Shown: positions 1 to 64,000 of the stretch, piece by piece | Numbering within the stretch: the stretch's first letter is position 1 | How the letters are laid out: the number at the start of each line of letters is the position of its first letter | Assembly: GCF_022012295.1 (NCBI RefSeq) | Contig: NZ_JAKLTN010000002.1 | Location: 1,178,001 to 1,242,000, forward strand | DNA: 64,000 nt | Direction: 5' to 3' | DNA from: Dechloromonas hankyongensis | Lineage (GTDB): Bacteria > Pseudomonadota > Gammaproteobacteria > Burkholderiales > Rhodocyclaceae | The notes under the pieces: model-generated | What the model was told of the DNA's origin: nothing | Databases searched by the model: none | What the model saw: only the letters and a program-made list of their open reading frames with translations | Made by a program: the position numbers and the translations under genes

Positions 1-549
1 AAGGTTGGCCGCACCAACCCGAACAACTACCACGGCATGCTGCGTCTGGACCACAACCGCGCCCTGTCGCAACTGGCCGAAAAGACCGGCCGCACCGTTT
101 CTTCGTTCAAGAAGCTGGTCGTCTGGGGCAACCACTCGCCCACGATGTATGCTGACTACCGCAACTGCGAATCCAACGGCGACAACGTCAAGGCCCTGGT
201 CAACGATCACGCCTGGAACAACGACGTCTTCCTGCCGACCGTCGGCAAGCGCGGCGCCGCCATCATCGAAGCCCGCGGCCTGTCTTCCGCTGCTTCCGCT
301 GCCAACGCCGCCATCGACCACGTCCGTGACTGGGTCCTCGGCTCCAACGACTGGGTCACCATGGGCGTTCCGTCCGACGGTTCCTACGGCATTCCGGCCG
401 GCATCGTCTTCGGCTTCCCGTGCGAGTGCAAGGGCAATTCCTTCAAGATCATCCAAGGCCTGGAAATCGACGAATACAGCCGCGAGAAGATCAACATCAC
501 CCTCAAGGAACTGACCGACGAAGCAGAAGCCGTCAAGGACATGCTGTAA
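1..549 (+). CDS. mdh: Malate dehydrogenase, C-terminal part (5' end outside window)
   Basis: NAD-dependent malate dehydrogenase of the cytoplasmic proteobacterial MDH family; it oxidises malate to oxaloacetate in the TCA cycle. The frame is open from base 1, so the N-terminal NAD-binding half lies outside the window. What remains is the catalytic and dimer half: RLDHNRA, the catalytic-histidine segment VVWGNHSP and the conserved [16 protein letters not shown] stretch, ending with a typical helical tail. A strong terminator follows 42 bases after the stop, so transcription of this gene probably ends here. The identification is secure from the motifs. Confidence 0.95.
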
Positions 550-591
550 GGCAGTCATTAGCTGCTAGTTATTAGCAGTTAGCAAAATCAG

Positions 592-626
592 GGGCCGCGG
601 TAAAATACCGCGGCCCTTTTGTTTTT
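592..626 (+). terminator. Rho-independent terminator after mdh
   Basis: An 11-bp perfect stem (592-602 pairs with 606-616, GGGCCGCGGTA against its complement) closes a 3-base AAA loop and is followed by TTTTGTTTTT. A small second inverted repeat (CTGCTA / TAGCAG, 562-567 and 573-578) lies between the stop codon and this terminator. Confidence 0.9.
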
Positions 627-662
627 GGCTCAAACCCTACCAACCCGACTCCAACAACCAGC

Positions 663-1646
663 ATGCGCCATCCGAAAGCCGTTCTCTTTGCCGGCGAAAA
701 GCCCTTCCCGGTCCTGCCCGCCGTCGATCACTACGCCGGTTCGGAAAAACTGATGCGCAAGGCCCTGCAACTGCAGAACGAACTGGGGCCGATTTTCGAC
801 ATCACCTGCGACTGCGAAGATGGTGCCCATGCCGGTGCCGAACGCGAGCATGCCGAAATGGCCGCTGCGGTGATCATGAGCGATGACAACCGTTTCCACC
901 GGGTTGGCGCCCGCGTCCACGACGTCACACACCCCCACTGGCAGCAGGACATGGAAATCCTGGTCGGTATCGCCGGCAACCGCCTGCCCTTCATCACTCT
1001 GCCCAAGCCGTGCAGCGCCGGGGATGTCCAGGTCCAGATCGAAGCCTTGCGCGAAATCGAGCGCAAGTTCGGCATAGAACGCCGTATTCCGGTGCATGTC
1101 CTGATCGAGACGCATGGCGCACTGCGCGAAGTGTGGGAAATCGCCGCCCTGCCCGGGGTCGAAAGCCTCGATTTTGGCCTGATGGATTTCGTTTCCGGCC
1201 ATCACGGTGCCATTCCCGGCAGCGCGATGAAAAGCCCCGGTCAGTTCGAGCACCCGCTGGTCGCCCGCGCCAAGTGCGAAATCAGCGCCGCCGCATTGGC
1301 CTGCGGTGCCGTGCCGTCGCACAACGTGACGACCGAACTGAAGGACATCGAAACCATCCGCAACGATGCACAGCGCGCCCGGCGGGAATTCGGCTATCTG
1401 CGCATGTGGAGCATCCACCCCAACCAGATCGTGCCCATCGTTGAAGCCATGCGACCCGATTTTTCCGAGGTACAGGCCGCTGCCGAAATCCTGATCGCCG
1501 CCCAGGACAAGGATTGGGGCCCGATCCAGCACGACGGCAAGCTGCACGACCGCGCCTCCTACCGCTACTACTGGGAGTTGCTCGAGCGTGCCCACGTCAC
1601 GGGCATGACGATTCAGACCGAGGCGAAGAGCCGCTTCTTTGGCTGA
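663..1646 (+). CDS. HpcH/HpaI aldolase / CitE-like CoA-ester lyase (malyl-CoA lyase-like)
   Basis: A 327-residue member of the citrate lyase beta-subunit / malyl-CoA lyase superfamily, TIM-barrel enzymes that cleave or form 3-hydroxy-acyl-CoA bonds using Mg2+. Visible family signatures are DCEDGAHAGAE near residue 50, the ITLPK strand, VLIETHGAL (metal-ligand Glu) near residue 145, and the C-terminal MWSIHPNQI (residues about 248-256). It follows mdh, which suits a role around malate, glyoxylate or acetyl-CoA chemistry, but the exact substrate cannot be read from sequence. Its stop overlaps the TTG start of truC by 8 bases, so the two are probably co-transcribed. Alternatives are citramalyl-CoA or beta-methylmalyl-CoA lyase. 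Confidence 0.8.
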   Translation: MRHPKAVLFAGEKPFPVLPAVDHYAGSEKLMRKALQLQNELGPIFDITCDCEDGAHAGAEREHAEMAAAVIMSDDNRFHRVGARVHDVTHPHWQQDMEILVGIAGNRLPFITLPKPCSAGDVQVQIEALREIERKFGIERRIPVHVLIETHGALREVWEIAALPGVESLDFGLMDFVSGHHGAIPGSAMKSPGQFEHPLVARAKCEISAAALACGAVPSHNVTTELKDIETIRNDAQRARREFGYLRMWSIHPNQIVPIVEAMRPDFSEVQAAAEILIAAQDKDWGPIQHDGKLHDRASYRYYWELLERAHVTGMTIQTEAKSRFFG

Positions 1647-2370
1647 GCAACTGCCGATCCTCTATCGCGACGAGTCCATCGTCGTGATCGACAAGCCGCC
1701 CGGGCTGCTCGTCCACCGCTCGGAAATCGACCGCCACGAAACCCGCTTCGCCATCCAGATCCTGCGCGACCAGATCGGCCGGCGGGTATGGCCGGCGCAC
1801 CGGCTCGACCGCGGCACGTCGGGCATCCTGCTCTTCGGCCTGAGCCCGGAGATCGCCGGGCGGCTGGGCCAGCAGTTCGAACAGGGCACTATCGACAAGC
1901 GCTATTGGGCGGTTGTCCGCGGCCATCCGCCGACCAGCGGCAGCATCGATCACCCGCTATCGCGGCAGCGTGACGCCTACGAATTCCAGGGCAGCGACAG
2001 CAGCACCGAGGCCCAGGCGGCACTGACGCATTTTCGCAAACTGGCGGAAATCGAACTGCCGGTGGCGATCGATCGTTACCCCAGCATCCGTTATGCCTTG
2101 CTTGAACTCGAGCCGGTAACCGGACGACGGCACCAGATTCGGCGCCACCTGAAGCACATTTCCCACCCGATCATCGGGGATGCCACGTACGGCAAAGGCC
2201 GGCATAACCGTTATTTCGCCGAGGAGCTGGGTTGCGGGCGCCTGTTGCTGGCCTGCACCGGCATGGTATTCGACCACCCGGACAGCGGTGAGCGACTACA
2301 AATAAAAGCGCCAGTAGCGGGCGATTTCGCCGCGCTGCTGGCGCGTTTCGGCTGGCCTGGCGGTCAGTAA
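1639..2370 (+). CDS. truC: tRNA pseudouridine(65) synthase TruC
   Basis: RluA-family pseudouridine synthase of about 243 residues. The catalytic motif HRLDRGTSGILLF (Asp nucleophile, about residue 56) and the RluA/TruC signature GRRHQIRRHLKHISHPIIGD (about residues 160-180) are intact. Length and overall pattern (LVHRS near the N-terminus, RYPSIRYALLELEPVTGR) follow E. coli TruC, which modifies U65 of tRNAs, rather than the longer S4-containing RluC/D. The start is TTG at 1639, overlapping the upstream lyase gene. The 3' end overlaps the convergent CBS gene by 7 bases. Confidence 0.88.
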   Translation: MAEQLPILYRDESIVVIDKPPGLLVHRSEIDRHETRFAIQILRDQIGRRVWPAHRLDRGTSGILLFGLSPEIAGRLGQQFEQGTIDKRYWAVVRGHPPTSGSIDHPLSRQRDAYEFQGSDSSTEAQAALTHFRKLAEIELPVAIDRYPSIRYALLELEPVTGRRHQIRRHLKHISHPIIGDATYGKGRHNRYFAEELGCGRLLLACTGMVFDHPDSGERLQIKAPVAGDFAALLARFGWPGGQ

Positions 2371-2804
2371 CCGATAGAGGTCTCCAGCTCCTGGAGATGC
2401 TTCATTTCGCGCTCCAGATCGACCATATCCTGGCCCAGCGCGTCGCGGGCCGAAACCATGCCGACCGGCGTACCGGCTTTATCGACCACCGGCACGTGGC
2501 GGAAGCCGCCCTCGGCCATCATGTACAAGGCGTAGGCCAGCGGCTTGTCGATATTGATGGTCTGCGGGTCGCTCGCCATCACCTTCTCGAGTTGAGTCGA
2601 ATCCGGATCAAGCCCCGCCGACAGTACCTTGTTCAGGACGTCGCGCTCGGTGAAGATGCCGGCGATCCGGGCATTCTCGACGACCAGCAGGGCGCCGATC
2701 TTGTTGTCCGTCATCAGGCGGCAGGCCGCCCGTACGGTCATGTCCTTGGTTGCCGTGACCAGACTTCGGCCATCGAGCAAGTTCCTGATCATTCTTCTGG
2801 TCAT
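2364..2804 (-). CDS. CBS-pair domain protein
   Basis: A 146-residue cytoplasmic protein made almost entirely of two CBS domains (about residues 8-65 and 73-130). The first carries IGALLVVENARIAGIFTERD and the second FRHVPVVDKAGTPVGMVSARD. Stand-alone CBS pairs usually bind adenine nucleotides and act as energy or redox sensors. The C-terminal tail (LEREMKHLQELETSIGY) looks like a short helix. No partner is fused, so the regulated target is unknown. An SD-like AAGGAGACAATC stretch precedes the ATG. It converges with and slightly overlaps truC. Confidence 0.85.
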   Translation of the reverse strand: MTRRMIRNLLDGRSLVTATKDMTVRAACRLMTDNKIGALLVVENARIAGIFTERDVLNKVLSAGLDPDSTQLEKVMASDPQTINIDKPLAYALYMMAEGGFRHVPVVDKAGTPVGMVSARDALGQDMVDLEREMKHLQELETSIGY

Positions 2805-2869
2805 GATTGTCTCCTTGTCGTCTAAATTTGTAACGCGCTCCCATCATGCAGGATGCAGCGGTAAAAAGA

Positions 2870-2941
2870 TTATCGCGACTTAATGACAATAATTGCAATG
2901 GTCACAAAGATGATGACCATGCCGATCAGCTCAATGTTCAA
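2870..2941 (-). CDS. Possible 23-residue single-pass membrane peptide
   Basis: A TTG-initiated reading frame of 23 codons starts 12 bases downstream of the PstS-like gene stop on the same strand. A GAGG Shine-Dalgarno lies 5 bases before the TTG. The product begins NIELIGM, continues with about 15 almost purely aliphatic residues, and ends IKSR, which is the charge pattern of a single membrane helix. I recognise no family. The placement and SD favour translation, but so short a frame could be chance. Confidence 0.4.
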   Translation of the reverse strand: MNIELIGMVIIFVTIAIIVIKSR

Positions 2942-2953
2942 TAAAACCTCAAC

Positions 2954-3391
2954 TCATTTCGGCAATTCATACACCACGCGGACGCGGGCATCGGCCTTGG
3001 ACAACTCGACGAAGCCGATGCCGCCCGGATGGGAGACAACCCACTTGAGGACTTCTTCCGGCGTACCGACCTTGACCGGCGGCTGCAGGCGCCCGGAAAA
3101 CACCTGCCGGGACCAGTAGGCATTGACTTCCGACAATTCCTTGCCGACCAGCGCGTCGTAGAAACGCGCCCGATCCGGATGCGTATCGACCATGTCCACC
3201 GGCTGCGTTTCGACCCCGTTGAAATACTGGCGGCTACGCCCGAAAAAGGCATTGATCACTTCGTTGCGTGTCATCGCGGCCACGCCGCAGCGTGCATTGA
3301 CGACGACCACCAGCTCGGCACGCACCTCCGCCGCCGGCTGGAGCAGCAGCCAGGAGGTCATGCAGAGCAGGAGCAGGCGACGGATCGGCAT
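2954..3391 (-). CDS. PstS-like periplasmic phosphate-binding-type protein
   Basis: A protein of about 145 residues with a signal peptide (MPIRRLLLLCMTSWLLLQ). The body resembles the small PstS-like proteins often annotated as phosphate ABC transporter substrate-binding: VVVNARCGVAAMTRNEVINAFFGR near the start, AYWSRQVFSGR in the middle and VVSHPGGIGFVEL near the end. The start at 3391 is chosen because it gives the signal peptide and lies just past the upstream porin stop at 3394; the longer frame to 3445 would overlap the porin. No Pst permease or ATPase genes are nearby, so a full transporter is not implied. Gene order suggests it works with the porin. Confidence 0.7.
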   Translation of the reverse strand: MPIRRLLLLCMTSWLLLQPAAEVRAELVVVVNARCGVAAMTRNEVINAFFGRSRQYFNGVETQPVDMVDTHPDRARFYDALVGKELSEVNAYWSRQVFSGRLQPPVKVGTPEEVLKWVVSHPGGIGFVELSKADARVRVVYELPK

Positions 3392-3393
3392 GG

Positions 3394-4572
3394 TCAAAAG
3401 ATGAAGTCGAAAGTCAGGGAGTAGACATCCATGCTCCCTGACCAACGGCCGGTGGCCGGGTCATTGCGATAGGGGAAGATCGAAGTGGTTTCGCCACGAA
3501 TACCATCCCACTGTGCCTTAAGCGCCATGTTTCGGGCAAGGTCCCAACGCATGCCGACGATATTCGTCTTCTGGTCGGCGTGCGAATCGGCCATGATTTT
3601 GGCCTCAATGGCGTAGCGCCCTGCCTTGTTCCGCTGCTCGGAACGAACCCACGAATAACCGACATACGGCGTTACATCGCCCACCCGGTAGCCGGCCAGG
3701 GCGTAACCGCCTTCAGAACTTTCCAGTGCATTGCTGCCTTGTTCGATGCGGTTCAGCATCAACTGTACCTGCAGCGGCCCCTGATCGTAGACCACCCCCA
3801 GCGAATAGTAGTCGCTGCGCTTGTTCCTGGTCGCCAGGAAATTTTCTGAAGCGGACGGATCGGGCGAATAGGCCTGCAGAACGCCGGCGAGCGGCAAATC
3901 GTTCTTGAAATGGATATTGGCGTAGCTGGCCCTGACCTGCCAGGACGAAAACTGGTATTCGACCGACGCCCCGGTCATCGGGGAGCCCTTGATGTCCCAC
4001 TGCCGGTCGGCCAGCGGGATCTTGCCATCCGAATTGCCGTAGAAGGCCTTGAAGCGAAGCAGGCTTTCCCCGAGCGACAGCGAATAGGCCGCGTCGCCGC
4101 CGTGAATGCTGTAGAACGGCAGATACCAGAAATAATCGCCGGGCGGGCGGACCGTCAGGTAGGAATAGCCGACCCAGCGCGAGTCGGCCAGCATGAAGAA
4201 TTCGGTCCCTAGACGGCCGAGGCGCAGCGTTACGCTCGGCGCCGGTTCGTAGCGGACATAGGCCCAGGCGATCTCGGGGTTGTACGAACGGTCGTAGCGG
4301 TATTTGGCCGTCGCCTGAACGACCGCCGACAGTTGCGGCGTGGCCTGCCATTCGCCCTGCAAGCCGAAAACGCTGTCGTTGCGGCCATCCCAGTGCTTCT
4401 TGATGCCGCTGGGCTGCGACAGATCGCGGACGAACTCGAGTTCATCGCTGGTCGTCCGCGCCATGCCCACGGTGCCGAAGCCGTGCAGGCGAAAGCCCGA
4501 GTCGCTTTCCGAGGCGGCGGCAAGGGCGGGAAGCGGCAAGGCGGCGCAAACGGCCACGGCAACGCCGAACAT
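3394..4572 (-). CDS. Outer-membrane porin-like beta-barrel protein
   Basis: A protein of about 392 residues with a signal peptide (MFGVAVAVCAALPLPALAAA), then amphipathic strands rich in aromatic residues and a terminal phenylalanine (SLTFDFIF), the usual BAM recognition ending of outer-membrane barrels. The start at 4572 has AAGGGGAAGG directly upstream, which decides it over the longer frame to 4638. Motifs such as FRLHGFGTVGMART and LGRLGTEFFMLADSRWVGYS are those of a proteobacterial porin group often found next to PstS-like proteins. Substrate cannot be inferred. It is the first gene of the pair with the PstS-like gene. Confidence 0.75.
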   Translation of the reverse strand: MFGVAVAVCAALPLPALAAASESDSGFRLHGFGTVGMARTTSDELEFVRDLSQPSGIKKHWDGRNDSVFGLQGEWQATPQLSAVVQATAKYRYDRSYNPEIAWAYVRYEPAPSVTLRLGRLGTEFFMLADSRWVGYSYLTVRPPGDYFWYLPFYSIHGGDAAYSLSLGESLLRFKAFYGNSDGKIPLADRQWDIKGSPMTGASVEYQFSSWQVRASYANIHFKNDLPLAGVLQAYSPDPSASENFLATRNKRSDYYSLGVVYDQGPLQVQLMLNRIEQGSNALESSEGGYALAGYRVGDVTPYVGYSWVRSEQRNKAGRYAIEAKIMADSHADQKTNIVGMRWDLARNMALKAQWDGIRGETTSIFPYRNDPATGRWSGSMDVYSLTFDFIF

Positions 4573-4692
4573 CCTTCCCCTTATTTTTCGCTCCACTATC
4601 GGCACAGCCCGCGTGACCATCCGTAACCAAAACATCATCGGGCCGAGCGCCCGATTGCGGCCGCCCCAGGGCCGGCCGCACTCCCTAGTCGC

Positions 4693-5940
4693 TCATGCTT
4701 CCGGCAAGGCGATCTTGTTATCGGTGCTGAACTGATAGTCCTTGAAAATGTGCTCGGCTGAAAGAATGCGATAGCTGCCGTCATCGGCACGCAGGGTCGT
4801 ATCCTTCAGGCGATAGGTCAGCTGGCCGCAGGTCCAGATGTCGAAGTTGCGCATGTGGGTGCACAGGCAGGTCTTGTCCCAGACCTGAACCTTGCGTGCC
4901 CCCGGATGCTCGGCAACCTCGCGATTGTAGGAACTGATGTAGGCGCACTTGCCACTGGCGTCGAGCAGATAGCCGTAGGCTTCGCAGTTCGGACGGATGC
5001 CATCGCCGATGCCGGGGCTCTTCTTGATCATGCGCATCGGATAGCCGGTCGGCGAAATCTGGTTGACCTCGATATCCTCTTCGCTGGCCTTGAAGTATTC
5101 CTGCTTGACGTCGGTCGGCAGGCCGCACTCTTCGGCCACCGTGAAGCGGGTGGCCACCTGGACGGCGGCGGCGCCGTTTTCCAGGAAACCCGTCGCGTCG
5201 GAACCGGTGAAGATGCCGCCAGCCGGAATGACCGGAATATCGAGATGCTCATCCTTCAGGTACCGGATGACTTCGGTGACGATGGTCGCCAGGTCGTATT
5301 GCGCCCAGTCCATGCCGAAGCCGAGGTGGCCGCCAGCCAGCGGGCCTTCGACGACCACGTAGTCAGGCAGGCGATTGGTGCGCGAGCTTTTCTTCAGGAA
5401 CAGCTGCAGGGCACGCACCGACGACACGATGATGCCCAGCTTGGCGTCGCGAAAGCGCGGATGATCCTCGATCAGCGCAAAGGAGCCGAGGTGCAGGCCG
5501 GCCGCCAGCGTGATACCTTCGATGCCGGCATCGAGCGCGGCGGACATGCGGACCTTGAGCGTCTCCTTGGGCGCGTTCATGGTCAGCTTTTCCATGCAGT
5601 TGATGAAGACCAGACCGGTGCCCTGCTTGCGAGCCATGGTGGCTTCGACGTGCAGACGCGTCGCTTCTTCGAGGCGGCCGAGGTCGAACTTGACCGACGA
5701 CTTGTCCTCGTTCAGTACGTTGTACTTGTAGAGCGCGAGCTTTTCCTTGACGTGCTTGGTTTCATAGCGACGGTCGGAGACCGTGTTGATCATCGCATCC
5801 GAAATGTGCCCGACGCCGCCCAAACGGGCTGCTTCCAGGGCCAGATCGGCCGTCGAAATATCAACTCCCATGCCGCCGATCATGATCGGCACGAGCTCAT
5901 GCTTGCCAAGCCGCAAGCGGAAATCATCCACACGCTTCAT
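4693..5940 (-). CDS. Nitronate monooxygenase / 2-nitropropane dioxygenase-like flavoenzyme
   Basis: A 415-residue FMN-binding TIM-barrel protein of the NMO/FabK superfamily. Visible features are IMIGGMGVDIS at the N-terminus, VVEGPLAGGHLGFG (about residue 200), the phosphate-binding IPVIPAGGIFTGSDATGFLENGAAAVQVATRF (conserved from about residue 238) and a Cys-containing C-terminus (KTCLCTHMRNFDIWTCGQL). Nitronate oxidation is the family assignment, not proven; some relatives are enoyl reductases. It is divergent from nnrS, with about 170 bases between the starts. Confidence 0.75.
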   Translation of the reverse strand: MKRVDDFRLRLGKHELVPIMIGGMGVDISTADLALEAARLGGVGHISDAMINTVSDRRYETKHVKEKLALYKYNVLNEDKSSVKFDLGRLEEATRLHVEATMARKQGTGLVFINCMEKLTMNAPKETLKVRMSAALDAGIEGITLAAGLHLGSFALIEDHPRFRDAKLGIIVSSVRALQLFLKKSSRTNRLPDYVVVEGPLAGGHLGFGMDWAQYDLATIVTEVIRYLKDEHLDIPVIPAGGIFTGSDATGFLENGAAAVQVATRFTVAEECGLPTDVKQEYFKASEEDIEVNQISPTGYPMRMIKKSPGIGDGIRPNCEAYGYLLDASGKCAYISSYNREVAEHPGARKVQVWDKTCLCTHMRNFDIWTCGQLTYRLKDTTLRADDGSYRILSAEHIFKDYQFSTDNKIALPEA

Positions 5941-6108
5941 CTTTGTCCTTATCGAAACCAGCCGAACAACCCCTCACCTTCGGCCAAGGGTAGGATTTTA
6001 CGCCATTGTGCGGCGCGATGCGTGACAAGCCCGGTATAAATCAAGTTTGCCGAACCAGAGTGTCGCTAAACTTGTCACTTCGATGCACAACCCGGCCAAT
6101 GGTTCGCC

Positions 6109-7269
6109 ATGTTTCCACACACTCACCCGCTCTGGCTCGTCGGCTTCCGCCCGTTCTTCATCCTGGCCTGCCTGGCCGGCATGATCCTGCCTGTCGCCTG
6201 GGCGCTGATTTTCAGCGGCAGCCTGCCGGCCCCCGCTGCCCCCTTCACCTCCGTGCAGTGGCACGCCCACGAGATGTTCTTCGGTTTCGGCTGGGCCGTG
6301 CTCGGCGGCTTCCTGCTCACCTCGACCAAGAACTGGGTCAATATCCGCGGCTACCACGGCCCTGCCCTGATGCTGCTGGCCGGCGCCTGGATCGTCGAAC
6401 GGCTGGCCATGAGCTTTGGCGGCGGCCTGCCCTTGCCGCTCGCCATGCTGGCCAACAACGCCTTCCTCGGAAGCATCGCCCTCATGCTGCTGTGGACGCT
6501 GATCCGCTACCGCAGCCAGGACAGCTATCGCGACAACGCCTTCTTCATGGTCATGCTGCCAGCCTTCCTGTTCGCCAAGTACTTGATGCTCTACGGCAAC
6601 GACTTCACGGCCGGCTACGGCATGGCCATCGCCCTGTTCCGCCTGGCTTTCCTGGTCATGCTCGAACGCACGCTGACCGGCTTCATGAAGGCCGCCTTCC
6701 AGACCCAGATCCTGCGCCAGCCGAAGCTGGACATGCCGATCAAGCTGCTCGGCCTGCTGCTGGTCTTCGAATTTGCCCTGCCCCGCCCGCTGACCGCCGC
6801 CCTGTCGCTGGCGCTGGCCGTGCTGCTGCTCATCCGTTTCGCCTTCTGGAAGCCCCAACTGGCCTTCAAGCGCATCGACATCGGCATCATGTACGTCGGT
6901 TATCTGGCCATCGTCGGCCAGTTGCTGATCGAGGCCCTCGGCCACGTGATCAATTTCGTATGGATCGGCTCGGTGTCGGTACATCTGTTTACCTTCGGCG
7001 CCATGGGTAGCGTCATCCCGGCCATGATCATGCGCATCTCCAAGGGGCATACCGGGCGCAAGGTGGTTTTCGACGGCCTCGACCGCGCCGTGCTCTACAT
7101 CATGCTCATCGCGCTGGCCGTCCGCGTCGTCGTGCCGCAGTTCGTCCCCGGCGCCTATCTGGCCTGCATCCACGCGGCGGCCACCTGCTGGCTGCTGAGT
7201 TTCGGCATCATTGCCTGGCGCTACATCCCGATGCTGATGCAGCCGCGCATCGACGGCAAGGAGCATTGA
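6109..7269 (+). CDS. nnrS: NnrS family haem/copper membrane protein
   Basis: A 386-residue polytopic membrane protein with about 12 hydrophobic segments. It opens with PLWLVGFRPFF and carries HAHEMFFGFGWAVLGGFLLT near residue 50, both hallmarks of NnrS. NnrS proteins bind haem and protect the cytoplasm against nitric-oxide stress in denitrifiers. A further conserved segment is HLFTFGAMGSVIPAMIMRISKGHTGR near residue 295. No clear SD precedes the ATG at 6109. I could not find a convincing FNR/Dnr box in the 5941-6108 intergenic region. Confidence 0.88.
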   Translation: MFPHTHPLWLVGFRPFFILACLAGMILPVAWALIFSGSLPAPAAPFTSVQWHAHEMFFGFGWAVLGGFLLTSTKNWVNIRGYHGPALMLLAGAWIVERLAMSFGGGLPLPLAMLANNAFLGSIALMLLWTLIRYRSQDSYRDNAFFMVMLPAFLFAKYLMLYGNDFTAGYGMAIALFRLAFLVMLERTLTGFMKAAFQTQILRQPKLDMPIKLLGLLLVFEFALPRPLTAALSLALAVLLLIRFAFWKPQLAFKRIDIGIMYVGYLAIVGQLLIEALGHVINFVWIGSVSVHLFTFGAMGSVIPAMIMRISKGHTGRKVVFDGLDRAVLYIMLIALAVRVVVPQFVPGAYLACIHAAATCWLLSFGIIAWRYIPMLMQPRIDGKEH

Positions 7270-7315
7270 GCGGCCAGCCATGGGACAATAGCGCCCCGTT
7301 TCAAGGAATCGCCGC

Positions 7316-8290
7316 ATGCATCCCCGCAACAAGAATGCCGAAGGTTACGATCTTGCCGCCCTGACGGCCACGTCGGCCGCGTTGGCCAAGCACATCAAGA
7401 CGACGCCGGCCGGTACGACCAGCATCGACTTCGCCAACCCGGCCGCCGTCAAGATGCTGAACCGGGCGATCCTGATGCACCACTACGGCGTCAAGGGCTG
7501 GGACATTCCCGCCGGCTACCTGTGCCCGCCGATTCCCGGCCGGGCCGATTACATCCACAGCGTTGCCGACCTGCTCGCCACCTGCAACCGGAAAACCATC
7601 CCGACCGGCCCCGGCGTGCGCGTCCTCGACGTCGGCACTGGCGCCAACCTGGTCTATCCGCTGATCGGCCACGCCGAATACGGCTGGTCCTTCCTCGGTA
7701 CCGACATCGACGAGGCCGCCCTGGCCAATGCCCAGGCCATCCTCGGCAAGAACCCGGAACTGGTGGCCGATATCGAATTGCGCCATCAGCCGGTGTGGGA
7801 CAACATCTTCACCGGCCTGCTCCGCTCCGGGGAAAGCTTCGACCTGAGCATCTGCAATCCACCGTTCCACAACTCGCCGGACGAGGTGCTCGCCGTCAGC
7901 CAGCGTAAATGGAACAACCTGGGCAAGCCGGGCACCAAGAAGGGCTCGGCCCAGCCTCGCCTCAATTTCGGCGGCGGCGGCACCGAACTGTGGTGCAACG
8001 GCGGCGAACGCGCCTTCGTCAAATTGATGATCGAGCAGAGCGCTGGCATTCCCAAGCGGGTGCTGTGGTTCACCAGCCTGGTCTCGAAAGCCGACAACAT
8101 CGTGCATATCGAAGCCGCACTGAAAAAGGCGAAAGTCGTCGAATCGCGCATCATGCCGATGACACAGGGCCAGAAGCAGAGCCGGCTGGTGGCGTGGACC
8201 TTCTGTGCCAACGGCGAGCGCGAAAAGTGGCGGCGCGAGCGCTGGTCGCAGGCTCCCGATCCGACTGCGCCGACCGTCGAACCCGTATAA
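7316..8290 (+). CDS. rlmF: 23S rRNA (adenine(1618)-N6)-methyltransferase RlmF
   Basis: A 324-residue class I SAM-dependent methyltransferase. It opens with MHPRNKNAEGYDLAAL, has the glycine-rich SAM motif RVLDVGTGANLVYPLI (about residue 100) and the N6-adenine motif NPPFHNS (about residue 180), then a GGGGTELWCNGGE segment typical of RlmF. It methylates A1618 of 23S rRNA. It lies 46 bases after nnrS and 31 before psd, all on the same strand. Confidence 0.92.
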   Translation: MHPRNKNAEGYDLAALTATSAALAKHIKTTPAGTTSIDFANPAAVKMLNRAILMHHYGVKGWDIPAGYLCPPIPGRADYIHSVADLLATCNRKTIPTGPGVRVLDVGTGANLVYPLIGHAEYGWSFLGTDIDEAALANAQAILGKNPELVADIELRHQPVWDNIFTGLLRSGESFDLSICNPPFHNSPDEVLAVSQRKWNNLGKPGTKKGSAQPRLNFGGGGTELWCNGGERAFVKLMIEQSAGIPKRVLWFTSLVSKADNIVHIEAALKKAKVVESRIMPMTQGQKQSRLVAWTFCANGEREKWRRERWSQAPDPTAPTVEPV

Positions 8291-8321
8291 TCGCCGGTTT
8301 TCCTAGCCGGGATTCATATCC

Positions 8322-9170
8322 GTGTCCGACCGTCTCGCCGTTCTGCCCCAATACCTGATTCCCAAGCAGGCCCTGACCGTGCTCGCCGGCAAGCTGGCCT
8401 CGGCGCAGGCCGGCAGCCTGACGACGAGCGTCATCCGCTGGTTCGTCGAACGCTACAAGGTCAACATGGCCGAGGCGGCCAACCCGGATATCGCCAGCTA
8501 CAAGAGCTTCAACGAATTCTTCACCCGTCCGCTCAAGGACGGTGCGCGGCCTTTCGCCGAGGCGGATTTCCTGAGCCCGGTCGATGGCGCGATCAGCCAG
8601 TTCGGCCCCATCGCGCGCGACCAGATTTTCCAGGCCAAGGGCCACAGCTATTCGACCACCGCCCTGGTCGGCGGCGACCGCGAACTGGCCGCGCAATTCG
8701 AAAATGGCAGTTTCGCGACGCTCTACCTGAGTCCGCGCGACTACCACCGCATCCACATGCCCTGCGACGGCAAGCTGATGCGGATGATCTACGTGCCCGG
8801 CGCGCTGTTCTCGGTCAATCCGACCACGGCGCGCGGCGTGCCCGGCCTGTTCGCCCGCAACGAGCGCGTCGTCTGCGTTTTCGAGTCGGCCGGCGGTCCC
8901 TTCGTGCTGACCTTGGTCGGCGCCACCATCGTCGGCAGCATGGCCACCGTCTGGCACGGCACGGTCAATCCGCCGCGCCCGGGCGTGGTGCGCGAATGGC
9001 GCTACGACAACCAGAACATCGTGTTGAAAAAAGGCGACGAAATGGGCCGCTTTCTGCTCGGTTCGACGGTTGTCATGCTATTCCCGAAGAACACGCTGGC
9101 CTTCAACCCGGACTGGGCGCCGGCCGGCGCCATCCGCATGGGCGAGGCCATGGGCCGGCAAGCTGACTGA
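8322..9170 (+). CDS. psd: Phosphatidylserine decarboxylase proenzyme
   Basis: A 282-residue pyruvoyl enzyme that converts phosphatidylserine to phosphatidylethanolamine at the inner membrane. The YKSFNEFFTRPLK motif, SPVDG, the histidine motif YHRIHMPCDG and the self-cleavage motif LGST (about residue 246) are all present, so the proenzyme should process into alpha and beta chains with the pyruvoyl group formed on the serine. The start is GTG at 8322. Length fits the proteobacterial PSD-B group. Confidence 0.95.
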   Translation: MSDRLAVLPQYLIPKQALTVLAGKLASAQAGSLTTSVIRWFVERYKVNMAEAANPDIASYKSFNEFFTRPLKDGARPFAEADFLSPVDGAISQFGPIARDQIFQAKGHSYSTTALVGGDRELAAQFENGSFATLYLSPRDYHRIHMPCDGKLMRMIYVPGALFSVNPTTARGVPGLFARNERVVCVFESAGGPFVLTLVGATIVGSMATVWHGTVNPPRPGVVREWRYDNQNIVLKKGDEMGRFLLGSTVVMLFPKNTLAFNPDWAPAGAIRMGEAMGRQAD

Positions 9171-9185
9171 CCAGCACCCTTTCGC

Positions 9186-10460
9186 TTATTGAAATGCCCC
9201 CGGCACAAGAGAACTGGCCGGATGCACCTGGCGAGTACCCGCCGGAAAGATAAACTCGGCGTCGGGCAACAACTCCATGCCCGGTGCCTGACCTGGCGGT
9301 CGGACCGCGCCGCGCAATGGCGACAGGTTGGTCAGTTTCAGAGGAACGCCACCATAGTCAACAAGCTCACTGCGACCCACCGACCTGTTGCCGTCAAAGC
9401 GACCCTGTGCAGGTCTAGGCATGTCACCCGCGCCAACCGTCAGATTATTGAGCAGCCAGACTTCTGCCGGGACGCCTAGTTTTTCCGTCCACACGCTGAC
9501 AAAGGTTCCGGCATAGGCATCGTTGATCAGCGTGTTGTGCGCCATGTACAAGGCATTCTCCGGCCAGCGCGCGCCTTCGGCACCATAGGAAACCATGCGT
9601 GGATTGTCGGTCCCGGCACTCTGCCCGATAGTGTTACCAATCACGTAGGCGATACCGCCATTAGGGAACTCCAACTCGTAGGAAGCCTTGCCGCCGGCGC
9701 CATCGACCAGCATGTTGTAGAGAATGTGGTTCTCCCGGGCGCGGGACTTGACCAGATGGCCGAGGTAACCGTTGGAAAAGCGGCTGCCACGCAGAATGAA
9801 CTTGCTGATGGTCCCCACATAGAGCAAGTGATGCAGCGATCCTTTGTGTCTCGGAGCATCGCCGAATTCGCTGTCGAGGACTTCCAGCAGTTCGGGAGCA
9901 CTGGCCGTCAGGATACCCATCTCGTTATCGAAAAAGGCACACCGGCGAACGGTCAGGCTTCCCTTTTCGAAGCGGATGCCGGCGCCGTTGAGATCCGCCA
10001 CTCTGGCTCCACGGAATTCGATATTCTCGATCCGCACCTTGCCACCGCGTACTACCCATATAGCCTTGTCTTCGGCACTCTTGCCGTCGGCCACCATGAT
10101 CGGACGCTCGCCACTCCCCCGGATAAGCAGGTTGTTTTGCGTCCAGATTGCCGGCTGCCCGCGATACAGCCCCGGGCGGATTTCGATCACCTCACCGTCA
10201 CGCGCCAGTTTAGCGGCTTCGGTAACCGAGGCAACTTTCTCACCCGGGCCGACAATCATGGTCGCCGGAACGAGAGCCTGTACGGCGACAGCAGCCTCGG
10301 GACGTGCCACCAGACGGCCATCCACGCCTCGGCGAATTTCGCCAAGGTAATCCGGCGACGGCGGCAATTTATCGCTCACTTGCGCCCAGGCAGCATTACC
10401 GGACACCAGCCATAGCACCAGACAAGCGAGGGACAGGCGACCTGCGATTGATTGGTGCAT
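9186..10460 (-). CDS. Secreted right-handed parallel beta-helix protein
   Basis: A protein of about 424 residues with a signal peptide (MHQSIAGRLSLACLVLWL then AWA). The start at 10460 is supported by GAGGAGT just upstream. The body reads as a pectate-lyase-like right-handed beta-helix: short repeats such as IRIENIEF, VRRCAFFDNEMGI, ILRGSRFSNGYLGHLVKSRA and ILYNMLVDG with regularly spaced Asn residues. Such folds are common in polysaccharide-active or surface proteins, but no catalytic residues can be assigned. It converges on psd with a 15-base gap and has no obvious operon partner. Confidence 0.65.
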   Translation of the reverse strand: MHQSIAGRLSLACLVLWLVSGNAAWAQVSDKLPPSPDYLGEIRRGVDGRLVARPEAAVAVQALVPATMIVGPGEKVASVTEAAKLARDGEVIEIRPGLYRGQPAIWTQNNLLIRGSGERPIMVADGKSAEDKAIWVVRGGKVRIENIEFRGARVADLNGAGIRFEKGSLTVRRCAFFDNEMGILTASAPELLEVLDSEFGDAPRHKGSLHHLLYVGTISKFILRGSRFSNGYLGHLVKSRARENHILYNMLVDGAGGKASYELEFPNGGIAYVIGNTIGQSAGTDNPRMVSYGAEGARWPENALYMAHNTLINDAYAGTFVSVWTEKLGVPAEVWLLNNLTVGAGDMPRPAQGRFDGNRSVGRSELVDYGGVPLKLTNLSPLRGAVRPPGQAPGMELLPDAEFIFPAGTRQVHPASSLVPGAFQ

Positions 10461-10614
10461 AGCGGACTCCTCAGCAGCAATGACAAGCAAATCAGGGGAA
10501 CGAGCATGAAACGGTGCCGAGATGCATTTGTCAACCGACGCCTACGTGGCAATATTCGTCTTCCGGCCCAAGAGGGGACTCTATCCGGTATCCCCCAACC
10601 CTCAGGAGAGTTGA

Positions 10615-11595
10615 ATGACCCGCGCCTCATTCTCAGCACACAACGCCTTGCGCGGCCTGCTCATCGCAGCCGTTCTTGTATTTGCTTCAGGTTTTGCCGT
10701 CGCCGAGGCCCCGCAGCAAAAGGTGCAGGTGCCCGGCTACTACCGCCTGATGCTCGGCAATTTCGAAGTCACCGCCCTCTACGACGGCGCCATCGATCTC
10801 GATGAGAAGCTGCTGAAAAGCATCACCACCCGCGACATCCAGCACCTGCTCGCTCGCCAGTTCCTGAAAGGCCCCAAGGTGCAGACGGCGGTCAACGCCT
10901 ATCTCATCAACACCGGCAGCCAATTGATCCTGGTCGACGCCGGCGCCGCCAAGCTGTTCGGGCCTAGCCTCGGCAACATCGTCGACAACCTGAAAGCCGC
11001 CGGCTACACGCCGGAACAGGTCGATGCCGTGCTCATCACCCACCTGCACGGCGACCACGTCAATGGCTTGGTCAGCGCCGACGGCCAGCGTGTCTTCGCC
11101 CGGGCTGAGGTGTGGTCGGCCAAGGCCGACAACGATTTCTGGCTGAGCGAAAGCGTCGCCGCCCAGGCCCCCAAGGAAGCCCAGGGCTTCTTCAAGATGG
11201 CCCGCGACGCCGCCGCCCCCTACCTCGCCGCCGGCAAGTGGAAGACCTTCGACAGCGACCGCGAGTTGCTGGCCGGCGTCACCAGCGTCGACACCCACGG
11301 CCATACGCCGGGCCATGCCAGCTACCTGATCCACAGCGACGACCAGCGCCTGCTCATCCTCGGCGACCTGGTGCACAACCATGCGGTGCAGTTCGCCCGT
11401 CCGGAAGTCGCCATCGAATTCGACGTCGATCAGAAACAGGCCGTCGCCACCCGCAAGCGCATTTTCCACCGGGCCGCCCAGGAAAAACTGATGGTCGCCG
11501 GCATGCACCTGCCCTTCCCTGGCATCGGCCACGTCCGCAAGGAAGCCAAGGGCTACGCCTGGGTGCCGGCCGAATTCGCCCCGCTGTCGAAATAA
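10615..11595 (+). CDS. Secreted metallo-beta-lactamase-fold hydrolase
   Basis: A 326-residue MBL-superfamily protein with an N-terminal signal peptide ([18 protein letters not shown]). Zn ligands are visible as [10 protein letters not shown] (about residues 142-150), HTPGH (about residue 225) and LGDLVHNH (about residue 250). The arrangement resembles the periplasmic MBL proteins often labelled quorum-quenching or lactonase-like, but the substrate is unknown. GGAGAG precedes the ATG. The next gene (YaiI-type) starts 9 bases after its stop. Confidence 0.82.
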
Positions 11596-11603
11596 GGATG
11601 ACG

Positions 11604-12056
11604 ATGCAAATCTGGGTCGATGCCGACGCCTGCCCGGGCGTCATCAAAGAAATCATCTACCGCGCCGCCGAGCGTCGGCAGATCCAGACCACGCTGGTCG
11701 CCAACCAGATGCTGCGCACGCCGCCGTCGAAGTTCATCCGCGCCATCCAGGTGGCGCATGGCTTCGACGTGGCTGACGCGCACATCGTTGCGCAAGTGGC
11801 GGCCGGCGACCTCGTCGTCACTGCCGACATCCCGCTGGCGGCGCTGGTCATCGAACGCGGCGCGCACGCTCTCAATCCGCGCGGCGAGATGTACACCACG
11901 GCCACCATCCGCGAACGCCTGACCATGCGCAACTTCATGGACGAACTGCGCAGCGCCGGGATCGAGACGGGCGGCCCTTCTGCCTTCAGTCAGGCTGACC
12001 GCCAGGCTTTCGCCAACCAGCTCGACCGGTTCCTGGCCCAGATCCCCGTCGCCTGA
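11604..12056 (+). CDS. YaiI/YqxD family (DUF188) protein
   Basis: A 150-residue protein opening with [18 protein letters not shown], the signature of the YaiI/YqxD family, which has a PIN-like nuclease fold with conserved aspartates ([21 protein letters not shown]). The biochemical role is not established. The start at 11604 is preferred over the in-frame ATG at 11598 because AAGG is better spaced. It is translationally close to the upstream MBL gene. Confidence 0.85.
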
Positions 12057-12072
12057 TCCGCCCCGGCCGAAG

Positions 12073-13143
12073 CTAGGTCGCTCGCCGGACCGGCAGCCGA
12101 ACGGTGAAGGTGGTTCCCTGGCCGAGTTCGCTCGCCACCTCGATGCGGCCACCGTGTTTTTCGACAATGCCGTAAGTTACTGAAAGCCCCAGGCCTGTCC
12201 CCTGCCCGACCGGCTTGGTGGTGAAGAAAGGGTCGAAAATCCGGTCGCGGATTTCCGGCGGCATGCCGCAACCGGTGTCCTGCACGCTGATCGCAACGTG
12301 CTCGCCCTCGCGGCGGGTGCGCAGGGTAATGACGCCGCGCCCGGGAATCGCCTGGGCAGCATTGACCAGCAGATTCAGGAAGACCTGGTTCAATTGCGAC
12401 GGCAGGCATTCGACCATCGGCAGGTCGGCATAGTCGCGCGCCACGTCGGCCTTGTACTTGATTTCGTTCCACACCACATTGAGTGTGCTTTCCAGCCCGG
12501 CATGGATATCGACGGCCTGCCATTCCGAATCGCCGGGCCGGGAAAAGTCGCGCAAATCCTGGACGATGCGGCGCACCCGTGCAGTGCCTTCGATCGATTC
12601 GCCGATCAGGTCCACCATGTCGTCGCGCAGGAAGGGCAGGTCGATCTCGACCTTGAACGCCGTGATGCGCTCGCGCGAAGCCGACGGCACCTCGTTCTCC
12701 ACGGCTTCATAGAGATCCAGCAGATACAGTAACTTGGTGATGTATTTGTTCAGCGTGCCCAGGTTCGAATTGACGAAGCCGATCGGATTATTCACCTCGT
12801 GCGCGACCCCAGCAGCCAACTGGCCGATCGACGCCAGTTTCTCGGATTGCAGCAGCTGGTTGTGTGCTTCCTCGAGTTTCTTGATAAGGACCCGTTGCTC
12901 TTCCCGTTCGTCGGTCAGGTCCCGGTTGATGCGCTCGTTCTCGCGCAGCGCCGCCTCCAGTTCCGCCGTGCGCCGCTGGACCTGCTTCTCGAGCATCACG
13001 GCATCCTGGAACAGGCCAAAATTGCTCTGCTTGGTCCCTGCCTCGCGCTCGGCGCGGTTCATCAGGGACTGGACGATCTTGTTCAGGCGAACGATCTCCG
13101 CCCGCAGGGCGGCTTCGTCACCGGGGGCCGCGGTCTCAGCCAT
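12073..13143 (-). CDS. Soluble sensor histidine kinase (FIST partner)
   Basis: A 356-residue histidine kinase without membrane segments. It has an N-terminal coiled coil (about residues 10-105), the H-box [19 protein letters not shown] (about residue 120), an N-box [10 protein letters not shown] (about residue 260), and complete G-boxes [22 protein letters not shown] and [18 protein letters not shown]. Its ATG overlaps the stop of the FIST gene (ATGGCTGA), indicating translational coupling, so it probably receives its signal from the FIST protein. No response regulator is adjacent. The longer frame to 13170 is less likely. Confidence 0.88.
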
Positions 13144-14290
13144 GGCGCGGCTTCCCGCTGCCGATGGCAATGCCGGTCAAGGTCTGGTTGATATGTACGC
13201 CGCCGTACTGCTCACCGTAGGTACTGAAGCCGACTGCGTTATAGCGCCGGAAGACGTCGCCAACCGCTGCCTTCTGGTCTTTCCGGGCAATTTCGAGGTT
13301 ACGCAGTATGCAGTCGCAGACCAGCGTGCCCTCCAGTTCGCCCAATTCGTCCTCCAGCGTGATGAACGTGGCCTCCAGCTTCTCGAGCAGCCCTTCGCCA
13401 TGCGCCACGCGCAAGACGACGCCCTCATCGATGGCGCAATAGAAGGTCAGACTGCCGTCCGGATTGGAATGCTGAATCGACCGGACAAAATCGGTCCCGT
13501 CGATCATGACCACGACCGGCCAGGTGGCGAAATGGCTGGGCGTCAGTTGTTCCGGCGTCACGCCTATCAGGCGGGCGTACTCGTCCACCGCAGGCAGGCC
13601 GTTGATTTCGTGGACGATCCGCTTCGCTGCATCGACTTCGGTGACGACTAGGCGCTCGCTGTCGGCAACAAAATGCTGAGTCCGGATGATATGAAAAGGT
13701 AGCCGTGTCGACATCAGGACCAGGACGGCGGCGTCGGTGGCGAAGGCGCCGTCATGGAAAACCCACGTCCGCTCGAACTTGAGGTCATCCCCGGCCGAGC
13801 CGCCGATCATCGGGACGGCGCCCAGGCCGTCCTGCAAAGCATGGGTCACCGGTTCTTCGCGCAGGGACAGCCCGTCGATCAGCAGCAACCCAAAGCTATT
13901 CCGCGAATACCCTTCGTAGGTCCGCGTTTCGAGCCGCTCGAGCAATCGCTCGGCAAAGTCGCGTCCGGCAGCGATTTCGAAGGCGTGGAGATTATCGATA
14001 TGCCCAACCTCGGCGACGAAGGCCGAGGCGGAAAAGCTCATCCCGGACAGGCTGTGCTCCTGGTAACCGGCTGGCCCGATTTCGCCCGCCGTGGTGCAGC
14101 CGACCACCGTGACCCCGGCAAAGCGGCGGTTCATTTCTTTGGCCAGAGGATCGAGATCGTAGTTGCTGGAACAGAAAAACAGCACCAAGGCCGTCTCCGG
14201 CTGGATCACTTGGTTGTGGAACTCCGCGACAGCCTCCGCAGCGCTCTTGGCTACGGAATGCCCGGCACGAATCAGCCCTGCTGCCCCCAT
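13136..14290 (-). CDS. FIST domain sensory protein (FIST_N + FIST_C)
   Basis: A 384-residue cytoplasmic protein with an N-terminal FIST domain (about residues 25-230; VVGCTTAGEIGPAGYQ, GLLLIDGLS, PMIGGSAGDDL) and a C-terminal FIST_C domain (about 235-365; EGLLEKLEATFITLEDELGELEGTLVCDCILRN, AVGFSTYGEQYGG). FIST proteins are thought to sense small ligands such as amino acids and pass the signal to kinases or cyclases. AGGAG precedes the ATG. A degenerate copy of its N-terminal portion lies at 16335-16671. Confidence 0.9.
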   Translation of the reverse strand: MGAAGLIRAGHSVAKSAAEAVAEFHNQVIQPETALVLFFCSSNYDLDPLAKEMNRRFAGVTVVGCTTAGEIGPAGYQEHSLSGMSFSASAFVAEVGHIDNLHAFEIAAGRDFAERLLERLETRTYEGYSRNSFGLLLIDGLSLREEPVTHALQDGLGAVPMIGGSAGDDLKFERTWVFHDGAFATDAAVLVLMSTRLPFHIIRTQHFVADSERLVVTEVDAAKRIVHEINGLPAVDEYARLIGVTPEQLTPSHFATWPVVVMIDGTDFVRSIQHSNPDGSLTFYCAIDEGVVLRVAHGEGLLEKLEATFITLEDELGELEGTLVCDCILRNLEIARKDQKAAVGDVFRRYNAVGFSTYGEQYGGVHINQTLTGIAIGSGKPRHG

Positions 14291-14827
14291 TCTGTTCTCC
14301 TCATTTACGGTTCAGTCGGCCTGTCAACCAGCCCGAACAAAATCTACAGCAATGACAAAAATAAGCCAACCAACGAGCCTGGAATATCGCCCATGCCAGC
14401 GAAGCGCTTGATTTGGCCGAAGTGTATGTAGTTATGCGAAAATCATGCATTCGCCCATCTGCTACTTATTGTGGGGCGACGGCAGCACCTCTAGGCCAGG
14501 GCCGGAGCATCTTGATGCGGATCACGAAATGGGTAACTGCGTATCCGAAATAGGAGACAACCGCGGAGTGCTGGTGATGGCCCAGTGGAACGCTGGCGTT
14601 GCGTTGAGTATCAACGAAGCCGATGCAGTTCCCTCCAACGCTAAGCATATCTGAGTATGAGGTACATGGCCTTGCTCTTGCAACGCGGTTGCCTCTCCCC
14701 ACAGACTCGAAGCTCTACAGATAGCGATAGCGGCGAGAGCATTTGCCTACTAGATAAACACCGCAGCAGCCGCTCGAGACCTCAATCAAGACTTTCTTTA
14801 TTGCAGATAGCGTTGCTTCCAATTCGC
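14291..14827. other. Intergenic region at the island edge, no supported gene
   Basis: About 540 bases between the FIST start and the ATP-grasp stop, with lower GC than the flanks. Bases 14291-14374 are shared with the decayed FIST copy at 16335-16671. Two short opposed frames (14445-14654 plus, 14466-14702 minus) have no SD, motif or recognisable family, so I do not call them. It may hold the FIST promoter, but no clear hexamers were found. Confidence 0.5.
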
Positions 14828-15991
14828 TTATAGCCCTTTGATCCAGGAATAGGTATCGGCGTTGCCGAAACGCTTGATGAAACGACAAGCGCTTTCAGTC
14901 AGCAATCCATGTCCGTGCAACTGGGCGAGTTCGGTGCTTCCGATATCGTTTAATTCAAGGACGCGCGGACCGCTGTCTGAAAAGGCGAAATCAATGTGCT
15001 GGATACGCATCATCGGAATCATCTGGCCAATCATCTGACAGTAGTTGATCACCGCTGACCAGTCTGGGAGTCGAAAACCTGTGAATGGATTGCCCGACAC
15101 TGGATGTTCACCGAGCAAGTGCGTTTCCGGCCACAACCCCCCGATGACGCGGGAAATGCTGCCGCTGCTCGGGTCGATGTCAGCCAGCAGATTCCCATAT
15201 TTACCGAGGCTGAAATTGTCGACATGGTTGGGCGGCACAGCAATCTTCCAGATTGCCCTCAGTGGCATTGAGCCCTCGGGCCCGTTGAGGCAGATGACGC
15301 GCGCACCACAGATAGCTTTCCAGCCAGTCAGACTTTCGATTGGCTCGGCCAACCGCAATGGTCGCTGGAACAGGTAGCCACACTCCGGACGGTGATAGCG
15401 ATAATCGACTGTGGTATCTAGACGCTTCAGGAACTCTTCGACGGAAATGCTCCCTCCATCGAGCAGTACCAGCCGGTCCAGTGCCGGCTCGTATCGATCT
15501 ATATAAGCGCTACCGTAGCCTTGTTGCGAATAGGCCGGCTTGCCAAACAGTGGATAGACACACGGATCACGCAGGAATTCTGCAGCCTCGTCGCGTGTCC
15601 GCAGATGCTTGCCAAAGATTCCAGGCAGACGGGCGCATGCCTTGAAGGTAGCTGCCGTCGGGACGACCGGCAGCCCAACGGAGTCGGCAAGCGTCATAAA
15701 CACTATCTTGTCCCAGGCCGGCAGTACCACGTGGCGAGGATTCAGTGCCAAGCTCACCTGCGCCTGCAGGCGCCAGCCAAGAAAATCCTGAACGCCGCGG
15801 CCATTCAGGTAGGCTGCATCGTAAAGCTTGTACCAGTAATAGTCACTTAGGCCACAACGGCCGCCCATTTTGCGCAACGCAAGGATTTCTCGTATCTGCC
15901 GCAGAGCGCTCTTGCCGGTCTGCTGTTCGGCCATCCGTTGCCAGTTCTTGAACGTGATCAGGCGCCCCTGAATGGTATTGGCTTGGTTCAT
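14828..15991 (-). CDS. Sugar-transfer-associated ATP-grasp family protein
   Basis: A 387-residue protein resembling the ATPgrasp_ST group (alpha-L-glutamate-ligase-related). Visible signs are PLFGKPAYSQQGYGSAYID (nucleotide-binding strand-loop), RVICLNGPEGSMPLRAIWKIA, the GNLLADIDPSSG turn, EHPVSGNPFTGFRLPDW and the metal-site strand RVLELNDIGSTEL near the end. Relatives sit in exopolysaccharide clusters; the acceptor is unknown. The start at 15991 has GGGGAAG upstream. The frame remains open to 16246, running through an acnB fragment, but that extension is probably not native. It faces away from the secreted 891-residue protein. Confidence 0.7.
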   Translation of the reverse strand: MNQANTIQGRLITFKNWQRMAEQQTGKSALRQIREILALRKMGGRCGLSDYYWYKLYDAAYLNGRGVQDFLGWRLQAQVSLALNPRHVVLPAWDKIVFMTLADSVGLPVVPTAATFKACARLPGIFGKHLRTRDEAAEFLRDPCVYPLFGKPAYSQQGYGSAYIDRYEPALDRLVLLDGGSISVEEFLKRLDTTVDYRYHRPECGYLFQRPLRLAEPIESLTGWKAICGARVICLNGPEGSMPLRAIWKIAVPPNHVDNFSLGKYGNLLADIDPSSGSISRVIGGLWPETHLLGEHPVSGNPFTGFRLPDWSAVINYCQMIGQMIPMMRIQHIDFAFSDSGPRVLELNDIGSTELAQLHGHGLLTESACRFIKRFGNADTYSWIKGL

Positions 15992-16100
15992 GACTTCCCC
16001 GCGGTTGCAGTCAATGAATAGTCTCACATCATAATGCATGATGCCGTGTTCTATCTCACGGCAAGGCGTTGAATAGCACTTCGACGAGAGGCCAGCCGGC

Positions 16101-16305
16101 ACGATCCGGCCGGCTAGGGCGCACATGGCGGCGATGCGGCGCTTCAGGGTACGGGCATCCTGCCTTCGGCGATCATCCACTTCATCAGAGTGATATTCGA
16201 ACGCATGCACTCGACCATCGGCTCCTTGTTCAGAGCGACGGCACAAGCGGCGGCGGAACGCTCGGCGTCGGTATCGGACAGGTCGAAAGCCTGCTCGACC
16301 TTGAG
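16101..16305 (-). pseudogene. Aconitase B (acnB) internal fragment
   Basis: Bases 16101-16131 match intact acnB near 21862-21892, and 16132-16305 match 22388-22564, so this is an acnB piece with about 490 bases deleted inside. A further 4-base gap lies in the CATCCTG/CCTTCGG stretch. In protein terms it joins the DARTLKRRI region directly to [11 protein letters not shown]. It cannot encode a functional aconitase. The segment is in frame with the downstream ATP-grasp ORF. Confidence 0.8.
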
Positions 16306-16334
16306 AGCCATCGTGTCGAGATCAGCACCAACAT

Positions 16335-16671
16335 GGCGCGCGGAAGCCGAGAAAAATCATCCCGACAGGCTGTGCCCCTAGTAACCGGCCGGCCCGATTT
16401 TGCTGCGGTGGTGCAGCCGACAACCATGACAATGGCAAAGCGGCGATTCATTTTCCTCGGCAAGGGAGTGGAGATCGCAGTTGCTGTAGCAGAAAACCAG
16501 CACAACCACCGTCTCCGGCTGCGTCACCTCAGCATAGAACCCGAAACGACCTCTTCGGCGCTCTTTGCTACGGAATGCCCGGGACGAATTTGCCCCACTG
16601 CGCCCATTCGACTCTCCATCGGCAATAGACACAAAATCTACAGAAATGATAAAAACAAGCCAACAAACATG
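16335..16671 (-). pseudogene. FIST gene 5'-end fragment
   Basis: A degenerate copy of bases about 14012-14374, covering the first 90 or so codons of the FIST gene and its upstream leader (shared strings include AAAATCTACAG and the AAGCCAAC region). On the minus strand it has frame changes and a stop near the VTRG position, so the frame is not continuous. It abuts the acnB fragment, which ends at 16305. Confidence 0.75.
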
Positions 16672-17047
16672 GCTGTAATGTCGCTCACGCCGACGATCAT
16701 AGTCAATCCAGGCATCGTGGCAATTGCATGTGCGGCAAAAAGCGAGAAAGTGCTTCGGCAGCTGCATCCAGATTATGGTCACCGTGCCGTAGCCGGTCAA
16801 TTTAACCATCGCAACATAGCAGATCAAACCAGATCACTCGCCCGTTCAATGCACCGGGTGGGACGCAGAGCCAAAAACTATGGCGCCCCCTTCCGATTGG
16901 ACTAGGAACCGATCCCTGACGCGTGTGGTCTTTCTATGGAAGTCTCGATTTTGTCGAAATTCGGTTTCCATAAGTACCCGGGACGAAAATCAAAATGTGT
17001 TACGCCTTGAACTGCCCACTTCGGCAGTTCCGGACGCGGAGTCGTTA
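16672..17047. promoter_or_regulatory. Leader region of the secreted DNRLRE/lyase-like gene
   Basis: About 375 bases with no convincing gene. It must hold the promoter for the gene starting at 17048, since everything upstream is on the other strand or decayed. A GGAG SD lies 6 bases before that ATG. No unambiguous -35/-10 pair was found. Confidence 0.35.
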
Positions 17048-19723
17048 ATGTCATATCGGATTTGCAATTCATTTGCCGGATTTCTTGCATTTGTACTGAT
17101 CATGATGGCCGGTACGGCGGTGGGACAGTCGAGCACGCCTCCCGTTAGTCCGCTGCATATTTCCGATTCAACGACCGACGGTACGACTTGGTTGAAGGTG
17201 GTCTCCGGTTTGAACAGTATTGCCTGGCGAAACCCGGGCGGCGACTGGCGCGATCGTAATCTCGTGCTTCAGGGCACCATGCCGTGGGCGAGCGCGACGA
17301 TCAGCAACTTCGACAGGGAGCAGATTCTTAATTTCGACGTTACCGAACTGGTCCGTCGCCACAAATCCACTGGTAGCGATCAATTACCCAACGCAGGCTG
17401 GATCGCCTGGCTGCAGTCTGGCACAGCGCTCGGCTATTTCTACAGCCGCGAGTATGGAGATGTGCTGAAACGGCCAAAACTGAAGGTAACGACGAGTACG
17501 GGGACCGTTACGCTCAATGCAGGAGCAGATGCCTGGATGGCTTTGTCGGCGCAGACGCCAGTCAACAACACCGCCACTGCGATGTCGGTCGAGTCCGGAT
17601 CACGGATCGCGCTCTGGTTCGATCTGTCGGGAGTCAGCGGCAGCATCCTTAGCGCCACGTTGACTCTCACCTCTACCACCACGCAGTACGGGGGAGACAC
17701 CGGAACGATCGGCATTCAGTCAGTCGACCTCCCGCAAACCTCGCTTCCCGGACCATCAGTCCCGCCCCCTGACACGACTGCGCCTTCCCCTCCAACTGCT
17801 GTTTCCGGAGTGGCTGCCTCACCGACGCAGATTAACCTCACATGGAGCCCCTCGACAGATAACGTGGCTGTCACTAGCTATCGAGTGTTCCGCGACGGAG
17901 CTCTGGTCGGCGAAACGGCGCTAACAGCCTTTAACGACAACGCACTTGCCGCCGATACAACCTATAACTATCGGGTTTCAGCACTCGACAAGGCTGGCAA
18001 TATTTCCGCCCAATCAAGTGCTGCAACGATCCGGACACCGACGGCCCCGCCAGTTCCACCAACGCCCGGTCAGCCTCCGATCATTCCAGAAACGGCCTTG
18101 CGCGTATCCGATTCGATCTATAGCGGAGCTACTTGGCTATACATGATGGGTGGAAATATTAGCGTTCCATGGAAGCACGCGGGCGGCGATTGGAGCGACG
18201 CGGCTCGTGTCCTGCAAGGACCGACCCCGTGGGCAACGTCGACCATTGTCGACAAAGATGTCGAACAGGTATTGGCCTTCAACGTGACAGACTTGGTCCG
18301 CCAGCATCAAAGCGCTCTCGCCGGCCGCATTCCGAACCGTGGCTGGATAGTCAAGACCATTTCCGGGCCGGCTATTGGCCAGTATTTCAGCCGTGAATCC
18401 GCCGATTCGAACAAGCGTCCAATACTTAGAATACAGACGTCGGTCCAGACTTACACCGTCAGTGCCGGGGCCGATGCCATCCTGTCCACATCGGCGCAGA
18501 CACCCGGCGGCAATGCCGCAACCATCATGACGGTGGGAACGAACGAGCGGATTGCTCTGTGGTTTGACCTGAGCAAGATCACCGGCACTGTGCAAAGCGC
18601 GACCCTGTACATGACGTCGACCACAACGCAGTACGGAGGAGGCTCAGCACTTCTCGGCATATACCCGGTCGACCTCACCGAAACCTTCACACCAATTCCG
18701 GTACGAACAGGGATCGGTGCGCTCTTTCCGCGCGACGAAGGCATCGAGCGACATGCCGACATTCTTTTTGTCGAGCGTTTCCCTAATCTGGACATGCATC
18801 TTCGCGGCTGGTGGTGGGCTGGCGGCGACCCTACAATCCAGAACAATCGGAGCATCGTCGGTGACACTGATCCCCAGGAACCGAACTATCGCCCGCTTGC
18901 TCCGGGTGTAAAAGCCTACAAGATGACGATTCCAGCCGGTGGCTTCGGCGGCGACTTTGGCCGCTGGTCCCTGTGGTCCAATCTTGGTTACGAACCGGAA
19001 GAGCTCTACATACGCACGTATGCGCGGATCGGCACAGCCTTCGATTCGATGGGCGGCAAATTTCCCTTCGGTTTCGACGGCACCTATATTCGCCGCAATT
19101 ACCTCGCCATACCGATCAACGGTTTTTACCAGTACCTCGCTACGAATCCGGCAACGGGCCGCGCCTGGATTCGGCCTGACGCGCCGACCTACGCGGGAAA
19201 TGGCGGTGATACCTCGAACGGCACCAACGGCTGGAGCGCCCGTGGCGGTTTCATCGCGTCGGATTGCGAGAGCACGACGCCGTGTTCGGGCTGGACGCCG
19301 AACCCGCTCATTGCTGCCGGTTACCGGGGACTTCATTACTACAGCTACTGGGCCGACCAGCCAGAGGCCAAGGGATCGATCTTCGACTGGCGTATTGGCC
19401 TGCTCGGCATCGTTCCGAAAAACACTTGGTTCGTGATCGACAGCTACGTCAAGCTCAATTCGGTGAATGCCGACGGCAGCGGCAATAAGGACGGCATCTT
19501 GCGCACCTGGATCAATGGTCAGCTGGCCTTCGAAAAGACTGACTTCCGCGTGCGGCACTGGCCGGGAAATCCTACCGGAGCACGCAACATCAAGCTCGAT
19601 TCGGTGTGGCTCAACTTCTACCATGGTGGCCTCCTGGCGGCAGTTTCGCCAATGACCGTCTACTTCTCCAACCTAGTTGTTGCTAAGTCGTTCATCGGCC
19701 CCTCCGGCTTCGTCGTGCCATAA
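17048..19723 (+). CDS. Large secreted protein: two DNRLRE-like modules, FN3, lyase-like C-terminus
   Basis: An 891-residue exported protein with a signal peptide (residues 1-27; FLAFVLIMMAGTAVGQ). Two homologous DNRLRE-like beta modules (about 36-233 and 347-545) share the pattern GGDW, VLQG, PWA and a near-identical STTTQYGG motif. An FN3 domain (about 240-330; PTQINLTWSPSTDNVAVTSYRVF) separates them. The C-terminal 340 residues (RTYARIGTAFDSMGGKFPFG, WGLRI-like DWRIGLLGIVP, GILRTWINGQLAFEKTDFR) resemble polysaccharide-lyase-like beta-jelly-roll domains. It probably binds or cleaves a polysaccharide outside the cell. The ATG at 17048 is chosen over the open frame from 16880 because it gives the signal peptide and an SD. 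Confidence 0.65.
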   Translation: MSYRICNSFAGFLAFVLIMMAGTAVGQSSTPPVSPLHISDSTTDGTTWLKVVSGLNSIAWRNPGGDWRDRNLVLQGTMPWASATISNFDREQILNFDVTELVRRHKSTGSDQLPNAGWIAWLQSGTALGYFYSREYGDVLKRPKLKVTTSTGTVTLNAGADAWMALSAQTPVNNTATAMSVESGSRIALWFDLSGVSGSILSATLTLTSTTTQYGGDTGTIGIQSVDLPQTSLPGPSVPPPDTTAPSPPTAVSGVAASPTQINLTWSPSTDNVAVTSYRVFRDGALVGETALTAFNDNALAADTTYNYRVSALDKAGNISAQSSAATIRTPTAPPVPPTPGQPPIIPETALRVSDSIYSGATWLYMMGGNISVPWKHAGGDWSDAARVLQGPTPWATSTIVDKDVEQVLAFNVTDLVRQHQSALAGRIPNRGWIVKTISGPAIGQYFSRESADSNKRPILRIQTSVQTYTVSAGADAILSTSAQTPGGNAATIMTVGTNERIALWFDLSKITGTVQSATLYMTSTTTQYGGGSALLGIYPVDLTETFTPIPVRTGIGALFPRDEGIERHADILFVERFPNLDMHLRGWWWAGGDPTIQNNRSIVGDTDPQEPNYRPLAPGVKAYKMTIPAGGFGGDFGRWSLWSNLGYEPEELYIRTYARIGTAFDSMGGKFPFGFDGTYIRRNYLAIPINGFYQYLATNPATGRAWIRPDAPTYAGNGGDTSNGTNGWSARGGFIASDCESTTPCSGWTPNPLIAAGYRGLHYYSYWADQPEAKGSIFDWRIGLLGIVPKNTWFVIDSYVKLNSVNADGSGNKDGILRTWINGQLAFEKTDFRVRHWPGNPTGARNIKLDSVWLNFYHGGLLAAVSPMTVYFSNLVVAKSFIGPSGFVVP

Positions 19724-19763
19724 ATCCAGCCGTCACGCATACCGTTCCCCGATCCCGCAAAAA

Positions 19764-19791
19764 AGCCCCGGCCGGTTTCCCGACTGGGGCT
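19764..19791. terminator. Terminator copied from the acnB 3' end
   Basis: AGCCCC (19764-19769) pairs with GGGGCT (19786-19791), flanked by A-run and T-run, so it can act in both directions. It is a diverged copy of the dbpA/acnB terminator at 21666-21701 and travelled with the acnB 3' fragment. It now lies 41 bases after the secreted protein's stop. Confidence 0.7.
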
Positions 19792-19830
19792 TTTGGCGAA
19801 CTACACGCAGTACGCTTCGCTTGTCGCGAA

Positions 19831-19975
19831 TTACATCTTTACGGTCGCCGCGACTTCGACGAAGTCCTGGATCTTGTCGAAGTTCATCTAGAGATAGACT
19901 TCGGCCGCCTTGGCGTTCACCAGCTTGATCTGCTCCATATACTCCAGCACCGTGACGATGCGGCCGGCCAGAGCC
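19831..19975 (-). pseudogene. Aconitase B (acnB) 3'-end fragment
   Basis: A near-identical copy of the last 45 or so codons of acnB ([39 protein letters not shown]), including the stop. An in-frame TAG (complement of 19888-19890) replaces the Arg-Tyr codons before MNF. Similarity ends near 19975. At that point the other fragment (16101) resumes the acnB sequence, but it lies on the opposite side of the 891-residue gene. Confidence 0.8.
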
Positions 19976-20211
19976 CGGTTGCGGTCTGGCCGACCGCGAC
20001 ACTTTCATTCCGGGGGGAATGCCCCCCGGCATCGTATTATGTTGGCCCGCCGCTGCCATCCCCGGCGCGCCCTTTCCCATTGCACTTCAAAACGCATTTC
20101 AGAGGTTCCCCAGATGCATCCCGTCCAAGCCGAAAACCGGAAACCGACAGCCAGCCCTGCCTGCCCCAGCGCAAGCCGGGCTGACTATGAAGCGCAAGAA
20201 TTGAGTGCCCG

Positions 20212-21624
20212 ATGAGCGCCCCCGCGATCCCCACCGCTGGCACGTCTTTCGCCGACCTGGCGCTGCCACCGGCCATGCTGGCCACCCTGCAGCAACTCAA
20301 CTATCTGGCCATGACGCCGATCCAGGCGGCCAGCCTGCCGCTCGCGCTGGCCGGCCACGACCTGATCGCCCAGGCCAAGACCGGCAGCGGCAAGACCGCC
20401 GCCTTCGGCCTCACCCTGCTCGCCAAGCTGAATCCGAAACGCTTCGCCGTGCAGGCCATGGTGCTGTGTCCGACGCGCGAACTGGCCGACCAGGTGACGC
20501 AGGAAATCCGCCGCCTGGCCCGCTTCGAGGAAAACATCAAGGTGCTACCGCTAGTCGGCGGGGCTGCGCTACGCCACCAAGCGACCAGCCTGGAAAACGG
20601 CGTCCATATCGTGGTCGGCACACCCGGGCGCATCATGGACCACATGGAACGCGGCACGCTGAAGCTCAACGACCTGACCACGCTGGTCCTCGACGAAGCC
20701 GACCGCATGCTGGACATGGGCTTTCACGACGACATCGCCTACGTCGCCAAGCGCTGCCCGAAGGAGCGCCAGACGCTGTTGTTCTCGGCCACCTACCCGG
20801 AAGGCATCGCCCGACTGGCCAGCCAGTTCCTGCACCAGCCGCAGGAAGTCAAACTGCTCGAACAGCACGCCGAAAGCAAAATCCGCCAGCGCTTCTACGA
20901 AGTGCAGCCGGACCAGCGCCTGCAGGCAGTGGCCACGCTGCTCAAGCACTATCGCCCGGTGAGCGCGCTGGCGTTCTGCAATACCAAGCAGCAATGCCGC
21001 GACCTGTTGAACGTGCTGCGCCACGAAGGCATCCACGCGCTGACCCTGAACGGTGACCTGGAGCAGCGCGAGCGCGACCAGGTGCTGATCCAGTTCGCCA
21101 ACCGCAGCTGCTCGGTGCTGGTCGCCACCGATGTCGCGGCGCGCGGCCTCGACATCGACCAGCTGGAAGCGGTGATCAATGTCGACGTGACGCCCGACCC
21201 GGAAATCCACATCCACCGCATTGGCCGCACCGGCCGCGCCGACCAGGACGGCTGGGCCCTGAGCCTGTGTGGCCCGGGCGACAAGCGCCGCGTGGCGACC
21301 ATCGCCCAGCAGATGAACTGCCAACTGGAATGGGCCAACCTGGGCGAATTGCGCCACGACAGCGAGGCGCCGCTGGTGCCACCGATGGCCACGCTATTGA
21401 TGCTCGGCGGGCGCAAGGACAAGATTCGCCCCGGCGACGTGCTCGGCGCGCTGACCGGCGAAGCGGGCACAGAACAGAAATTCACGCGGGAACAGGTTGG
21501 CAAGATCACCGTCACCGACCAGAGCACCTACATCGCCATCGCCCGCCCCCTCGCCCGTGACGCGGTACGCAAACTCTCCGCCGGCAAGGTCAAGGGCAAG
21601 ACGGTGAAAGTGCGGGCGCTGTAG
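20212..21624 (+). CDS. dbpA: ATP-dependent RNA helicase DbpA
   Basis: A 470-residue DEAD-box helicase. The Q motif (MTPIQAASLPLAL), Walker A (AKTGSGKTAAF), DEAD (LVLDEADRML), SAT (FSATYP) and motif VI (HRIGRTGRA) are all present. The C-terminal 75 residues (KIRPGDVLGALTGE ... VGKITVTDQSTYIAI) form the DbpA RNA-binding domain that recognises hairpin 92 of 23S rRNA during 50S assembly. It converges on acnB with a shared terminator between them. Confidence 0.93.
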   Translation: MSAPAIPTAGTSFADLALPPAMLATLQQLNYLAMTPIQAASLPLALAGHDLIAQAKTGSGKTAAFGLTLLAKLNPKRFAVQAMVLCPTRELADQVTQEIRRLARFEENIKVLPLVGGAALRHQATSLENGVHIVVGTPGRIMDHMERGTLKLNDLTTLVLDEADRMLDMGFHDDIAYVAKRCPKERQTLLFSATYPEGIARLASQFLHQPQEVKLLEQHAESKIRQRFYEVQPDQRLQAVATLLKHYRPVSALAFCNTKQQCRDLLNVLRHEGIHALTLNGDLEQRERDQVLIQFANRSCSVLVATDVAARGLDIDQLEAVINVDVTPDPEIHIHRIGRTGRADQDGWALSLCGPGDKRRVATIAQQMNCQLEWANLGELRHDSEAPLVPPMATLLMLGGRKDKIRPGDVLGALTGEAGTEQKFTREQVGKITVTDQSTYIAIARPLARDAVRKLSAGKVKGKTVKVRAL

Positions 21625-21665
21625 GGTAGGTAATGAACTGAGTTTTATAAATTTGTAGCAATACA

Positions 21666-21701
21666 AAAAAGCCCCCGCCGGTTTCCCGACGGGGGCTTTT
21701 T
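21666..21701. terminator. Bidirectional terminator between dbpA and acnB
   Basis: GCCCCCG (21671-21677) pairs with CGGGGGC (21690-21696), with AAAAA before and TTTTT after, so it can serve both convergent genes. A diverged copy is at 19764-19791. Confidence 0.9.
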
Positions 21702-21739
21702 ACTGCGGTCGACGCTTAAAAAGCGTCGATTTTCGCAAC

Positions 21740-24328
21740 TTACATCTCGACCGTAGCCGCGACTTCGACGAAGTCCTGGATCTGATCGAAGTTCATGTAG
21801 CGATAGACTTCGGCCGCCTTGGCATTCACCAGCTTGATCTGCTCCATGTACTCTTCCTTGCTCACGATGCGGCCGGCCAGGGCGCACATGGCGGCCAGTT
21901 CGGCGGAACCGAGGTACACCTGGGTGTCGATACCGAGGCGGTTCGGGAAGTTGCGGGTGGAGGTGGAGATCGCGGTAGAGCCCTTACGGATCTGTGCCTG
22001 GTTGCCCATGCACAGCGAGCAGCCCGGCATTTCCATACGGGCGCCGGACTTGCCGAGGACGCCGTAGTAGCCTTCTTCGGTCAGGATCAGCGCATCCATC
22101 TTGGTCGGCGGAGCGATCCACAGGCGGGTCGGGATGTCCGACTTGCCTTCGAGGACCTTGCCGGCGGCACGGAAGTGGCCGATGTTGGTCATGCAGGAGC
22201 CGATGAAGACTTCGTCGATCTTGGCGCCGGCGACTTCGGACAGGACCTTGACGTCGTCCGGATCGTTCGGGCAGGCCAGGATCGGCTCGGTGACTTCGGC
22301 CAGATCGATTTCGATGACCGCGGCGTACTGGGCGTTGGCGTCAGCCTTGAGCAGCGTGCCGTTGGCGATCCAGTCTTCCATGGCGTTGATGCGGCGCTTC
22401 AGGGTGCGGGCATCCTGGTAGCCTTCGGCGATCATCCACTTCATCAGCGTGATGTTCGAACGCATGTACTCGACCATCGGCTCCTTGTTCAGGGCGACGG
22501 CACAGGCAGCGGCGGAACGCTCGGCGGCAGCGTCGGACAGCTCGAAAGCCTGTTCGACCTTGAGGTTCGGCAGACCTTCGATTTCCAGGATGCGGCCGGA
22601 GAAGACGTTCTTCTTGCCCTTCTTCTCGACGGTCAGCAGACCGGCTTTGATGGCGTACAACGGAATGGCATTGACCAGGTCACGCAGCGTGATGCCCGGT
22701 TGCATTTCGCCCTTGAAGCGGACGAGCACCGATTCCGGCATGTCCAGCGGCATGACGCCGGTGGCGGCGGCAAAGGCGACCAGGCCAGAACCGGCCGGGA
22801 AGGAGATGCCGATCGGGAAGCGGGTGTGCGAGTCGCCGCCGGTGCCGACGGTATCCGGCAGCAGCAGGCGGTTCAGCCAGGAGTGGATGACGCCGTCGCC
22901 CGGACGCAGCGCAACGCCGCCACGGGTGCTGATGAAGGACGGCAGTTCGCGGTGCATCTTGACGTCGACCAGCTTCGGATAGGCGGCGGTGTGGCAGAAG
23001 GACTGCATGACCAGGTCGGCGGAGAAGCCGAGGCAGGCCAGATCCTTCAGTTCGTCGCGGGTCATCGGGCCGGTGGTGTCTTGCGAACCGACGGTGGTCA
23101 TCTTGGGCTCGCAGTAGGTGCCCGGCAGAATGCCGGTCACGCCGCAGGCCTTGCCGACCATCTTCTGGGCCAGCGAGTAGCCCTTGCCGTCGTCGGCCGG
23201 GTTCTGCGGCAGGCGGAACAGGGTGGACGGGGCCAGGCCCAGCGCCTCACGCGCCTTGGCGGTCAGGCCGCGGCCGATGATCAGCGGAATACGGCCGCCG
23301 GCGCGAACTTCGTCGAGAATGACCAGGGTCTTCAGTTGCGATTCGGCGATCGTCGTACCGTTCTTGGTGGCGGTGACCTTGCCGGAGACGCCGTCGACCT
23401 TCAGTTCGATCTCGTCGCCCATGTCCATCTGGCCGGCGTCGATTTCGATCGGCAGAGCGCCGGCATCTTCCATCGTGTTGAAGAAGATCGGGGCGATCTT
23501 GGAACCCAGGCAGACGCCGCCGAAACGCTTGTTCGGGACGAACGGGATGTCTTCGCCGGTAAACCACAGCACCGAGTTGGTGGCGGACTTGCGGGAAGAA
23601 CCGGTACCGACCACGTCACCGACGTAGGCGATCAGGTTGCCCTTGGCAGCCAGCTTCTCCAGTTGCTTGATCGGGCCGCGCGAACCGGCTTCGTCGGCTT
23701 CGATACCCGGACGCGGGTTCTTCAGCATGGCCAGCGCGTGCAGCGGGATGTCCGGGCGCGACCAGGCATCCGGCGCCGGCGACAGGTCGTCGGTGTTGGT
23801 TTCGCCGGTGACCTTGAAGACGGTCAGCTTCTGCGAAGCCGGGACTTCCGGACGCGAGGTGAACCACTCGGCGTCGGCCCAGGACTGCATGACGGCCTTG
23901 GCATTGGCGTTGCCGCCCTTGGCCAGTTCGGCGACGTCGTGGAAGTAATCGAAAACCAGCAGGGTCTTCTTCAGGCCTTCGGCGGCGACGGTGCCGCAGG
24001 TACCACAGGCCAGCAGGTCGATCAGCGGCTTGACGTTGTAACCGCCGAGCATGGTGCCGAGCAGTTCGGTAGCTTTTTCCTTGGAAATCAGCGCACAGGC
24101 TTCTTCACCCTTGGCGACCTTGGCCAGGAACTCGGCCTTGACCTTGGCAGCGTCGTCCACACCGGCCGGCACGCGGTAGGTGATCAGTTCGACCAGAGCG
24201 GCTTCTTCGCCAGCGGGAGGATTCTTCAGCAGGGCCACCAGTTCGGTGGTCTGTTGCTTGGACAGGGGCAGCGGGGGGATACCGAGGGCTGCACGCTCTG
24301 CAACGTGGGCGCGATAGGCTTCAAGCAC
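21740..24328 (-). CDS. acnB: Bifunctional aconitate hydratase 2 / 2-methylisocitrate dehydratase
   Basis: An 862-residue AcnB, close to the E. coli length of 865. It isomerises citrate to isocitrate in the TCA cycle and can hydrate 2-methyl-cis-aconitate. The N-terminal HEAT-like domain ([21 protein letters not shown]) is followed by the swivel domain ([20 protein letters not shown]) and the catalytic core. The three [4Fe-4S] cysteines are visible in [12 protein letters not shown] and [10 protein letters not shown]. The start is GTG at 24328 with AAAGGAAG upstream; the frame extends to 24430 without support. Two decayed fragments of this gene lie in the 16-20 kb island. Confidence 0.95.
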
Positions 24329-24492
24329 GGCGACTTCCTTTCGTAAAGGGTTGCTCTGGGAAACGAATATTTTACGACAATGGCGGCGGCCGAATGGTTC
24401 GGCTTTCAGCGTCCCGAGGCCGGCTCGCAAGTCTTATATATTATATGTTATCTCGCCGCATTTGCCAGAGCCTGATGTGCACTTAAGTAGCA

Positions 24493-24517
24493 GCTTTGCT
24501 CAAAACTTGAGCAAAGC
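24493..24517. repeat. Perfect 11-bp inverted repeat upstream of acnB
   Basis: GCTTTGCTCAA (24493-24503) and TTGAGCAAAGC (24507-24517) are exact complements separated by AAC. There is no T-run on either side, so it is not a standard terminator. It may be an operator or an RNA hairpin in the acnB/ThDP-gene intergenic region. Confidence 0.6.
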
Positions 24518-24563
24518 AGACAAAGTCCTTGTGAGACAAAGGATTGCAGCACTTGCCCAGGGC

Positions 24564-24598
24564 TTATCCACAGACTTACCCCATCAAAACGGGGATAA
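24564..24598. repeat. DnaA-box palindromic element, copy 1
   Basis: TTATCCACA (24564-24572), an exact match to the E. coli DnaA-box consensus, continues as TTATCCACAGACTTACCC and faces CGGGGATAA (24590-24598), so TTATCC and GGATAA form an inverted pair. The same element occurs at 35825 and 35954. The whole gap 24329-24864 contains no other supported gene. Confidence 0.7.
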
Positions 24599-24864
24599 AG
24601 AACGTTTATTCGCCCCTTGGCGACAGGCGTTTGCAGCCTTTCCCGCCACGCTACCGCCCCGGGAAAAACGCTTATTTCTTATGCTTCCCTCTCCTGCGCA
24701 GGCGGTAAAGCCCCCTCATCGCGGCCCTGGAGGCAACTTCGACAAATTCGCCGAAATTTGACAAATGCGTGAAATAACTCACGATGAATATGACGAAAGT
24801 CGTAGATAGTGCTCCCCTCGTATCAGATGCACCACTTAAGAACCAACAAAACAAGGGGCCTCAG

Positions 24865-26733
24865 ATGAACAGCACACGCATTGCACTTGCCTACGATTAC
24901 GAGGCAGCCGACACGGAAATCGAAACCCTGCCGGCAGAAAACGAAACCCAAGTTGCCGACCTGATCGTTTCCTACCTGGAACAAATGGGCATCGAATACG
25001 TTTTCGGCGTTCCCGGCGGCGCTATCGAGCCGCTTTACAACGCCCTGGCGCGCAGCAGCCGACGCGGCGGCCCGCGCCCCATCGTCGCCCGCCATGAAGC
25101 CGGCGCCGCCTTCATGGCCGACGGCTATGCCCGCGAAACCGGCAAGATCGGCGTCTGCTGTGCCACCTCCGGCCCCGGCGCGACCAATCTGATCACCGGC
25201 GTCGCCTGCGCCTTCGACAACGGCATCCCGATGCTGGTCATCACCGGCCAGCCGTCGCTCCCCTCCTTCGGTAAGCGTGCCCTGCAGGAATCGGCCTGTA
25301 CCGGCGTCAACACGCTGGGCATGTTCCGCCACTGCACCCGCTACAACTCGCTGATCTCGCACCCCGAGCAGATCGAGTCGAAACTGATCACCGCCCTGCA
25401 ACGGGCCGTGCGCGCGCCGCGCGGGCCGGTGCACCTGACCATCCCGCTGGACATCATGAAAAGCCCCAGCCCGGTCAGCAAGCCCTCCTACGACATCGCC
25501 GACAAGCTCCGCCCGACCTCACTGCTCGATGCCGACGCCACCGACCAGCTGGTCGACCTGCTCCAGCAGTCGACCAATGTCCGCCTGCTGATCGGCGGCT
25601 GGTGCGGCGAAGCCATCGGCTCGATCCTGCAGCTGGCGGTCCTGCGCGACATTCCTTTCGTCACCACCCCCGACGGCAAGGGCCTGGTCAGCCCCTACCA
25701 TCCGCTGTTCCGGGGCGTTTTCGGCTTTGCCGGCCATCCGTCGGCCAGCGCCCTGCTCAACGACGACAGCGTCGACCTGATCCTCGCCGTCGGCACCAGC
25801 ATGAACGAATGGACCAGCAGCGGCTGGAGCGACTCCCTGCTCAACAGCAAGCTGGTGCACATCGACGAATCGGCCGAACACCTGGCCCGCTCGCCGATGG
25901 CCCGGCTGCACGTGCGCGGCCGCCTGCTCAGCATTTTCGACCGGCTGATCGAACGCAGCCACAAAACGCGCGAAAGCAGCGACTCCGAATACCAGCGCCA
26001 CCGCAACAGCCGCGAAACGCCGCTGCTCGTCACCAGCAACGAAAGCATGCTGGCCGAACCGGAGAAATACACCAGCATGGCCAGCCCCATCACGCCGCAA
26101 CGCCTGATGTACGACCTGGGCCGACTGTTTCCGCCGAGCACGCGCTTTCTCGCCGACGCGGGCAACAGCGTCGCGTGGTCCACCCACTATCTGAGCCCGG
26201 CCGACCGTCGGATCGGCGAGCGCCGCTTGAGCGGCGGCGGTCGCCGACGCGACAACGGTCGCCGCCAGACCGACGCCGGCTGGCTGCGCCTGACCATGGA
26301 CTTCGCCCCGATGGGCTGGGCCATCGGCGGCGCCGTCGGCACCGCGGCCGGCAACCCGAACGTGCCGGTGGTCTGCATCACCGGCGACGGCAGCCTGATG
26401 ATGAACGGCCAGGAAATTTCGGTCGCCGTCGCCGAAGGACTGACCGTAATCTTCGTCATTCTCAACGACCAGGCGCTGGGCATGGTCAAGCACGGCCAGC
26501 GCCTGGCCGGCGCCGAGCAGATCGGTTTCCAGCTGCCGACTACCGACTTCGCCGCCATGGCCCGCGCCATGGGCGCCGACGGCTATACGGTCCATTCGCC
26601 GGAGGACATGGCCGAACTGGACATCGACGCCATTTGCCGGAAAAAGGGGCCGACCCTGATCGACGTCTATATCGACGGCGAGGAAGTCCCGCCGATGAAT
26701 CTGCGCATGCAGATTCTGGGTACCGAACTCTAG
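24865..26733 (+). CDS. Thiamine-diphosphate-dependent enzyme (acetolactate synthase-like)
   Basis: A 622-residue protein of the ThDP/acetohydroxyacid synthase superfamily. The N-terminal Pyr domain has YVFGVPGGAIEPLYNAL and the ThDP-activating Glu in VARHEAGAAFMADGYAR. The middle domain and the C-terminal PP domain follow, the latter with the ThDP-Mg motif GDGSLMMNGQEIS through VIFVILND. An Arg-rich hydrophilic insertion (about residues 448-470; RRIGERRLSGGGRRR) is unusual. AAGGGG before the ATG at 24865 decides the start; the frame is open from 24784. It heads an operon with two citrate-synthase-like genes, so classic valine synthesis is not the obvious role. Substrate unknown. Confidence 0.8.
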   Translation: MNSTRIALAYDYEAADTEIETLPAENETQVADLIVSYLEQMGIEYVFGVPGGAIEPLYNALARSSRRGGPRPIVARHEAGAAFMADGYARETGKIGVCCATSGPGATNLITGVACAFDNGIPMLVITGQPSLPSFGKRALQESACTGVNTLGMFRHCTRYNSLISHPEQIESKLITALQRAVRAPRGPVHLTIPLDIMKSPSPVSKPSYDIADKLRPTSLLDADATDQLVDLLQQSTNVRLLIGGWCGEAIGSILQLAVLRDIPFVTTPDGKGLVSPYHPLFRGVFGFAGHPSASALLNDDSVDLILAVGTSMNEWTSSGWSDSLLNSKLVHIDESAEHLARSPMARLHVRGRLLSIFDRLIERSHKTRESSDSEYQRHRNSRETPLLVTSNESMLAEPEKYTSMASPITPQRLMYDLGRLFPPSTRFLADAGNSVAWSTHYLSPADRRIGERRLSGGGRRRDNGRRQTDAGWLRLTMDFAPMGWAIGGAVGTAAGNPNVPVVCITGDGSLMMNGQEISVAVAEGLTVIFVILNDQALGMVKHGQRLAGAEQIGFQLPTTDFAAMARAMGADGYTVHSPEDMAELDIDAICRKKGPTLIDVYIDGEEVPPMNLRMQILGTEL

Positions 26734-26791
26734 CCCGCAGATGGCAACTAGACCCCGACAAAATCGCCCGCGCAAAAACGAAAATCCGAAT

Positions 26792-27580
26792 ATGCAAACC
26801 ATAAGCACCAAGATCTGGCACGAAGAGGCTGAACCGGGTAATCCTTTCGCTGCCCGAATCGCCCGCTGCGGGGGCTATGACGTCTACGGCGAAATGCTCG
26901 GCCGGGCGCGCTGGAGCGACATGCTGTTCCTGCTGTTTACCGGCCAGGCGCCGAGCGCGGCCCAGACCAAACTGCTCGAATCGCTGGCTGTGGCCCTGGC
27001 CAATCCCGGTCCACGCGACGCCAGCGTCCATGCCGCAATGTGCGGCGGCATTGGCGGCTCGACCAGCGCTTCCTGCCTGACGGCAGCCCTTGCGGTCGGC
27101 GCCGGACTGAACGGAGGCAGCAGGGAGGTATTCCTGGCCATGGAAAATTGGCAGCAATGCGGTTGCGACCTCGACAAGTGGGCCGGCCGGCTCGCCGAGA
27201 AACCTGACGAACTTGCCTCGATCTGGCCGACCGCCGAACACGCCGCCGGCTTCGACCCCCACGCCGTCGAAACCGGCCTGCCAATACGCCAGACCCTAGC
27301 CGTGCTGGTGGCATGCAGCCCGGGAGAACGGCTCCCCTGGCTCGCCGCACAGCGCCCGGACCTGGAAGCACTGGCTGGCCACCCACTCGCCATATCGGGA
27401 GTGGCCGCAGCAGCCATGGCCGATCTCGGCCTGACGTCCGAACAAGGTGAAATGCTTTACCTGTTGCTCCGCTTGCCCGGCGCTGCGGCCCATGCCCTGG
27501 AGCAAAAGCAGATCAGCCACCGGAACTTCCCGTTTTTCACGCTGGAGTTGGCTGAAGAAGCAGGCGGAGAGAAATCATGA
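26792..27580 (+). CDS. Citrate synthase-like protein A (citryl-CoA lyase-like, degenerate)
   Basis: A 262-residue, half-size citrate-synthase-fold protein, in the length range of citryl-CoA lyases. Recognisable stretches are CGGYDVYGEMLGRARWSDMLF, VALANPGPRDASVHAAM, GGSTSASCLTAALAVGAG and HPLAISGVAAAAMADLGL. Where citrate synthases have HGGAN the protein reads NGGSRE, and the catalytic Asp position (PNVD) reads PLAIS, so canonical catalysis is doubtful. Start uncertain: ATG at 26792 (MQTISTKIWHEEAEPGNPF) or 26741; neither has a clear SD. Its last four bases overlap the next ATG (ATGA), indicating translational coupling. Confidence 0.7.
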   Translation: MQTISTKIWHEEAEPGNPFAARIARCGGYDVYGEMLGRARWSDMLFLLFTGQAPSAAQTKLLESLAVALANPGPRDASVHAAMCGGIGGSTSASCLTAALAVGAGLNGGSREVFLAMENWQQCGCDLDKWAGRLAEKPDELASIWPTAEHAAGFDPHAVETGLPIRQTLAVLVACSPGERLPWLAAQRPDLEALAGHPLAISGVAAAAMADLGLTSEQGEMLYLLLRLPGAAAHALEQKQISHRNFPFFTLELAEEAGGEKS

Positions 27581-28389
27581 ACGGACCGGAATATCTTGCG
27601 CAAAAGGCCGGCAAACTGCAAACCACCATGGGCGGTTTCTTTCCCGGCAGCCATGTGGTGTTTCGCGGCCAGACGCTGCACGACGGCCTCAAGGACATGG
27701 ACTGGATGGCCTTGTACCTCTTCGGCATCTGCGGACGTCGTTTCACGCCGGCAGAACTGGAACTGGCCAATGCCTTGTGGACCTACACCAGTTATCCCGA
27801 TGCCCGCATCTGGAACAACCGGGTCGCCGCGCTTTCCGGCAGCGCGCGCAGCACGGGCAATCTGGGTCTTTCTGCCGCCCTGGCCATTTCCGAAGCCCAT
27901 ATTTATGGCCGCGGCAACGAAGTGCAGGCCATCACCTTCTTCATCGCCACGCAAAAGCGGCTCGCTGCCGGTGGTGGCTTGGCTGATTGCCTGCAAGAAG
28001 AAATGAAGGCCCATCGGCGCATTGCCGGCTATGGCCGGCCGCTGGTCAATGCCGACGAGCGCATTGCCCCGATCATGGCCCGGGCTGCTGAACTCGGACT
28101 CGACCAAGGCCCGCATATCCGGCTCGCATTCGCCATCGAACGTTTCCTGCTCGACAGCGGCCGTAATCTGCGCATGAATTACGGCGCCGTGGTTTCCGCC
28201 TTCGGCGCCGATCTCAGCCTGTCGCCGGAAGAATTTTATCTCTTCATGTTCCCGTCCTTCCTCGCCGGCATGCCGCCCTGTTTCCTGGAAGCCAAGCTTT
28301 CCGCCGAAGGGAGTTTGTTCCCGCTACGCTGTGCCGACATTGCCTATGATGGCCCCCCGGCCAAGGCATGGCCATCGGAATTCAGGTAG
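27577..28389 (+). CDS. Citrate synthase-like protein B (citryl-CoA lyase-like, degenerate)
   Basis: A 270-residue citrate-synthase-fold protein, paralogous in fold to its upstream neighbour. DARIWNNRVAALSGSARST, SAALAISEAHIYGRGNEV, IAGYGRPLVNADERI and LRMNYGAVVSAFGADL align with citrate synthase blocks. The three catalytic positions read Tyr (HGGAN), Arg (GFGH) and Asn (PNVD). It overlaps gene A by four bases, so the two probably form a heteromer or act together with the ThDP enzyme. The reaction cannot be assigned. Confidence 0.7.
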   Translation: MNGPEYLAQKAGKLQTTMGGFFPGSHVVFRGQTLHDGLKDMDWMALYLFGICGRRFTPAELELANALWTYTSYPDARIWNNRVAALSGSARSTGNLGLSAALAISEAHIYGRGNEVQAITFFIATQKRLAAGGGLADCLQEEMKAHRRIAGYGRPLVNADERIAPIMARAAELGLDQGPHIRLAFAIERFLLDSGRNLRMNYGAVVSAFGADLSLSPEEFYLFMFPSFLAGMPPCFLEAKLSAEGSLFPLRCADIAYDGPPAKAWPSEFR

Positions 28390-28469
28390 AGAGAACACTG
28401 CCCGTGCCCCCACGATGCGTAACCCGCCGGAACATTATGAACGCAACATATTATAAAAAGGCGCTCGGA

Positions 28470-28498
28470 TTGCCAGCTGCGGGTCTTTCCTCTACATT
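28470..28498 (+). promoter_or_regulatory. Putative sigma-70 promoter of the TonB receptor operon
   Basis: TTGCCA (28470-28475), a 17-base spacer and TACATT (28493-28498) lie upstream of the receptor gene. The expected start of transcription near 28505 leaves the GGGGG SD and the ATG at 28532 in the leader. Confidence 0.4.
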
Positions 28499-28531
28499 CC
28501 CCGCAACAAAAAAATGAGGGGGAAATCCACA

Positions 28532-30556
28532 ATGGGTTCACTACGCATCCTGGTTGGTTTGCTGGCCGCGAGTTGGGCCGGTGCTTCCACAGCCCAGTCG
28601 GCCATGGAAGAAGAAGACCTGGCCTTGGCCTATGGTGACAAGAACTTTGTCAGCATCGCCACCGGCACTCGGCAACTGATCAGGAAAGCTCCATCGACAG
28701 CGACCGTCATCACCGCTGAAGACATCGCCAACGTTGGCGCCAAGACACTGACCGAAGTACTTGAAACCGTTCCCGGCCTGCATATTTCCCGCAACACGCT
28801 GCAAAACAACTACATGCCTACCTACGGCATGCGCGGCATCCTCACCGGCACCTCACCGCACATTCTGATGCTGGTCAACGGCATTCCGAGAACCAGCGTT
28901 TACCTCGGCAACCCGGATCAGACCTTTGTCGAATTGCCGGTCGAAAATATTGCCCGCATCGAAGTCATTCGCGGTCCCGGTTCGGCGGTCTACGGCGCCG
29001 ATGCATTTGCCGGCACGATCAACATCATCACCAAAACCGCCGAAGATATAGACGGCACCTCGATCGGTGTCCGTGCCGGCTCTTTCAACAGTTGGGACAG
29101 CTGGTTCCAGCACGGTGGAAAGATTGGCGGACTGGAGATCGCTTCCTATCTGAAGGTCGGCAGCACGGATGGTTCGCGGCGCAATGTGCGCACCGATCTG
29201 GTCGGCAACAGCGGCCCGCTGAACAACGGCTATGAAAGCGTGGATGCCCAAATCGATCTCGGTTACGACAAATTCCGCTGGCGAGCCGGTTATACATTAC
29301 GCGACGACGTCGGCACCGGTGTCGGCATTGCCGGTGCGCTTGACCCGATCGGGCGAGTTCGCAGCGAGCGCATCGCCAGCGACCTTTCCTGGACCGACGA
29401 GAATTTTGCCCGCGACCTCAGCCTGACCCTGCAAGGGTCTTACATGCAACTGGCCACCGAAGTGACCACACCGCTGAGAATCGTCCCGGGCGGCATCTTC
29501 CCTGGATTTCCCGACGGCATGATCGGCGCCCCGGACAACTGGGAGCGCCAGGCCCGCCTGTCCGCCACCAGCGTCTATTCGGGATTCGTCAATCATCGGA
29601 TTCGTTTTGGCTTCGGTCACGACCAACTGGAAATCTACAGGACCAGTGAAACCAAGAATTTCACCCAGATTCCCGTACTCACTCCGCTACCGATGTATTC
29701 AGCGAGCGGTGATAACCTGTTCCTCTCACCCCACAAGCGCAAAGTCAGCTACCTCTACGCCCAGGACGAATGGAACTTCGCCCGCGACTGGACCCTGACC
29801 GGCGGTCTGCGCCACGACAACTATTCCGATTTCGGCAGCACCACCAATCCGCGCCTGGCCCTGGTCTGGGAGGCCCGCCAGGACCTGACGGCCAAACTGA
29901 TGTATGGCACGGCGTTCCGCGCCCCTTCCTTCATCGAGCAGTATGCGACGGGGAATCCGGTTGCCCTTGGCAATCCGGCCTTGATGCCCGAAAAAATCAA
30001 GACGCTCGAAGCGGCTGTGGCCTGGCAAGTCCGACACGACTTGCTGACCAGTTTGAGCATTTTCCACCATGAAATTTCCGATATCATCAATCAGTCGGGC
30101 GTCACGTATCAAAATACCGGCAAGCAAAAAGGCAATGGCGGCGAATTCGAAGTCCTGTGGGATGCTTCAAATGCCCTGCGCCTCACCGGGCACTACGCCT
30201 ATCAGCGCAATATCGACCAGACGACGCGCCAGGATGCCGGCTACGCGCCGCACCACCATCTCTACACCCGCGCCGACTGGCGCGTGTACTCGGACTGGCG
30301 CCTAAGCGGCCAGGTCAATTATGTCGCCGACCGGGAACGGCCTGCCGGCGACACCCGGCCGCAGGTTCCGGACTACACCTCGGTAGACCTGACCTTGCGC
30401 ACCAGCCCGCAGAAACGCGGATGGGATTTTTCCGGCTCGGTCTTCAACCTGTTCAATGCCGATATCCGCGAGCCGACCAAGGCTGCCTCCGGCATCGTCT
30501 ACGATCTCCCGATGCCCCGCCGAACCTTCTGGCTTCAGGCTCGTTACAGCCTATAA
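28532..30556 (+). CDS. TonB-dependent outer-membrane receptor
   Basis: A 674-residue protein with a signal peptide (SLRILVGLLAASWAGASTAQ), an N-terminal plug domain (about residues 45-155; STATVITAEDIANVGAKTLTEVLETVPG, RIEVIRGPGSAVYGADAFAGTINIIT) and a C-terminal beta-barrel ending in WLQARYSL. The barrel includes the TonB-box-distal signature YGTAFRAPSFIEQY. The ligand cannot be told from sequence; BtuB/siderophore-type receptors share this plan. The start at 28532 has AGGGGG upstream; the ATG at 28514 does not. The next gene begins 7 bases after its stop. Confidence 0.92.
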   Translation: MGSLRILVGLLAASWAGASTAQSAMEEEDLALAYGDKNFVSIATGTRQLIRKAPSTATVITAEDIANVGAKTLTEVLETVPGLHISRNTLQNNYMPTYGMRGILTGTSPHILMLVNGIPRTSVYLGNPDQTFVELPVENIARIEVIRGPGSAVYGADAFAGTINIITKTAEDIDGTSIGVRAGSFNSWDSWFQHGGKIGGLEIASYLKVGSTDGSRRNVRTDLVGNSGPLNNGYESVDAQIDLGYDKFRWRAGYTLRDDVGTGVGIAGALDPIGRVRSERIASDLSWTDENFARDLSLTLQGSYMQLATEVTTPLRIVPGGIFPGFPDGMIGAPDNWERQARLSATSVYSGFVNHRIRFGFGHDQLEIYRTSETKNFTQIPVLTPLPMYSASGDNLFLSPHKRKVSYLYAQDEWNFARDWTLTGGLRHDNYSDFGSTTNPRLALVWEARQDLTAKLMYGTAFRAPSFIEQYATGNPVALGNPALMPEKIKTLEAAVAWQVRHDLLTSLSIFHHEISDIINQSGVTYQNTGKQKGNGGEFEVLWDASNALRLTGHYAYQRNIDQTTRQDAGYAPHHHLYTRADWRVYSDWRLSGQVNYVADRERPAGDTRPQVPDYTSVDLTLRTSPQKRGWDFSGSVFNLFNADIREPTKAASGIVYDLPMPRRTFWLQARYSL

Positions 30557-30563
30557 TGCGCCA

Positions 30564-31706
30564 ATGACATTGCGCTTTCTTCGCCTCCTTCTGACTCTCC
30601 TGCTGGTCGCCTGCACCGTCCAGGCGGAAGCAGGCGTCACGCGCATCGCCGTGATTTTTGCCGAGGCCGACGATCCCAGCCCGGCCAGTTTTACCGGCAT
30701 GCTCGGCGGCATGGAAAATACGCCGGGCGTCGAAATCATCCGGCTGACCCTGAGGGATCTCGAAGAGCCCCGCCTCAGCCAGTTGCTGAACAACGCGCAA
30801 CGTGGCGGCCCTATCCGGCTGGCCGCGGCGGGTGGCAACATCGGGCCCATCGCCGTGTTCTACCCGGATATCGGCGAACCCTATCGCAGCGTTTTTTCCA
30901 AGATCATCGAAGGGATAGAGGAAAGCGCCCAGGCCAAGGTCAGCAGTTATGCGGTCGGCAGCAATTTCAACGCCCAGGCGGTTTCCGGCGAATTGAAGCG
31001 GCAGGATGTCCGCGTGGTCATCGCGCTGGGCCGCAACGGCCTGAAAGCCGCCAGCGCGCTCGACAAGGAATTCGGCGTCATCGCCGGCGGCGTGGTTTCC
31101 GTCCCCGACAGCGAAGTCCGCACCGGGGCCATTCTCAGCCTGGCACCTGATCCAGCCTTGCTGTTCGCACGCCTGAAGGCACTGTCGCCGAAAACCCAGC
31201 GCGTCTTCGTCGTCTTCGAACCGCGCCAGAACGCCTGGCTGATAAAGCTCGCCAAAGATGCCGCACGCGGCCAAGGCATCGAACTGGTCGCCCAGGAAGC
31301 CGGCGACCTGAAGAGCGCCCTGGCGATCTACCAGAACATCTTCGCGACCGCCGATGCCAAGCGCGACGCCCTTTGGCTGCCGCAAGACAGCGCCACAGTG
31401 GACGACTCGCTGGTCCTGCCGCTGGTTCTGCAGGAATCGTGGTCCAAGGGCATCCCGGTATTTTCCAGCAACGTCTCGCATGTCAAGCGCGGCGCCCTGT
31501 TTGCCCTTTACCCCAACAACGTTGAACTGGGCCGCAACCTGGCCACTTCCGCCCTCGGCATGGCCAGCGGCAGTCCGGTGGCGCGTGGAGTGCTGCCGCT
31601 GCGCGACGTCTTGACCGCATTCAATACGCGGACGGCCAGCCATCTCGGCTTGACCCCGTCAAAGGCCCAGCAACAGGGCTTCGATCTCCTTTTCCCGGAG
31701 CAATAA
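30564..31706 (+). CDS. Periplasmic ABC-type substrate-binding-like protein
   Basis: A 380-residue protein with a signal peptide (MTLRFLRLLLTLLLVACTVQAEA; the VACT could be a weak lipobox). The fold signs are those of TrpX-like ABC substrate-binding proteins: VRVVIALGRNGLKAAS, AILSLAPDPALLFARLKALSP and VFSSNVSHVKRGALFALYPNNVELGR. No ABC permease or ATPase follows; instead a giant sensor kinase begins 7 bases downstream. I infer that it is a ligand-sensing partner for the kinase rather than a transporter subunit. Confidence 0.78.
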   Translation: MTLRFLRLLLTLLLVACTVQAEAGVTRIAVIFAEADDPSPASFTGMLGGMENTPGVEIIRLTLRDLEEPRLSQLLNNAQRGGPIRLAAAGGNIGPIAVFYPDIGEPYRSVFSKIIEGIEESAQAKVSSYAVGSNFNAQAVSGELKRQDVRVVIALGRNGLKAASALDKEFGVIAGGVVSVPDSEVRTGAILSLAPDPALLFARLKALSPKTQRVFVVFEPRQNAWLIKLAKDAARGQGIELVAQEAGDLKSALAIYQNIFATADAKRDALWLPQDSATVDDSLVLPLVLQESWSKGIPVFSSNVSHVKRGALFALYPNNVELGRNLATSALGMASGSPVARGVLPLRDVLTAFNTRTASHLGLTPSKAQQQGFDLLFPEQ

Positions 31707-31713
31707 GCCCGCT

Positions 31714-34700
31714 ATGGCTTGGCTGTCTGGTTTGTTGCGGCGCATCAGGAAAATCACCTTCCGCAGCCAGCTGGCCATTCTGTTCGCGGTCGGCGTCCTC
31801 TGCGCTTCGCTGCTGGCCGCCCTGATCACATCCTGGCAAGGCAGCCGCCAGCTGTATGACGGCAAGCTGGATGACGGCCTGCGCATCACCCGCAACCTTG
31901 CTTCGCAAAGCCGACTGGCCCTGGCTTTCGGCTCGACGGAAAACGTTTCGGAAGCGCTGGGCGCCACCTCGGCCTTCCCCGACGTGACGCGGATCGAAAT
32001 CCGCCACGCCGACGGTCGCATCCTGCTCGAAAAGGGCAAACCCATCGTCGATGAAGCCTTGCATACACCGCGGCACAATGGGCGCGATCCCTACCTGGAC
32101 GCCGAAAGCACTGCCGGCTGGCGCTTCGTTGCGCCGGTGTGGTCGGTTTCCGGCCCCGACACCCAGTTCGAAACGACGGAGCGCAAGGACATCCTGCTCG
32201 GCTTCGTCATCATCGAACAAAGCAAGGCGACGCTGAAAACGCTGGTGAAGGAGGTTTTCATCATCAATTTCGCGGCCGGGATAGCCTTTGCCGCGCTGTT
32301 CGTACTCGCCCTCCGTGTGCTCGCCCGGCGCCTGACCAGGCCGCTGGCCAATCTGTCGGACACCATGGCGCGCGCCGAAAAGGGAGAAGTCGGCCTGCGC
32401 GCCGATCCTTCAGGCCCGCAGGACCTGGCCGACATGGCCCACGCCTTCAATAGCATGATGGAGGCCCTGGAACAGCGCGAGCAGGAGTTGCGCACCGCCC
32501 GCGACAGCGCCCTGCGCTTCGCCAAGCTGAAGGCCGATTTCGCGGCCATGATCAGCCACGAAATCCGCACGCCGCTGAACGGCGTCATCGGCACCCTCAA
32601 CATGATGAAGATGAGCCGGATGAATCGCGAACAGCAGGAATTGCTGGGCCTGGCCTGGGACTCGTCGCAATACTTGCTCGAACTGATCAACAACATTCTA
32701 GATTTCTCGCGCCTGGAAGCCGGCCGGATGGAAGTCGATGCCTGCGATTTCCAGATGCGGCCGCTGGTCGATGGCGTGATGAACATGTTCCACACGCTGG
32801 CCGCCCAGAAGAATATAGCCCTAGCCGATTGCGTGGCGGCCGACGTGCCGCCGACCCTGACCGGCGACCCGGCCCGCATCCGCCAGGTTTTGATCAACCT
32901 GCTGGGCAACGCGCTCAAATTCACCGAGCGGGGTTCGGTCACGCTGACCGTCGAGTGCATCGACGAAGGCCGCCAGTTGCGCTTCAGCGTCCGCGATACC
33001 GGCATCGGTATCGCCAAGGAATTGCAATCGGTCATTTTCGATTCGTTCACCCAGGCCGACACATCGACGACCCGGCGCTATGGCGGCAGCGGCCTCGGGC
33101 TTTCCATCTGCAAGCAAATCGTTCGCCTGCTCGGCGGCGAAATCGGCGTCGACGGGACACCGGGCGAAGGCAGCAATTTCTGGTTCACCACGCCCTGCGT
33201 CAGCAGTTCGTCGGTTGCTACGCCAACGCCGCAACCGGACAACGACAAGCCGGTCAACCGCAGCGGCCACATCCTGATCGCCGAGGACAATGCCACCAAT
33301 CAACTGGTTGCGGCCGGCATGCTGCGCATGCTCGGCTGCACCTACGGCATTGCCAAGAACGGCATCGAAGCCGTCGCCGCTTGGCGTGAGGGCGGCTGGG
33401 ACCTGATCCTGATGGATTGCTCGATGCCCGAAATGGACGGCTTCCAGGCCACCGAGGCGATCCGCAGCCAGGAAGCGGCCGGCGCCCGCCGCACGCCGAT
33501 CATCGCCATGACCGCCAATACCCTGCCGGCCGACATCGAGCACTGCAAGGCCGCCGGCATGGACGATCATCTGCCCAAACCGCTGACCCTGGACACGCTA
33601 GCTACCCGTCTCGAGCATTGGCTCAACTGGCACGCGGACCTCGTGCCGCCGGCCGACACGGCGGACGCCCCGGCCAACGGCAACGCGCCGCTCGACACCG
33701 CGGTCCTCAAACGCCTGCGGGAGATTCTCGGCACTTCGGTCAGCGAGGCCATCCGCCCCTTCCTTGAAGACGTTCCGAACTATCTGGTCGAACTGGAAAA
33801 CGGCATTGCCGAAGGCAATGCAACGACCCTGCGCAACGTTTCCCATGTCATCAAGGGCGCCGCCAGCAACCTGGGCGCGGTCGCCATGGCCGGCGTCGCC
33901 CGCGAGATGGAACTACGGGCCGAGGCCGGCGTGCTGAGCGAAGCGAGCGAACTGCTGCTGCGCCTGCGCACCGAATTCGCCGTCATCGAACCCGCTCTGA
34001 TGTCCGAGCTGGACGAACCGTCGCCGGCACTGCCGAAACTGCGCGAGGACGCACCAGTCGTGCTGGTTGCCGACGACGACCGCAGCACCCGTTCGGCCCT
34101 GCGCCACGCCTTGTACCGCAGCGGCTTCCGGGTCGCCGAGGCGGGCGACGGCAGCGAAGTGCTCGACTGGCTGGAATACAACACCGCCGACGCCATCCTG
34201 ATGGATGCGCTGATGCCGGTGATGGACGGTTTCGACGCCTGCGCCGCGCTGAAGCGCCATCCCCGCTGGAAGGACATCCCCATCCTGATGATTACCGCCC
34301 TCGAGGACCGGCAATCGATCGAGCGCGCCTTCGAAGCCGGCGCCAGCGATTTCATCCCCAAGCCCATCCATCTGTCGGTGGTCAACCAGCGGGTCCGCCG
34401 CATCATCGAAGCCACCCGGGCCGAGCGCCACGTCCGCCATCTGGCCTACAACGACACGCTGACCGGCCTGCCCAACCGCCTGCTGTTCATGGACTACCTG
34501 ACCCGCGCCATCGAGGATGCGGCGGCCAATAACAGCATGCTGGGCATACTGTTCCTCGATCTCGACCGCTTCAAGTTCATCAACGACACCCTCGGTCACG
34601 AGGTGGGGGACAAGTTGCTGGCCACCATGGCGCAGCGCCTGAAGGGCTGCGTGCGGACCGACGACTGTGTGGCCCGCCTGGGCGGCGACGAATTCACCGT

Positions 34701-35754
34701 GCTGCTCGACGCCCTGCCCAATTCCGGCGTTGCCGCCAGCGTCGCCCAGAACATCTGCCGCACGGTGTCGGCACCGCTGGTTATCGATGGCCAGGAAATC
34801 GTCGTCACGGCCAGCGTCGGCATCGCGCTCTACCCGCAGGACGGGCCGGACATCAACCGCCTGCTGCGCCATGCCGATACCGCAATGTATCGCGCCAAGA
34901 GCAGCGGCAGCGGTTTCTGTTATTACGAAGCGGCGATGGAATCCGCCATCTCCGGCCGGCTCAAGATGGAAAACGACCTGCGGCGGGCGCTGGAACGCGA
35001 CGAAATCACCGTCTTCTATCAACCGGTGGTCGACACCGGCAGCGGCAAGGTCACCGGCGTCGAGGCGCTGGTCCGCTGGCTGCACCCAGAACGCGGCGTG
35101 GTGTCGCCCGCCGATTTCATTCCAATTGCCGAAGAAACCGGACTCATCCTGCCCCTCGGCGAACGGGTCCTGCGCAGCGCCTGCCTGCAGGCCAAGACCT
35201 GGCTGGACAACGGCATCGCCGACCTCTACGTGGCGATCAACCTGTCATCCAAGCAACTGGAACAGCCCGACCTGCGCAACATCATTTTCAGCGCCCTGAA
35301 CGAAAGCGGCCTGCCCGCCACGTCGCTGGTCCTGGAAATCACCGAAAGCGTCATGATGGCGCGCGCCGCCGAAAGCATCGACCTGCTGCGCGAATTGCGC
35401 AGCCTGGGCATCCACATCTCGATCGACGATTTCGGCACCGGCTATTCCTCGCTGTCCTACCTGAAGCACCTGCCGGCCAATATCCTGAAAATCGACCGCT
35501 CCTTCATCCAGGACATCCCGCAGGACGAAGACGCGGTCGCCATCGTCAAGGGCATCACGGCGCTGGCGCATAGCCTGCGCATGAAAGTCGTCGCCGAGGG
35601 CGTCGAAACCGTCGCCCAGCAGGAAGCCATGGCGTCGTTGCACTGCGATTACCTGCAGGGCTACCTGTTCTCCAAACCGCTGCCGGCCGAATTGATCGAG
35701 ACCCAGCTGCATTCCGCCAAGCGCAAGAAACGCCAGGCCAAGAAGCCGCACTAA
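31714..35754 (+). CDS. Hybrid histidine kinase with HPt, two receivers, GGDEF and EAL domains
   Basis: A 1346-residue inner-membrane protein. In order: TM1 (about 18-42), a CHASE8-like periplasmic domain (about 45-180), TM2 (about 185-205), HAMP (about 205-258), HisKA with His282 in SHEIRTP, HATPase (about 385-500), a receiver with phospho-acceptor Asp near 568 (LILMDCSMPEMDG), HPt with His711 (SHVIKG), a second receiver with Asp831, GGDEF (intact GGDEF at 990-994) and EAL (EAL at 1117-1119; ITESVMM, DDFGTGYSS). A complete phosphorelay and both c-di-GMP synthesis and breakdown motifs lie in one chain. It follows the receptor and binding-protein genes with 7-base gaps. Confidence 0.92.
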   Translation: MAWLSGLLRRIRKITFRSQLAILFAVGVLCASLLAALITSWQGSRQLYDGKLDDGLRITRNLASQSRLALAFGSTENVSEALGATSAFPDVTRIEIRHADGRILLEKGKPIVDEALHTPRHNGRDPYLDAESTAGWRFVAPVWSVSGPDTQFETTERKDILLGFVIIEQSKATLKTLVKEVFIINFAAGIAFAALFVLALRVLARRLTRPLANLSDTMARAEKGEVGLRADPSGPQDLADMAHAFNSMMEALEQREQELRTARDSALRFAKLKADFAAMISHEIRTPLNGVIGTLNMMKMSRMNREQQELLGLAWDSSQYLLELINNILDFSRLEAGRMEVDACDFQMRPLVDGVMNMFHTLAAQKNIALADCVAADVPPTLTGDPARIRQVLINLLGNALKFTERGSVTLTVECIDEGRQLRFSVRDTGIGIAKELQSVIFDSFTQADTSTTRRYGGSGLGLSICKQIVRLLGGEIGVDGTPGEGSNFWFTTPCVSSSSVATPTPQPDNDKPVNRSGHILIAEDNATNQLVAAGMLRMLGCTYGIAKNGIEAVAAWREGGWDLILMDCSMPEMDGFQATEAIRSQEAAGARRTPIIAMTANTLPADIEHCKAAGMDDHLPKPLTLDTLATRLEHWLNWHADLVPPADTADAPANGNAPLDTAVLKRLREILGTSVSEAIRPFLEDVPNYLVELENGIAEGNATTLRNVSHVIKGAASNLGAVAMAGVAREMELRAEAGVLSEASELLLRLRTEFAVIEPALMSELDEPSPALPKLREDAPVVLVADDDRSTRSALRHALYRSGFRVAEAGDGSEVLDWLEYNTADAILMDALMPVMDGFDACAALKRHPRWKDIPILMITALEDRQSIERAFEAGASDFIPKPIHLSVVNQRVRRIIEATRAERHVRHLAYNDTLTGLPNRLLFMDYLTRAIEDAAANNSMLGILFLDLDRFKFINDTLGHEVGDKLLATMAQRLKGCVRTDDCVARLGGDEFTVLLDALPNSGVAASVAQNICRTVSAPLVIDGQEIVVTASVGIALYPQDGPDINRLLRHADTAMYRAKSSGSGFCYYEAAMESAISGRLKMENDLRRALERDEITVFYQPVVDTGSGKVTGVEALVRWLHPERGVVSPADFIPIAEETGLILPLGERVLRSACLQAKTWLDNGIADLYVAINLSSKQLEQPDLRNIIFSALNESGLPATSLVLEITESVMMARAAESIDLLRELRSLGIHISIDDFGTGYSSLSYLKHLPANILKIDRSFIQDIPQDEDAVAIVKGITALAHSLRMKVVAEGVETVAQQEAMASLHCDYLQGYLFSKPLPAELIETQLHSAKRKKRQAKKPH

Positions 35755-35824
35755 GCCCTGCCCATTTTTTAGGCAACCCCAGATTCCCCTTCCGGCTCAG
35801 CGACTTGGGCAATCTGTCCCGAGC

Positions 35825-35858
35825 TTATCCACAGACTTACCCGGCAAAACGGGGATAA
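35825..35858. repeat. DnaA-box palindromic element, copy 2
   Basis: TTATCCACA at 35825-35833, followed by GACTTACCC and then CGGGGATAA (35850-35858). It lies in the first of two tandem repeats of about 100 bases (roughly 35778-35877 and 35906-36004) behind the hybrid kinase gene. Confidence 0.75.
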
Positions 35859-35953
35859 AAATTGTTTATTTATCGCCAGCCCGATCTGCACAAATTTTAA
35901 GCAAAGGACTCGAATCCCTGTCGGCTCAATGACTTGGCAAAACAGCCCAGAGC

Positions 35954-35988
35954 TTATCCACAGACTTACCCAGTACAAACGGGGATAA
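35954..35988. repeat. DnaA-box palindromic element, copy 3
   Basis: TTATCCACA at 35954-35962, with GACTTACCC and CGGGGATAA (35980-35988). It is offset 129 bases from copy 2 and its flanks also match (TCGGCTCAATGACTTGG against CCGGCTCAGCGACTTGG), so this is a tandem duplication of the element plus context. Confidence 0.75.
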
Positions 35989-36018
35989 ACAACCTTTATT
36001 TCACCGGGCAACCCGTGA

Positions 36019-39000
36019 TCATAAGGCTTGGGCCATCAGCGAGGCGTTACCGCCGGCCGCCGTCGTATTCACCGTCAGAACCCGCTCGCACAGCAGGCGG
36101 TACAAGGCATAGCCGCCATCGGCCTGCGGCGTCAGCACCGGCACCAGCGCGCCGTCGCCGGCGGCCAGGCGTTGGTGGAGCAAGCGGCCCAGCAAGGGAT
36201 CGCCGGCGTGCAAGACCGCAGCGCAGAGGCCGACTGCGGCCCATGGCCGGCGAGGCCAGGCGGCACTCCGGGAGACCGGCAAGGTGGTCAGTAAATCGCT
36301 GACCGCCACCTGGTAGGTGCACAGCTCCGGGGTGGCATCAGCCGGATCGAGCACAACCGGCGTGTTGCCGGTCGCCAGTACGGCGGCAATCTGGCGCAGC
36401 AGGCCGGCTTCGTCGTTGGCCAGACAGAACACCTCGCCGCGCGGCCAAAAATCCAGCCGGTTGCATTCGCCGGTCGGCCCGGGCAAATCGGCCCAACAGC
36501 CCAGCGGGGCCAGCCCGGCATAGGCCTCACACAGCTCCAGCAGATCGAGTCGGTCCGCCTGCCGAGCCCAGGCGGCGAAATCGGCCAGGGCGGCCAGCCG
36601 GGCATCGGCCGGATCACGGATCAGTCCCAAAGTCACGGGATCCGGATTGCCGGTGGCCAGCAGGCGCGGCAGGTAGAACGGCCCGCCGGCCTTGGGCCCG
36701 GTGCCGGACAGGCCTTCGCCACCAAAGGGCTGCACCCCGACAACGGCCCCGACCATGTTGCGGTTGATATAGCGGTTGCCGGCCCGGATGCGCCCGGTCA
36801 CCGCTGCGATGCTTTCATCGATGCGGCTGTGCATGCCGAAGGTCAGGCCATACCCGGTGGCATTGATGGCATCGACGACAGCCAGCGTGTCGCGGGCGGC
36901 GAAGCGCAGGACATGGACGACCGGACCAAATACCTCGCGCTGCAGTCGGTCGACACTATCGATTTCGATCAGCGTCGGCGGCATGAAGCAGCCATGTGCG
37001 CAGGCGGGTGGCAGCGCCACCTGATGGACCCGCTGCCCGGCCTGGCGCATGGCGGCGATATGCGCCCGCAACCCGGCCAGCGCCGACTCGTCGATGACCG
37101 GCCCGACATCAGTGGCCAGTTCGCCCGGGTCGCCCAGCCGCAATTCGTCCATCGCGGCCTGCAGCATGCCGATCAGGCAGTCGGCGATGTCCTCCTGAAC
37201 GCACAGCACGCGCAGCGCCGAGCAACGCTGGCCGGCGCTGTCGAAGCCGGAGACGATGACATCCTGCACGGCCTGTTCGATCTGGGCCGACGAATCGACG
37301 ATCATCGCATTCTGGCCGCCGGTCTCGGCAATCAAGCGGGTTTCCGGCGCATGGACCGGGCGCTGGGCCAGGCTGCGGTTGATGATGCGCGCCACCTCGG
37401 TCGATCCGGTGAAGATCACGCCTTGCACACGGTGGTCGCCGGTCAGCCGGGCACCGACAATTTCGCCCGCGCCGGGCAGCAGTTGCAGGGCCGGTGCCGG
37501 TATCCCCGCCGCCCGCATCAGGCGCACGGTGTGGGCGGCGATCAGCGGCGTCTGCTCCGCCGGCTTGGCGAGCACCGGCGAACCGGCGGCCAGGGCGGCC
37601 ACCACTTCGCCGACGAAGATGGCCAGCGGGAAATTCCACGGGCTGATGCACACCACGACGCCCGGCACGCCGGCGGCGGGGGCCAGCGTCTCGATCTGCG
37701 CCGCGTAATAGCGGCAGAAGTCGACCGCCTCGCGGATTTCGGCGATGGCGCTGCCCCAGGTCTTGCCGGCTTCCCGGATGCACAGACTGATCAACTCGCT
37801 GTGTGCCGCTTCGAAACAGTCGGCACAAGCCCGCAGCAGGCGGGCCCGTTCGCCGGCGCCGACCGCGGCCCAAACTGGGGCGAATGCACTGGCCGAGGCC
37901 AGCGCGGCCTCGATTTCGGGCGCCGTGGCGGCATGCACCAGCCCGACCACGTCGTCGCACTGTGCCGGGTTGCCGATGGCCGTGCCGGCATCCCCCTCGC
38001 CTTCCCCACCGGCCAGCAGGGGCCTGGCTTTCCAGCCGCGTGTCGCGAGCCGGGCAAGGTCGGCCGTCAGCCGTTCGATGCCCGCATCGTCGCTCAGGTC
38101 GATGCCGCTTGAATTGCGCCGCGCCGCCCCGTACAGATCGGCCGGCAAGGGTATGGCCGGATGCGGCGCCCCGCCCCAGCGGTCGACCGCAAGCAGCGGC
38201 GAGGCGACCAGTTCGTCGATACTCACCTTCTCGTCGATGACGCGATTGACGAACGACGTATTGGCGCCGTTTTCGAGCAGGCGGCGCACGAGGTAAGGCA
38301 GCAGGGTCTCGTGCCGGCCGACCGGGGCATAGATGCGGCAGCGCAGATTGTCGCCCTGGCCGACGACATTGCCGTAGAGCGCCTCGCCCATGCCGTGCAG
38401 GCACTGGAATTCGTAATCCGTCACGCCGCGGTCGCCGGCCATGCGTTCGACGCAGGCCAGGGTATGCGCGTTATGGGTGGCGAACTGGGGATAGATCACG
38501 TCGGCAACGGCAAGCAGCCGGGCGGCGCAGACCAGGTAGGACAGATCGGTGTGCGCCTTGCGGGTGAAGACCGGATACCCGGCCAGCCCGTCGACCTGGG
38601 CGCGCTTGATTTCACTGTCCCAGTAGGCCCCCTTGACCAGGCGGATCATCATGCGGCGCTCGGCCAGGCGGGCGATTTCGGCCAGATGATCGATGACCGG
38701 CAGCGCCCGCTTCTGGTAGGCCTGGACGACGACGCCCAGCCCCTCCCAGCCGGCCAGCGCCGGTTCGAAGGCCAGACGCTCGACCAGTTCCAGCGACAGC
38801 GAAAGGCGGTCCGCCTCCTCGGCATCGATGTTGAAGCCGATCCGGTAATCTGCAGCGAGCGCCGCCAGTGCCAGCAGCCGCGGATACAGCTCGTCCATCA
38901 CCCGCTGGCGCTGGGCGCGGCAAAAGCGCGGATGCAGCGCCGACAGCTTGACCGAAATGCCGTCGCCGCCGACCACGCCACGAGGGTTCGCCTGGCCGAT

Positions 39001-39690
39001 GGCGTGGATCGCCGCCGCATAGGCCTCGCCATAGCGTTCAGCATCGCGCGCTGTCAGGGCCGCCTCGCCGAGCATGTCGAAGGAGTGGGTGAAACCGCGG
39101 GCAGCATTGCTGCGACTGCGTTCCAGCGCCTGTTCGATGCTCTCGCCCATGACGAACTGCTGGCCGAGCGCGGTCATCGCGAATTCGACGCCGCGCCGGA
39201 TCAGCGGCTCGCCGCCCCGGGCGATCAGTCGGGACAGGGCGCTGCCCAGCGTATCTTCACGGTGCGTCGCGACCAGGCTGCCGGTGATCATCAAGCCCCA
39301 GGCCGCGGCATTAACGAACAGGGAGCCGCTGTGCCCGACATGAGCCCGCCAGTCGCCCCGGCTGATCTTGTCGCGGATCAGGCGATCCATGGTTTCACTG
39401 TCCGGAATGCGCAGCAGGGCCTCGGCCAGGCACATCAGCGCAATGCCTTCCTGGCTGGACAGCGAAAATTCGTGCATCAGGTGATCGACGCCGCTGGCGC
39501 TCCTGCGCTGGGCGCGGACGGCCTTGACCAGGCCCTCGGCACGCCGGGCGACGGCCGCTTCGCCGACCGACAGCGCCCGGTAGGCTTGCGCCAGGGCGGC
39601 GACAACGGCCTGTTCGTCGCTGCGGCAATGCCGGGCGATCTCGGCGCGGTGCGCAGCAAGACGAAGCACGGTATGGCGCTCGGCGGACAT
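36019..39690 (-). CDS. putA: Bifunctional proline dehydrogenase / P5C dehydrogenase PutA
   Basis: A 1223-residue PutA that oxidises proline to glutamate via P5C. The proline dehydrogenase barrel (about residues 60-500; GDGISVKLSALHPRF, RLVKGAYWDSEIKRAQ) is followed by the aldehyde dehydrogenase module (CISPWNFPLAIF, ETGGQNAMIV, catalytic Cys in SAGQRCSALRV) and the C-terminal extension ending TTAAGGNASLMAQAL. The N-terminal ribbon-helix-helix DNA-binding domain of trifunctional PutA is absent, consistent with a separate regulator. The start at 39690 has GAAAGAG upstream; the frame is open to 39720. It is the last gene of the arginase/cyclodeaminase operon. Confidence 0.93.
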   Translation of the reverse strand: MSAERHTVLRLAAHRAEIARHCRSDEQAVVAALAQAYRALSVGEAAVARRAEGLVKAVRAQRRSASGVDHLMHEFSLSSQEGIALMCLAEALLRIPDSETMDRLIRDKISRGDWRAHVGHSGSLFVNAAAWGLMITGSLVATHREDTLGSALSRLIARGGEPLIRRGVEFAMTALGQQFVMGESIEQALERSRSNAARGFTHSFDMLGEAALTARDAERYGEAYAAAIHAIGQANPRGVVGGDGISVKLSALHPRFCRAQRQRVMDELYPRLLALAALAADYRIGFNIDAEEADRLSLSLELVERLAFEPALAGWEGLGVVVQAYQKRALPVIDHLAEIARLAERRMMIRLVKGAYWDSEIKRAQVDGLAGYPVFTRKAHTDLSYLVCAARLLAVADVIYPQFATHNAHTLACVERMAGDRGVTDYEFQCLHGMGEALYGNVVGQGDNLRCRIYAPVGRHETLLPYLVRRLLENGANTSFVNRVIDEKVSIDELVASPLLAVDRWGGAPHPAIPLPADLYGAARRNSSGIDLSDDAGIERLTADLARLATRGWKARPLLAGGEGEGDAGTAIGNPAQCDDVVGLVHAATAPEIEAALASASAFAPVWAAVGAGERARLLRACADCFEAAHSELISLCIREAGKTWGSAIAEIREAVDFCRYYAAQIETLAPAAGVPGVVVCISPWNFPLAIFVGEVVAALAAGSPVLAKPAEQTPLIAAHTVRLMRAAGIPAPALQLLPGAGEIVGARLTGDHRVQGVIFTGSTEVARIINRSLAQRPVHAPETRLIAETGGQNAMIVDSSAQIEQAVQDVIVSGFDSAGQRCSALRVLCVQEDIADCLIGMLQAAMDELRLGDPGELATDVGPVIDESALAGLRAHIAAMRQAGQRVHQVALPPACAHGCFMPPTLIEIDSVDRLQREVFGPVVHVLRFAARDTLAVVDAINATGYGLTFGMHSRIDESIAAVTGRIRAGNRYINRNMVGAVVGVQPFGGEGLSGTGPKAGGPFYLPRLLATGNPDPVTLGLIRDPADARLAALADFAAWARQADRLDLLELCEAYAGLAPLGCWADLPGPTGECNRLDFWPRGEVFCLANDEAGLLRQIAAVLATGNTPVVLDPADATPELCTYQVAVSDLLTTLPVSRSAAWPRRPWAAVGLCAAVLHAGDPLLGRLLHQRLAAGDGALVPVLTPQADGGYALYRLLCERVLTVNTTAAGGNASLMAQAL

Positions 39691-39731
39691 GGCTGGCTCT
39701 TTCGCAATGGCGGCCGGCATGCCGACCGCGT

Positions 39732-40658
39732 TCAGGATTGGTACAGGCGCAACAGGGTGCTCTTGCCAAACAGGCTTTCGACCAGGTCGACAGCCAGTTC
39801 AGCCGTCATGTTCCGATGATCGAGCGCCGGATTGAGTTCCATGATATCAAGCGAGCCGAGGCGGCCGGTATCGGCAATCATTTCCATGCACAACTGCGCT
39901 TCGCGATAGGTCGGTCCGCCACGCACCGTCGTACCGACGCCGGGGGCGATTTCGGGGTCGAGGAAATCGACGTCGAGGCTGACATGCAGGTGAGTGTCCT
40001 CATCGACCCCGTCGAGCGCCATTTCCAGCGTGCGCCGCATGCCCACCTCGTCGATGTAGCGCATGTCGAACACTTCGACGCCCTGTTCGAGCAGGAAGCG
40101 TTTTTCGCCCTCGTCGACGCTGCGGATGCCAATCAGGCGTATGTCGGCCGGGCTGATCACCGGCGTCCGGCCACCGATGCCGGTCAATTCCGCCGGACCA
40201 TGCCCGCACAGGCAGGCTACCGGCATGCCGTGGATATTGCCGCTCGGCGTGATGGCCGAGGTGTTGAAATCGGCATGCGCATCGAGCCACAGGATGCGCA
40301 GCTTGTGCCCGCGTTCCCGGCAATGGCGGGCGACGGCGCTGATCGAGCCGATGGCCAGGCAATGGTCGCCGCCGACCATCAAGGGCAGGCTCCCCTTTTC
40401 CAACTCGGCAAAGATCGCGTCGTGCAGCGTCCGGTTCCACGCCGCCACTTCGTCCAGGTGGCGAAAGCCGTCGACCGGCCCGCGCTGCGGATTCAGCGGC
40501 CCGGTCACATTGCCCCAATCGCTGACCGGACAGCCGTAACGGGCGATCGCTTCGACGATGCCGGCGACGCGCAGCGCCTCGGGGCCCATACGGGCACCGA
40601 TGGCGCTGGCGCCGATATCGGTCGGGACGCCGATGATGCTGACCGGTCGCATGTTCAT
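39732..40658 (-). CDS. rocF: Arginase
   Basis: A 308-residue ureohydrolase that splits arginine into ornithine and urea. Binuclear Mn ligands are visible in MVGGDHCLAIG, WLDAHADFNT and VSLDVDFLDPEIAPG. The start at 40658 is set by GGAGAAAGG; a second ATG lies two codons later. It is placed between ornithine cyclodeaminase and putA, so ornithine would pass to proline and then glutamate. Arginase rather than agmatinase is favoured by the GVPTDIGA start and the operon context. Confidence 0.92.
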   Translation of the reverse strand: MNMRPVSIIGVPTDIGASAIGARMGPEALRVAGIVEAIARYGCPVSDWGNVTGPLNPQRGPVDGFRHLDEVAAWNRTLHDAIFAELEKGSLPLMVGGDHCLAIGSISAVARHCRERGHKLRILWLDAHADFNTSAITPSGNIHGMPVACLCGHGPAELTGIGGRTPVISPADIRLIGIRSVDEGEKRFLLEQGVEVFDMRYIDEVGMRRTLEMALDGVDEDTHLHVSLDVDFLDPEIAPGVGTTVRGGPTYREAQLCMEMIADTGRLGSLDIMELNPALDHRNMTAELAVDLVESLFGKSTLLRLYQS

Positions 40659-40677
40659 TCCTTTCTCCAATGCAGCA

Positions 40678-41778
40678 TCAGGCAGCAACGGGAACGCCGC
40701 TGTCCTCGGCCGGCGCGGAGGCGCTTCCCCGAACCGCCTGCCCTTCCCCGGCGATCAGGCCAAACAGGTTCTTCGGGTCGGGCAAATCCGGGATCAACGC
40801 AATCTCCTCGTCCACACCCAATTCAATAGCCAAATCGCGCATGAAACGCAAGGCCGAATAGTCCTCCAGCGCGAAGCCGACCGAATCGAAAATGGTCACC
40901 TCGTCGGCGGCGCTGCGCCCGCCCAGCTGCCCGGTCAGCACTTGCCACAATTCAGTCACGGCAAAGTCCGCCGGCATCTGCTGCAGTTCGCCCTCAATGC
41001 GCGTCTGCGCTTCATATTCGACGAAGACCTTGCCCATTTCAAGCACGCCGCGATGCAACTCGGTCTTGCCCGGGCAATCGCCGCCGATGGCGTTGAGGTG
41101 CATGCCCGGCTCCACCATGTCCGGCGTCAGGATGGTCGCATTGGTCTTGTCGGCGGTCGCCGTGGTCACGATATCGCAGCCGCGCACGGCCTCCCGCGTG
41201 CTGGCGAAATGATGAGCGACCAAGCCCAGACGGATCAGGTTGTGCTGCAGTTTGGCGGTCGCCGCCGGATCGGTGTCGAACAGGTGAAACTCGTCGATGC
41301 CGAGCAGGCGGTTGAAGGCCACAGCCTGAAACTCGCTCTGCGCGCCGTTGCCGATCAGCGCCATGCGCCGGCAGTTTGGCCGCGCCAGGGCGCGAGCGGC
41401 AACGGCCGACATGGCGGCGGTGCGCAAGGCGGTGGTCAGGGTCAGTTCGCTGACCAGCATCGGCATGCCGCTTTCCACGTCGGCCAGCACGCCGAAGGCC
41501 ATCACCGTCGACAGGCCGAGGCGGTGATTCTTCGGGTGGCCATTCACGTACTTGAAGGCATACAGGTCGTGATCGGAGATCGGCATCAGCTCGATCACCC
41601 CGTCGGCGGAATGGCTGGCCACCCGCGGCGTCTTGTCGAATTCCGGCCAGCGGCGGCAATCCTCCACCAGATAGGTGGCCAGGCGCTCCAGGCAGGCTGC
41701 CAAGCCCTGGTGCATGATCATCCGGGCAGCGCGCTCGGCGCTCAGGAAACGGGTACGCAGAGGTCTGTTGGCTGGCAT
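40678..41778 (-). CDS. Ornithine cyclodeaminase
   Basis: A 366-residue NAD-dependent enzyme of the ornithine cyclodeaminase/mu-crystallin family, converting ornithine to proline and ammonia. Conserved segments are YAFKYVNGHPKNHRLGL, the Rossmann NGAQSEFQAVAF (atypical for GxGxQ but consistent), TTATADKTNATIL and NAIGGDCPGKTELHRG, with the catalytic Asp in GGDCPGK. AAGGAG precedes the ATG at 41778. It is the first gene of the operon and is divergent from the Lrp-type regulator. Confidence 0.9.
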   Translation of the reverse strand: MPANRPLRTRFLSAERAARMIMHQGLAACLERLATYLVEDCRRWPEFDKTPRVASHSADGVIELMPISDHDLYAFKYVNGHPKNHRLGLSTVMAFGVLADVESGMPMLVSELTLTTALRTAAMSAVAARALARPNCRRMALIGNGAQSEFQAVAFNRLLGIDEFHLFDTDPAATAKLQHNLIRLGLVAHHFASTREAVRGCDIVTTATADKTNATILTPDMVEPGMHLNAIGGDCPGKTELHRGVLEMGKVFVEYEAQTRIEGELQQMPADFAVTELWQVLTGQLGGRSAADEVTIFDSVGFALEDYSALRFMRDLAIELGVDEEIALIPDLPDPKNLFGLIAGEGQAVRGSASAPAEDSGVPVAA

Positions 41779-41910
41779 GGTCGGCTCCTTGGTTATCGCA
41801 GACTCTTGCAACCATCATCTGTGAAATGCATGCCAGGCAAAATAGCAATCATTGCCTTATTTCGGCAGTTGATTGAACATAGTGACACATAATTTTGGCG
41901 ATTCGACAAA
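41779..41910. promoter_or_regulatory. Divergent control region of the arginine-degradation operon
   Basis: A 132-base AT-rich gap between divergently transcribed cyclodeaminase and Lrp/AsnC genes. It includes ATTGCCTTATTTCGGCAG and other AT tracts typical of Lrp-family binding sites. I could not assign promoter hexamers with confidence. Autoregulation and control of the operon by the adjacent regulator is an inference from gene order. Confidence 0.45.
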
Positions 41911-42342
41911 ATGGACACTCTGGACCGGCAACTCATCGGGCTGTTGCGCCAAAACGCCCGTACCAGCGTCGCCACGCTGGCCCACAAGCTGAAGGTGTCG
42001 CGCGGCACGGTAACCAACCGGATCGCCAAGCTGGAAAACGAAGGGGTGATCGTCGGCTACACCGTGCAACTGCGCCCCGATTCGCAACCGGCGGAAATCC
42101 GCGCCTGGATGAGCATCGTCGTCGCCGGCAACGAGACGCGCTCGGTCATCGCCAGCCTGCTCGGCGAACCCGGCGTCGCGGCGCTGCACGACACCAACGG
42201 CCATTGGGATCTGCTGGCCGAACTGCGCGCCGAGAACCTCAACGAATTGTCGGAAATACTGGAAAGAATCCGCCTGATCCGCAGCATTCAGACCTCGGAA
42301 ACCAGCATCCACCTCGCCACCTATCGTGGCGGCAGTATCTGA
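41911..42342 (+). CDS. Lrp/AsnC family transcriptional regulator
   Basis: A 143-residue regulator. It has an N-terminal winged helix-turn-helix (LDRQLIGLLRQNARTSVATLAHKLKVSRGTVTNRIAKLENEGVI in outline, residues 3-47) and a C-terminal RAM ligand-binding domain. Members typically bind an amino acid and switch catabolic genes. Its position divergent from the ornithine cyclodeaminase, arginase and putA operon suggests that arginine, ornithine or proline is the effector. Confidence 0.9.
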   Translation: MDTLDRQLIGLLRQNARTSVATLAHKLKVSRGTVTNRIAKLENEGVIVGYTVQLRPDSQPAEIRAWMSIVVAGNETRSVIASLLGEPGVAALHDTNGHWDLLAELRAENLNELSEILERIRLIRSIQTSETSIHLATYRGGSI

Positions 42343-42355
42343 GAAGCGGGCGGGA

Positions 42356-42670
42356 TCAGAGCGGCGGCAGGCCGCAGCGCTGGCGTGCCCGGTTGCAGGC
42401 CGCGTGTTCGGTATCGAATTCCCGACACGGCGACGGGCGGGCATCGTAGAGGGTGCAGCTCACCGCGACGCCGACCTCGCCGGCCAGCGCGATGCAGCGC
42501 GGCGCAGCGGCATCGGTTCCGGCCATGCGCACGATGCTGGCCGTCACCGGCACGGTCAGCTCCTGCGGCACGCCCGCCCCCCAAGCGAAGGCGCCGCCGG
42601 CCAGTTCGGCCGGATGGAAATCGACACGAAAACTGGCGCAGCAGGCGCCGCAGCTCTGGCAGACGCTCAT
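42356..42670 (-). CDS. YkgJ-type cysteine-cluster protein
   Basis: A 104-residue protein of the CxxCxxCC family (YkgJ). It opens with MSVCQSCGACCASFRV, and further Cys residues follow in PRCIAL, VSCTLYDARPSPCREF and AACNRARQRCGLPPL. The cluster probably binds zinc or an Fe-S cluster; function unknown. Its ATG overlaps the stop of the trmB-like gene (ATGA), so the two are translationally coupled. Confidence 0.8.
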   Translation of the reverse strand: MSVCQSCGACCASFRVDFHPAELAGGAFAWGAGVPQELTVPVTASIVRMAGTDAAAPRCIALAGEVGVAVSCTLYDARPSPCREFDTEHAACNRARQRCGLPPL

Positions 42671-43332
42671 CGCAAATCCACCCGGCAGCGCCACAGTTCA
42701 TGGCCCGAGGCCAGGTATTTCTTTTCGAAGGGCGTGATCGGATCGTCCGTCTGCCACGGCTCGGCGTGTACCGGCTGGCCGCTCAACAAGGTCAGTGCCT
42801 GCGCCATTTCCTCGATGTAGATGCGCCAGTTGCTGCGGCATTCCAGCTCGCCGCCCAGCTCCCGCCACACCGGAAAAACGGCATGGCCGTGCCAGCGCCG
42901 GGCAAGATGGCCGATTTTGGGCCACGGATTGGGATACAGGTTGTAGTGGCGTGCCAGACGGACGCCGTTCTCGGCCAGCAGGCGCCAGAAATCGATCAGG
43001 TCGGCACGCACCAGAAGCGCGTTGGGCGGCAGTTCCATCGGCTTGCCGCGGCCGATGCGGTCGCTCGACTGATCGACCCCGAGGACGAAATGGTCGGGAA
43101 AGGACTCGGCGATACGTAAACTGCTCCAGCCAACTCCACAGCCAGCATCGAGAATCAGCGGCGCGGCCGGATTCCAGGCGTCGCGCGCCGCCATGGCCGT
43201 CGCAAACGCCTCGCGGTTGTAGTCGAGGATGGGCTTGCGGAACGGGTGGGCCAGATGGCGGCGGACCAGCCCGTCGAGATCGTCGTGCGGACCGGTCTGG
43301 GCGCTGCTGATGAAGCGGGAATTTCCTTCCAT
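42667..43332 (-). CDS. tRNA (guanine-N7-)-methyltransferase, TrmB-like
   Basis: A 221-residue SAM methyltransferase. The SAM motif LILDAGCGVGWSSLRIA, VLGVDQS and the TrmB-type motif NLYPNPWPKIGHLARRWHGH are visible. Canonical TrmB has a PDPWPKxRHxKRR sequence, so this is a divergent member. The start at 43332 has GGAAGG upstream and lies 10 bases after the dusC stop. m7G46 tRNA methylation is the likely role, consistent with its tRNA-modification neighbour. Confidence 0.75.
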   Translation of the reverse strand: MEGNSRFISSAQTGPHDDLDGLVRRHLAHPFRKPILDYNREAFATAMAARDAWNPAAPLILDAGCGVGWSSLRIAESFPDHFVLGVDQSSDRIGRGKPMELPPNALLVRADLIDFWRLLAENGVRLARHYNLYPNPWPKIGHLARRWHGHAVFPVWRELGGELECRSNWRIYIEEMAQALTLLSGQPVHAEPWQTDDPITPFEKKYLASGHELWRCRVDLR

Positions 43333-43342
43333 CAGCCTTCCA

Positions 43343-44314
43343 TCAGGCGGCGAGCGGCAGGATATCGTGCCCGGCATCGAGCACGCCGACCTCGATCAGC
43401 AGGCGGTCGATGTCCTCGGCGGCCTTGACCGGACGCAGGCGCTGATAGAGCGCCTCGGCCTGCGGATAGTGGCGACGCAGCAGCATCAGCCACTGCTTGA
43501 TCCGGCCGCCGGCATGCACCGGCAGGACCCGCTGGCGAACGCCCAGCCAGTAGGCGGCGACCGACGGCAGCAATTCCTCCCAGCCACCGGTTTCCTCGCC
43601 GCGCACCTTGCGCGGCAGCAGCGGATCGGCCAGCGCACCGCGGCCGAGCATGATGTCGGCGCAGCCCGATTCCTGCTGGCAGCGGCGGAAATCGTCCACC
43701 GTCCACACCTCGCCGTTGGCGATGATCGGGATATTGACCGCCGCCCGCACCCGGTCGATCTGCGCCCAGCGCGCCGGCGGCTTGTAGCCGTCGACCTTGG
43801 TCCGGCCATGGACGATCAGTTCGTCGGCGCCGCCGGCTTCGATGGCCTGGGCGCAATCGACGGCCAGGCTGCTATCGGCGATGCCGAGGCGCATCTTGGC
43901 GGTGAAGGGAATGTCGGCCGGCACCATCGCCCGCACCGCGCTAACGATGTCGTGCAGCAGTTCCGGCTCGCCGAGCAGGGCCGAACCGCCGCGATGGCGG
44001 AAAACCGTCGGTGCCGGGCAGCCGAAATTGATGTCCACGCCGGCCGGCCTATGCTTGACCAGGCGACGGGCGTTGGCCGCCATGAAATGCGGATCGGAGC
44101 CGAGCAGCTGGACGCGCATCGGCGTCCCGGCCTCGGTCCGGCTACCGTTGTGCAATTCCGGGCAGGTGCGCAGGAAGGTGCGATTGGGCAGCACGCTTTC
44201 GGTGACCCGGATGAATTCGCAGATGCCCCAGTCGTAGCCGCCGACGGCCGTCAGCACGTTCCGCATCAGCGGATCGGCGAGGCCTTCCATCGGGGCGAGA
44301 AGAATGCGGGACAT
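43343..44314 (-). CDS. dusC: tRNA-dihydrouridine(16) synthase DusC
   Basis: A 323-residue FMN TIM-barrel protein that reduces uridine 16 of tRNAs. It opens with LLAPMEGLADPLMR, and has GVDINFGCPAPTVFRHRGGSALL (catalytic Cys), AKMRLGI, IVHGRTKVDGY and IPIIANGEVW, the Dus core motifs. The EFIRVT segment and the length fit the DusC branch. It is first in an operon with the trmB-like and YkgJ-type genes. Confidence 0.9.
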   Translation of the reverse strand: MSRILLAPMEGLADPLMRNVLTAVGGYDWGICEFIRVTESVLPNRTFLRTCPELHNGSRTEAGTPMRVQLLGSDPHFMAANARRLVKHRPAGVDINFGCPAPTVFRHRGGSALLGEPELLHDIVSAVRAMVPADIPFTAKMRLGIADSSLAVDCAQAIEAGGADELIVHGRTKVDGYKPPARWAQIDRVRAAVNIPIIANGEVWTVDDFRRCQQESGCADIMLGRGALADPLLPRKVRGEETGGWEELLPSVAAYWLGVRQRVLPVHAGGRIKQWLMLLRRHYPQAEALYQRLRPVKAAEDIDRLLIEVGVLDAGHDILPLAA

Positions 44315-44364
44315 CGGCTTACTTTCGGCAAGGGCTTGAAAAGGCAGCGATTATAATCCACCCC

Positions 44365-44838
44365 ATGCTACGTATCGTTTTAGACACCAATGTGGTCCTC
44401 GATCTCTTTCACTGGGCCAATACCGACGCCGTGCCGATCATGGCCGCCCTCGAAGCCGGCCGCATCCAGTGCTTCGCCGACCAGCGCACCCTCGACGAAC
44501 TGCAGCGGGTGCTGACCTACCCGCAACTCAAGCTGACACCGGAAATGATCAGCGAGCGTTACGCCCGCTACAGCAGCCTGGTGCAGATGGTTCCCGACGG
44601 CGAAGCGCCGCCCCTGCCGCGCTGCAAGGACAAGGACGACCAGAAATTCCTCGAGCTTGCCGCCCGCTGCAACGCCGACGTGCTGGTCAGCAAGGACAAG
44701 GCCCTCCTCAAACTGCGTGGGCGGACGAAACTGTCGTTCCAGATCGTCGGCCCGGCTGCGGCATCGCGGCAACTGGCAGCCGACAGCGGCCCGGACACCG
44801 CGCCCGACGATCGCTCAGCCGTGCCGGCACTCGGTTAA
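44365..44838 (+). CDS. PIN-domain ribonuclease-like protein
   Basis: A 157-residue PIN-domain protein. It opens with IVLDTNVVLDLF, then the conserved acidic sites DELQRVL, CKDKDDQKFLELA and DVLVSKDKALL, giving the four-acid nuclease centre. It belongs to the COG1569-type group often annotated as putative toxins. No antitoxin-like ORF is adjacent, so a toxin role is not supported. TATAAT lies at 44352-44357, just before the ATG, which could mean a near-leaderless transcript. Confidence 0.8.
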   Translation: MLRIVLDTNVVLDLFHWANTDAVPIMAALEAGRIQCFADQRTLDELQRVLTYPQLKLTPEMISERYARYSSLVQMVPDGEAPPLPRCKDKDDQKFLELAARCNADVLVSKDKALLKLRGRTKLSFQIVGPAAASRQLAADSGPDTAPDDRSAVPALG

Positions 44839-44873
44839 ACTCGCCCCATCCACCCCATCCTTTGCCGCCTCCC

Positions 44874-45383
44874 ATGAAGCTCTTTTCCGCGCTCCTCGTC
44901 GCCACGCTGACCCTCATTACCCCGGCCCACGCCAAGACACCGGGCGAAGTCGATGTCGGCAGCGCCCTGCGCGACCTGCCGATGCAGGGGCTGAACGGGC
45001 CGTCCAAGAAGGTTTCGGATTTCAGGGGCAAGCCGCTGATCATCAACGTGTGGGCGAGCTGGTGCGGCCCCTGCCGGGCCGAGATGGGATCGCTCGATCG
45101 TCTGGCCAAGCGCTACGGCAAGCAATTCACCGTGATCGGCATTTCCACCGACGACTACCCGGAAAATGCCAAGAGCTTCCTGCAGAAATCCGGCACGGCG
45201 TTCCCGATGTTCATCGACGACAAGCCGTGGCCACTGGAAAACATGCTCGGCGCCAACCGCCTGCCGCTGACCGTGCTGATTGATGCCGACGGCAAGGTGC
45301 TCGGCAAATATTACGGCGCCCACGAGTGGGACAGCCGCGACGCTGTCGAGACCATCGCCAAGGTGTTGAAGCTCAAGCTGTAG
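44874..45383 (+). CDS. TlpA-like periplasmic thiol-disulfide oxidoreductase
   Basis: A 169-residue thioredoxin-fold protein with a signal peptide (MKLFSALLVATLTLITPAHA). The active-site motif WASWCGPCRAE, preceded by FRGKPLIINV, and the cis-Pro region NRLPLTVLIDADG are typical of TlpA/ResA proteins. It probably reduces periplasmic disulfides, for example in cytochrome c maturation; the partner is unknown. It starts 36 bases after the PIN gene. Confidence 0.88.
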   Translation: MKLFSALLVATLTLITPAHAKTPGEVDVGSALRDLPMQGLNGPSKKVSDFRGKPLIINVWASWCGPCRAEMGSLDRLAKRYGKQFTVIGISTDDYPENAKSFLQKSGTAFPMFIDDKPWPLENMLGANRLPLTVLIDADGKVLGKYYGAHEWDSRDAVETIAKVLKLKL

Positions 45384-45392
45384 GGCAGGCCT

Positions 45393-46166
45393 TTACTCAA
45401 CTCGACGGCGGAAAACCCAGGTGGTCTTATCCGACGCCTCCGGCGCGAAGGCGTAACCGTCGTAATCGAAATTCTGCAGCGCCTCCGGCTGGCGCAGCCG
45501 GTTGAGCACCGTATAGCGGGTCATCAGGCCGCGCGCCCGCTTGGCGTAGAAGCTGATGATCTTGTACTTGCCGTTCTTCCAGTCCTCGAATACCGGCTGG
45601 ATGACCTCGCCCTTAATCTTGCGGCCGACCGCCGCCTTGAAATATTCCTCTGAAGCGAGATTGACCGCCACCGGGCGTTCGGCCGCATCGAGTTCGGCAT
45701 TGATCTCCTTGAGCAGGGTTTCCCCCCAGAAGGCGTACAGATCCTTGCCCGCCTTGTTGGCGAAGCGGGTGCCCATTTCCAGGCGATAGGGCTGCATCAG
45801 GTCGAGCGGCTTCAGCAGACCGTAGAGGCCGGACAGGATGCGCACGCCGCGCTGGGCGAAATCAAGATCGTCGGCCGACAAGGTCCTGGCCGAAAGCCCG
45901 TCGTACACATCGCCGTCGAAGGCCAGCACAGCCTGCTTGGCGTTGTCCGGGGTAAAGGGCAGCGACCAGTCGGCATAGCGGTTGAAATTGAGCAGTGCCA
46001 GCGGATCGGACAAATCCATCAGCTGGGCGATATCGGCCGGCGCCAGCTTGCGCAGCTGGCGGATCAGGGTTTCCGACTGCTTCAGATAGCTGGGCTGCGT
46101 GTGGGTCGCAATGTGCGGCGGGGTCTTGTAATCGAGGGCTTTGGCGGGCGATAGCAGGATCAGCAT
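45393..46166 (-). CDS. yaaA: Peroxide stress protein YaaA
   Basis: A 257-residue member of the YaaA/DUF328 family, which limits free iron and DNA damage during H2O2 stress. Family motifs are [43 protein letters not shown] and [11 protein letters not shown]-like [13 protein letters not shown]. It converges on the TlpA-like gene with a 9-base gap. Confidence 0.92.
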
Positions 46167-46353
46167 GGTGGGGGATGGAATTCAGGACGTGTTGTGTGCT
46201 GCATTTTAACGGCGGACACCCCTGTCCAACGCGTCCACCACTACAAAACGCCACGCCGATGCCACGAAGATGTCTGGACTCCAGGAAGACTTTGGTACGA
46301 TGCAGCCGCCCTTGTGCGTCGCGCACATTTCCCGCGCTTCAACGGAGATTGCC

Positions 46354-48696
46354 TTGCGCAAATTCGCCCCCTTGCTGTTCGTCTTCCTCGCGGCCTGCGC
46401 CACGGTCGCCACGCTGCGCCTGGACGACCGCTTCGGCCCGGCCGACCCGGCCCGCTTCGACCGCCTCCTCCCGAGCGCCATACCGGCCCCGGATTACTGG
46501 CAGGATGTCCGCCCCATCCTCGACCGCCGCTGCGTCACTTGCCATGCCTGCTACGACGCCCCCTGCCAGCTCAACCTGGCCAGTTACGCCGGCCTGACGC
46601 GCGGTGCCAGCACCAGCCAGGTGTTCGCCGATCGCCTGCTCGCCGCCGAACCGACCCGCCTTGGCATCGATGCGCAAAGCAATGAGGAATGGCGGCAAAA
46701 GGGTTTCTTTCCGGTGCTGAACGAACGCCAGCCGACACCGCAGGCGAATCGCGAAGCCGGCGTCATGGCTCGCCTGCTGGCGCTCAAGCAGGCCCACCCC
46801 GGCCCCGCTGGCGGACCGCTGGACGACAAGGACATCGACTTCGCACTCAACCGCCCGCAGGTATGCACGCCGGCCGAGGGTCTGGACGAATACACCCGCC
46901 GCCATCCGACGCGCGGCATGCCCTTCGGCCTGCCGCCGCTCAGCGCTAGCGAACACGCGACACTGACCCGCTGGCTGGAATCCGGCGCCCCCTACCGGCC
47001 GGCTGCACCGATGCCAGCCGCTTTGACGCGCCAGATCGCCGACTGGGAAGCCTTCCTCAATGCCGACGATACCAAGAGCCGGCTCACCGCCCGCTACATC
47101 TACGAGCACTGGTTCATCGGCCAACTGTGGTTCGCCGAGCAACCCGGCCAGTATTTCGAGCTGGTGCGTAGCCGCACGCCACCGGGACGGCCGATCGACC
47201 TGATCGCCACCCGCCGGCCCTACGACGATCCGGGCGTCGATCGCGTCTGGTATCGCCTGCGCCGCCTCGAAGCCACGCCGGCCGCCAAAACCCACATGCC
47301 GCTGCAGCTCGACGCCCGGCGCATGGACAGCCTGCATGAATGGTTCCTGAAGCCCGACTACACCGTCAGTCGCCTGCCCTCCTATGAGCCGGAAACTGCC
47401 TCCAACCCCTTCGTCACCTTCCGCGACCTGCCGCTGGTCGCCCGTTACCGGCTGATGCTCGACGAAGCGCAATTCACCCTGGCTGGCTTCATGAAGGGCC
47501 CGGTTTGCCGTGGCCAGTTCGCGCTCAATTCGATCAACGATCATTTCTGGGTCTACTTCGTGGCGCCCAACGAGGCGAGCGCCGGTTTCATGCAGGCCAT
47601 CATCGATGCCGCCAGCCCGGTTCTGCGCCTGCCGGCGGAGCGCGAAAGCACGGCCGGCCTGCTCGCCTGGAAGGAATACTCCCGTCTCGAACACGAGTAC
47701 ACCGAGGCGCGCAGCCGCGTCACCGCCCGGCTCAAGCAAACCGACACCCGGCCGACGCTCAACGACATCTGGGACGGCGAAGGCCGCAACCCCAATGCAG
47801 CCCTCACCGTCTTCCGCCATTTCGACAGCGCCTCGGTCATCAAGGGCCTGGCCGGCGAGCGGCCGCAAACCGCCTTCCTGATCGGCTACCCGGTGCTCGA
47901 ACGCATGCACTACCTGCTGGTGGCCGGTTTCGACGTCTATGGCAATGTCGGCCACCAACTGGCGACGCGCCTGTACATGGATTTCCTGCGCATGGAGAGC
48001 GAACTGAATTTCCTCGCCCTGCTGCCGATCAAGGATAGACAGCCCGTCCTCGACCACTGGTACCGCGAGCGCAGCAAGCCGCACAACGACCACTTCGCCG
48101 ACGCCGCCCGCTTCTTCCCCCAAGAAACCGGTATCCACTTTCGCAGCAAGGACACCCTGAACGAGTTGTACGACCTGCTCGGCAAACGCACCGCCAAGGC
48201 CCGCGACCGCTCCCGCGAGCTGGAGGCCAGCGGCCTGCCGGCAGCCGATCTCGCCGCCCTGCGCCGGCTGTCCGCCATCCGCGGCCTCGCCGCCTCACGC
48301 ATGCCGGAAGACAGCCTGCTCGTCTATCAAGCGCCCGCCGGCAAGTCTCAGGTCTTCTCGCTGATCCGCAACAGCGCCCACACCAATGTCGCCGAAATCT
48401 TCAGCGAGGCCGACCGCCGCCTGCCCGAGGAGGACACCCTGCTGGCGATGAACGGCATCGTCGGCGCCTACCCGAATGCGATTTTCGCGATCAACCGGGA
48501 AAACGCCGGCCGCTTCGCCGACGCCGTCGCCGCCCTGCGCAGCGAGGCCGATCTCGCCCGCCTGACCGACGCTTACGGCATCCGCCGCACCGACCCGCGC
48601 TTCTGGCCGACCAGCGATGCCATCCACGACTACTCGCAGGCCAGCCGGCCCATCGAATTCGGCATCCTCGACTACAGCCGGTTGGAGAATCATTAA
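46354..48696 (+). CDS. cti: Fatty acid cis/trans isomerase (c-type haem lipoprotein)
   Basis: A 780-residue Cti-family protein, which turns cis unsaturated membrane fatty acids into trans forms during solvent or heat stress. The c-type haem motif RRCVTCHAC (CxxCH) lies near residue 55. The N-terminus (LRKFAPLLFVFLAACAT) contains a lipobox-like LAAC, suggesting a lipoprotein. TTG at 46354 with ACGGAG upstream is chosen; the open frame starts at 46270. Conserved blocks include ARYIYEHWFIGQLWF and HFWVYFVAPNEASAGF. Confidence 0.88.
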   Translation: MRKFAPLLFVFLAACATVATLRLDDRFGPADPARFDRLLPSAIPAPDYWQDVRPILDRRCVTCHACYDAPCQLNLASYAGLTRGASTSQVFADRLLAAEPTRLGIDAQSNEEWRQKGFFPVLNERQPTPQANREAGVMARLLALKQAHPGPAGGPLDDKDIDFALNRPQVCTPAEGLDEYTRRHPTRGMPFGLPPLSASEHATLTRWLESGAPYRPAAPMPAALTRQIADWEAFLNADDTKSRLTARYIYEHWFIGQLWFAEQPGQYFELVRSRTPPGRPIDLIATRRPYDDPGVDRVWYRLRRLEATPAAKTHMPLQLDARRMDSLHEWFLKPDYTVSRLPSYEPETASNPFVTFRDLPLVARYRLMLDEAQFTLAGFMKGPVCRGQFALNSINDHFWVYFVAPNEASAGFMQAIIDAASPVLRLPAERESTAGLLAWKEYSRLEHEYTEARSRVTARLKQTDTRPTLNDIWDGEGRNPNAALTVFRHFDSASVIKGLAGERPQTAFLIGYPVLERMHYLLVAGFDVYGNVGHQLATRLYMDFLRMESELNFLALLPIKDRQPVLDHWYRERSKPHNDHFADAARFFPQETGIHFRSKDTLNELYDLLGKRTAKARDRSRELEASGLPAADLAALRRLSAIRGLAASRMPEDSLLVYQAPAGKSQVFSLIRNSAHTNVAEIFSEADRRLPEEDTLLAMNGIVGAYPNAIFAINRENAGRFADAVAALRSEADLARLTDAYGIRRTDPRFWPTSDAIHDYSQASRPIEFGILDYSRLENH

Positions 48697-49304
48697 CCGA
48701 GAGGGCGACTTCACGCCAACAATATGTGTGAAATCCCATGCAAATAGCCATCGAAGCACGCGCAATCTGGGCGATTGTTATCGAATCTACGCAACCCCCA
48801 CCGTTATAGCGACTCAGCAGCAAATCAAACTGAACGGCAGCTTCGCAATCCCGCGAACGGGTACTGACGGCGGACCGTTAGCTGTCAGGAAGTGCAACGG
48901 CAGCTAACTGAGGCTACGGCCGTCCAGAGCGATTTCCAAACAGGAGCTCCTCGGCCAAAGCAGCCATCCGTTTGAGCGACCCGATTGGGCATTTTTCGCT
49001 CCACAACCAGAGGTTGGCCAGCTAGCCTGCCGGACTCAAGCGCTATCATCGCAGGGTGGAAGTTTGGAATACCAGGCTCGCCGCCGGCTTCTGCCGCCAG
49101 CACGTCGTCGCAACGGATGAAATCGATGCCTTCGAGGTGCTTCACCTCATGCAAGCGCACTGACCCCGGTGTAGGATTAGCGTAGCGGCCCACAGTTGGA
49201 CACGGGTGAAGGTCCTGCAAGCGGACGCGATTTTGTGCTTTGGGCACGCGCCAATCGCCGAGACCGGCATCGCCGGCCCCCCTTGGTTAGATGGAGAATG
49301 AACC
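48697..49304. other. Gene-poor region after cti
   Basis: About 600 bases without a supported gene. It holds a perfect 8-bp inverted repeat (GTTAGCTG 48877-48884 / CAGCTAAC 48901-48908) that could act as a weak transcription end for cti. A minus-strand frame at 48885-49247 has no SD or recognisable motif. Confidence 0.5.
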
Positions 49305-49454
49305 ATGAAGAATCTGCTGCTGATGATGATTGCAACTCTATTGCTGGCGAGCTGCGCGATTTATACCCCGGGCGGCGCCGTCGTGGTCGATCCGGATGGT
49401 CCGGGCCGGGGCGGCCATTGCCCGCCGGGGCAGGCGAAAAAGGGCAACTGCTGA
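49305..49454 (+). CDS. Small lipoprotein, 49 residues
   Basis: A 49-residue product that begins with a lipoprotein signal (KNLLLMMIATLLLASC, lipobox LASC) and ends with a Gly/Pro-rich tail GRGGHCPPGQAKKGNC. A GGAG SD lies 8 bases upstream of the ATG. Similar short lipoproteins with the GHCPPGQAKKG tail are widespread in proteobacteria and have no known function. It stands alone with no operon partner. Confidence 0.7.
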   Translation: MKNLLLMMIATLLLASCAIYTPGGAVVVDPDGPGRGGHCPPGQAKKGNC

Positions 49455-49745
49455 GCGAGGCTACTTGTCGGCAACATCGGTCATTTGCGCAAAGGCCGAT
49501 AGGGGAGAGACTGCTTTCCGGGAATTGTAGGAAACGCGTGCTCCCGGCCACAAGCGGCCGGTCAATAGGCTGTACGATTTTAGCTTTTTGGGATTTTCTT
49601 GTTTGGACCAAGACCAGACGATGAACCGAATAATTGAATCTTGCTAATCAGTACATGCGTAGATAAGCTCAATGTCATTAATCCGCGCAATGACAAATAC
49701 GTGGTTTTTGGCGACTAAGAAGCTCTTATCTAAGTTGGGAGGTAT

Positions 49746-50302
49746 ATGCAACTTGGCCCTGCCGTAAAAGTGCTTATGGCAATTAATGCGATTGTCTTAC
49801 TTGTCCCCGCTACCTTATTCTACGTTATCGGAGCTATGGGATGGTTTCTTCTCTTTGTCCCGGCTGCGATCTTGACGCTCGTCGACAGCGTGTGGCACAG
49901 CGGATGGCCACAAGGTCCATTGTTTCAAACATCGCAAGGCTTTGGCATGCTGGGCTTTACAGCATCGGAGCGGGGCTTGCTGCCACGTGGATAGCTCTTG
50001 CGCTAGCGTATTCTGGTATGCGTTTAAAAGATATTCCAAGACTGCTCTGGGTCGGATTTGTTGCTGGCTGGAGCCTTGCGGCCCCGTTGTTATGGTCTGT
50101 GTTGCCAACACCGAACTATCTTCAGGATCGGTTGGGCGATTATTTCTTTGTACGTTCGCTTTTTGGCCTCGGGCCATTAATTTATAGCGCCTTTATCCTG
50201 CTCTGGCTCTATTGGAACGGAAAGCAAAAAACTCTCCGAAACCCCGTAGCATGGACTGATATTTGGCAGCTTCGGGCCGGTTCAGGCCTCCTTGTCAATT
50301 GA
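49746..50302 (+). pseudogene. Frameshifted small integral membrane protein
   Basis: Two frames each carry half of what looks like one membrane protein of about 180 residues. The first half (from ATG 49746; KVLMAINAIVLLVPATLFYV and more helices) runs out of frame after HSGWPQG near 49915. The second half continues in the -1 frame (IARLWHAGLYSIGAGLAATW, LLWVGFVAGWSLAAPLLWSV, LGPLIYSAFILLWLYW) to a stop at 50302. A single-base deletion between about 49900 and 49985 would explain this. No slippery sequence suggests programmed shifting. Confidence 0.6.
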
Positions 50303-50423
50303 AAACGACGTCCGGTTTGGGTCGGGAGCACCAGTTCGACGGAGTAGAAAGCAGACCTTTGACCCCGATTGGCGATGACTGGCGGCTTACCGCCACGTTG
50401 CCGCCTGTTGTCGTAGGCATGTG

Positions 50424-50512
50424 GCCGGATAGCCGTTCAGGCGGTGCTGGGGGCGCTGGAAGAACTCGGCATGGTGCATCAGAATCAGGATATCTATCGC
50501 CTGGCGGCATAA
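50424..50512 (+). pseudogene. 3'-end gene fragment
   Basis: In one frame the bases before the TAA at 50510 read RIAVQAVLGALEELGM then VHQNQDIYRLAA, a plausible winged-helix-type C-terminus. There is an upstream stop and no start, so only the tail of a lost gene remains. An 18-codon ATG frame (50515-50571) follows directly and may be another remnant. Confidence 0.25.
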
Positions 50513-50638
50513 CCATGCTCAACGAACACGAAGCGGAACTCCACGTCGACCTTGAAGACCCCACCCGCTGACAAAGGTTGGCTCAAAAAGAATGTCTCCA
50601 GCCGAAGCTGTCAGGCGCAGTCTGCTGTAAGACTGGGT

Positions 50639-50670
50639 GTAGTCCCGAGGGTGAAAACCCTTTGGACTAC
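50639..50670. repeat. Hairpin with GAAA loop
   Basis: GTAGTCC (50639-50645) pairs with GGACTAC (50664-50670), and inside it AGGGT pairs with ACCCT around a GAAA tetraloop; a 2-base internal bulge lies on each side. It sits 1 base after the stop codon of the 23-codon minus-strand frame. There is no T-run. Confidence 0.55.
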
Positions 50671-50671
50671 T

Positions 50672-50743
50672 TCAGGATTTAATCGTTAGGCCCAGATAGG
50701 TTGCACTGGTGTTCAGAAATTTGCTTGTTGCGTGTTCGCTCAT
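50672..50743 (-). CDS. Possible 23-codon leader peptide or gene remnant
   Basis: ATG at 50743 has a strong AAGGAG SD 7 bases upstream; the frame runs 23 codons (MSEHATSKFLNTSATYLGL and a short tail) to TGA. It ends against the GAAA-loop hairpin. It may be a remnant 5' end of a lost gene or a genuine small ORF. I recognise no family. Confidence 0.35.
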   Translation of the reverse strand: MSEHATSKFLNTSATYLGLTIKS

Positions 50744-50774
50744 TTGTGTCTCCTTGTAGTTTTGTGGTGTGCAT

Positions 50775-51193
50775 ACTACGAGCGAATAATTACACAGGCA
50801 TTACAAGCTATTGGGACTCAGCTCGACGTACCGCCTAGCTTCTTCCATCGAATTGAAACGCATCACTCGATGTTTTGCCAGCCCGCAGTTGTTAAAGGCA
50901 TCCATCAGTTGGAATACCGCTGGGTGACTTCCTACGAACGCAATTCTGAGTTTCGGATTTCTCTGGACTGAAACACTGGCTCGTGCGGCCATGAACTCAA
51001 TATCAGACTCTGACAGCTGAGACTGGGTTACAGCCAAAAAGTCATGGATGTTGTAGCGCATTTCATCCAAACGGGAATTGCCTTGGATGGCTACTGCTGA
51101 CTCGTCCATCTCGGCAGTCGTGATGGTTCCTGCCATTTTGCGAACCAGCCCAAATTCTTCCCAAATAATTTCAACCATGACTACGAGCGAATA
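50775..51193. repeat. 14-bp direct repeat flanking a small gene
   Basis: ACTACGAGCGAATA occurs at 50775-50788 and again, exactly, at 51180-51193. The pair brackets the STAS-like gene (50801-51178). On the minus strand one copy lies immediately before the gene's start codon and the other before the 23-codon frame. Confidence 0.7.
50801..51178 (-). CDS. SpoIIAA/STAS-like small protein
   Basis: A 125-residue soluble protein resembling STAS/SpoIIAA-like regulators: MVEIIWEEFGLVRKMAGTI at the N-terminus (beta strand then helix), RYNIHDFLAV near residue 55, LRIAFVGSHPAVFQLMDAF near 85 and MRFNSMEEARRYV at the end, giving the alternating beta/alpha pattern. The likely role is a protein-interaction switch, unproven. 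No SD was seen before 51178 (or before 51220, the upstream Met). Codon use looks AT-richer than in the housekeeping genes. Confidence 0.55.
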   Translation of the reverse strand: MVEIIWEEFGLVRKMAGTITTAEMDESAVAIQGNSRLDEMRYNIHDFLAVTQSQLSESDIEFMAARASVSVQRNPKLRIAFVGSHPAVFQLMDAFNNCGLAKHRVMRFNSMEEARRYVELSPNSL

Positions 51194-51611
51194 GTGTTCC
51201 CCACGGTAAAGAGCGCACATTATCCAGTAGGTTCAATGCACCTAGCTCACTGAATTCGTACTAGTACCGCCGTTTCACGATGTCTCTGAAGCAGATGCAA
51301 GAGCTCTGCTGAAAGCGCAAATTCGCAAACACGTCACGATTTAGAAAGCTCGCTTCGGAGTTAAATACGTCCGCTCCGCTCAAAAATCTGCCGAGGGCAA
51401 TCGTGGCGATGAATATCTATCGTAGTCGCATGCGGAAGTAGTAGATTGCCCCAAAGCCGTCATTGGTATCTTCAAAGCTCAAATGGCCGGTATGTGGCTA
51501 AAACCGGTAATTTGTATTTAGAAGGCCAACGTCCGATAAGGCCGACCGCCCGTCCGCTGATGTCGAGGTATAGCTGTCGTGAGGCTTCTGGGCGTCGTCA
51601 TGGACTGCATG
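51194..51611. other. Gene-free stretch with possible kinase remnant
   Basis: About 420 bases with no intact gene. On the minus strand 51418-51490 reads GHLSFEDTNDGFGAIYYF then RMRLR and stop, which resembles the end of a histidine-kinase ATPase domain, but the upstream frame is not kinase-like. Otherwise I see nothing. Confidence 0.35.
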
Positions 51612-51686
51612 TCAATGCATGAACAGCGCAATCAGAATGATGATCGGGATGGGGATGCCGAGAAAATACAATATAAGCGAACGCAT
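51612..51686 (-). CDS. 24-residue single-pass membrane protein
   Basis: ATG at 51686 with AAGAGG 5 bases upstream encodes 24 residues: RSLILYFLG, then a Pro/Ile-rich helix IPIPIIILIALF and a His-containing end. It is too short for gene callers but lies 36 bases downstream of the membrane-protein gene on the same strand and has a good SD. Short membrane peptides of this type, with an IGIP-like core, are found next to membrane-protein genes in related bacteria, as far as I recall. Function unknown. Confidence 0.55.
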   Translation of the reverse strand: MRSLILYFLGIPIPIIILIALFMH

Positions 51687-51722
51687 GGTGGCCTCTTGAA
51701 GTCGGATAGCTGAATTGGATGC

Positions 51723-52694
51723 TCAGGCGTCACGTTGCCGTCCACCGTAGATGGCTGACAAGCTGGCGATAAAGGCACCGCAGAGCAAGGAGACAAATGT
51801 CCACAGTGCAGCGTAGGCCGACGCTTTGCGCGCCTTGTCGGCGGCGTCTTTTGCAGCAACTTCAACTTCGTGCAGCTTGGCCTGCGCGCGTGCGTAGGTG
51901 TCGGCCACGCGCTTCTCGGCTTCTTGCTGCGACAACCCCGTGCGTTGGGCAACCAGTTGGCCGACGTACCGGACGTCCTCAGGCAGCAGGGAAGCGGAAC
52001 GGCCGGCGTTGATGAATATACGGCTCACCTCTGCAGCCTCCTTGGGCGTGGTGCCGTCGGATACTTCGGCAGACATTGCAGCCCCGCTCTGACTAGCAGC
52101 CTCACTGCTCCCAATCCGGCGAAACAGGGAGTCGACAAAGTAAGCCATTGGTACGCTGTCCGGTGATCCCGTTTTTTCGGATGTAGCAACCCCTGCGGCA
52201 GCCATGGCGGCTGTGTTGGCGGCTCCTCCCGCCACCGTGGCTCCAGCCTGAACACCGCTACTCAGGATCGAGCCAATCACCGAAGTCAGCAGAGCGGCAG
52301 TAGCCAGCGAGGCCACGGCCCAAGCGAGAAAACCGTGCGCGGTATCGCGGAAATAGACTTCGTCGGTGTGCGTATTCGTCCATTTTGTTCGCAGTCGACC
52401 GGCCAGATATCCCCCCATCGCAGAGGAAAGCAACTGGGTAAGCGTCAGCCATAGAATGGTAGAAACCCCGAACGTCGTTGCGTTGACGCCTTCACTCGAC
52501 CACGGTGATACCGACGAAAGCCCTAATCCGAGGCCAAGAATCAGCATGATCAACGACAATGAGGCGGCGGCAGCTGCGCCGGCAAGGATAGCCCCCCACG
52601 CCACGGCGCTACTCAAGGAATGAAGGGAGTCGGAATAGTCGTCAGCCAGGCCGTATTCATGGGGATCAAGAGGCACTGTTGGATTAATAGCCAT
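51723..52694 (-). CDS. Integral membrane protein of unknown function
   Basis: A 323-residue protein. It has an N-terminal TM region (about 28-60; AVAWGAILAGAAAAASLSLIM), a second and third TM (about 75-150; YLAGRL, FLAWAVASLATAALL), an Ala/Gly-rich linker, a long charged helix (about 235-290; YARAQAKLHEVEVAAKDAADKA) and a C-terminal TM (LWTFVSLLCGAFIASLSAIY). AAGGA lies before the ATG. The family is common as a hypothetical in betaproteobacteria; I cannot name a role. The 24-residue gene follows. Confidence 0.7.
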   Translation of the reverse strand: MAINPTVPLDPHEYGLADDYSDSLHSLSSAVAWGAILAGAAAAASLSLIMLILGLGLGLSSVSPWSSEGVNATTFGVSTILWLTLTQLLSSAMGGYLAGRLRTKWTNTHTDEVYFRDTAHGFLAWAVASLATAALLTSVIGSILSSGVQAGATVAGGAANTAAMAAAGVATSEKTGSPDSVPMAYFVDSLFRRIGSSEAASQSGAAMSAEVSDGTTPKEAAEVSRIFINAGRSASLLPEDVRYVGQLVAQRTGLSQQEAEKRVADTYARAQAKLHEVEVAAKDAADKARKASAYAALWTFVSLLCGAFIASLSAIYGGRQRDA

Positions 52695-53148
52695 GGCAGT
52701 CCTTATGTTGTGGGTAAGTGAGATGTGTCATGCCCCATAACAGAGGCCATGATTTACAACGTAAACGTTCGGGAAGGCGGAGTCTGTACGGCAACGCACG
52801 TGGAAATCCTTGCTCGAGAAAGGACCAAACAGTGCGGTGCAATGTGGGAAGGCACCAGCCTAATGATCGTTCCTTTTTCCTCACTGCCCGAAAAACCTGG
52901 GGGAGTAGCCTGCTGTCGCTCACTGCGCATACCCTCACCGACCGCTGAGACCGAGATACAGAAATGGCCCCTCAGGCAGCATTTAGCTTGCCGATTGCGA
53001 TCCGACACACTCCAGCCAAGACCGTGCTCTCGGGAACTCCGGCAGAAGGAGGTCATGCCGCCACCTCCATCCGGCCCCAAGACGCGGATTAAGGCGCTCA
53101 AGCCGATACGCGGCTGGTAAAATCTGGTTTTTGTATTCTGGATTACCG
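52695..53148. other. Gap before the biotin operon
   Basis: About 450 bases without a supported gene; a plus-strand frame at 52725-53120 lacks an SD and motifs. The last 40 bases contain TAAAAT (53116-53121), a possible -10 for the operon starting at 53149. Confidence 0.4.
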
Positions 53149-54321
53149 ATGAAACGCACCCGCTTTGGTTCGCGCGACCGACTTTCCCGCGAAGCGGCTG
53201 AACTGCAACGCCTGGCTGCCGGCCTTTCCGAATCCGGCGGCAAGCTGGAAGACAGCTACTGGGAAACGCAGCTGGCGGAAGTCGTAGACGGCCTGCTCAA
53301 GAACGGTGCCGAAGACGACATCAACACTGCGCTCGACCGGCTGTTCGAAGCCAACCCGCGCGCCCACGACGAACTCGCCGACATGGTCGAGTCGCGCGCC
53401 GAAACGCATCGCGTGGGCGCCCAGGGCCAGGAATTCGACATCCAGCTCTTCGCCGCCCCGGTCCTCGCCTGGTCGCGCTTCTCCATCCCCGCCTGCTCGC
53501 TGCCCAAGAGCACCCTGCAGGCGCTGGCCGTGCAGCTTGGCGCCCATGTCTTCGGTGGCGACGCCAAGCTGGCGCTGGCCGACTTCCTGTTCAGCCCGGA
53601 CCAGTTGCCGCGCAGCTTCTGCGACACCTGGCAACTGACCAAGCAGTTAGGCGAAGCCGCGCTGGCCGGCGGCCACCTCGGCATCGACACCAACGGCATG
53701 CCGGAAACCAACCGCTTCCTGTCCGACGTGCGCTATCTGGTCGGCACCATCGCCATTCCGCGCGGCAAGCCGCTGTTCCGCTGGAACGAGGCCGACGGCA
53801 ACAAGGACAACGCACTGAAGGAATGGCTCAAGCAGGGCAGCCCCAACCTCGAACCGCTGCTCACCGGCTGCGCCTGGCAGCCGCTACTGCCCGACGCCTA
53901 CCACGCCGCCTGCCGCAATGCCGACAAACTGTCGCGCCCCTATTCGGTCAAGGCCTCGGTCGCCTTCCTGCAGACCATGCTCGGCCTGATGCCGGCCGAC
54001 ATCCGCGCCGTCGTCGGCCCCTGCTACGACCGCCGGATGGAGGAATACCGCGTCAGCCTCGGCCCGAAGACCGGCGACGAGGTCTATCACGGCATCGTCT
54101 GGCCGCTGCTCGGCGCCGAAGACGAAGCCACCGATGCGGCCGGCGAAATCGAGACCGTGCTGCGCGAAACCGGCGTCAAGGAAGTGCTTTTCCTCGACCA
54201 CCATTTCCCGATGGAATTCTGCGACGACTGCGGCGCCCCGCTCTTCCCCAACCGCGAAGGCGAACTGGTGCACACCGAGATGCCGGAGCAGCCGGCCACC
54301 GGGTCGCAAATCCTGCATTGA
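53149..54321 (+). CDS. DUF2863 family protein
   Basis: A 390-residue cytoplasmic protein of the betaproteobacterial DUF2863 family, function unknown. It opens with MKRTRFGSRDRLSREAAEL; conserved-looking blocks are FSIPACSLPKSTLQAL, FSPDQLPRSF and the C-terminal metal-like FLDHHFPMEFCDDCGAPLFPN. The last base of its stop is the first base of the bioA ATG, so it is translationally coupled to biotin synthesis. No catalytic role can be read. Confidence 0.8.
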   Translation: MKRTRFGSRDRLSREAAELQRLAAGLSESGGKLEDSYWETQLAEVVDGLLKNGAEDDINTALDRLFEANPRAHDELADMVESRAETHRVGAQGQEFDIQLFAAPVLAWSRFSIPACSLPKSTLQALAVQLGAHVFGGDAKLALADFLFSPDQLPRSFCDTWQLTKQLGEAALAGGHLGIDTNGMPETNRFLSDVRYLVGTIAIPRGKPLFRWNEADGNKDNALKEWLKQGSPNLEPLLTGCAWQPLLPDAYHAACRNADKLSRPYSVKASVAFLQTMLGLMPADIRAVVGPCYDRRMEEYRVSLGPKTGDEVYHGIVWPLLGAEDEATDAAGEIETVLRETGVKEVLFLDHHFPMEFCDDCGAPLFPNREGELVHTEMPEQPATGSQILH

Positions 54322-55664
54322 TGGGCATGTCGTCGAACGAAGACTGGCTGGCGCGCAGCCAGGCTGCCGTCTGGCACCCGTGCACCCAGATGCAGCACCA
54401 CGCGCAGCCCGGCTCGCCGGCCTACCTGCCGCTGGTGCCGATTGCCCGCGGCCAGGGCGCCTGGCTGCACGACTTCGACGGCAAGCGCTACCTCGACGGC
54501 ATCAGCTCGTGGTGGACCAACCTGTTCGGCCACGCCAATCCGCGCATCAACGCGTCGCTCAAGGAGCAGTTGGAAACGCTGGAGCACGTGATGCTCGCCG
54601 GCTTCACGCACCAGCCGGTGGTCGAGCTGTCCGAACGCCTGTCAGCGCTGACCGGCGGCGCCCTCGGCCACGCCTTCTACGCCTCGGACGGCGCCTCGGC
54701 CACCGAGATCGCGCTGAAAATGAGCTTTCACTACTGGCGCAACGTCGGCCGCCCGGAAAAAGCCGAATTCCTGTGCCTGGCCGGCAGCTACCACGGGGAG
54801 ACGGTCGGCGCCCTGGCCGTCACCGATGTCGCCATTTTCAAGGATGCCTACGCGCCGCTGGTCCGCGCCGCCGCGCATGTGCTGCCCTCGCCCGATTTCC
54901 GCCTGGCCGAGCCGGGGGAATCGCCGGCCGACGTCGCCCGCCGCGCCGCTGCGGCCCTCGAAAGCCATCTGGAACAACACGGCGAGCGCATCGCCGCGCT
55001 GATCGTCGAACCGCTGGTCCAGGGCGCCGCCGGCATGGCGATGTACGACCCGGAATACCTGCGCCTCGCCCGTCAGTTGTGCGACCGCTACGAAGTGCAT
55101 CTAATCTGCGACGAAATCGCGGTCGGCTGCGGCCGCACCGGCACTTTTTTCGCCCACGAACAAGCAGAGATTCGCCCCGACCTGATGTGCCTATCGAAGG
55201 GTATTTCCGGCGGCTACCTGCCACTCTCCATCGTCCTGTGCAGCGACACGTTCTATGCTGCCTTCCTCGACGACTCGGTAGCCCGCGCCTTCCTGCATTC
55301 GCACAGCTACACTGGCAACCCGCTGGCCTGCCGCGCGGCGCTGGCGACGCTGGACATTTTCGAGCAGGACGACGTGATCGCCGTAAATCGTGGCAAGGCG
55401 CAGCGCATAGCCGCCGCCCTCGCCCCGCTGGCCGGGCATCCGCAAGTCCGCCACCTGCGCCAGCGCGGCATGATCGCCGCCTTCGACGTCGCCACCGACG
55501 ACCCGCACTTTTCGCGCAAGTTCTACCGCGCCGCTCTCGACCGCGAAGCGCTGATCCGGCCGATCGGCAACACGGTCTATCTGATGCCGCCGTATATCGT
55601 CAGCGACGCCGAGATCGACCACCTGGCCCACGCCATCAATGGCGCCCTGGCGGCAGCCCTGTGA
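54321..55664 (+). CDS. bioA: Adenosylmethionine-8-amino-7-oxononanoate aminotransferase
   Basis: A 447-residue PLP enzyme that converts KAPA to DAPA using SAM as amino donor. WHPCTQM and SSWWTNLFGHANPRIN at the N-terminus, YHGETVGALAVTD, IVEPLVQGAAGM, DEIAVGCGRTG and the PLP-Lys in LSKGISGGYLPLS are all canonical. Overlaps the DUF2863 stop by one base. The FUSC-type gene follows 4 bases later. Confidence 0.95.
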   Translation: MGMSSNEDWLARSQAAVWHPCTQMQHHAQPGSPAYLPLVPIARGQGAWLHDFDGKRYLDGISSWWTNLFGHANPRINASLKEQLETLEHVMLAGFTHQPVVELSERLSALTGGALGHAFYASDGASATEIALKMSFHYWRNVGRPEKAEFLCLAGSYHGETVGALAVTDVAIFKDAYAPLVRAAAHVLPSPDFRLAEPGESPADVARRAAAALESHLEQHGERIAALIVEPLVQGAAGMAMYDPEYLRLARQLCDRYEVHLICDEIAVGCGRTGTFFAHEQAEIRPDLMCLSKGISGGYLPLSIVLCSDTFYAAFLDDSVARAFLHSHSYTGNPLACRAALATLDIFEQDDVIAVNRGKAQRIAAALAPLAGHPQVRHLRQRGMIAAFDVATDDPHFSRKFYRAALDREALIRPIGNTVYLMPPYIVSDAEIDHLAHAINGALAAAL

Positions 55665-55668
55665 GCCG

Positions 55669-56772
55669 ATGAACCAGGCACCGACCGATTTCTGGAGCAA
55701 GCTGCGCGCCGAACTGGCCCACCTGATCACGGTCAACCGCAGTGACCGCCGCTGGCCGATGCCCTTCGCCGCGGCGCTCTCGTCCGGCCTGCCGTTGCTG
55801 GTCGGTGCCTGGTTCGGGCATCTCGATTACGGCCTGATCTCGTCGCTCGGCGGCCTGGTCTTTCTCTACCTCCTCGAAACGCCCATGTATCACCGCATGG
55901 TGGCCCTGCTCGCCTGCGCCTTCGCGATGGTCGCCAGCTATGCCATCGGCGTCTTCAGCCAGCTTTACGCGCCGGCATCGGTCCCGGCCCTGACCGTCAC
56001 CACCATCGTGGTGACCATGGCCTGCCGCTACTACAACATGCCGCCACCGGGCAGCTTCTTTTTCGTGTTGGCAGCGTCGGTCGGCGCCCACACGCCGGGC
56101 GGTATTCTGGAAGTGCCGCTCAAGGTCGGCCTGCTCGCCATGGGCTGCCTGCTGGCCAGCCTGATCGCCTTCATCTACAGCCTGCTCATGCTGCGCCACC
56201 AGGCCCCTAAGCCGATTCCCGCCACCCCCAAACCGACCTTCGATTTCGTGGTCTTCGACTCGGTGGTAATCGGCGTTTTCGTCGGCCTGGCACTGACCCT
56301 CGCCCAGATCCTGCAACTGGCCCAACCTTACTGGGTGCCGATCAGTTGCCTGGCGGTGATCCAGGGCATGACCCTGCGCGCCGTGTGGACCAAGCAGATC
56401 CATCGCATCGTCGGCACCGGCATCGGCCTGCTGCTGGCCTGGGGCGTTTTGCTGCTGCCGCTCACGCCATGGACGCTGCCGCTGGTGATGATCACCCTGG
56501 CCTTCTGCGTCGAAATGCTGGTCGTCCGCCACTACGCACTGGCCGCCATCTTCATCACCCCGCTGACCATCCTGCTGGTCGAAGCCGCCACCCTCGGCCA
56601 AACCGCCCCCGCCACACTGATTCACGGCCGTTTCTGGGATACCGTGCTCGGCTGTCTCGTCGGCCTGCTCGGCGGCGTCTGCCTGCACAGCCCGCGTTTC
56701 CGCGCCTGCCTCGGCCCGCTCATCCGCCGCCTGATGCCTTCCGGCCTGATCGCCGTCACTCCTTCGCCCTGA
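55669..56772 (+). CDS. FUSC-like integral membrane protein in the biotin operon
   Basis: A 367-residue protein with about ten predicted helices in two blocks (AALSSGLPLLVGAWFGHLDYG to LLASLIAFIYSLL, then VFVGLALTLAQILQLAQPYWVP to LLGGVCLHS). The repeated AxxxGLPLLVGxxFG and QPYWVPISCLAVIQG patterns are those of FUSC/aromatic-acid exporter-type proteins. It lies between bioA and bioF with short gaps, which is unusual. It may export or import a biotin precursor, but that is inference from position only. Confidence 0.75.
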   Translation: MNQAPTDFWSKLRAELAHLITVNRSDRRWPMPFAAALSSGLPLLVGAWFGHLDYGLISSLGGLVFLYLLETPMYHRMVALLACAFAMVASYAIGVFSQLYAPASVPALTVTTIVVTMACRYYNMPPPGSFFFVLAASVGAHTPGGILEVPLKVGLLAMGCLLASLIAFIYSLLMLRHQAPKPIPATPKPTFDFVVFDSVVIGVFVGLALTLAQILQLAQPYWVPISCLAVIQGMTLRAVWTKQIHRIVGTGIGLLLAWGVLLLPLTPWTLPLVMITLAFCVEMLVVRHYALAAIFITPLTILLVEAATLGQTAPATLIHGRFWDTVLGCLVGLLGGVCLHSPRFRACLGPLIRRLMPSGLIAVTPSP

Positions 56773-56779
56773 TCGCACC

Positions 56780-57949
56780 ATGACCGATTCCACCCTCACT
56801 GCCCAACTCGCCGGCGAGTTGGCCGACATCGCCACCGCCGGCCTGAGCCGCCGCCGCCGCGTGCTGGATTCCCCGGCCGGACGCCTGGCCACGGTCGACG
56901 GCAAGCAGGTGCTCAATTTCGCCAGCAACGACTATCTCGGCCTGGCCGGCAACGGCGAAATCGCCGCCGCGATGGCCGCGGGGGCAACGCAGTGGGGCGC
57001 CGGCAGCGGCGCCTCGCACCTGGTCAGCGGCCACCTGACGCCGCACGACCAGCTGGAAAATGAAATCGCCGCCTTCACCGGCTTCCCGCGGGCCCTAACC
57101 TTCTCTACCGGCTACCTGGCTAACCTGGCGGTCACGCCGACCCTGGCCAGCCGTGGCGACGCGGTATTCGCCGACAAGCTGAACCACGCTTCGCTGATCG
57201 ACGCCATGCAACTGGCCAAGGCCAATGGCGCCGATGTCCAGCGCTACCCGCACAACGACGTCGCCGCCCTGGAGCGCCTGCTGGCAGCCAGCACCGCGGC
57301 GCGCAAGGTGATCGTCACCGATGCCGTGTTCAGCATGGACGGCGACCTTGCCCCGCTGCCGCTGATCTATGCCCTCGCCGAACACTACGACGCCTGGCTG
57401 GTCATCGACGACGCCCACGGCTTCGGCGTCCTCGGCCCGCACGGCGAAGGCAGCCTCGCCCACTTCAACCTGCCGGCATCCGAACGCATCCTGCTCATGG
57501 GCACCCTGGGCAAGGCGGCCGGCGTCGGCGGCGCCTTCGTCGCCGGTTCGGCCACCGCCATCGAATACCTGCTGCAGAAAGGGCGCAGCTACATCTTCAC
57601 CACCGCTGCGCCGCCGGCTGTCGCCTGCGCCCTGTCGAAGAGCCTGCAGATCATCCGCGACGGCGACGCCCTGCGCGCCAACCTGATGGCGCGCATCGGC
57701 CAGTTGCGCGACGGCCTCGCCGGCCGCGCCCTGCTGCCGTCGGCCACCGCCATCCAGCCTTACATCGTCGGCGATAACGAAGCCGCCGTCGCGCTCGCCA
57801 AAGCCTTGTGGGAGCGCGGCCTGTGGGTGCCCGCCATCCGCCCGCCGACGGTCCCCAAAGGCACGGCCCGCCTGCGCATTTCCGTCTCGGCCGCCCATAC
57901 CGCCGACGACATCGACCAACTGATCACCGCCCTGAAAGAACTCGCATGA
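56780..57949 (+). CDS. bioF: 8-amino-7-oxononanoate synthase
   Basis: A 389-residue PLP enzyme that joins pimeloyl-ACP (or -CoA) and alanine. NFASNDYLGLAG, GSGASHLVSGH, FSTGYLANLAV, VTDAVFSMDGDLAPL, DDAHGFGVLGPHGEG and the Schiff-base Lys in MGTLGKAAGVGGAF are present. Its stop overlaps the bioH ATG (ATGA). Confidence 0.95.
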   Translation: MTDSTLTAQLAGELADIATAGLSRRRRVLDSPAGRLATVDGKQVLNFASNDYLGLAGNGEIAAAMAAGATQWGAGSGASHLVSGHLTPHDQLENEIAAFTGFPRALTFSTGYLANLAVTPTLASRGDAVFADKLNHASLIDAMQLAKANGADVQRYPHNDVAALERLLAASTAARKVIVTDAVFSMDGDLAPLPLIYALAEHYDAWLVIDDAHGFGVLGPHGEGSLAHFNLPASERILLMGTLGKAAGVGGAFVAGSATAIEYLLQKGRSYIFTTAAPPAVACALSKSLQIIRDGDALRANLMARIGQLRDGLAGRALLPSATAIQPYIVGDNEAAVALAKALWERGLWVPAIRPPTVPKGTARLRISVSAAHTADDIDQLITALKELA

Positions 57950-58659
57950 GCGCTCCCTTCGTTTTCCTGCCCGGCTGGTGCGTCGGCCGCACGCCGCTCA
58001 AGGCCACCGTCGAAGCGCTCGGCGGCCGCATCATCGACCTGCCCGGCTACGGCGAGTCACCGTTGATCAGCGATTTCGACGCCGCGGTCGACGATATCGC
58101 CGCCCGCCTGCAACCGGGCACCGCACTGGCCGGCTGGTCGCTCGGCGCCCAACTGGCGCTGGCCGTCGCCGCCCGCCACCCGGACAAGGTCGGCAAGCTG
58201 CTCCTCGTCGCCGGCACGACCTCCTTCGTCCAGCGCGATGGCTGGCCGCACGGCATGCCGCCGGCCATGCTCGCCGAGTTCGCCGCCGGCATCGCCGCCG
58301 ATGTCGAGGCCATGCTGCCGCGCTTCGTCGGCGGCTTCAACCGGGGCGATGCGCGTGCCAAGGCGGTGACTGTCGAACTGCTCAAGCTGGCCGACCCGCG
58401 CCCCTCCGGCGAGGTACTGACGACCGGACTGAACTGGCTGCGTGATGTCGATCTGCGCGTCGACGCCCCGCGGGTCCAGGCTCCGACGCTGCTCATGCAC
58501 GGCGCCGCCGATCCGCTGATGCCGCTCGCCGCTGCCGAAGCGCTCGCCGCCTTGATCCCCGGCGCCCGGCTTGCCGTCTTCGCCGATTGCGCCCACGCCC
58601 CCTTCATTTCCAGCCCGGACGACTTCGTCACCCAGGCCCGCTCTTTCCTGAATGACTAA
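57946..58659 (+). CDS. bioH: Pimeloyl-ACP methyl ester carboxylesterase
   Basis: A 237-residue alpha/beta hydrolase that removes the methyl ester from pimeloyl-ACP. The catalytic Ser is in GWSLGAQL (about residue 68), with Asp in HGAADPLMP and His in DCAHAPFISSP. FLPGWCVGR and the operon with bioC support BioH rather than a general esterase. ATGA overlap with bioF; its end overlaps bioC by 8 bases. Confidence 0.92.
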   Translation: MSAPFVFLPGWCVGRTPLKATVEALGGRIIDLPGYGESPLISDFDAAVDDIAARLQPGTALAGWSLGAQLALAVAARHPDKVGKLLLVAGTTSFVQRDGWPHGMPPAMLAEFAAGIAADVEAMLPRFVGGFNRGDARAKAVTVELLKLADPRPSGEVLTTGLNWLRDVDLRVDAPRVQAPTLLMHGAADPLMPLAAAEALAALIPGARLAVFADCAHAPFISSPDDFVTQARSFLND

Positions 58660-59413
58660 ACCTTCCAAGGCGCGCGTCCGACATTCTTTCGAACGCGCCG
58701 CCCCGACCTACGATAGCGCTGCCGCGATACAACGCCGCATCTGCGACCGGCTGCTCGCCACGCTGCCGCCGCTGACGGTCGCCCGGCTGCTCGATGCCGG
58801 CTGCGGCACCGGCTACGCCCTGCCGCTGCTGCGCCAACGTTTTCCGCACGCCCACGCTATCGGCCTCGACCTGTCGCCAGCCATGCTGCAGCGGATAGCG
58901 GCACCCGGCAGCCGCGTCGCCGGCGATCTCGAAAACCTGCCGCTGGCCGACGCCAGCATCGACCTGTACTGGTCCAGCCTCGCCGTCCAGTGGTGCGAGT
59001 TACCGCTCGTCCTGCGCGAAGCCCGTCGCCTGTTACGCCCGGCAGGCGCGCTGGCCTTGGCCAGCCTCGGCCCGGAAACCTTCGGCGAATTACGCCAGGC
59101 CTTCGCCGGCGTCGACGAATACCGCCACACCTTGGCCTTCCATAGCGCTGACGAAGTCCGGCACATGGCCGTTGCCGCCGGCTTGGCCGCGGTCGATGTC
59201 CAACGCCGGACGGAAATGACCCACTATCCCGACTTCAAATCCCTGCTCCGCGCGGTCAAGGCCATCGGCGCCAATCAGGTCGGCCTCGGCCGGCGTACCA
59301 GCCTGATGAGCCGCAGCGCCTTCCAGCGCGCCGAAGCAGCCTACGAAGCGCAGCGCACGAGCGACGGCCTGCCGCTGACCTACGACGTCATCACCCTCCA
59401 CGCCCGAACATGA
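58652..59413 (+). CDS. bioC: Malonyl-ACP O-methyltransferase
   Basis: A 253-residue SAM methyltransferase that starts pimeloyl synthesis by methylating malonyl-ACP. [18 protein letters not shown] at the start, [15 protein letters not shown] (SAM loop), [16 protein letters not shown] and LAVQWC are BioC-typical. It overlaps bioH (8 bases) and bioD (ATGA-type overlap at 59410). Confidence 0.93.
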
Positions 59414-60072
59414 GCCCAGCCTATTTCCTGACCGGTACCGATACCGAGATCGGCAAGACTTTCGTTACCTGCGCCCTGCTCCACCGCGCCCGCCGCGACG
59501 GGCTGGCCGCGGTCGGACTGAAGCCCATCGCCGCCGGCACCGATGCCGCCGGCCTGAACGAGGATGTCGAAAACATCCGCGCTGCGAGCAGCGTGGCGCT
59601 GCCCGCTGCCCTGATCAACCCGTATTGCTTCGCGCCGCCCATCGCGCCGCACATCGCCGCCGCCGAGGCGGGCGTGAGCATCGATTTCGCCACCATCAAG
59701 GCAGCCTGCACGACCGCCCGGCAGCAGGCCGACTGGGTCGTCGTCGAAGGCGTGGGCGGGTTTTGCGTGCCGCTCGGCGACCGGCAAGGCAGCGACGATC
59801 TGACGGTCGACCTGGGCTTGCCGGTAATCATGGTCGTCGGCATGCGCCTGGGTTGCATCAGCCATGCGCTGCTGACGGCGGAAGCCATCGCCACACGCGG
59901 CCTGCATCTGGCCGGCTGGGTCGCCAACCGCATCGATCCGGCCATGTCGCGATTCGAGGAAAACCTGGCGGCGCTACGGGCCAGGCTGGCGGCCCCTCTA
60001 CTCGGCGTCGTGCCGCATGCCCCGGCCGGTGGCGCTGCCGGTGCTGCCGACTACCTGCGCCTGCCGGGCTAG
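59410..60072 (+). CDS. bioD: ATP-dependent dethiobiotin synthetase
   Basis: A 220-residue P-loop enzyme closing the ureido ring. The P-loop [22 protein letters not shown], and [12 protein letters not shown] are canonical, and [15 protein letters not shown] follows the BioD pattern. Last gene of the operon; bioB, needed for the final step, is not in the window. Confidence 0.95.
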
Positions 60073-60123
60073 CCCGCAGCCCTAGGCACCGGCCAGTACA
60101 GGAAATCCGGCGGACAGCCTATT

Positions 60124-60462
60124 TCAGCGCTTGCCGAGCGCCGCCGCCACTTCCTTCAGCCGCAGCTGGATGTTACCGATGGCCCCGGCCAGGCCGGCCA
60201 GCGTGCCGCTCTTGGCGGTACTTTCGATGGTCATCGCGTCGCCAGCGCCTTCGTCATCGGAGAAAGTAGCCAGCAGTCCCTTGATGGTGTGCGCCTCACG
60301 CTGGACACTTTTCAGGTCTCCGGCGGCAAAGGCCGCGGACAGCGCAGCGCAGTTGTTGTCGACATCGTCGAGAAACATGGCGACCATCATGGTGTAGATT
60401 TCCTCGTCGCCGCCCAACCGTTGAAGAATGGCGGCCCGGTCTAGCATGAAATTTCCTGCCAT
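60124..60462 (-). CDS. Histidine phosphotransfer (HPt) domain protein
   Basis: A 112-residue HPt protein with the phospho-acceptor His in [13 protein letters not shown] (about residue 57) and flanking four-helix pattern. GGGAG precedes the ATG at 60462. It is 41 bases downstream of the HD-GYP regulator on the same strand and likely relays phosphate to or from it. No hybrid kinase is adjacent. Confidence 0.8.
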
Positions 60463-60503
60463 ATTCGTTCTCCCTGCCGCACTTTCAGCGCGGCAATTCG
60501 CAA

Positions 60504-61556
60504 TCAGATCTGTGGAATTTCTTCGTCGCGAAAACGCTGACGAATGTCCAGTACGTCGTCCCAGCCGGCCAGAAAGGCCTCGATGCATATCGGGTCGAAA
60601 TGTGTGCCACGGCCGTCTTCAAGGAAGCGGCGGGCATCATCCAGGGACCAGGCCCGCTTGTAGGGGCGCTCCGAAGTCAGGGCGTCGAATACATCGGCCA
60701 CCGCGACGATGCGCCCAAGCAGCGGAATGTGGCTTCCCTTCAGGCCAAACGGATAGCCCGAGCCATCGTATTTTTCATGGTGCGAGATCGCCACCTCGGC
60801 CCCCGCGCGCAGGATCTCGGAACCGCTGTCCTTGAGCAGTTCGTGGCCGAGCCGGGCATGGCCCTTCATCACGTCGAATTCCTCTGGGGTCAGCTTGCCC
60901 GGCTTGAGCAGGATGTAGTCGGGAATGCCGATCTTGCCAACATCGTGCATCGGCGCTGCTTCGAGAACCAGCTGCTCCATCGACGGACCGAGGCCGAGTC
61001 CGCGGGCGATGATCTGCGAGTAATGGGCCATGCGCTGAATGTGGGCGCCGGTTTCCGGATCACGGAATTCGGCGGCCCGCGACATGCGGAAAATCAGCTC
61101 CTTTTCCCGCTCGCGAATTTCGCGCGTCCGGTCGTCCACCAGGGCGGCGAGGTGCTCGGCGCGGTCGGCCAGGAATTTCTGGCCGGTACGCAGCGACAGC
61201 ATGTTGCGCGCCCGGGCGGAAAATTCGATGCGGTCAATGGGCTTGGTCAGAAAATCGTTCGCCCCGCCGAGCAGGGCTTCGTAACGGATGTCCTTCTGGT
61301 CGTTGGCGGTAATCATCAGCACCGGAATCTCGTTCCGGCCATGCAGGGCGCGGAAGGCACTGATGAAGCGCAGGCCGTCCATCTCCGGCATCATGTAATC
61401 GACGATGACCAGATCCGGCTCGTGGCTTCGGCACCATTCGAGCGCCGCCAGCGGGTTGTCGTAGAGGACGGGAGTGCATTCGCCAAGCTTGAGGACCAAG
61501 GCCTTGATCAGCGTCAGATTGATGTCGCTGTCATCGATGATCAGGACGGTATGCAT
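60504..61556 (-). CDS. Response regulator with HD-GYP phosphodiesterase domain
   Basis: A 350-residue protein: a receiver domain (residues 1-120; [10 protein letters not shown], phospho-Asp in [13 protein letters not shown], Lys in DFLTKP), a linker helix (about 125-155), and an HD-GYP domain ([49 protein letters not shown]). It should degrade c-di-GMP in response to phosphorylation. GGAAA precedes the ATG at 61556; the frame extends to 61781 over the yciB promoter. HPt follows. Divergent from yciB by 52 bases. Confidence 0.9.
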
Positions 61557-61608
61557 GGGATTTCCGGCTTGCGGGACGGTGGGTGCCGGCAGTATATAAT
61601 GCCCCGCC

Positions 61609-62217
61609 ATGAAACTGCTCTTCGACCTTTTCCCCGTCATCCTCTTTTTCGCCGCCTTCAAGTATTCGGAAAAGAATCCCGAGACCGCCGCCAGCTGGGT
61701 TGCCACACTGCTCGGCTCGGCGCTCGTCGATGCCAAGCAGGCCCCTATCCTGCTCGCCACCGTCGTCGTCATCGCCGCCACCGTGGCCCAGATCGTGTGG
61801 GTGCATTTCCGTCACGGCAAGGTGGACAAGATGCTGTGGATCAGTCTCGGCCTGGTCGTGGTCTTCGGCGGACTGACGCTGGTTTTCCAGAACGAAGTGT
61901 TCATCAAGTGGAAGCCGACCATCCTCTACTGGATATTCGCGATCAGCATGGCGTTCAGCTCGCTGGTCCTCAAGAAGAATCCGATGAAGACCATGCTCGG
62001 CGAGCAGCTGAGCCTGCCCGAAGCGGTCTGGAACAAGGTCACGCTGTCCTGGATTGCCTTTTTCACCGTCATGGGCGTACTCAACCTTGTCATCGCCTTC
62101 AATTTTCCGACCGACACCTGGGTCAATTTCAAACTGTTTGGCGGCATGGGACTGATGCTCGTCTTCGTGCTCGTTCAGGGCATGCTGCTGTCCAAATACA
62201 TCGAGGAAGAAAAATAA
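61609..62217 (+). CDS. yciB: Inner membrane septation protein YciB/IspZ
   Basis: A 202-residue membrane protein with about five helices ([89 protein letters not shown]). The [31 protein letters not shown] and [11 protein letters not shown] blocks are YciB-specific. It is linked to cell-envelope and division integrity. TATAAT (61595-61600) lies 8 bases before the ATG. YciI-type and BolA genes overlap downstream. Confidence 0.93.
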
Positions 62218-62519
62218 TGCTCTACGCCTTTATCGCCGAAGACCGCGCCGGCACCCTGGACCAGCGCCTGTCCGCCCGTCCCGCCCACCTGGAACGCCTG
62301 CTGGCCCTGCAGGCCGAAGGCCGCCTGATCATCGCCGGCCCCTGCCCGGCCATCGACTCGCCGGACCCCGGCCCGGCCGGTTTCTCCGGCAGCCTGATCG
62401 TCGCCGAATTCCCGTCGCTGGAAGCGGCGCGGGCCTGGGCCGATGCCGACCCCTACATCGCGGCCGGCGTCTACGAAAAGGTCACCGTCAAGCCGTTCAA
62501 GAAAGCTTTGCCGGCGTGA
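62217..62519 (+). CDS. YciI family protein
   Basis: A 100-residue ferredoxin-like-fold protein of the YciI/YCII family: [67 protein letters not shown] proteins are presumed enzymes with His/Asp pairs; function unclear. Its ATG overlaps the yciB stop by one base (TAATG) and its end overlaps the BolA start. Confidence 0.85.
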
Positions 62520-62785
62520 GTAGCGACACCGTCGAACTGCTGCGCCAGCGCCTGGCGGTCCTGCAGCCGACCGCGCTGGCCATCCGCGACGATTCGCATC
62601 TGCATGCCGGCCATGCCGGCGCCCGCAGCGGGGGTGGCCATTACCATATCGACATTGTCGCCGCAGCCTTTGTGGGCAAAAACACAGTCGCCCGCCATCG
62701 CATGATTTATGATGCTGCCGGTGACCTGATGCGTGGCCCGGTCCATGCGCTCAGCATCTGCGCCGAAGTACCCAGCGAAGTATAA
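62516..62785 (+). CDS. BolA family protein
   Basis: An 89-residue BolA-like protein with GTG start at 62516. [36 protein letters not shown] and PVHALSICA fit the BolA fold and its conserved His/loop pattern. BolA proteins work with monothiol glutaredoxins in Fe-S handling. It is translationally coupled to the YciI gene. Confidence 0.88.
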
Positions 62786-62820
62786 TTTTCCAGTTGTTCC
62801 CTCCACCCAAGGATAGATAC

Positions 62821-63612
62821 ATGTTCAAGCTCTCCCGTCTGGCTGCCCTGCTTGTCGCTGGCGCCATTGTTTCCGCCCCGGCCCTCGCCGCCGACAAGGG
62901 CAAGGCTTTCGCCACCGTCAACGGCCAGCCGATCTCGCAGTCCGTCTACAACGCCTTCGTCGCCGAGCAGAAAGCCCAGGGTACGCCAGAGTCCCCGGAA
63001 TTGCAGGGCGCCATCAAAGAAGAACTGGTGCGTCGCGAAATCCTCGCCCAGGAAGCCAAGAAGAAGGGGCTGGACAAGAGTGCGAACATCCAGGGGCAGA
63101 TGGAATTGGCCAAGCAGGCCGTCCTGATCCGCGCCTACCTGAGCGAGTACGTCAAGGCCAATCCGATCAGCGAAGCCCAATTGAAGGCCGAGTACGACGT
63201 GATCAAGAACAACCTGGGCAACACCGAGTACAAGTCCCGCCACGTGCTGGTCGAGAAGGAAGAAGACGCCAAGGCCATCATCGCCAAACTGGACAAGGGT
63301 GAAAAGTTCTCCGAGCTGGCCAAGGTTTCGAAGGATCCGGGTTCCAAGGACAAGGGCGGCGATCTGGGCTGGAGTTCCCCAGCCGCCTACGTCAAGCCGT
63401 TCGGCGACGCGCTGGTCAAGCTGAAGAAGGGCGAATATACCAAGACGCCGGTGCATTCCGACTTCGGTTACCACGTCATCATGCTCGACGACTCCCGTCC
63501 GGCCAATCCGCCGCCTTTCGACCAGGTCAAGCAGCAACTGCAGCAGCGCGCCAGCCAGCAGCAGGTCGAAAATCTGGTCAAGGATCTGCGCAGCAAGGCC
63601 AAGGTCGACTAA
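62821..63612 (+). CDS. Periplasmic parvulin-type peptidyl-prolyl isomerase
   Basis: A 263-residue protein with a signal peptide (MFKLSRLAALLVAGAIVSAPALA), an N-terminal SurA-like helical part (about 25-125) and a parvulin domain (about 130-225; KSRHVLVEKEEDAKAIIAKL, FSELAKVSKDPGSKDKGGDLGW, VHSDFGYHVIMLDD). It probably assists outer-membrane or periplasmic protein folding. GGATAG precedes the ATG at 62821. A terminator follows 42 bases after the stop. Confidence 0.9.
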   Translation: MFKLSRLAALLVAGAIVSAPALAADKGKAFATVNGQPISQSVYNAFVAEQKAQGTPESPELQGAIKEELVRREILAQEAKKKGLDKSANIQGQMELAKQAVLIRAYLSEYVKANPISEAQLKAEYDVIKNNLGNTEYKSRHVLVEKEEDAKAIIAKLDKGEKFSELAKVSKDPGSKDKGGDLGWSSPAAYVKPFGDALVKLKKGEYTKTPVHSDFGYHVIMLDDSRPANPPPFDQVKQQLQQRASQQQVENLVKDLRSKAKVD

Positions 63613-63654
63613 AGCAGCGCTCCGCATGCGAAAATTGCCACCGGCGTGTGGCCG

Positions 63655-63679
63655 AAATGCCCACCGACGGTGGGCATTT
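63655..63679 (+). terminator. Rho-independent terminator after the prolyl isomerase gene
   Basis: AAATGCCCACC (63655-63665) pairs with GGTGGGCATTT (63669-63679), 3-base loop, followed by TCTTTTG. The SD for the last gene is inside the sequence directly after it. Confidence 0.85.
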
Positions 63680-63698
63680 TCTTTTGGGGGAGCGCATC

Positions 63699-64000
63699 AT
63701 GTTCAGTCGCCTGAAAAAACTGCTCGGCAAATCGACCGAGACCACAGTGCCGCCGGCCGCCGGGTCCCCGGCTGAACCCGCCTTCACCGATGCCGCCTTC
63801 GTCCGCCGCGAAGCCATTTTCGACCGCGACAACCGCCTGTCCGCCCACCTGTTCCGCATGCAGCAGGCTACCGCCGTCGCTGACCGCGCCGTGGCTGTCC
63901 AGCGCGATCTCGACCGGCAACTGTTCGATACGCTGAATGCCAGCACCGAGGCCTGGAACCGGACACCGGCCTTTCTGCCGATCAGCTCGGCCAGTCTCGA
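63699..64000 (+). CDS. Partial gene, EAL/HDOD-type N-terminus (3' end outside window)
   Basis: Starts with ATG at 63699 after GGGGGAG and is open to the window end (100 codons). The N-terminus reads SRLKKLLGKSTE, then a Pro-rich linker, then FVRREAIFDRDNRLSAHLFRM, similar to the FxxRQPIFDRxxxxxGYELLFR opening of EAL/HDOD hybrid proteins. The rest is outside the window, so the assignment is tentative. Confidence 0.45.
   Translation, partial: MFSRLKKLLGKSTETTVPPAAGSPAEPAFTDAAFVRREAIFDRDNRLSAHLFRMQQATAVADRAVAVQRDLDRQLFDTLNASTEAWNRTPAFLPISSASL

What the first reader, a model, noticed from the sequence alone, without database searches (positions are those of the whole stretch)
24865..28389. ThDP enzyme coupled to two degenerate citrate-synthase-like proteins
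Seen: three adjacent same-strand genes. The ThDP-dependent enzyme of 622 residues has an intact GDG-to-N cofactor motif. The next two genes (262 and 270 residues) have citrate synthase folds at citryl-CoA-lyase size and overlap by ATGA. Known: canonical citrate synthases use His (HGGAN), His (GFGH) and Asp (PNVD). In protein A the first and third positions read N and a non-acidic residue; in protein B the three positions read Y, R and N. Inference: the pair may form a heteromer with new chemistry or be a CoA-binding scaffold, fed by a ThDP-derived acyl group. I know of no named pathway with this trio.
Basis: partly seen in the sequence, partly recalled or inferred. Interest (0 to 1): 0.75.

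Follow-up and report, generated by a model that had tools for sequence, protein, structure and literature searches.

The report
Unknown small-molecule synthesis-and-sensing gene block
Three adjacent bacterial genes, a thiamine-dependent enzyme and two citrate-synthase-shaped proteins that have lost the usual catalytic residues, recur together in many environmental bacteria beside genes for uptake and sensing, which suggests an undescribed way of making and detecting a small molecule.

Summary
The trio is real: T (ThDP enzyme, 622 aa), A (262 aa), B (270 aa). A and B take the citryl-CoA-lyase fold (6hxp top hit for both) without its His/His/Asp triad. A is degenerate but may keep one His at a shifted place.

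T-A-B with these recurs in 87 fetched loci; 20 arbitrary segments had no TonB or SBP match. In 369 genomes B and SBP co-occur in 37 (5.4 expected), and T tracks both. One relative fuses T and A. In two loci a ketosynthase III-like gene or a methyltransferase stands near T instead of A-B.

Best reading: a unit that makes a small molecule, imports it and senses it, with likely c-di-GMP output. Product, A-B heteromer, B's chemistry and signal role are inferred. Ten literature searches found no description.

The parts
24865..26733 (+). T: ThDP enzyme, 622 aa, acetolactate-synthase-like, all three TPP domains, with a variable Arg-rich insert
   Evidence: Pfam; below NCBIfam cut-offs; motifs; insert
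26792..27580 (+). A: citryl-CoA-lyase-fold protein, 262 aa, triad degenerate
27577..28389 (+). B: citryl-CoA-lyase-fold protein, 270 aa, triad replaced, strongly conserved site
28514..30556 (+). TonB-dependent receptor with plug, 680 aa
   Evidence: Pfam; matches in 40 of 47 named and 33 of 40 unnamed loci, 0 of 20 control segments
30558..31706 (+). SBP: ABC_sub_bind (PF04392) periplasmic binding protein, 382 aa in the frame used
   Evidence: Pfam (33.2 bits, cut-off 25.9); profile co-occurrence
31714..35754 (+). HK: hybrid histidine kinase, HAMP-HisKA-HATPase, two receiver domains, Hpt, GGDEF, EAL, 1346 aa
   Evidence: Pfam; matches in 34 of 47 and 34 of 40 loci but also 9 of 20 control segments

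Best explanation
The block 24865-35754 makes a small molecule and detects it or a close relative. T decarboxylates a 2-oxo acid and joins the ThDP-bound acyl anion to a second substrate, giving an acyloin-like core. A and B, diverged paralogues of citryl-CoA lyase, act as a heteromeric partner: A mainly structural, B with a rebuilt pocket around Tyr110, Arg154, Arg162 and Asn201 that binds an acyl-CoA or polar acid and modifies or channels T's product. SDR, P450, sulfotransferase, methyltransferase or ketosynthase III genes in other species vary the product. The compound enters by the TonB receptor, is bound by SBP in the periplasm and reported to HK, whose receiver, GGDEF and EAL domains set c-di-GMP. 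Shown: genes, folds, conservation, co-occurrence, one T-A fusion. Inferred: everything about the product, the A-B heteromer, B's chemistry, and that the sensed ligand is the product.
For: T-A-B plus TonB, SBP and HK recur against controls of 0, 0 and 9 of 20. Profiles in 369 genomes: B 44, SBP 45, T 46; overlaps 37, 38, 40 against 5.4-5.6 expected; by genus 26, 26, 28. T-A fusion. Biosynthetic accessory genes: SDR 13, P450 7, sulfotransferase 4 of 47 named loci. L174 and L172: T with TonB, SBP and HK but a ketosynthase III-like gene or a methyltransferase and no A or B. Apart from the six core genes no gene cluster is in more than 9 of 47 loci, so no common importer or exporter was seen. Two of 11 separately fetched T loci have a Pfam-confirmed FIST sensory protein near T, one a GGDEF-EAL protein and a chemotaxis receptor.
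Against: No product, binding or activity data. HK is common in control segments (9 of 20). 7 of 44 B genomes lack SBP and 8 of 45 SBP genomes lack B. Of five loci outside the class with T-A-B, only 2 show a TonB match and 1 an SBP match (some contigs are short). Several T genes without A-B lie among unrelated genes (L186, L189, L192, L193). Accessory enzymes are in a minority of loci and in 3 (SDR) or 0 of 40 unnamed ones. Shared ancestry inflates the p values.
Confidence: 0.52

Rival explanations
1. Chemosensing and catabolism: the TonB receptor imports an environmental compound, SBP and HK sense it, and T-A-B breaks it down.
For: Receptor, binding protein and kinase are equally expected of a nutrient sensor; ThDP enzymes and citryl-CoA-lyase-like proteins can run as lyases (general knowledge). 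SBP has a weak tryptophan-binding-protein match, far below cut-off.
Against: Sulfotransferase, methyltransferase and ketosynthase III-like genes fit synthesis better; no common inner-membrane importer cluster.
Confidence: 0.22
2. Metallophore: T-A-B makes a metal-binding compound that returns through the TonB receptor, with HK as regulator.
For: Biosynthetic genes beside a TonB receptor whose best family matches are heme, siderophore and B12 receptors, all below cut-off. Many named carriers are from iron-cycling genera (Gallionella, Sideroxydans, Geobacter).
Against: No common importer cluster; no Fur-box-like site with up to 3 mismatches in the window (weak test).
Confidence: 0.13
3. A and B are non-catalytic partners (pseudoenzymes) that hold or regulate T, and T alone makes the product.
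For: Triad missing in both; T-A fusion; T with TonB, SBP and HK but without A-B exists (L172, L174).
Against: B has many invariant polar residues beyond what a scaffold needs (R77, R154, D160, E161, R162, N201).
Confidence: 0.3
4. A and B are ordinary citryl-CoA lyases of central metabolism.
For: Closest family models are citryl-CoA lyase; aconitase B is the neighbour at 21740-24430 (named from its sequence and order, not by a family scan).
Against: Triad not met; 55.4 and 35.9 bits against cut-offs of 261 and 245; the genome has a full-length citrate synthase elsewhere; aconitase B is near the trio in 2 of 47 named and 0 of 40 unnamed loci.
Confidence: 0.03

Closest known systems
Citryl-CoA lyase (6hxp, Hydrogenobacter thermophilus; PRK06224 families) and the lyase module of ATP citrate lyase
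   Same: Fold and size of A and B
   Different: His/His/Asp triad absent; two diverged paralogues in tandem; tied to a ThDP enzyme and sensing genes
ThDP enzymes of the acetolactate synthase superfamily (TIGR00118; solved BbmA 8x3x, CsmA 8x3z)
   Same: All three TPP domains and the catalytic Glu and GDG...N
   Different: 283.5 bits against a cut-off of 538 for acetolactate synthase; own co-occurrence with SBP and B. What BbmA and CsmA make was not found
LuxPQ autoinducer-2 sensing (recalled)
   Same: Periplasmic binding protein beside a hybrid histidine kinase; HK matches LuxQ at 327.7 bits, below its cut-off of 1200
   Different: Binding-protein family PF04392, a TonB receptor, GGDEF and EAL output, other synthesis genes
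Siderophore gene clusters with TonB receptors (recalled)
   Same: Biosynthetic genes beside a TonB receptor
   Different: No common inner-membrane importer cluster found; no NRPS-type gene among the families tested

Membership tests
Citryl-CoA lyase / citrate synthase (A and B) | Fold | tested here: met
   Foldseek top hit 6hxp for both, E 3.8e-8 and 2.2e-9; profile match to 19 family sequences
Citryl-CoA lyase / citrate synthase (A and B) | His, His, Asp catalytic triad | tested here: not met
   B Tyr/Arg/Ala-Gly; A variable/none/Ser-Thr, with a possible shifted His150
Citryl-CoA lyase / citrate synthase (A and B) | Score above the curated family cut-off | tested here: not met
   A 55.4 of 261, B 35.9 of 245 bits; Pfam A 17.9 of 27, B none
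Citryl-CoA lyase / citrate synthase (A and B) | CoA binding and citryl-CoA cleavage | not testable with these tools
   needs assay
ThDP-dependent enzyme (T) | Three TPP domains, catalytic Glu, GDG...N | tested here: met
Acetolactate synthase proper (T) | Score above an equivalog cut-off | tested here: not met
   best 283.5 of 538.35 bits (25 of 58 families shown)
LuxPQ-like sensing | Periplasmic binding protein next to a histidine kinase | tested here: met
   30558-31706 and 31714-35754, families
LuxPQ-like sensing | Binding of a self-made signal | not testable with these tools
   needs ligand identification
Metallophore cluster | Inner-membrane importer, metal-dependent regulation | tested here: inconclusive
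   No recurring importer cluster (smaller clusters not all assigned); no Fur-like site with up to 3 mismatches

The most novel reading that the evidence does not exclude
A new class of bacterial chemical signalling: a ThDP enzyme with a heteromeric citrate-synthase-fold partner makes an autoinducer that re-enters by a dedicated TonB receptor and is read by a LuxPQ-like binding protein and histidine kinase that set c-di-GMP; in B the citrate synthase triad has become a fixed Tyr/Arg site with chemistry not known for this fold.
Probability: 0.3. Interest if true: 0.9.

Novelty: new variant of a known kind. Interest (0 to 1): 0.7.

Why it matters
If right, about one in eight sampled genomes of the class (44 of 369) carries an unrecognised synthesis-and-sensing system, with hits also in eight sampled genomes of the phylum outside the class and in named Geobacter and Desulfuromonadaceae records. 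Gallionella, Sideroxydans, Aquabacterium, Roseateles and Sulfuricella records are among the carriers. It offers a testable candidate signal tied to c-di-GMP in bacteria that are often hard to grow, and would add a function to the citrate synthase fold. The genes score below the curated models that resemble them, so automatic names for them would mislead.

Tried and rejected
Aconitase B as part of the unit: rejected, near the trio in 2 of 47 named and 0 of 40 unnamed loci. Ordinary citryl-CoA lyase: rejected. Plasmid carriage: no B match in PLSDB. Promoter and terminator scan of 24300-28700: counts near shuffle level. Fur box: none, a weak test. B against solved structures by sequence: no match. 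Literature: ten searches; I saw listings and starts of abstracts only (one search listed 10 of 19 papers, 12 of 32) and opened no paper; none of those listings describes the trio. What BbmA and CsmA do was not found.

Corrections: A was translated in a wrong frame, so its A results are void; one search repeats them. Control segments lie at round coordinates chosen by hand in 11 genomes: ten others with a B match and the window's own. Search thresholds differ: B 1e-5, SBP 1e-10, T 1e-100, so distant T genes are missed. Rows dropped: A and B under 200 aa and T under 450 aa before column counts; shorter than about 225 aa or over 88% alike before alignments A1 and A2 (A 83 to 70, B 87 to 78). In one search, 18 of 20 citrate-synthase-like loci gave a usable frame.

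Full report
Check of the observation. T has all three TPP domains and keeps the catalytic Glu and GDG...N. Against L032 and L033, dN/dS is 0.11 and 0.13 for T, 0.14 and 0.12 for A, 0.10 and 0.09 for B.

Fold and active site. Family models point weakly to citryl-CoA lyase, far below cut-off. Predicted structures are confident and both have 6hxp as best PDB match. A and B are homologous. In 19 citrate synthase/lyase sequences the triad is present in 18, with one exception, L119, at the first His and the Asp. In B the first two places read Tyr110 (77 of 79) and Arg154 (79 of 79); the Asp place reads Ala, Gly or another residue, and the invariant Asn201 pairs with the Asn of N-V-D. Two alignments place Ile109 at the first position instead. 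P74, R77, W79, G111, G151, D160, E161, R162 are among the 13 invariant columns of B. In A the first place drifts (His in 13 of 85), the third is mostly Ser or Thr, and the second is uncertain; His150 (71 of 85) lies close to it. So A looks degenerate, perhaps with one shifted His, and B looks rebuilt. No coordinates were available to settle this in space.

Setting. A TonB receptor, a PF04392 binding protein and a hybrid kinase with GGDEF and EAL follow on the same strand. A collection scan with B gave 47 named loci. Gene clusters most often present in them are T (43), A (39), TonB (37), HK (35), B (33) and SBP (25); next is an SDR (9). With stop-to-stop frames: T 44, A 47, B 47, TonB 40, SBP 27, HK 34 of 47 named loci; T 31, A 37, B 40, TonB 33, SBP 26, HK 34 of 40 unnamed loci. 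Loci differ in length and some end at contig ends; the two sets may share species. In 20 arbitrary 20-kb segments of 11 genomes the same search found T, A, B, TonB and SBP in 0 and HK in 9; HK is the weak link.

Profiles. In the same 369 genomes B is found in 44, SBP in 45 and T in 46. Overlaps: B-SBP 37, B-T 38, SBP-T 40, against 5.4, 5.5 and 5.6 expected (p 6.5e-36, 1.7e-37, 1.6e-41); by genus 26, 26 and 28 (p 4.4e-25, 9.5e-26, 6.9e-29). Against a strict rule: B without SBP 7, SBP without B 8, B without T 6, T without B 8, SBP without T 5, T without SBP 6. Shared ancestry makes these p values too small. In a wider sample 11 of 249 genomes matched the B profile, eight of them outside the class. 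Of six of the 11 fetched, the five from outside the class have T, A and B side by side, but a TonB match only in L199 and L202 and an SBP match only in L202; the sixth, L197, is a lone lyase-like gene.

Links. L091 has T and A fused in one 886-aa frame. Accessory genes: SDR 13, P450 7, sulfotransferase 4 of 47 named loci, SDR 3 and none of the others in 40 unnamed (families). In L174 T is followed by a 131-aa protein of no Pfam family, a ketosynthase III-like gene (its Cys, His and Asn read by eye), TonB, SBP and HK; in L172 by a methyltransferase, TonB, SBP and HK; neither has A or B. Among 11 T loci fetched because T lies apart from A-B or A-B is missing, L188 and L195 have a Pfam-confirmed FIST protein near T and L191 a GGDEF-EAL protein and a chemotaxis receptor; L189 and L193 lie beside what look by eye like 2-oxoglutarate dehydrogenase genes, and L186 and L192 beside no signalling gene found. 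The link of T to sensing genes outside the block is therefore partial.

Interpretation. Anabolic accessory genes, a condensing enzyme in place of A-B in one locus, a receptor and binding protein that track T and B, and the lack of a common importer favour a compound that is made and sensed over catabolism or metal uptake. The strength is moderate.

Novelty. Each part belongs to a known superfamily. The combination was not found in ten searches of the open-access library, which lacks most subscription papers, so it may be in print elsewhere.

Noticed in passing
window 24554-24610, 35815-35870, 35945-36000: A direct repeat of about 56 bases, 84-88% alike, holding TTATCCACA (like a DnaA box, recalled). 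These are the only three matches in the own genome at E 0.001 and they bracket the T-to-HK block; the three TTATCCACA sites are the only exact ones in the window. L033 has a 20-base match downstream of HK, L032 none.
   Followed up: partly
window 16124-16305 / 22379-22564; 19758-19974 / 21664-21883; 14038-14397 / 16357-16691: DNA stretches repeated at 90%, 82% and 74% identity; the first lies within the aconitase-B-like gene, the second overlaps its 3' end.
   Followed up: no
T, residues 438-483: A segment of 23 to 65 residues between two conserved positions, Arg-rich in the window, varies in length among 66 T sequences.
   Followed up: partly
L049 and L050: L049 carries two T-A-B sets in tandem; L050 carries a second T gene.
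   Followed up: no
G136 C1:3257642-3258289 and C1:3775504-3775680 (L089, L145): Two parts of a B gene lie about 0.5 Mb apart, with T and A beside the shorter part. Described only.
   Followed up: no
L141 (G034): T, B and TonB matches are each broken into pieces while A, SBP and HK remain, so the set may be decaying there. Described only.
   Followed up: no
L143:9372-18066: A different cluster with a citrate-synthase-like gene, acyl-CoA dehydrogenase domains, a luciferase-like monooxygenase, a ThDP enzyme, a NIPSNAP protein and a P450.
   Followed up: partly
L197:8992-11265 and L119: Lone citryl-CoA-lyase-like genes that keep GYGH but read Ser or Asn at the Asp place.
   Followed up: no
L167, L168 (G232, G213): The SBP genes closest to the window's outside its own set (50% and 58% identity) lie with HK but without T, A or B in the fetched stretch.
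   Followed up: partly
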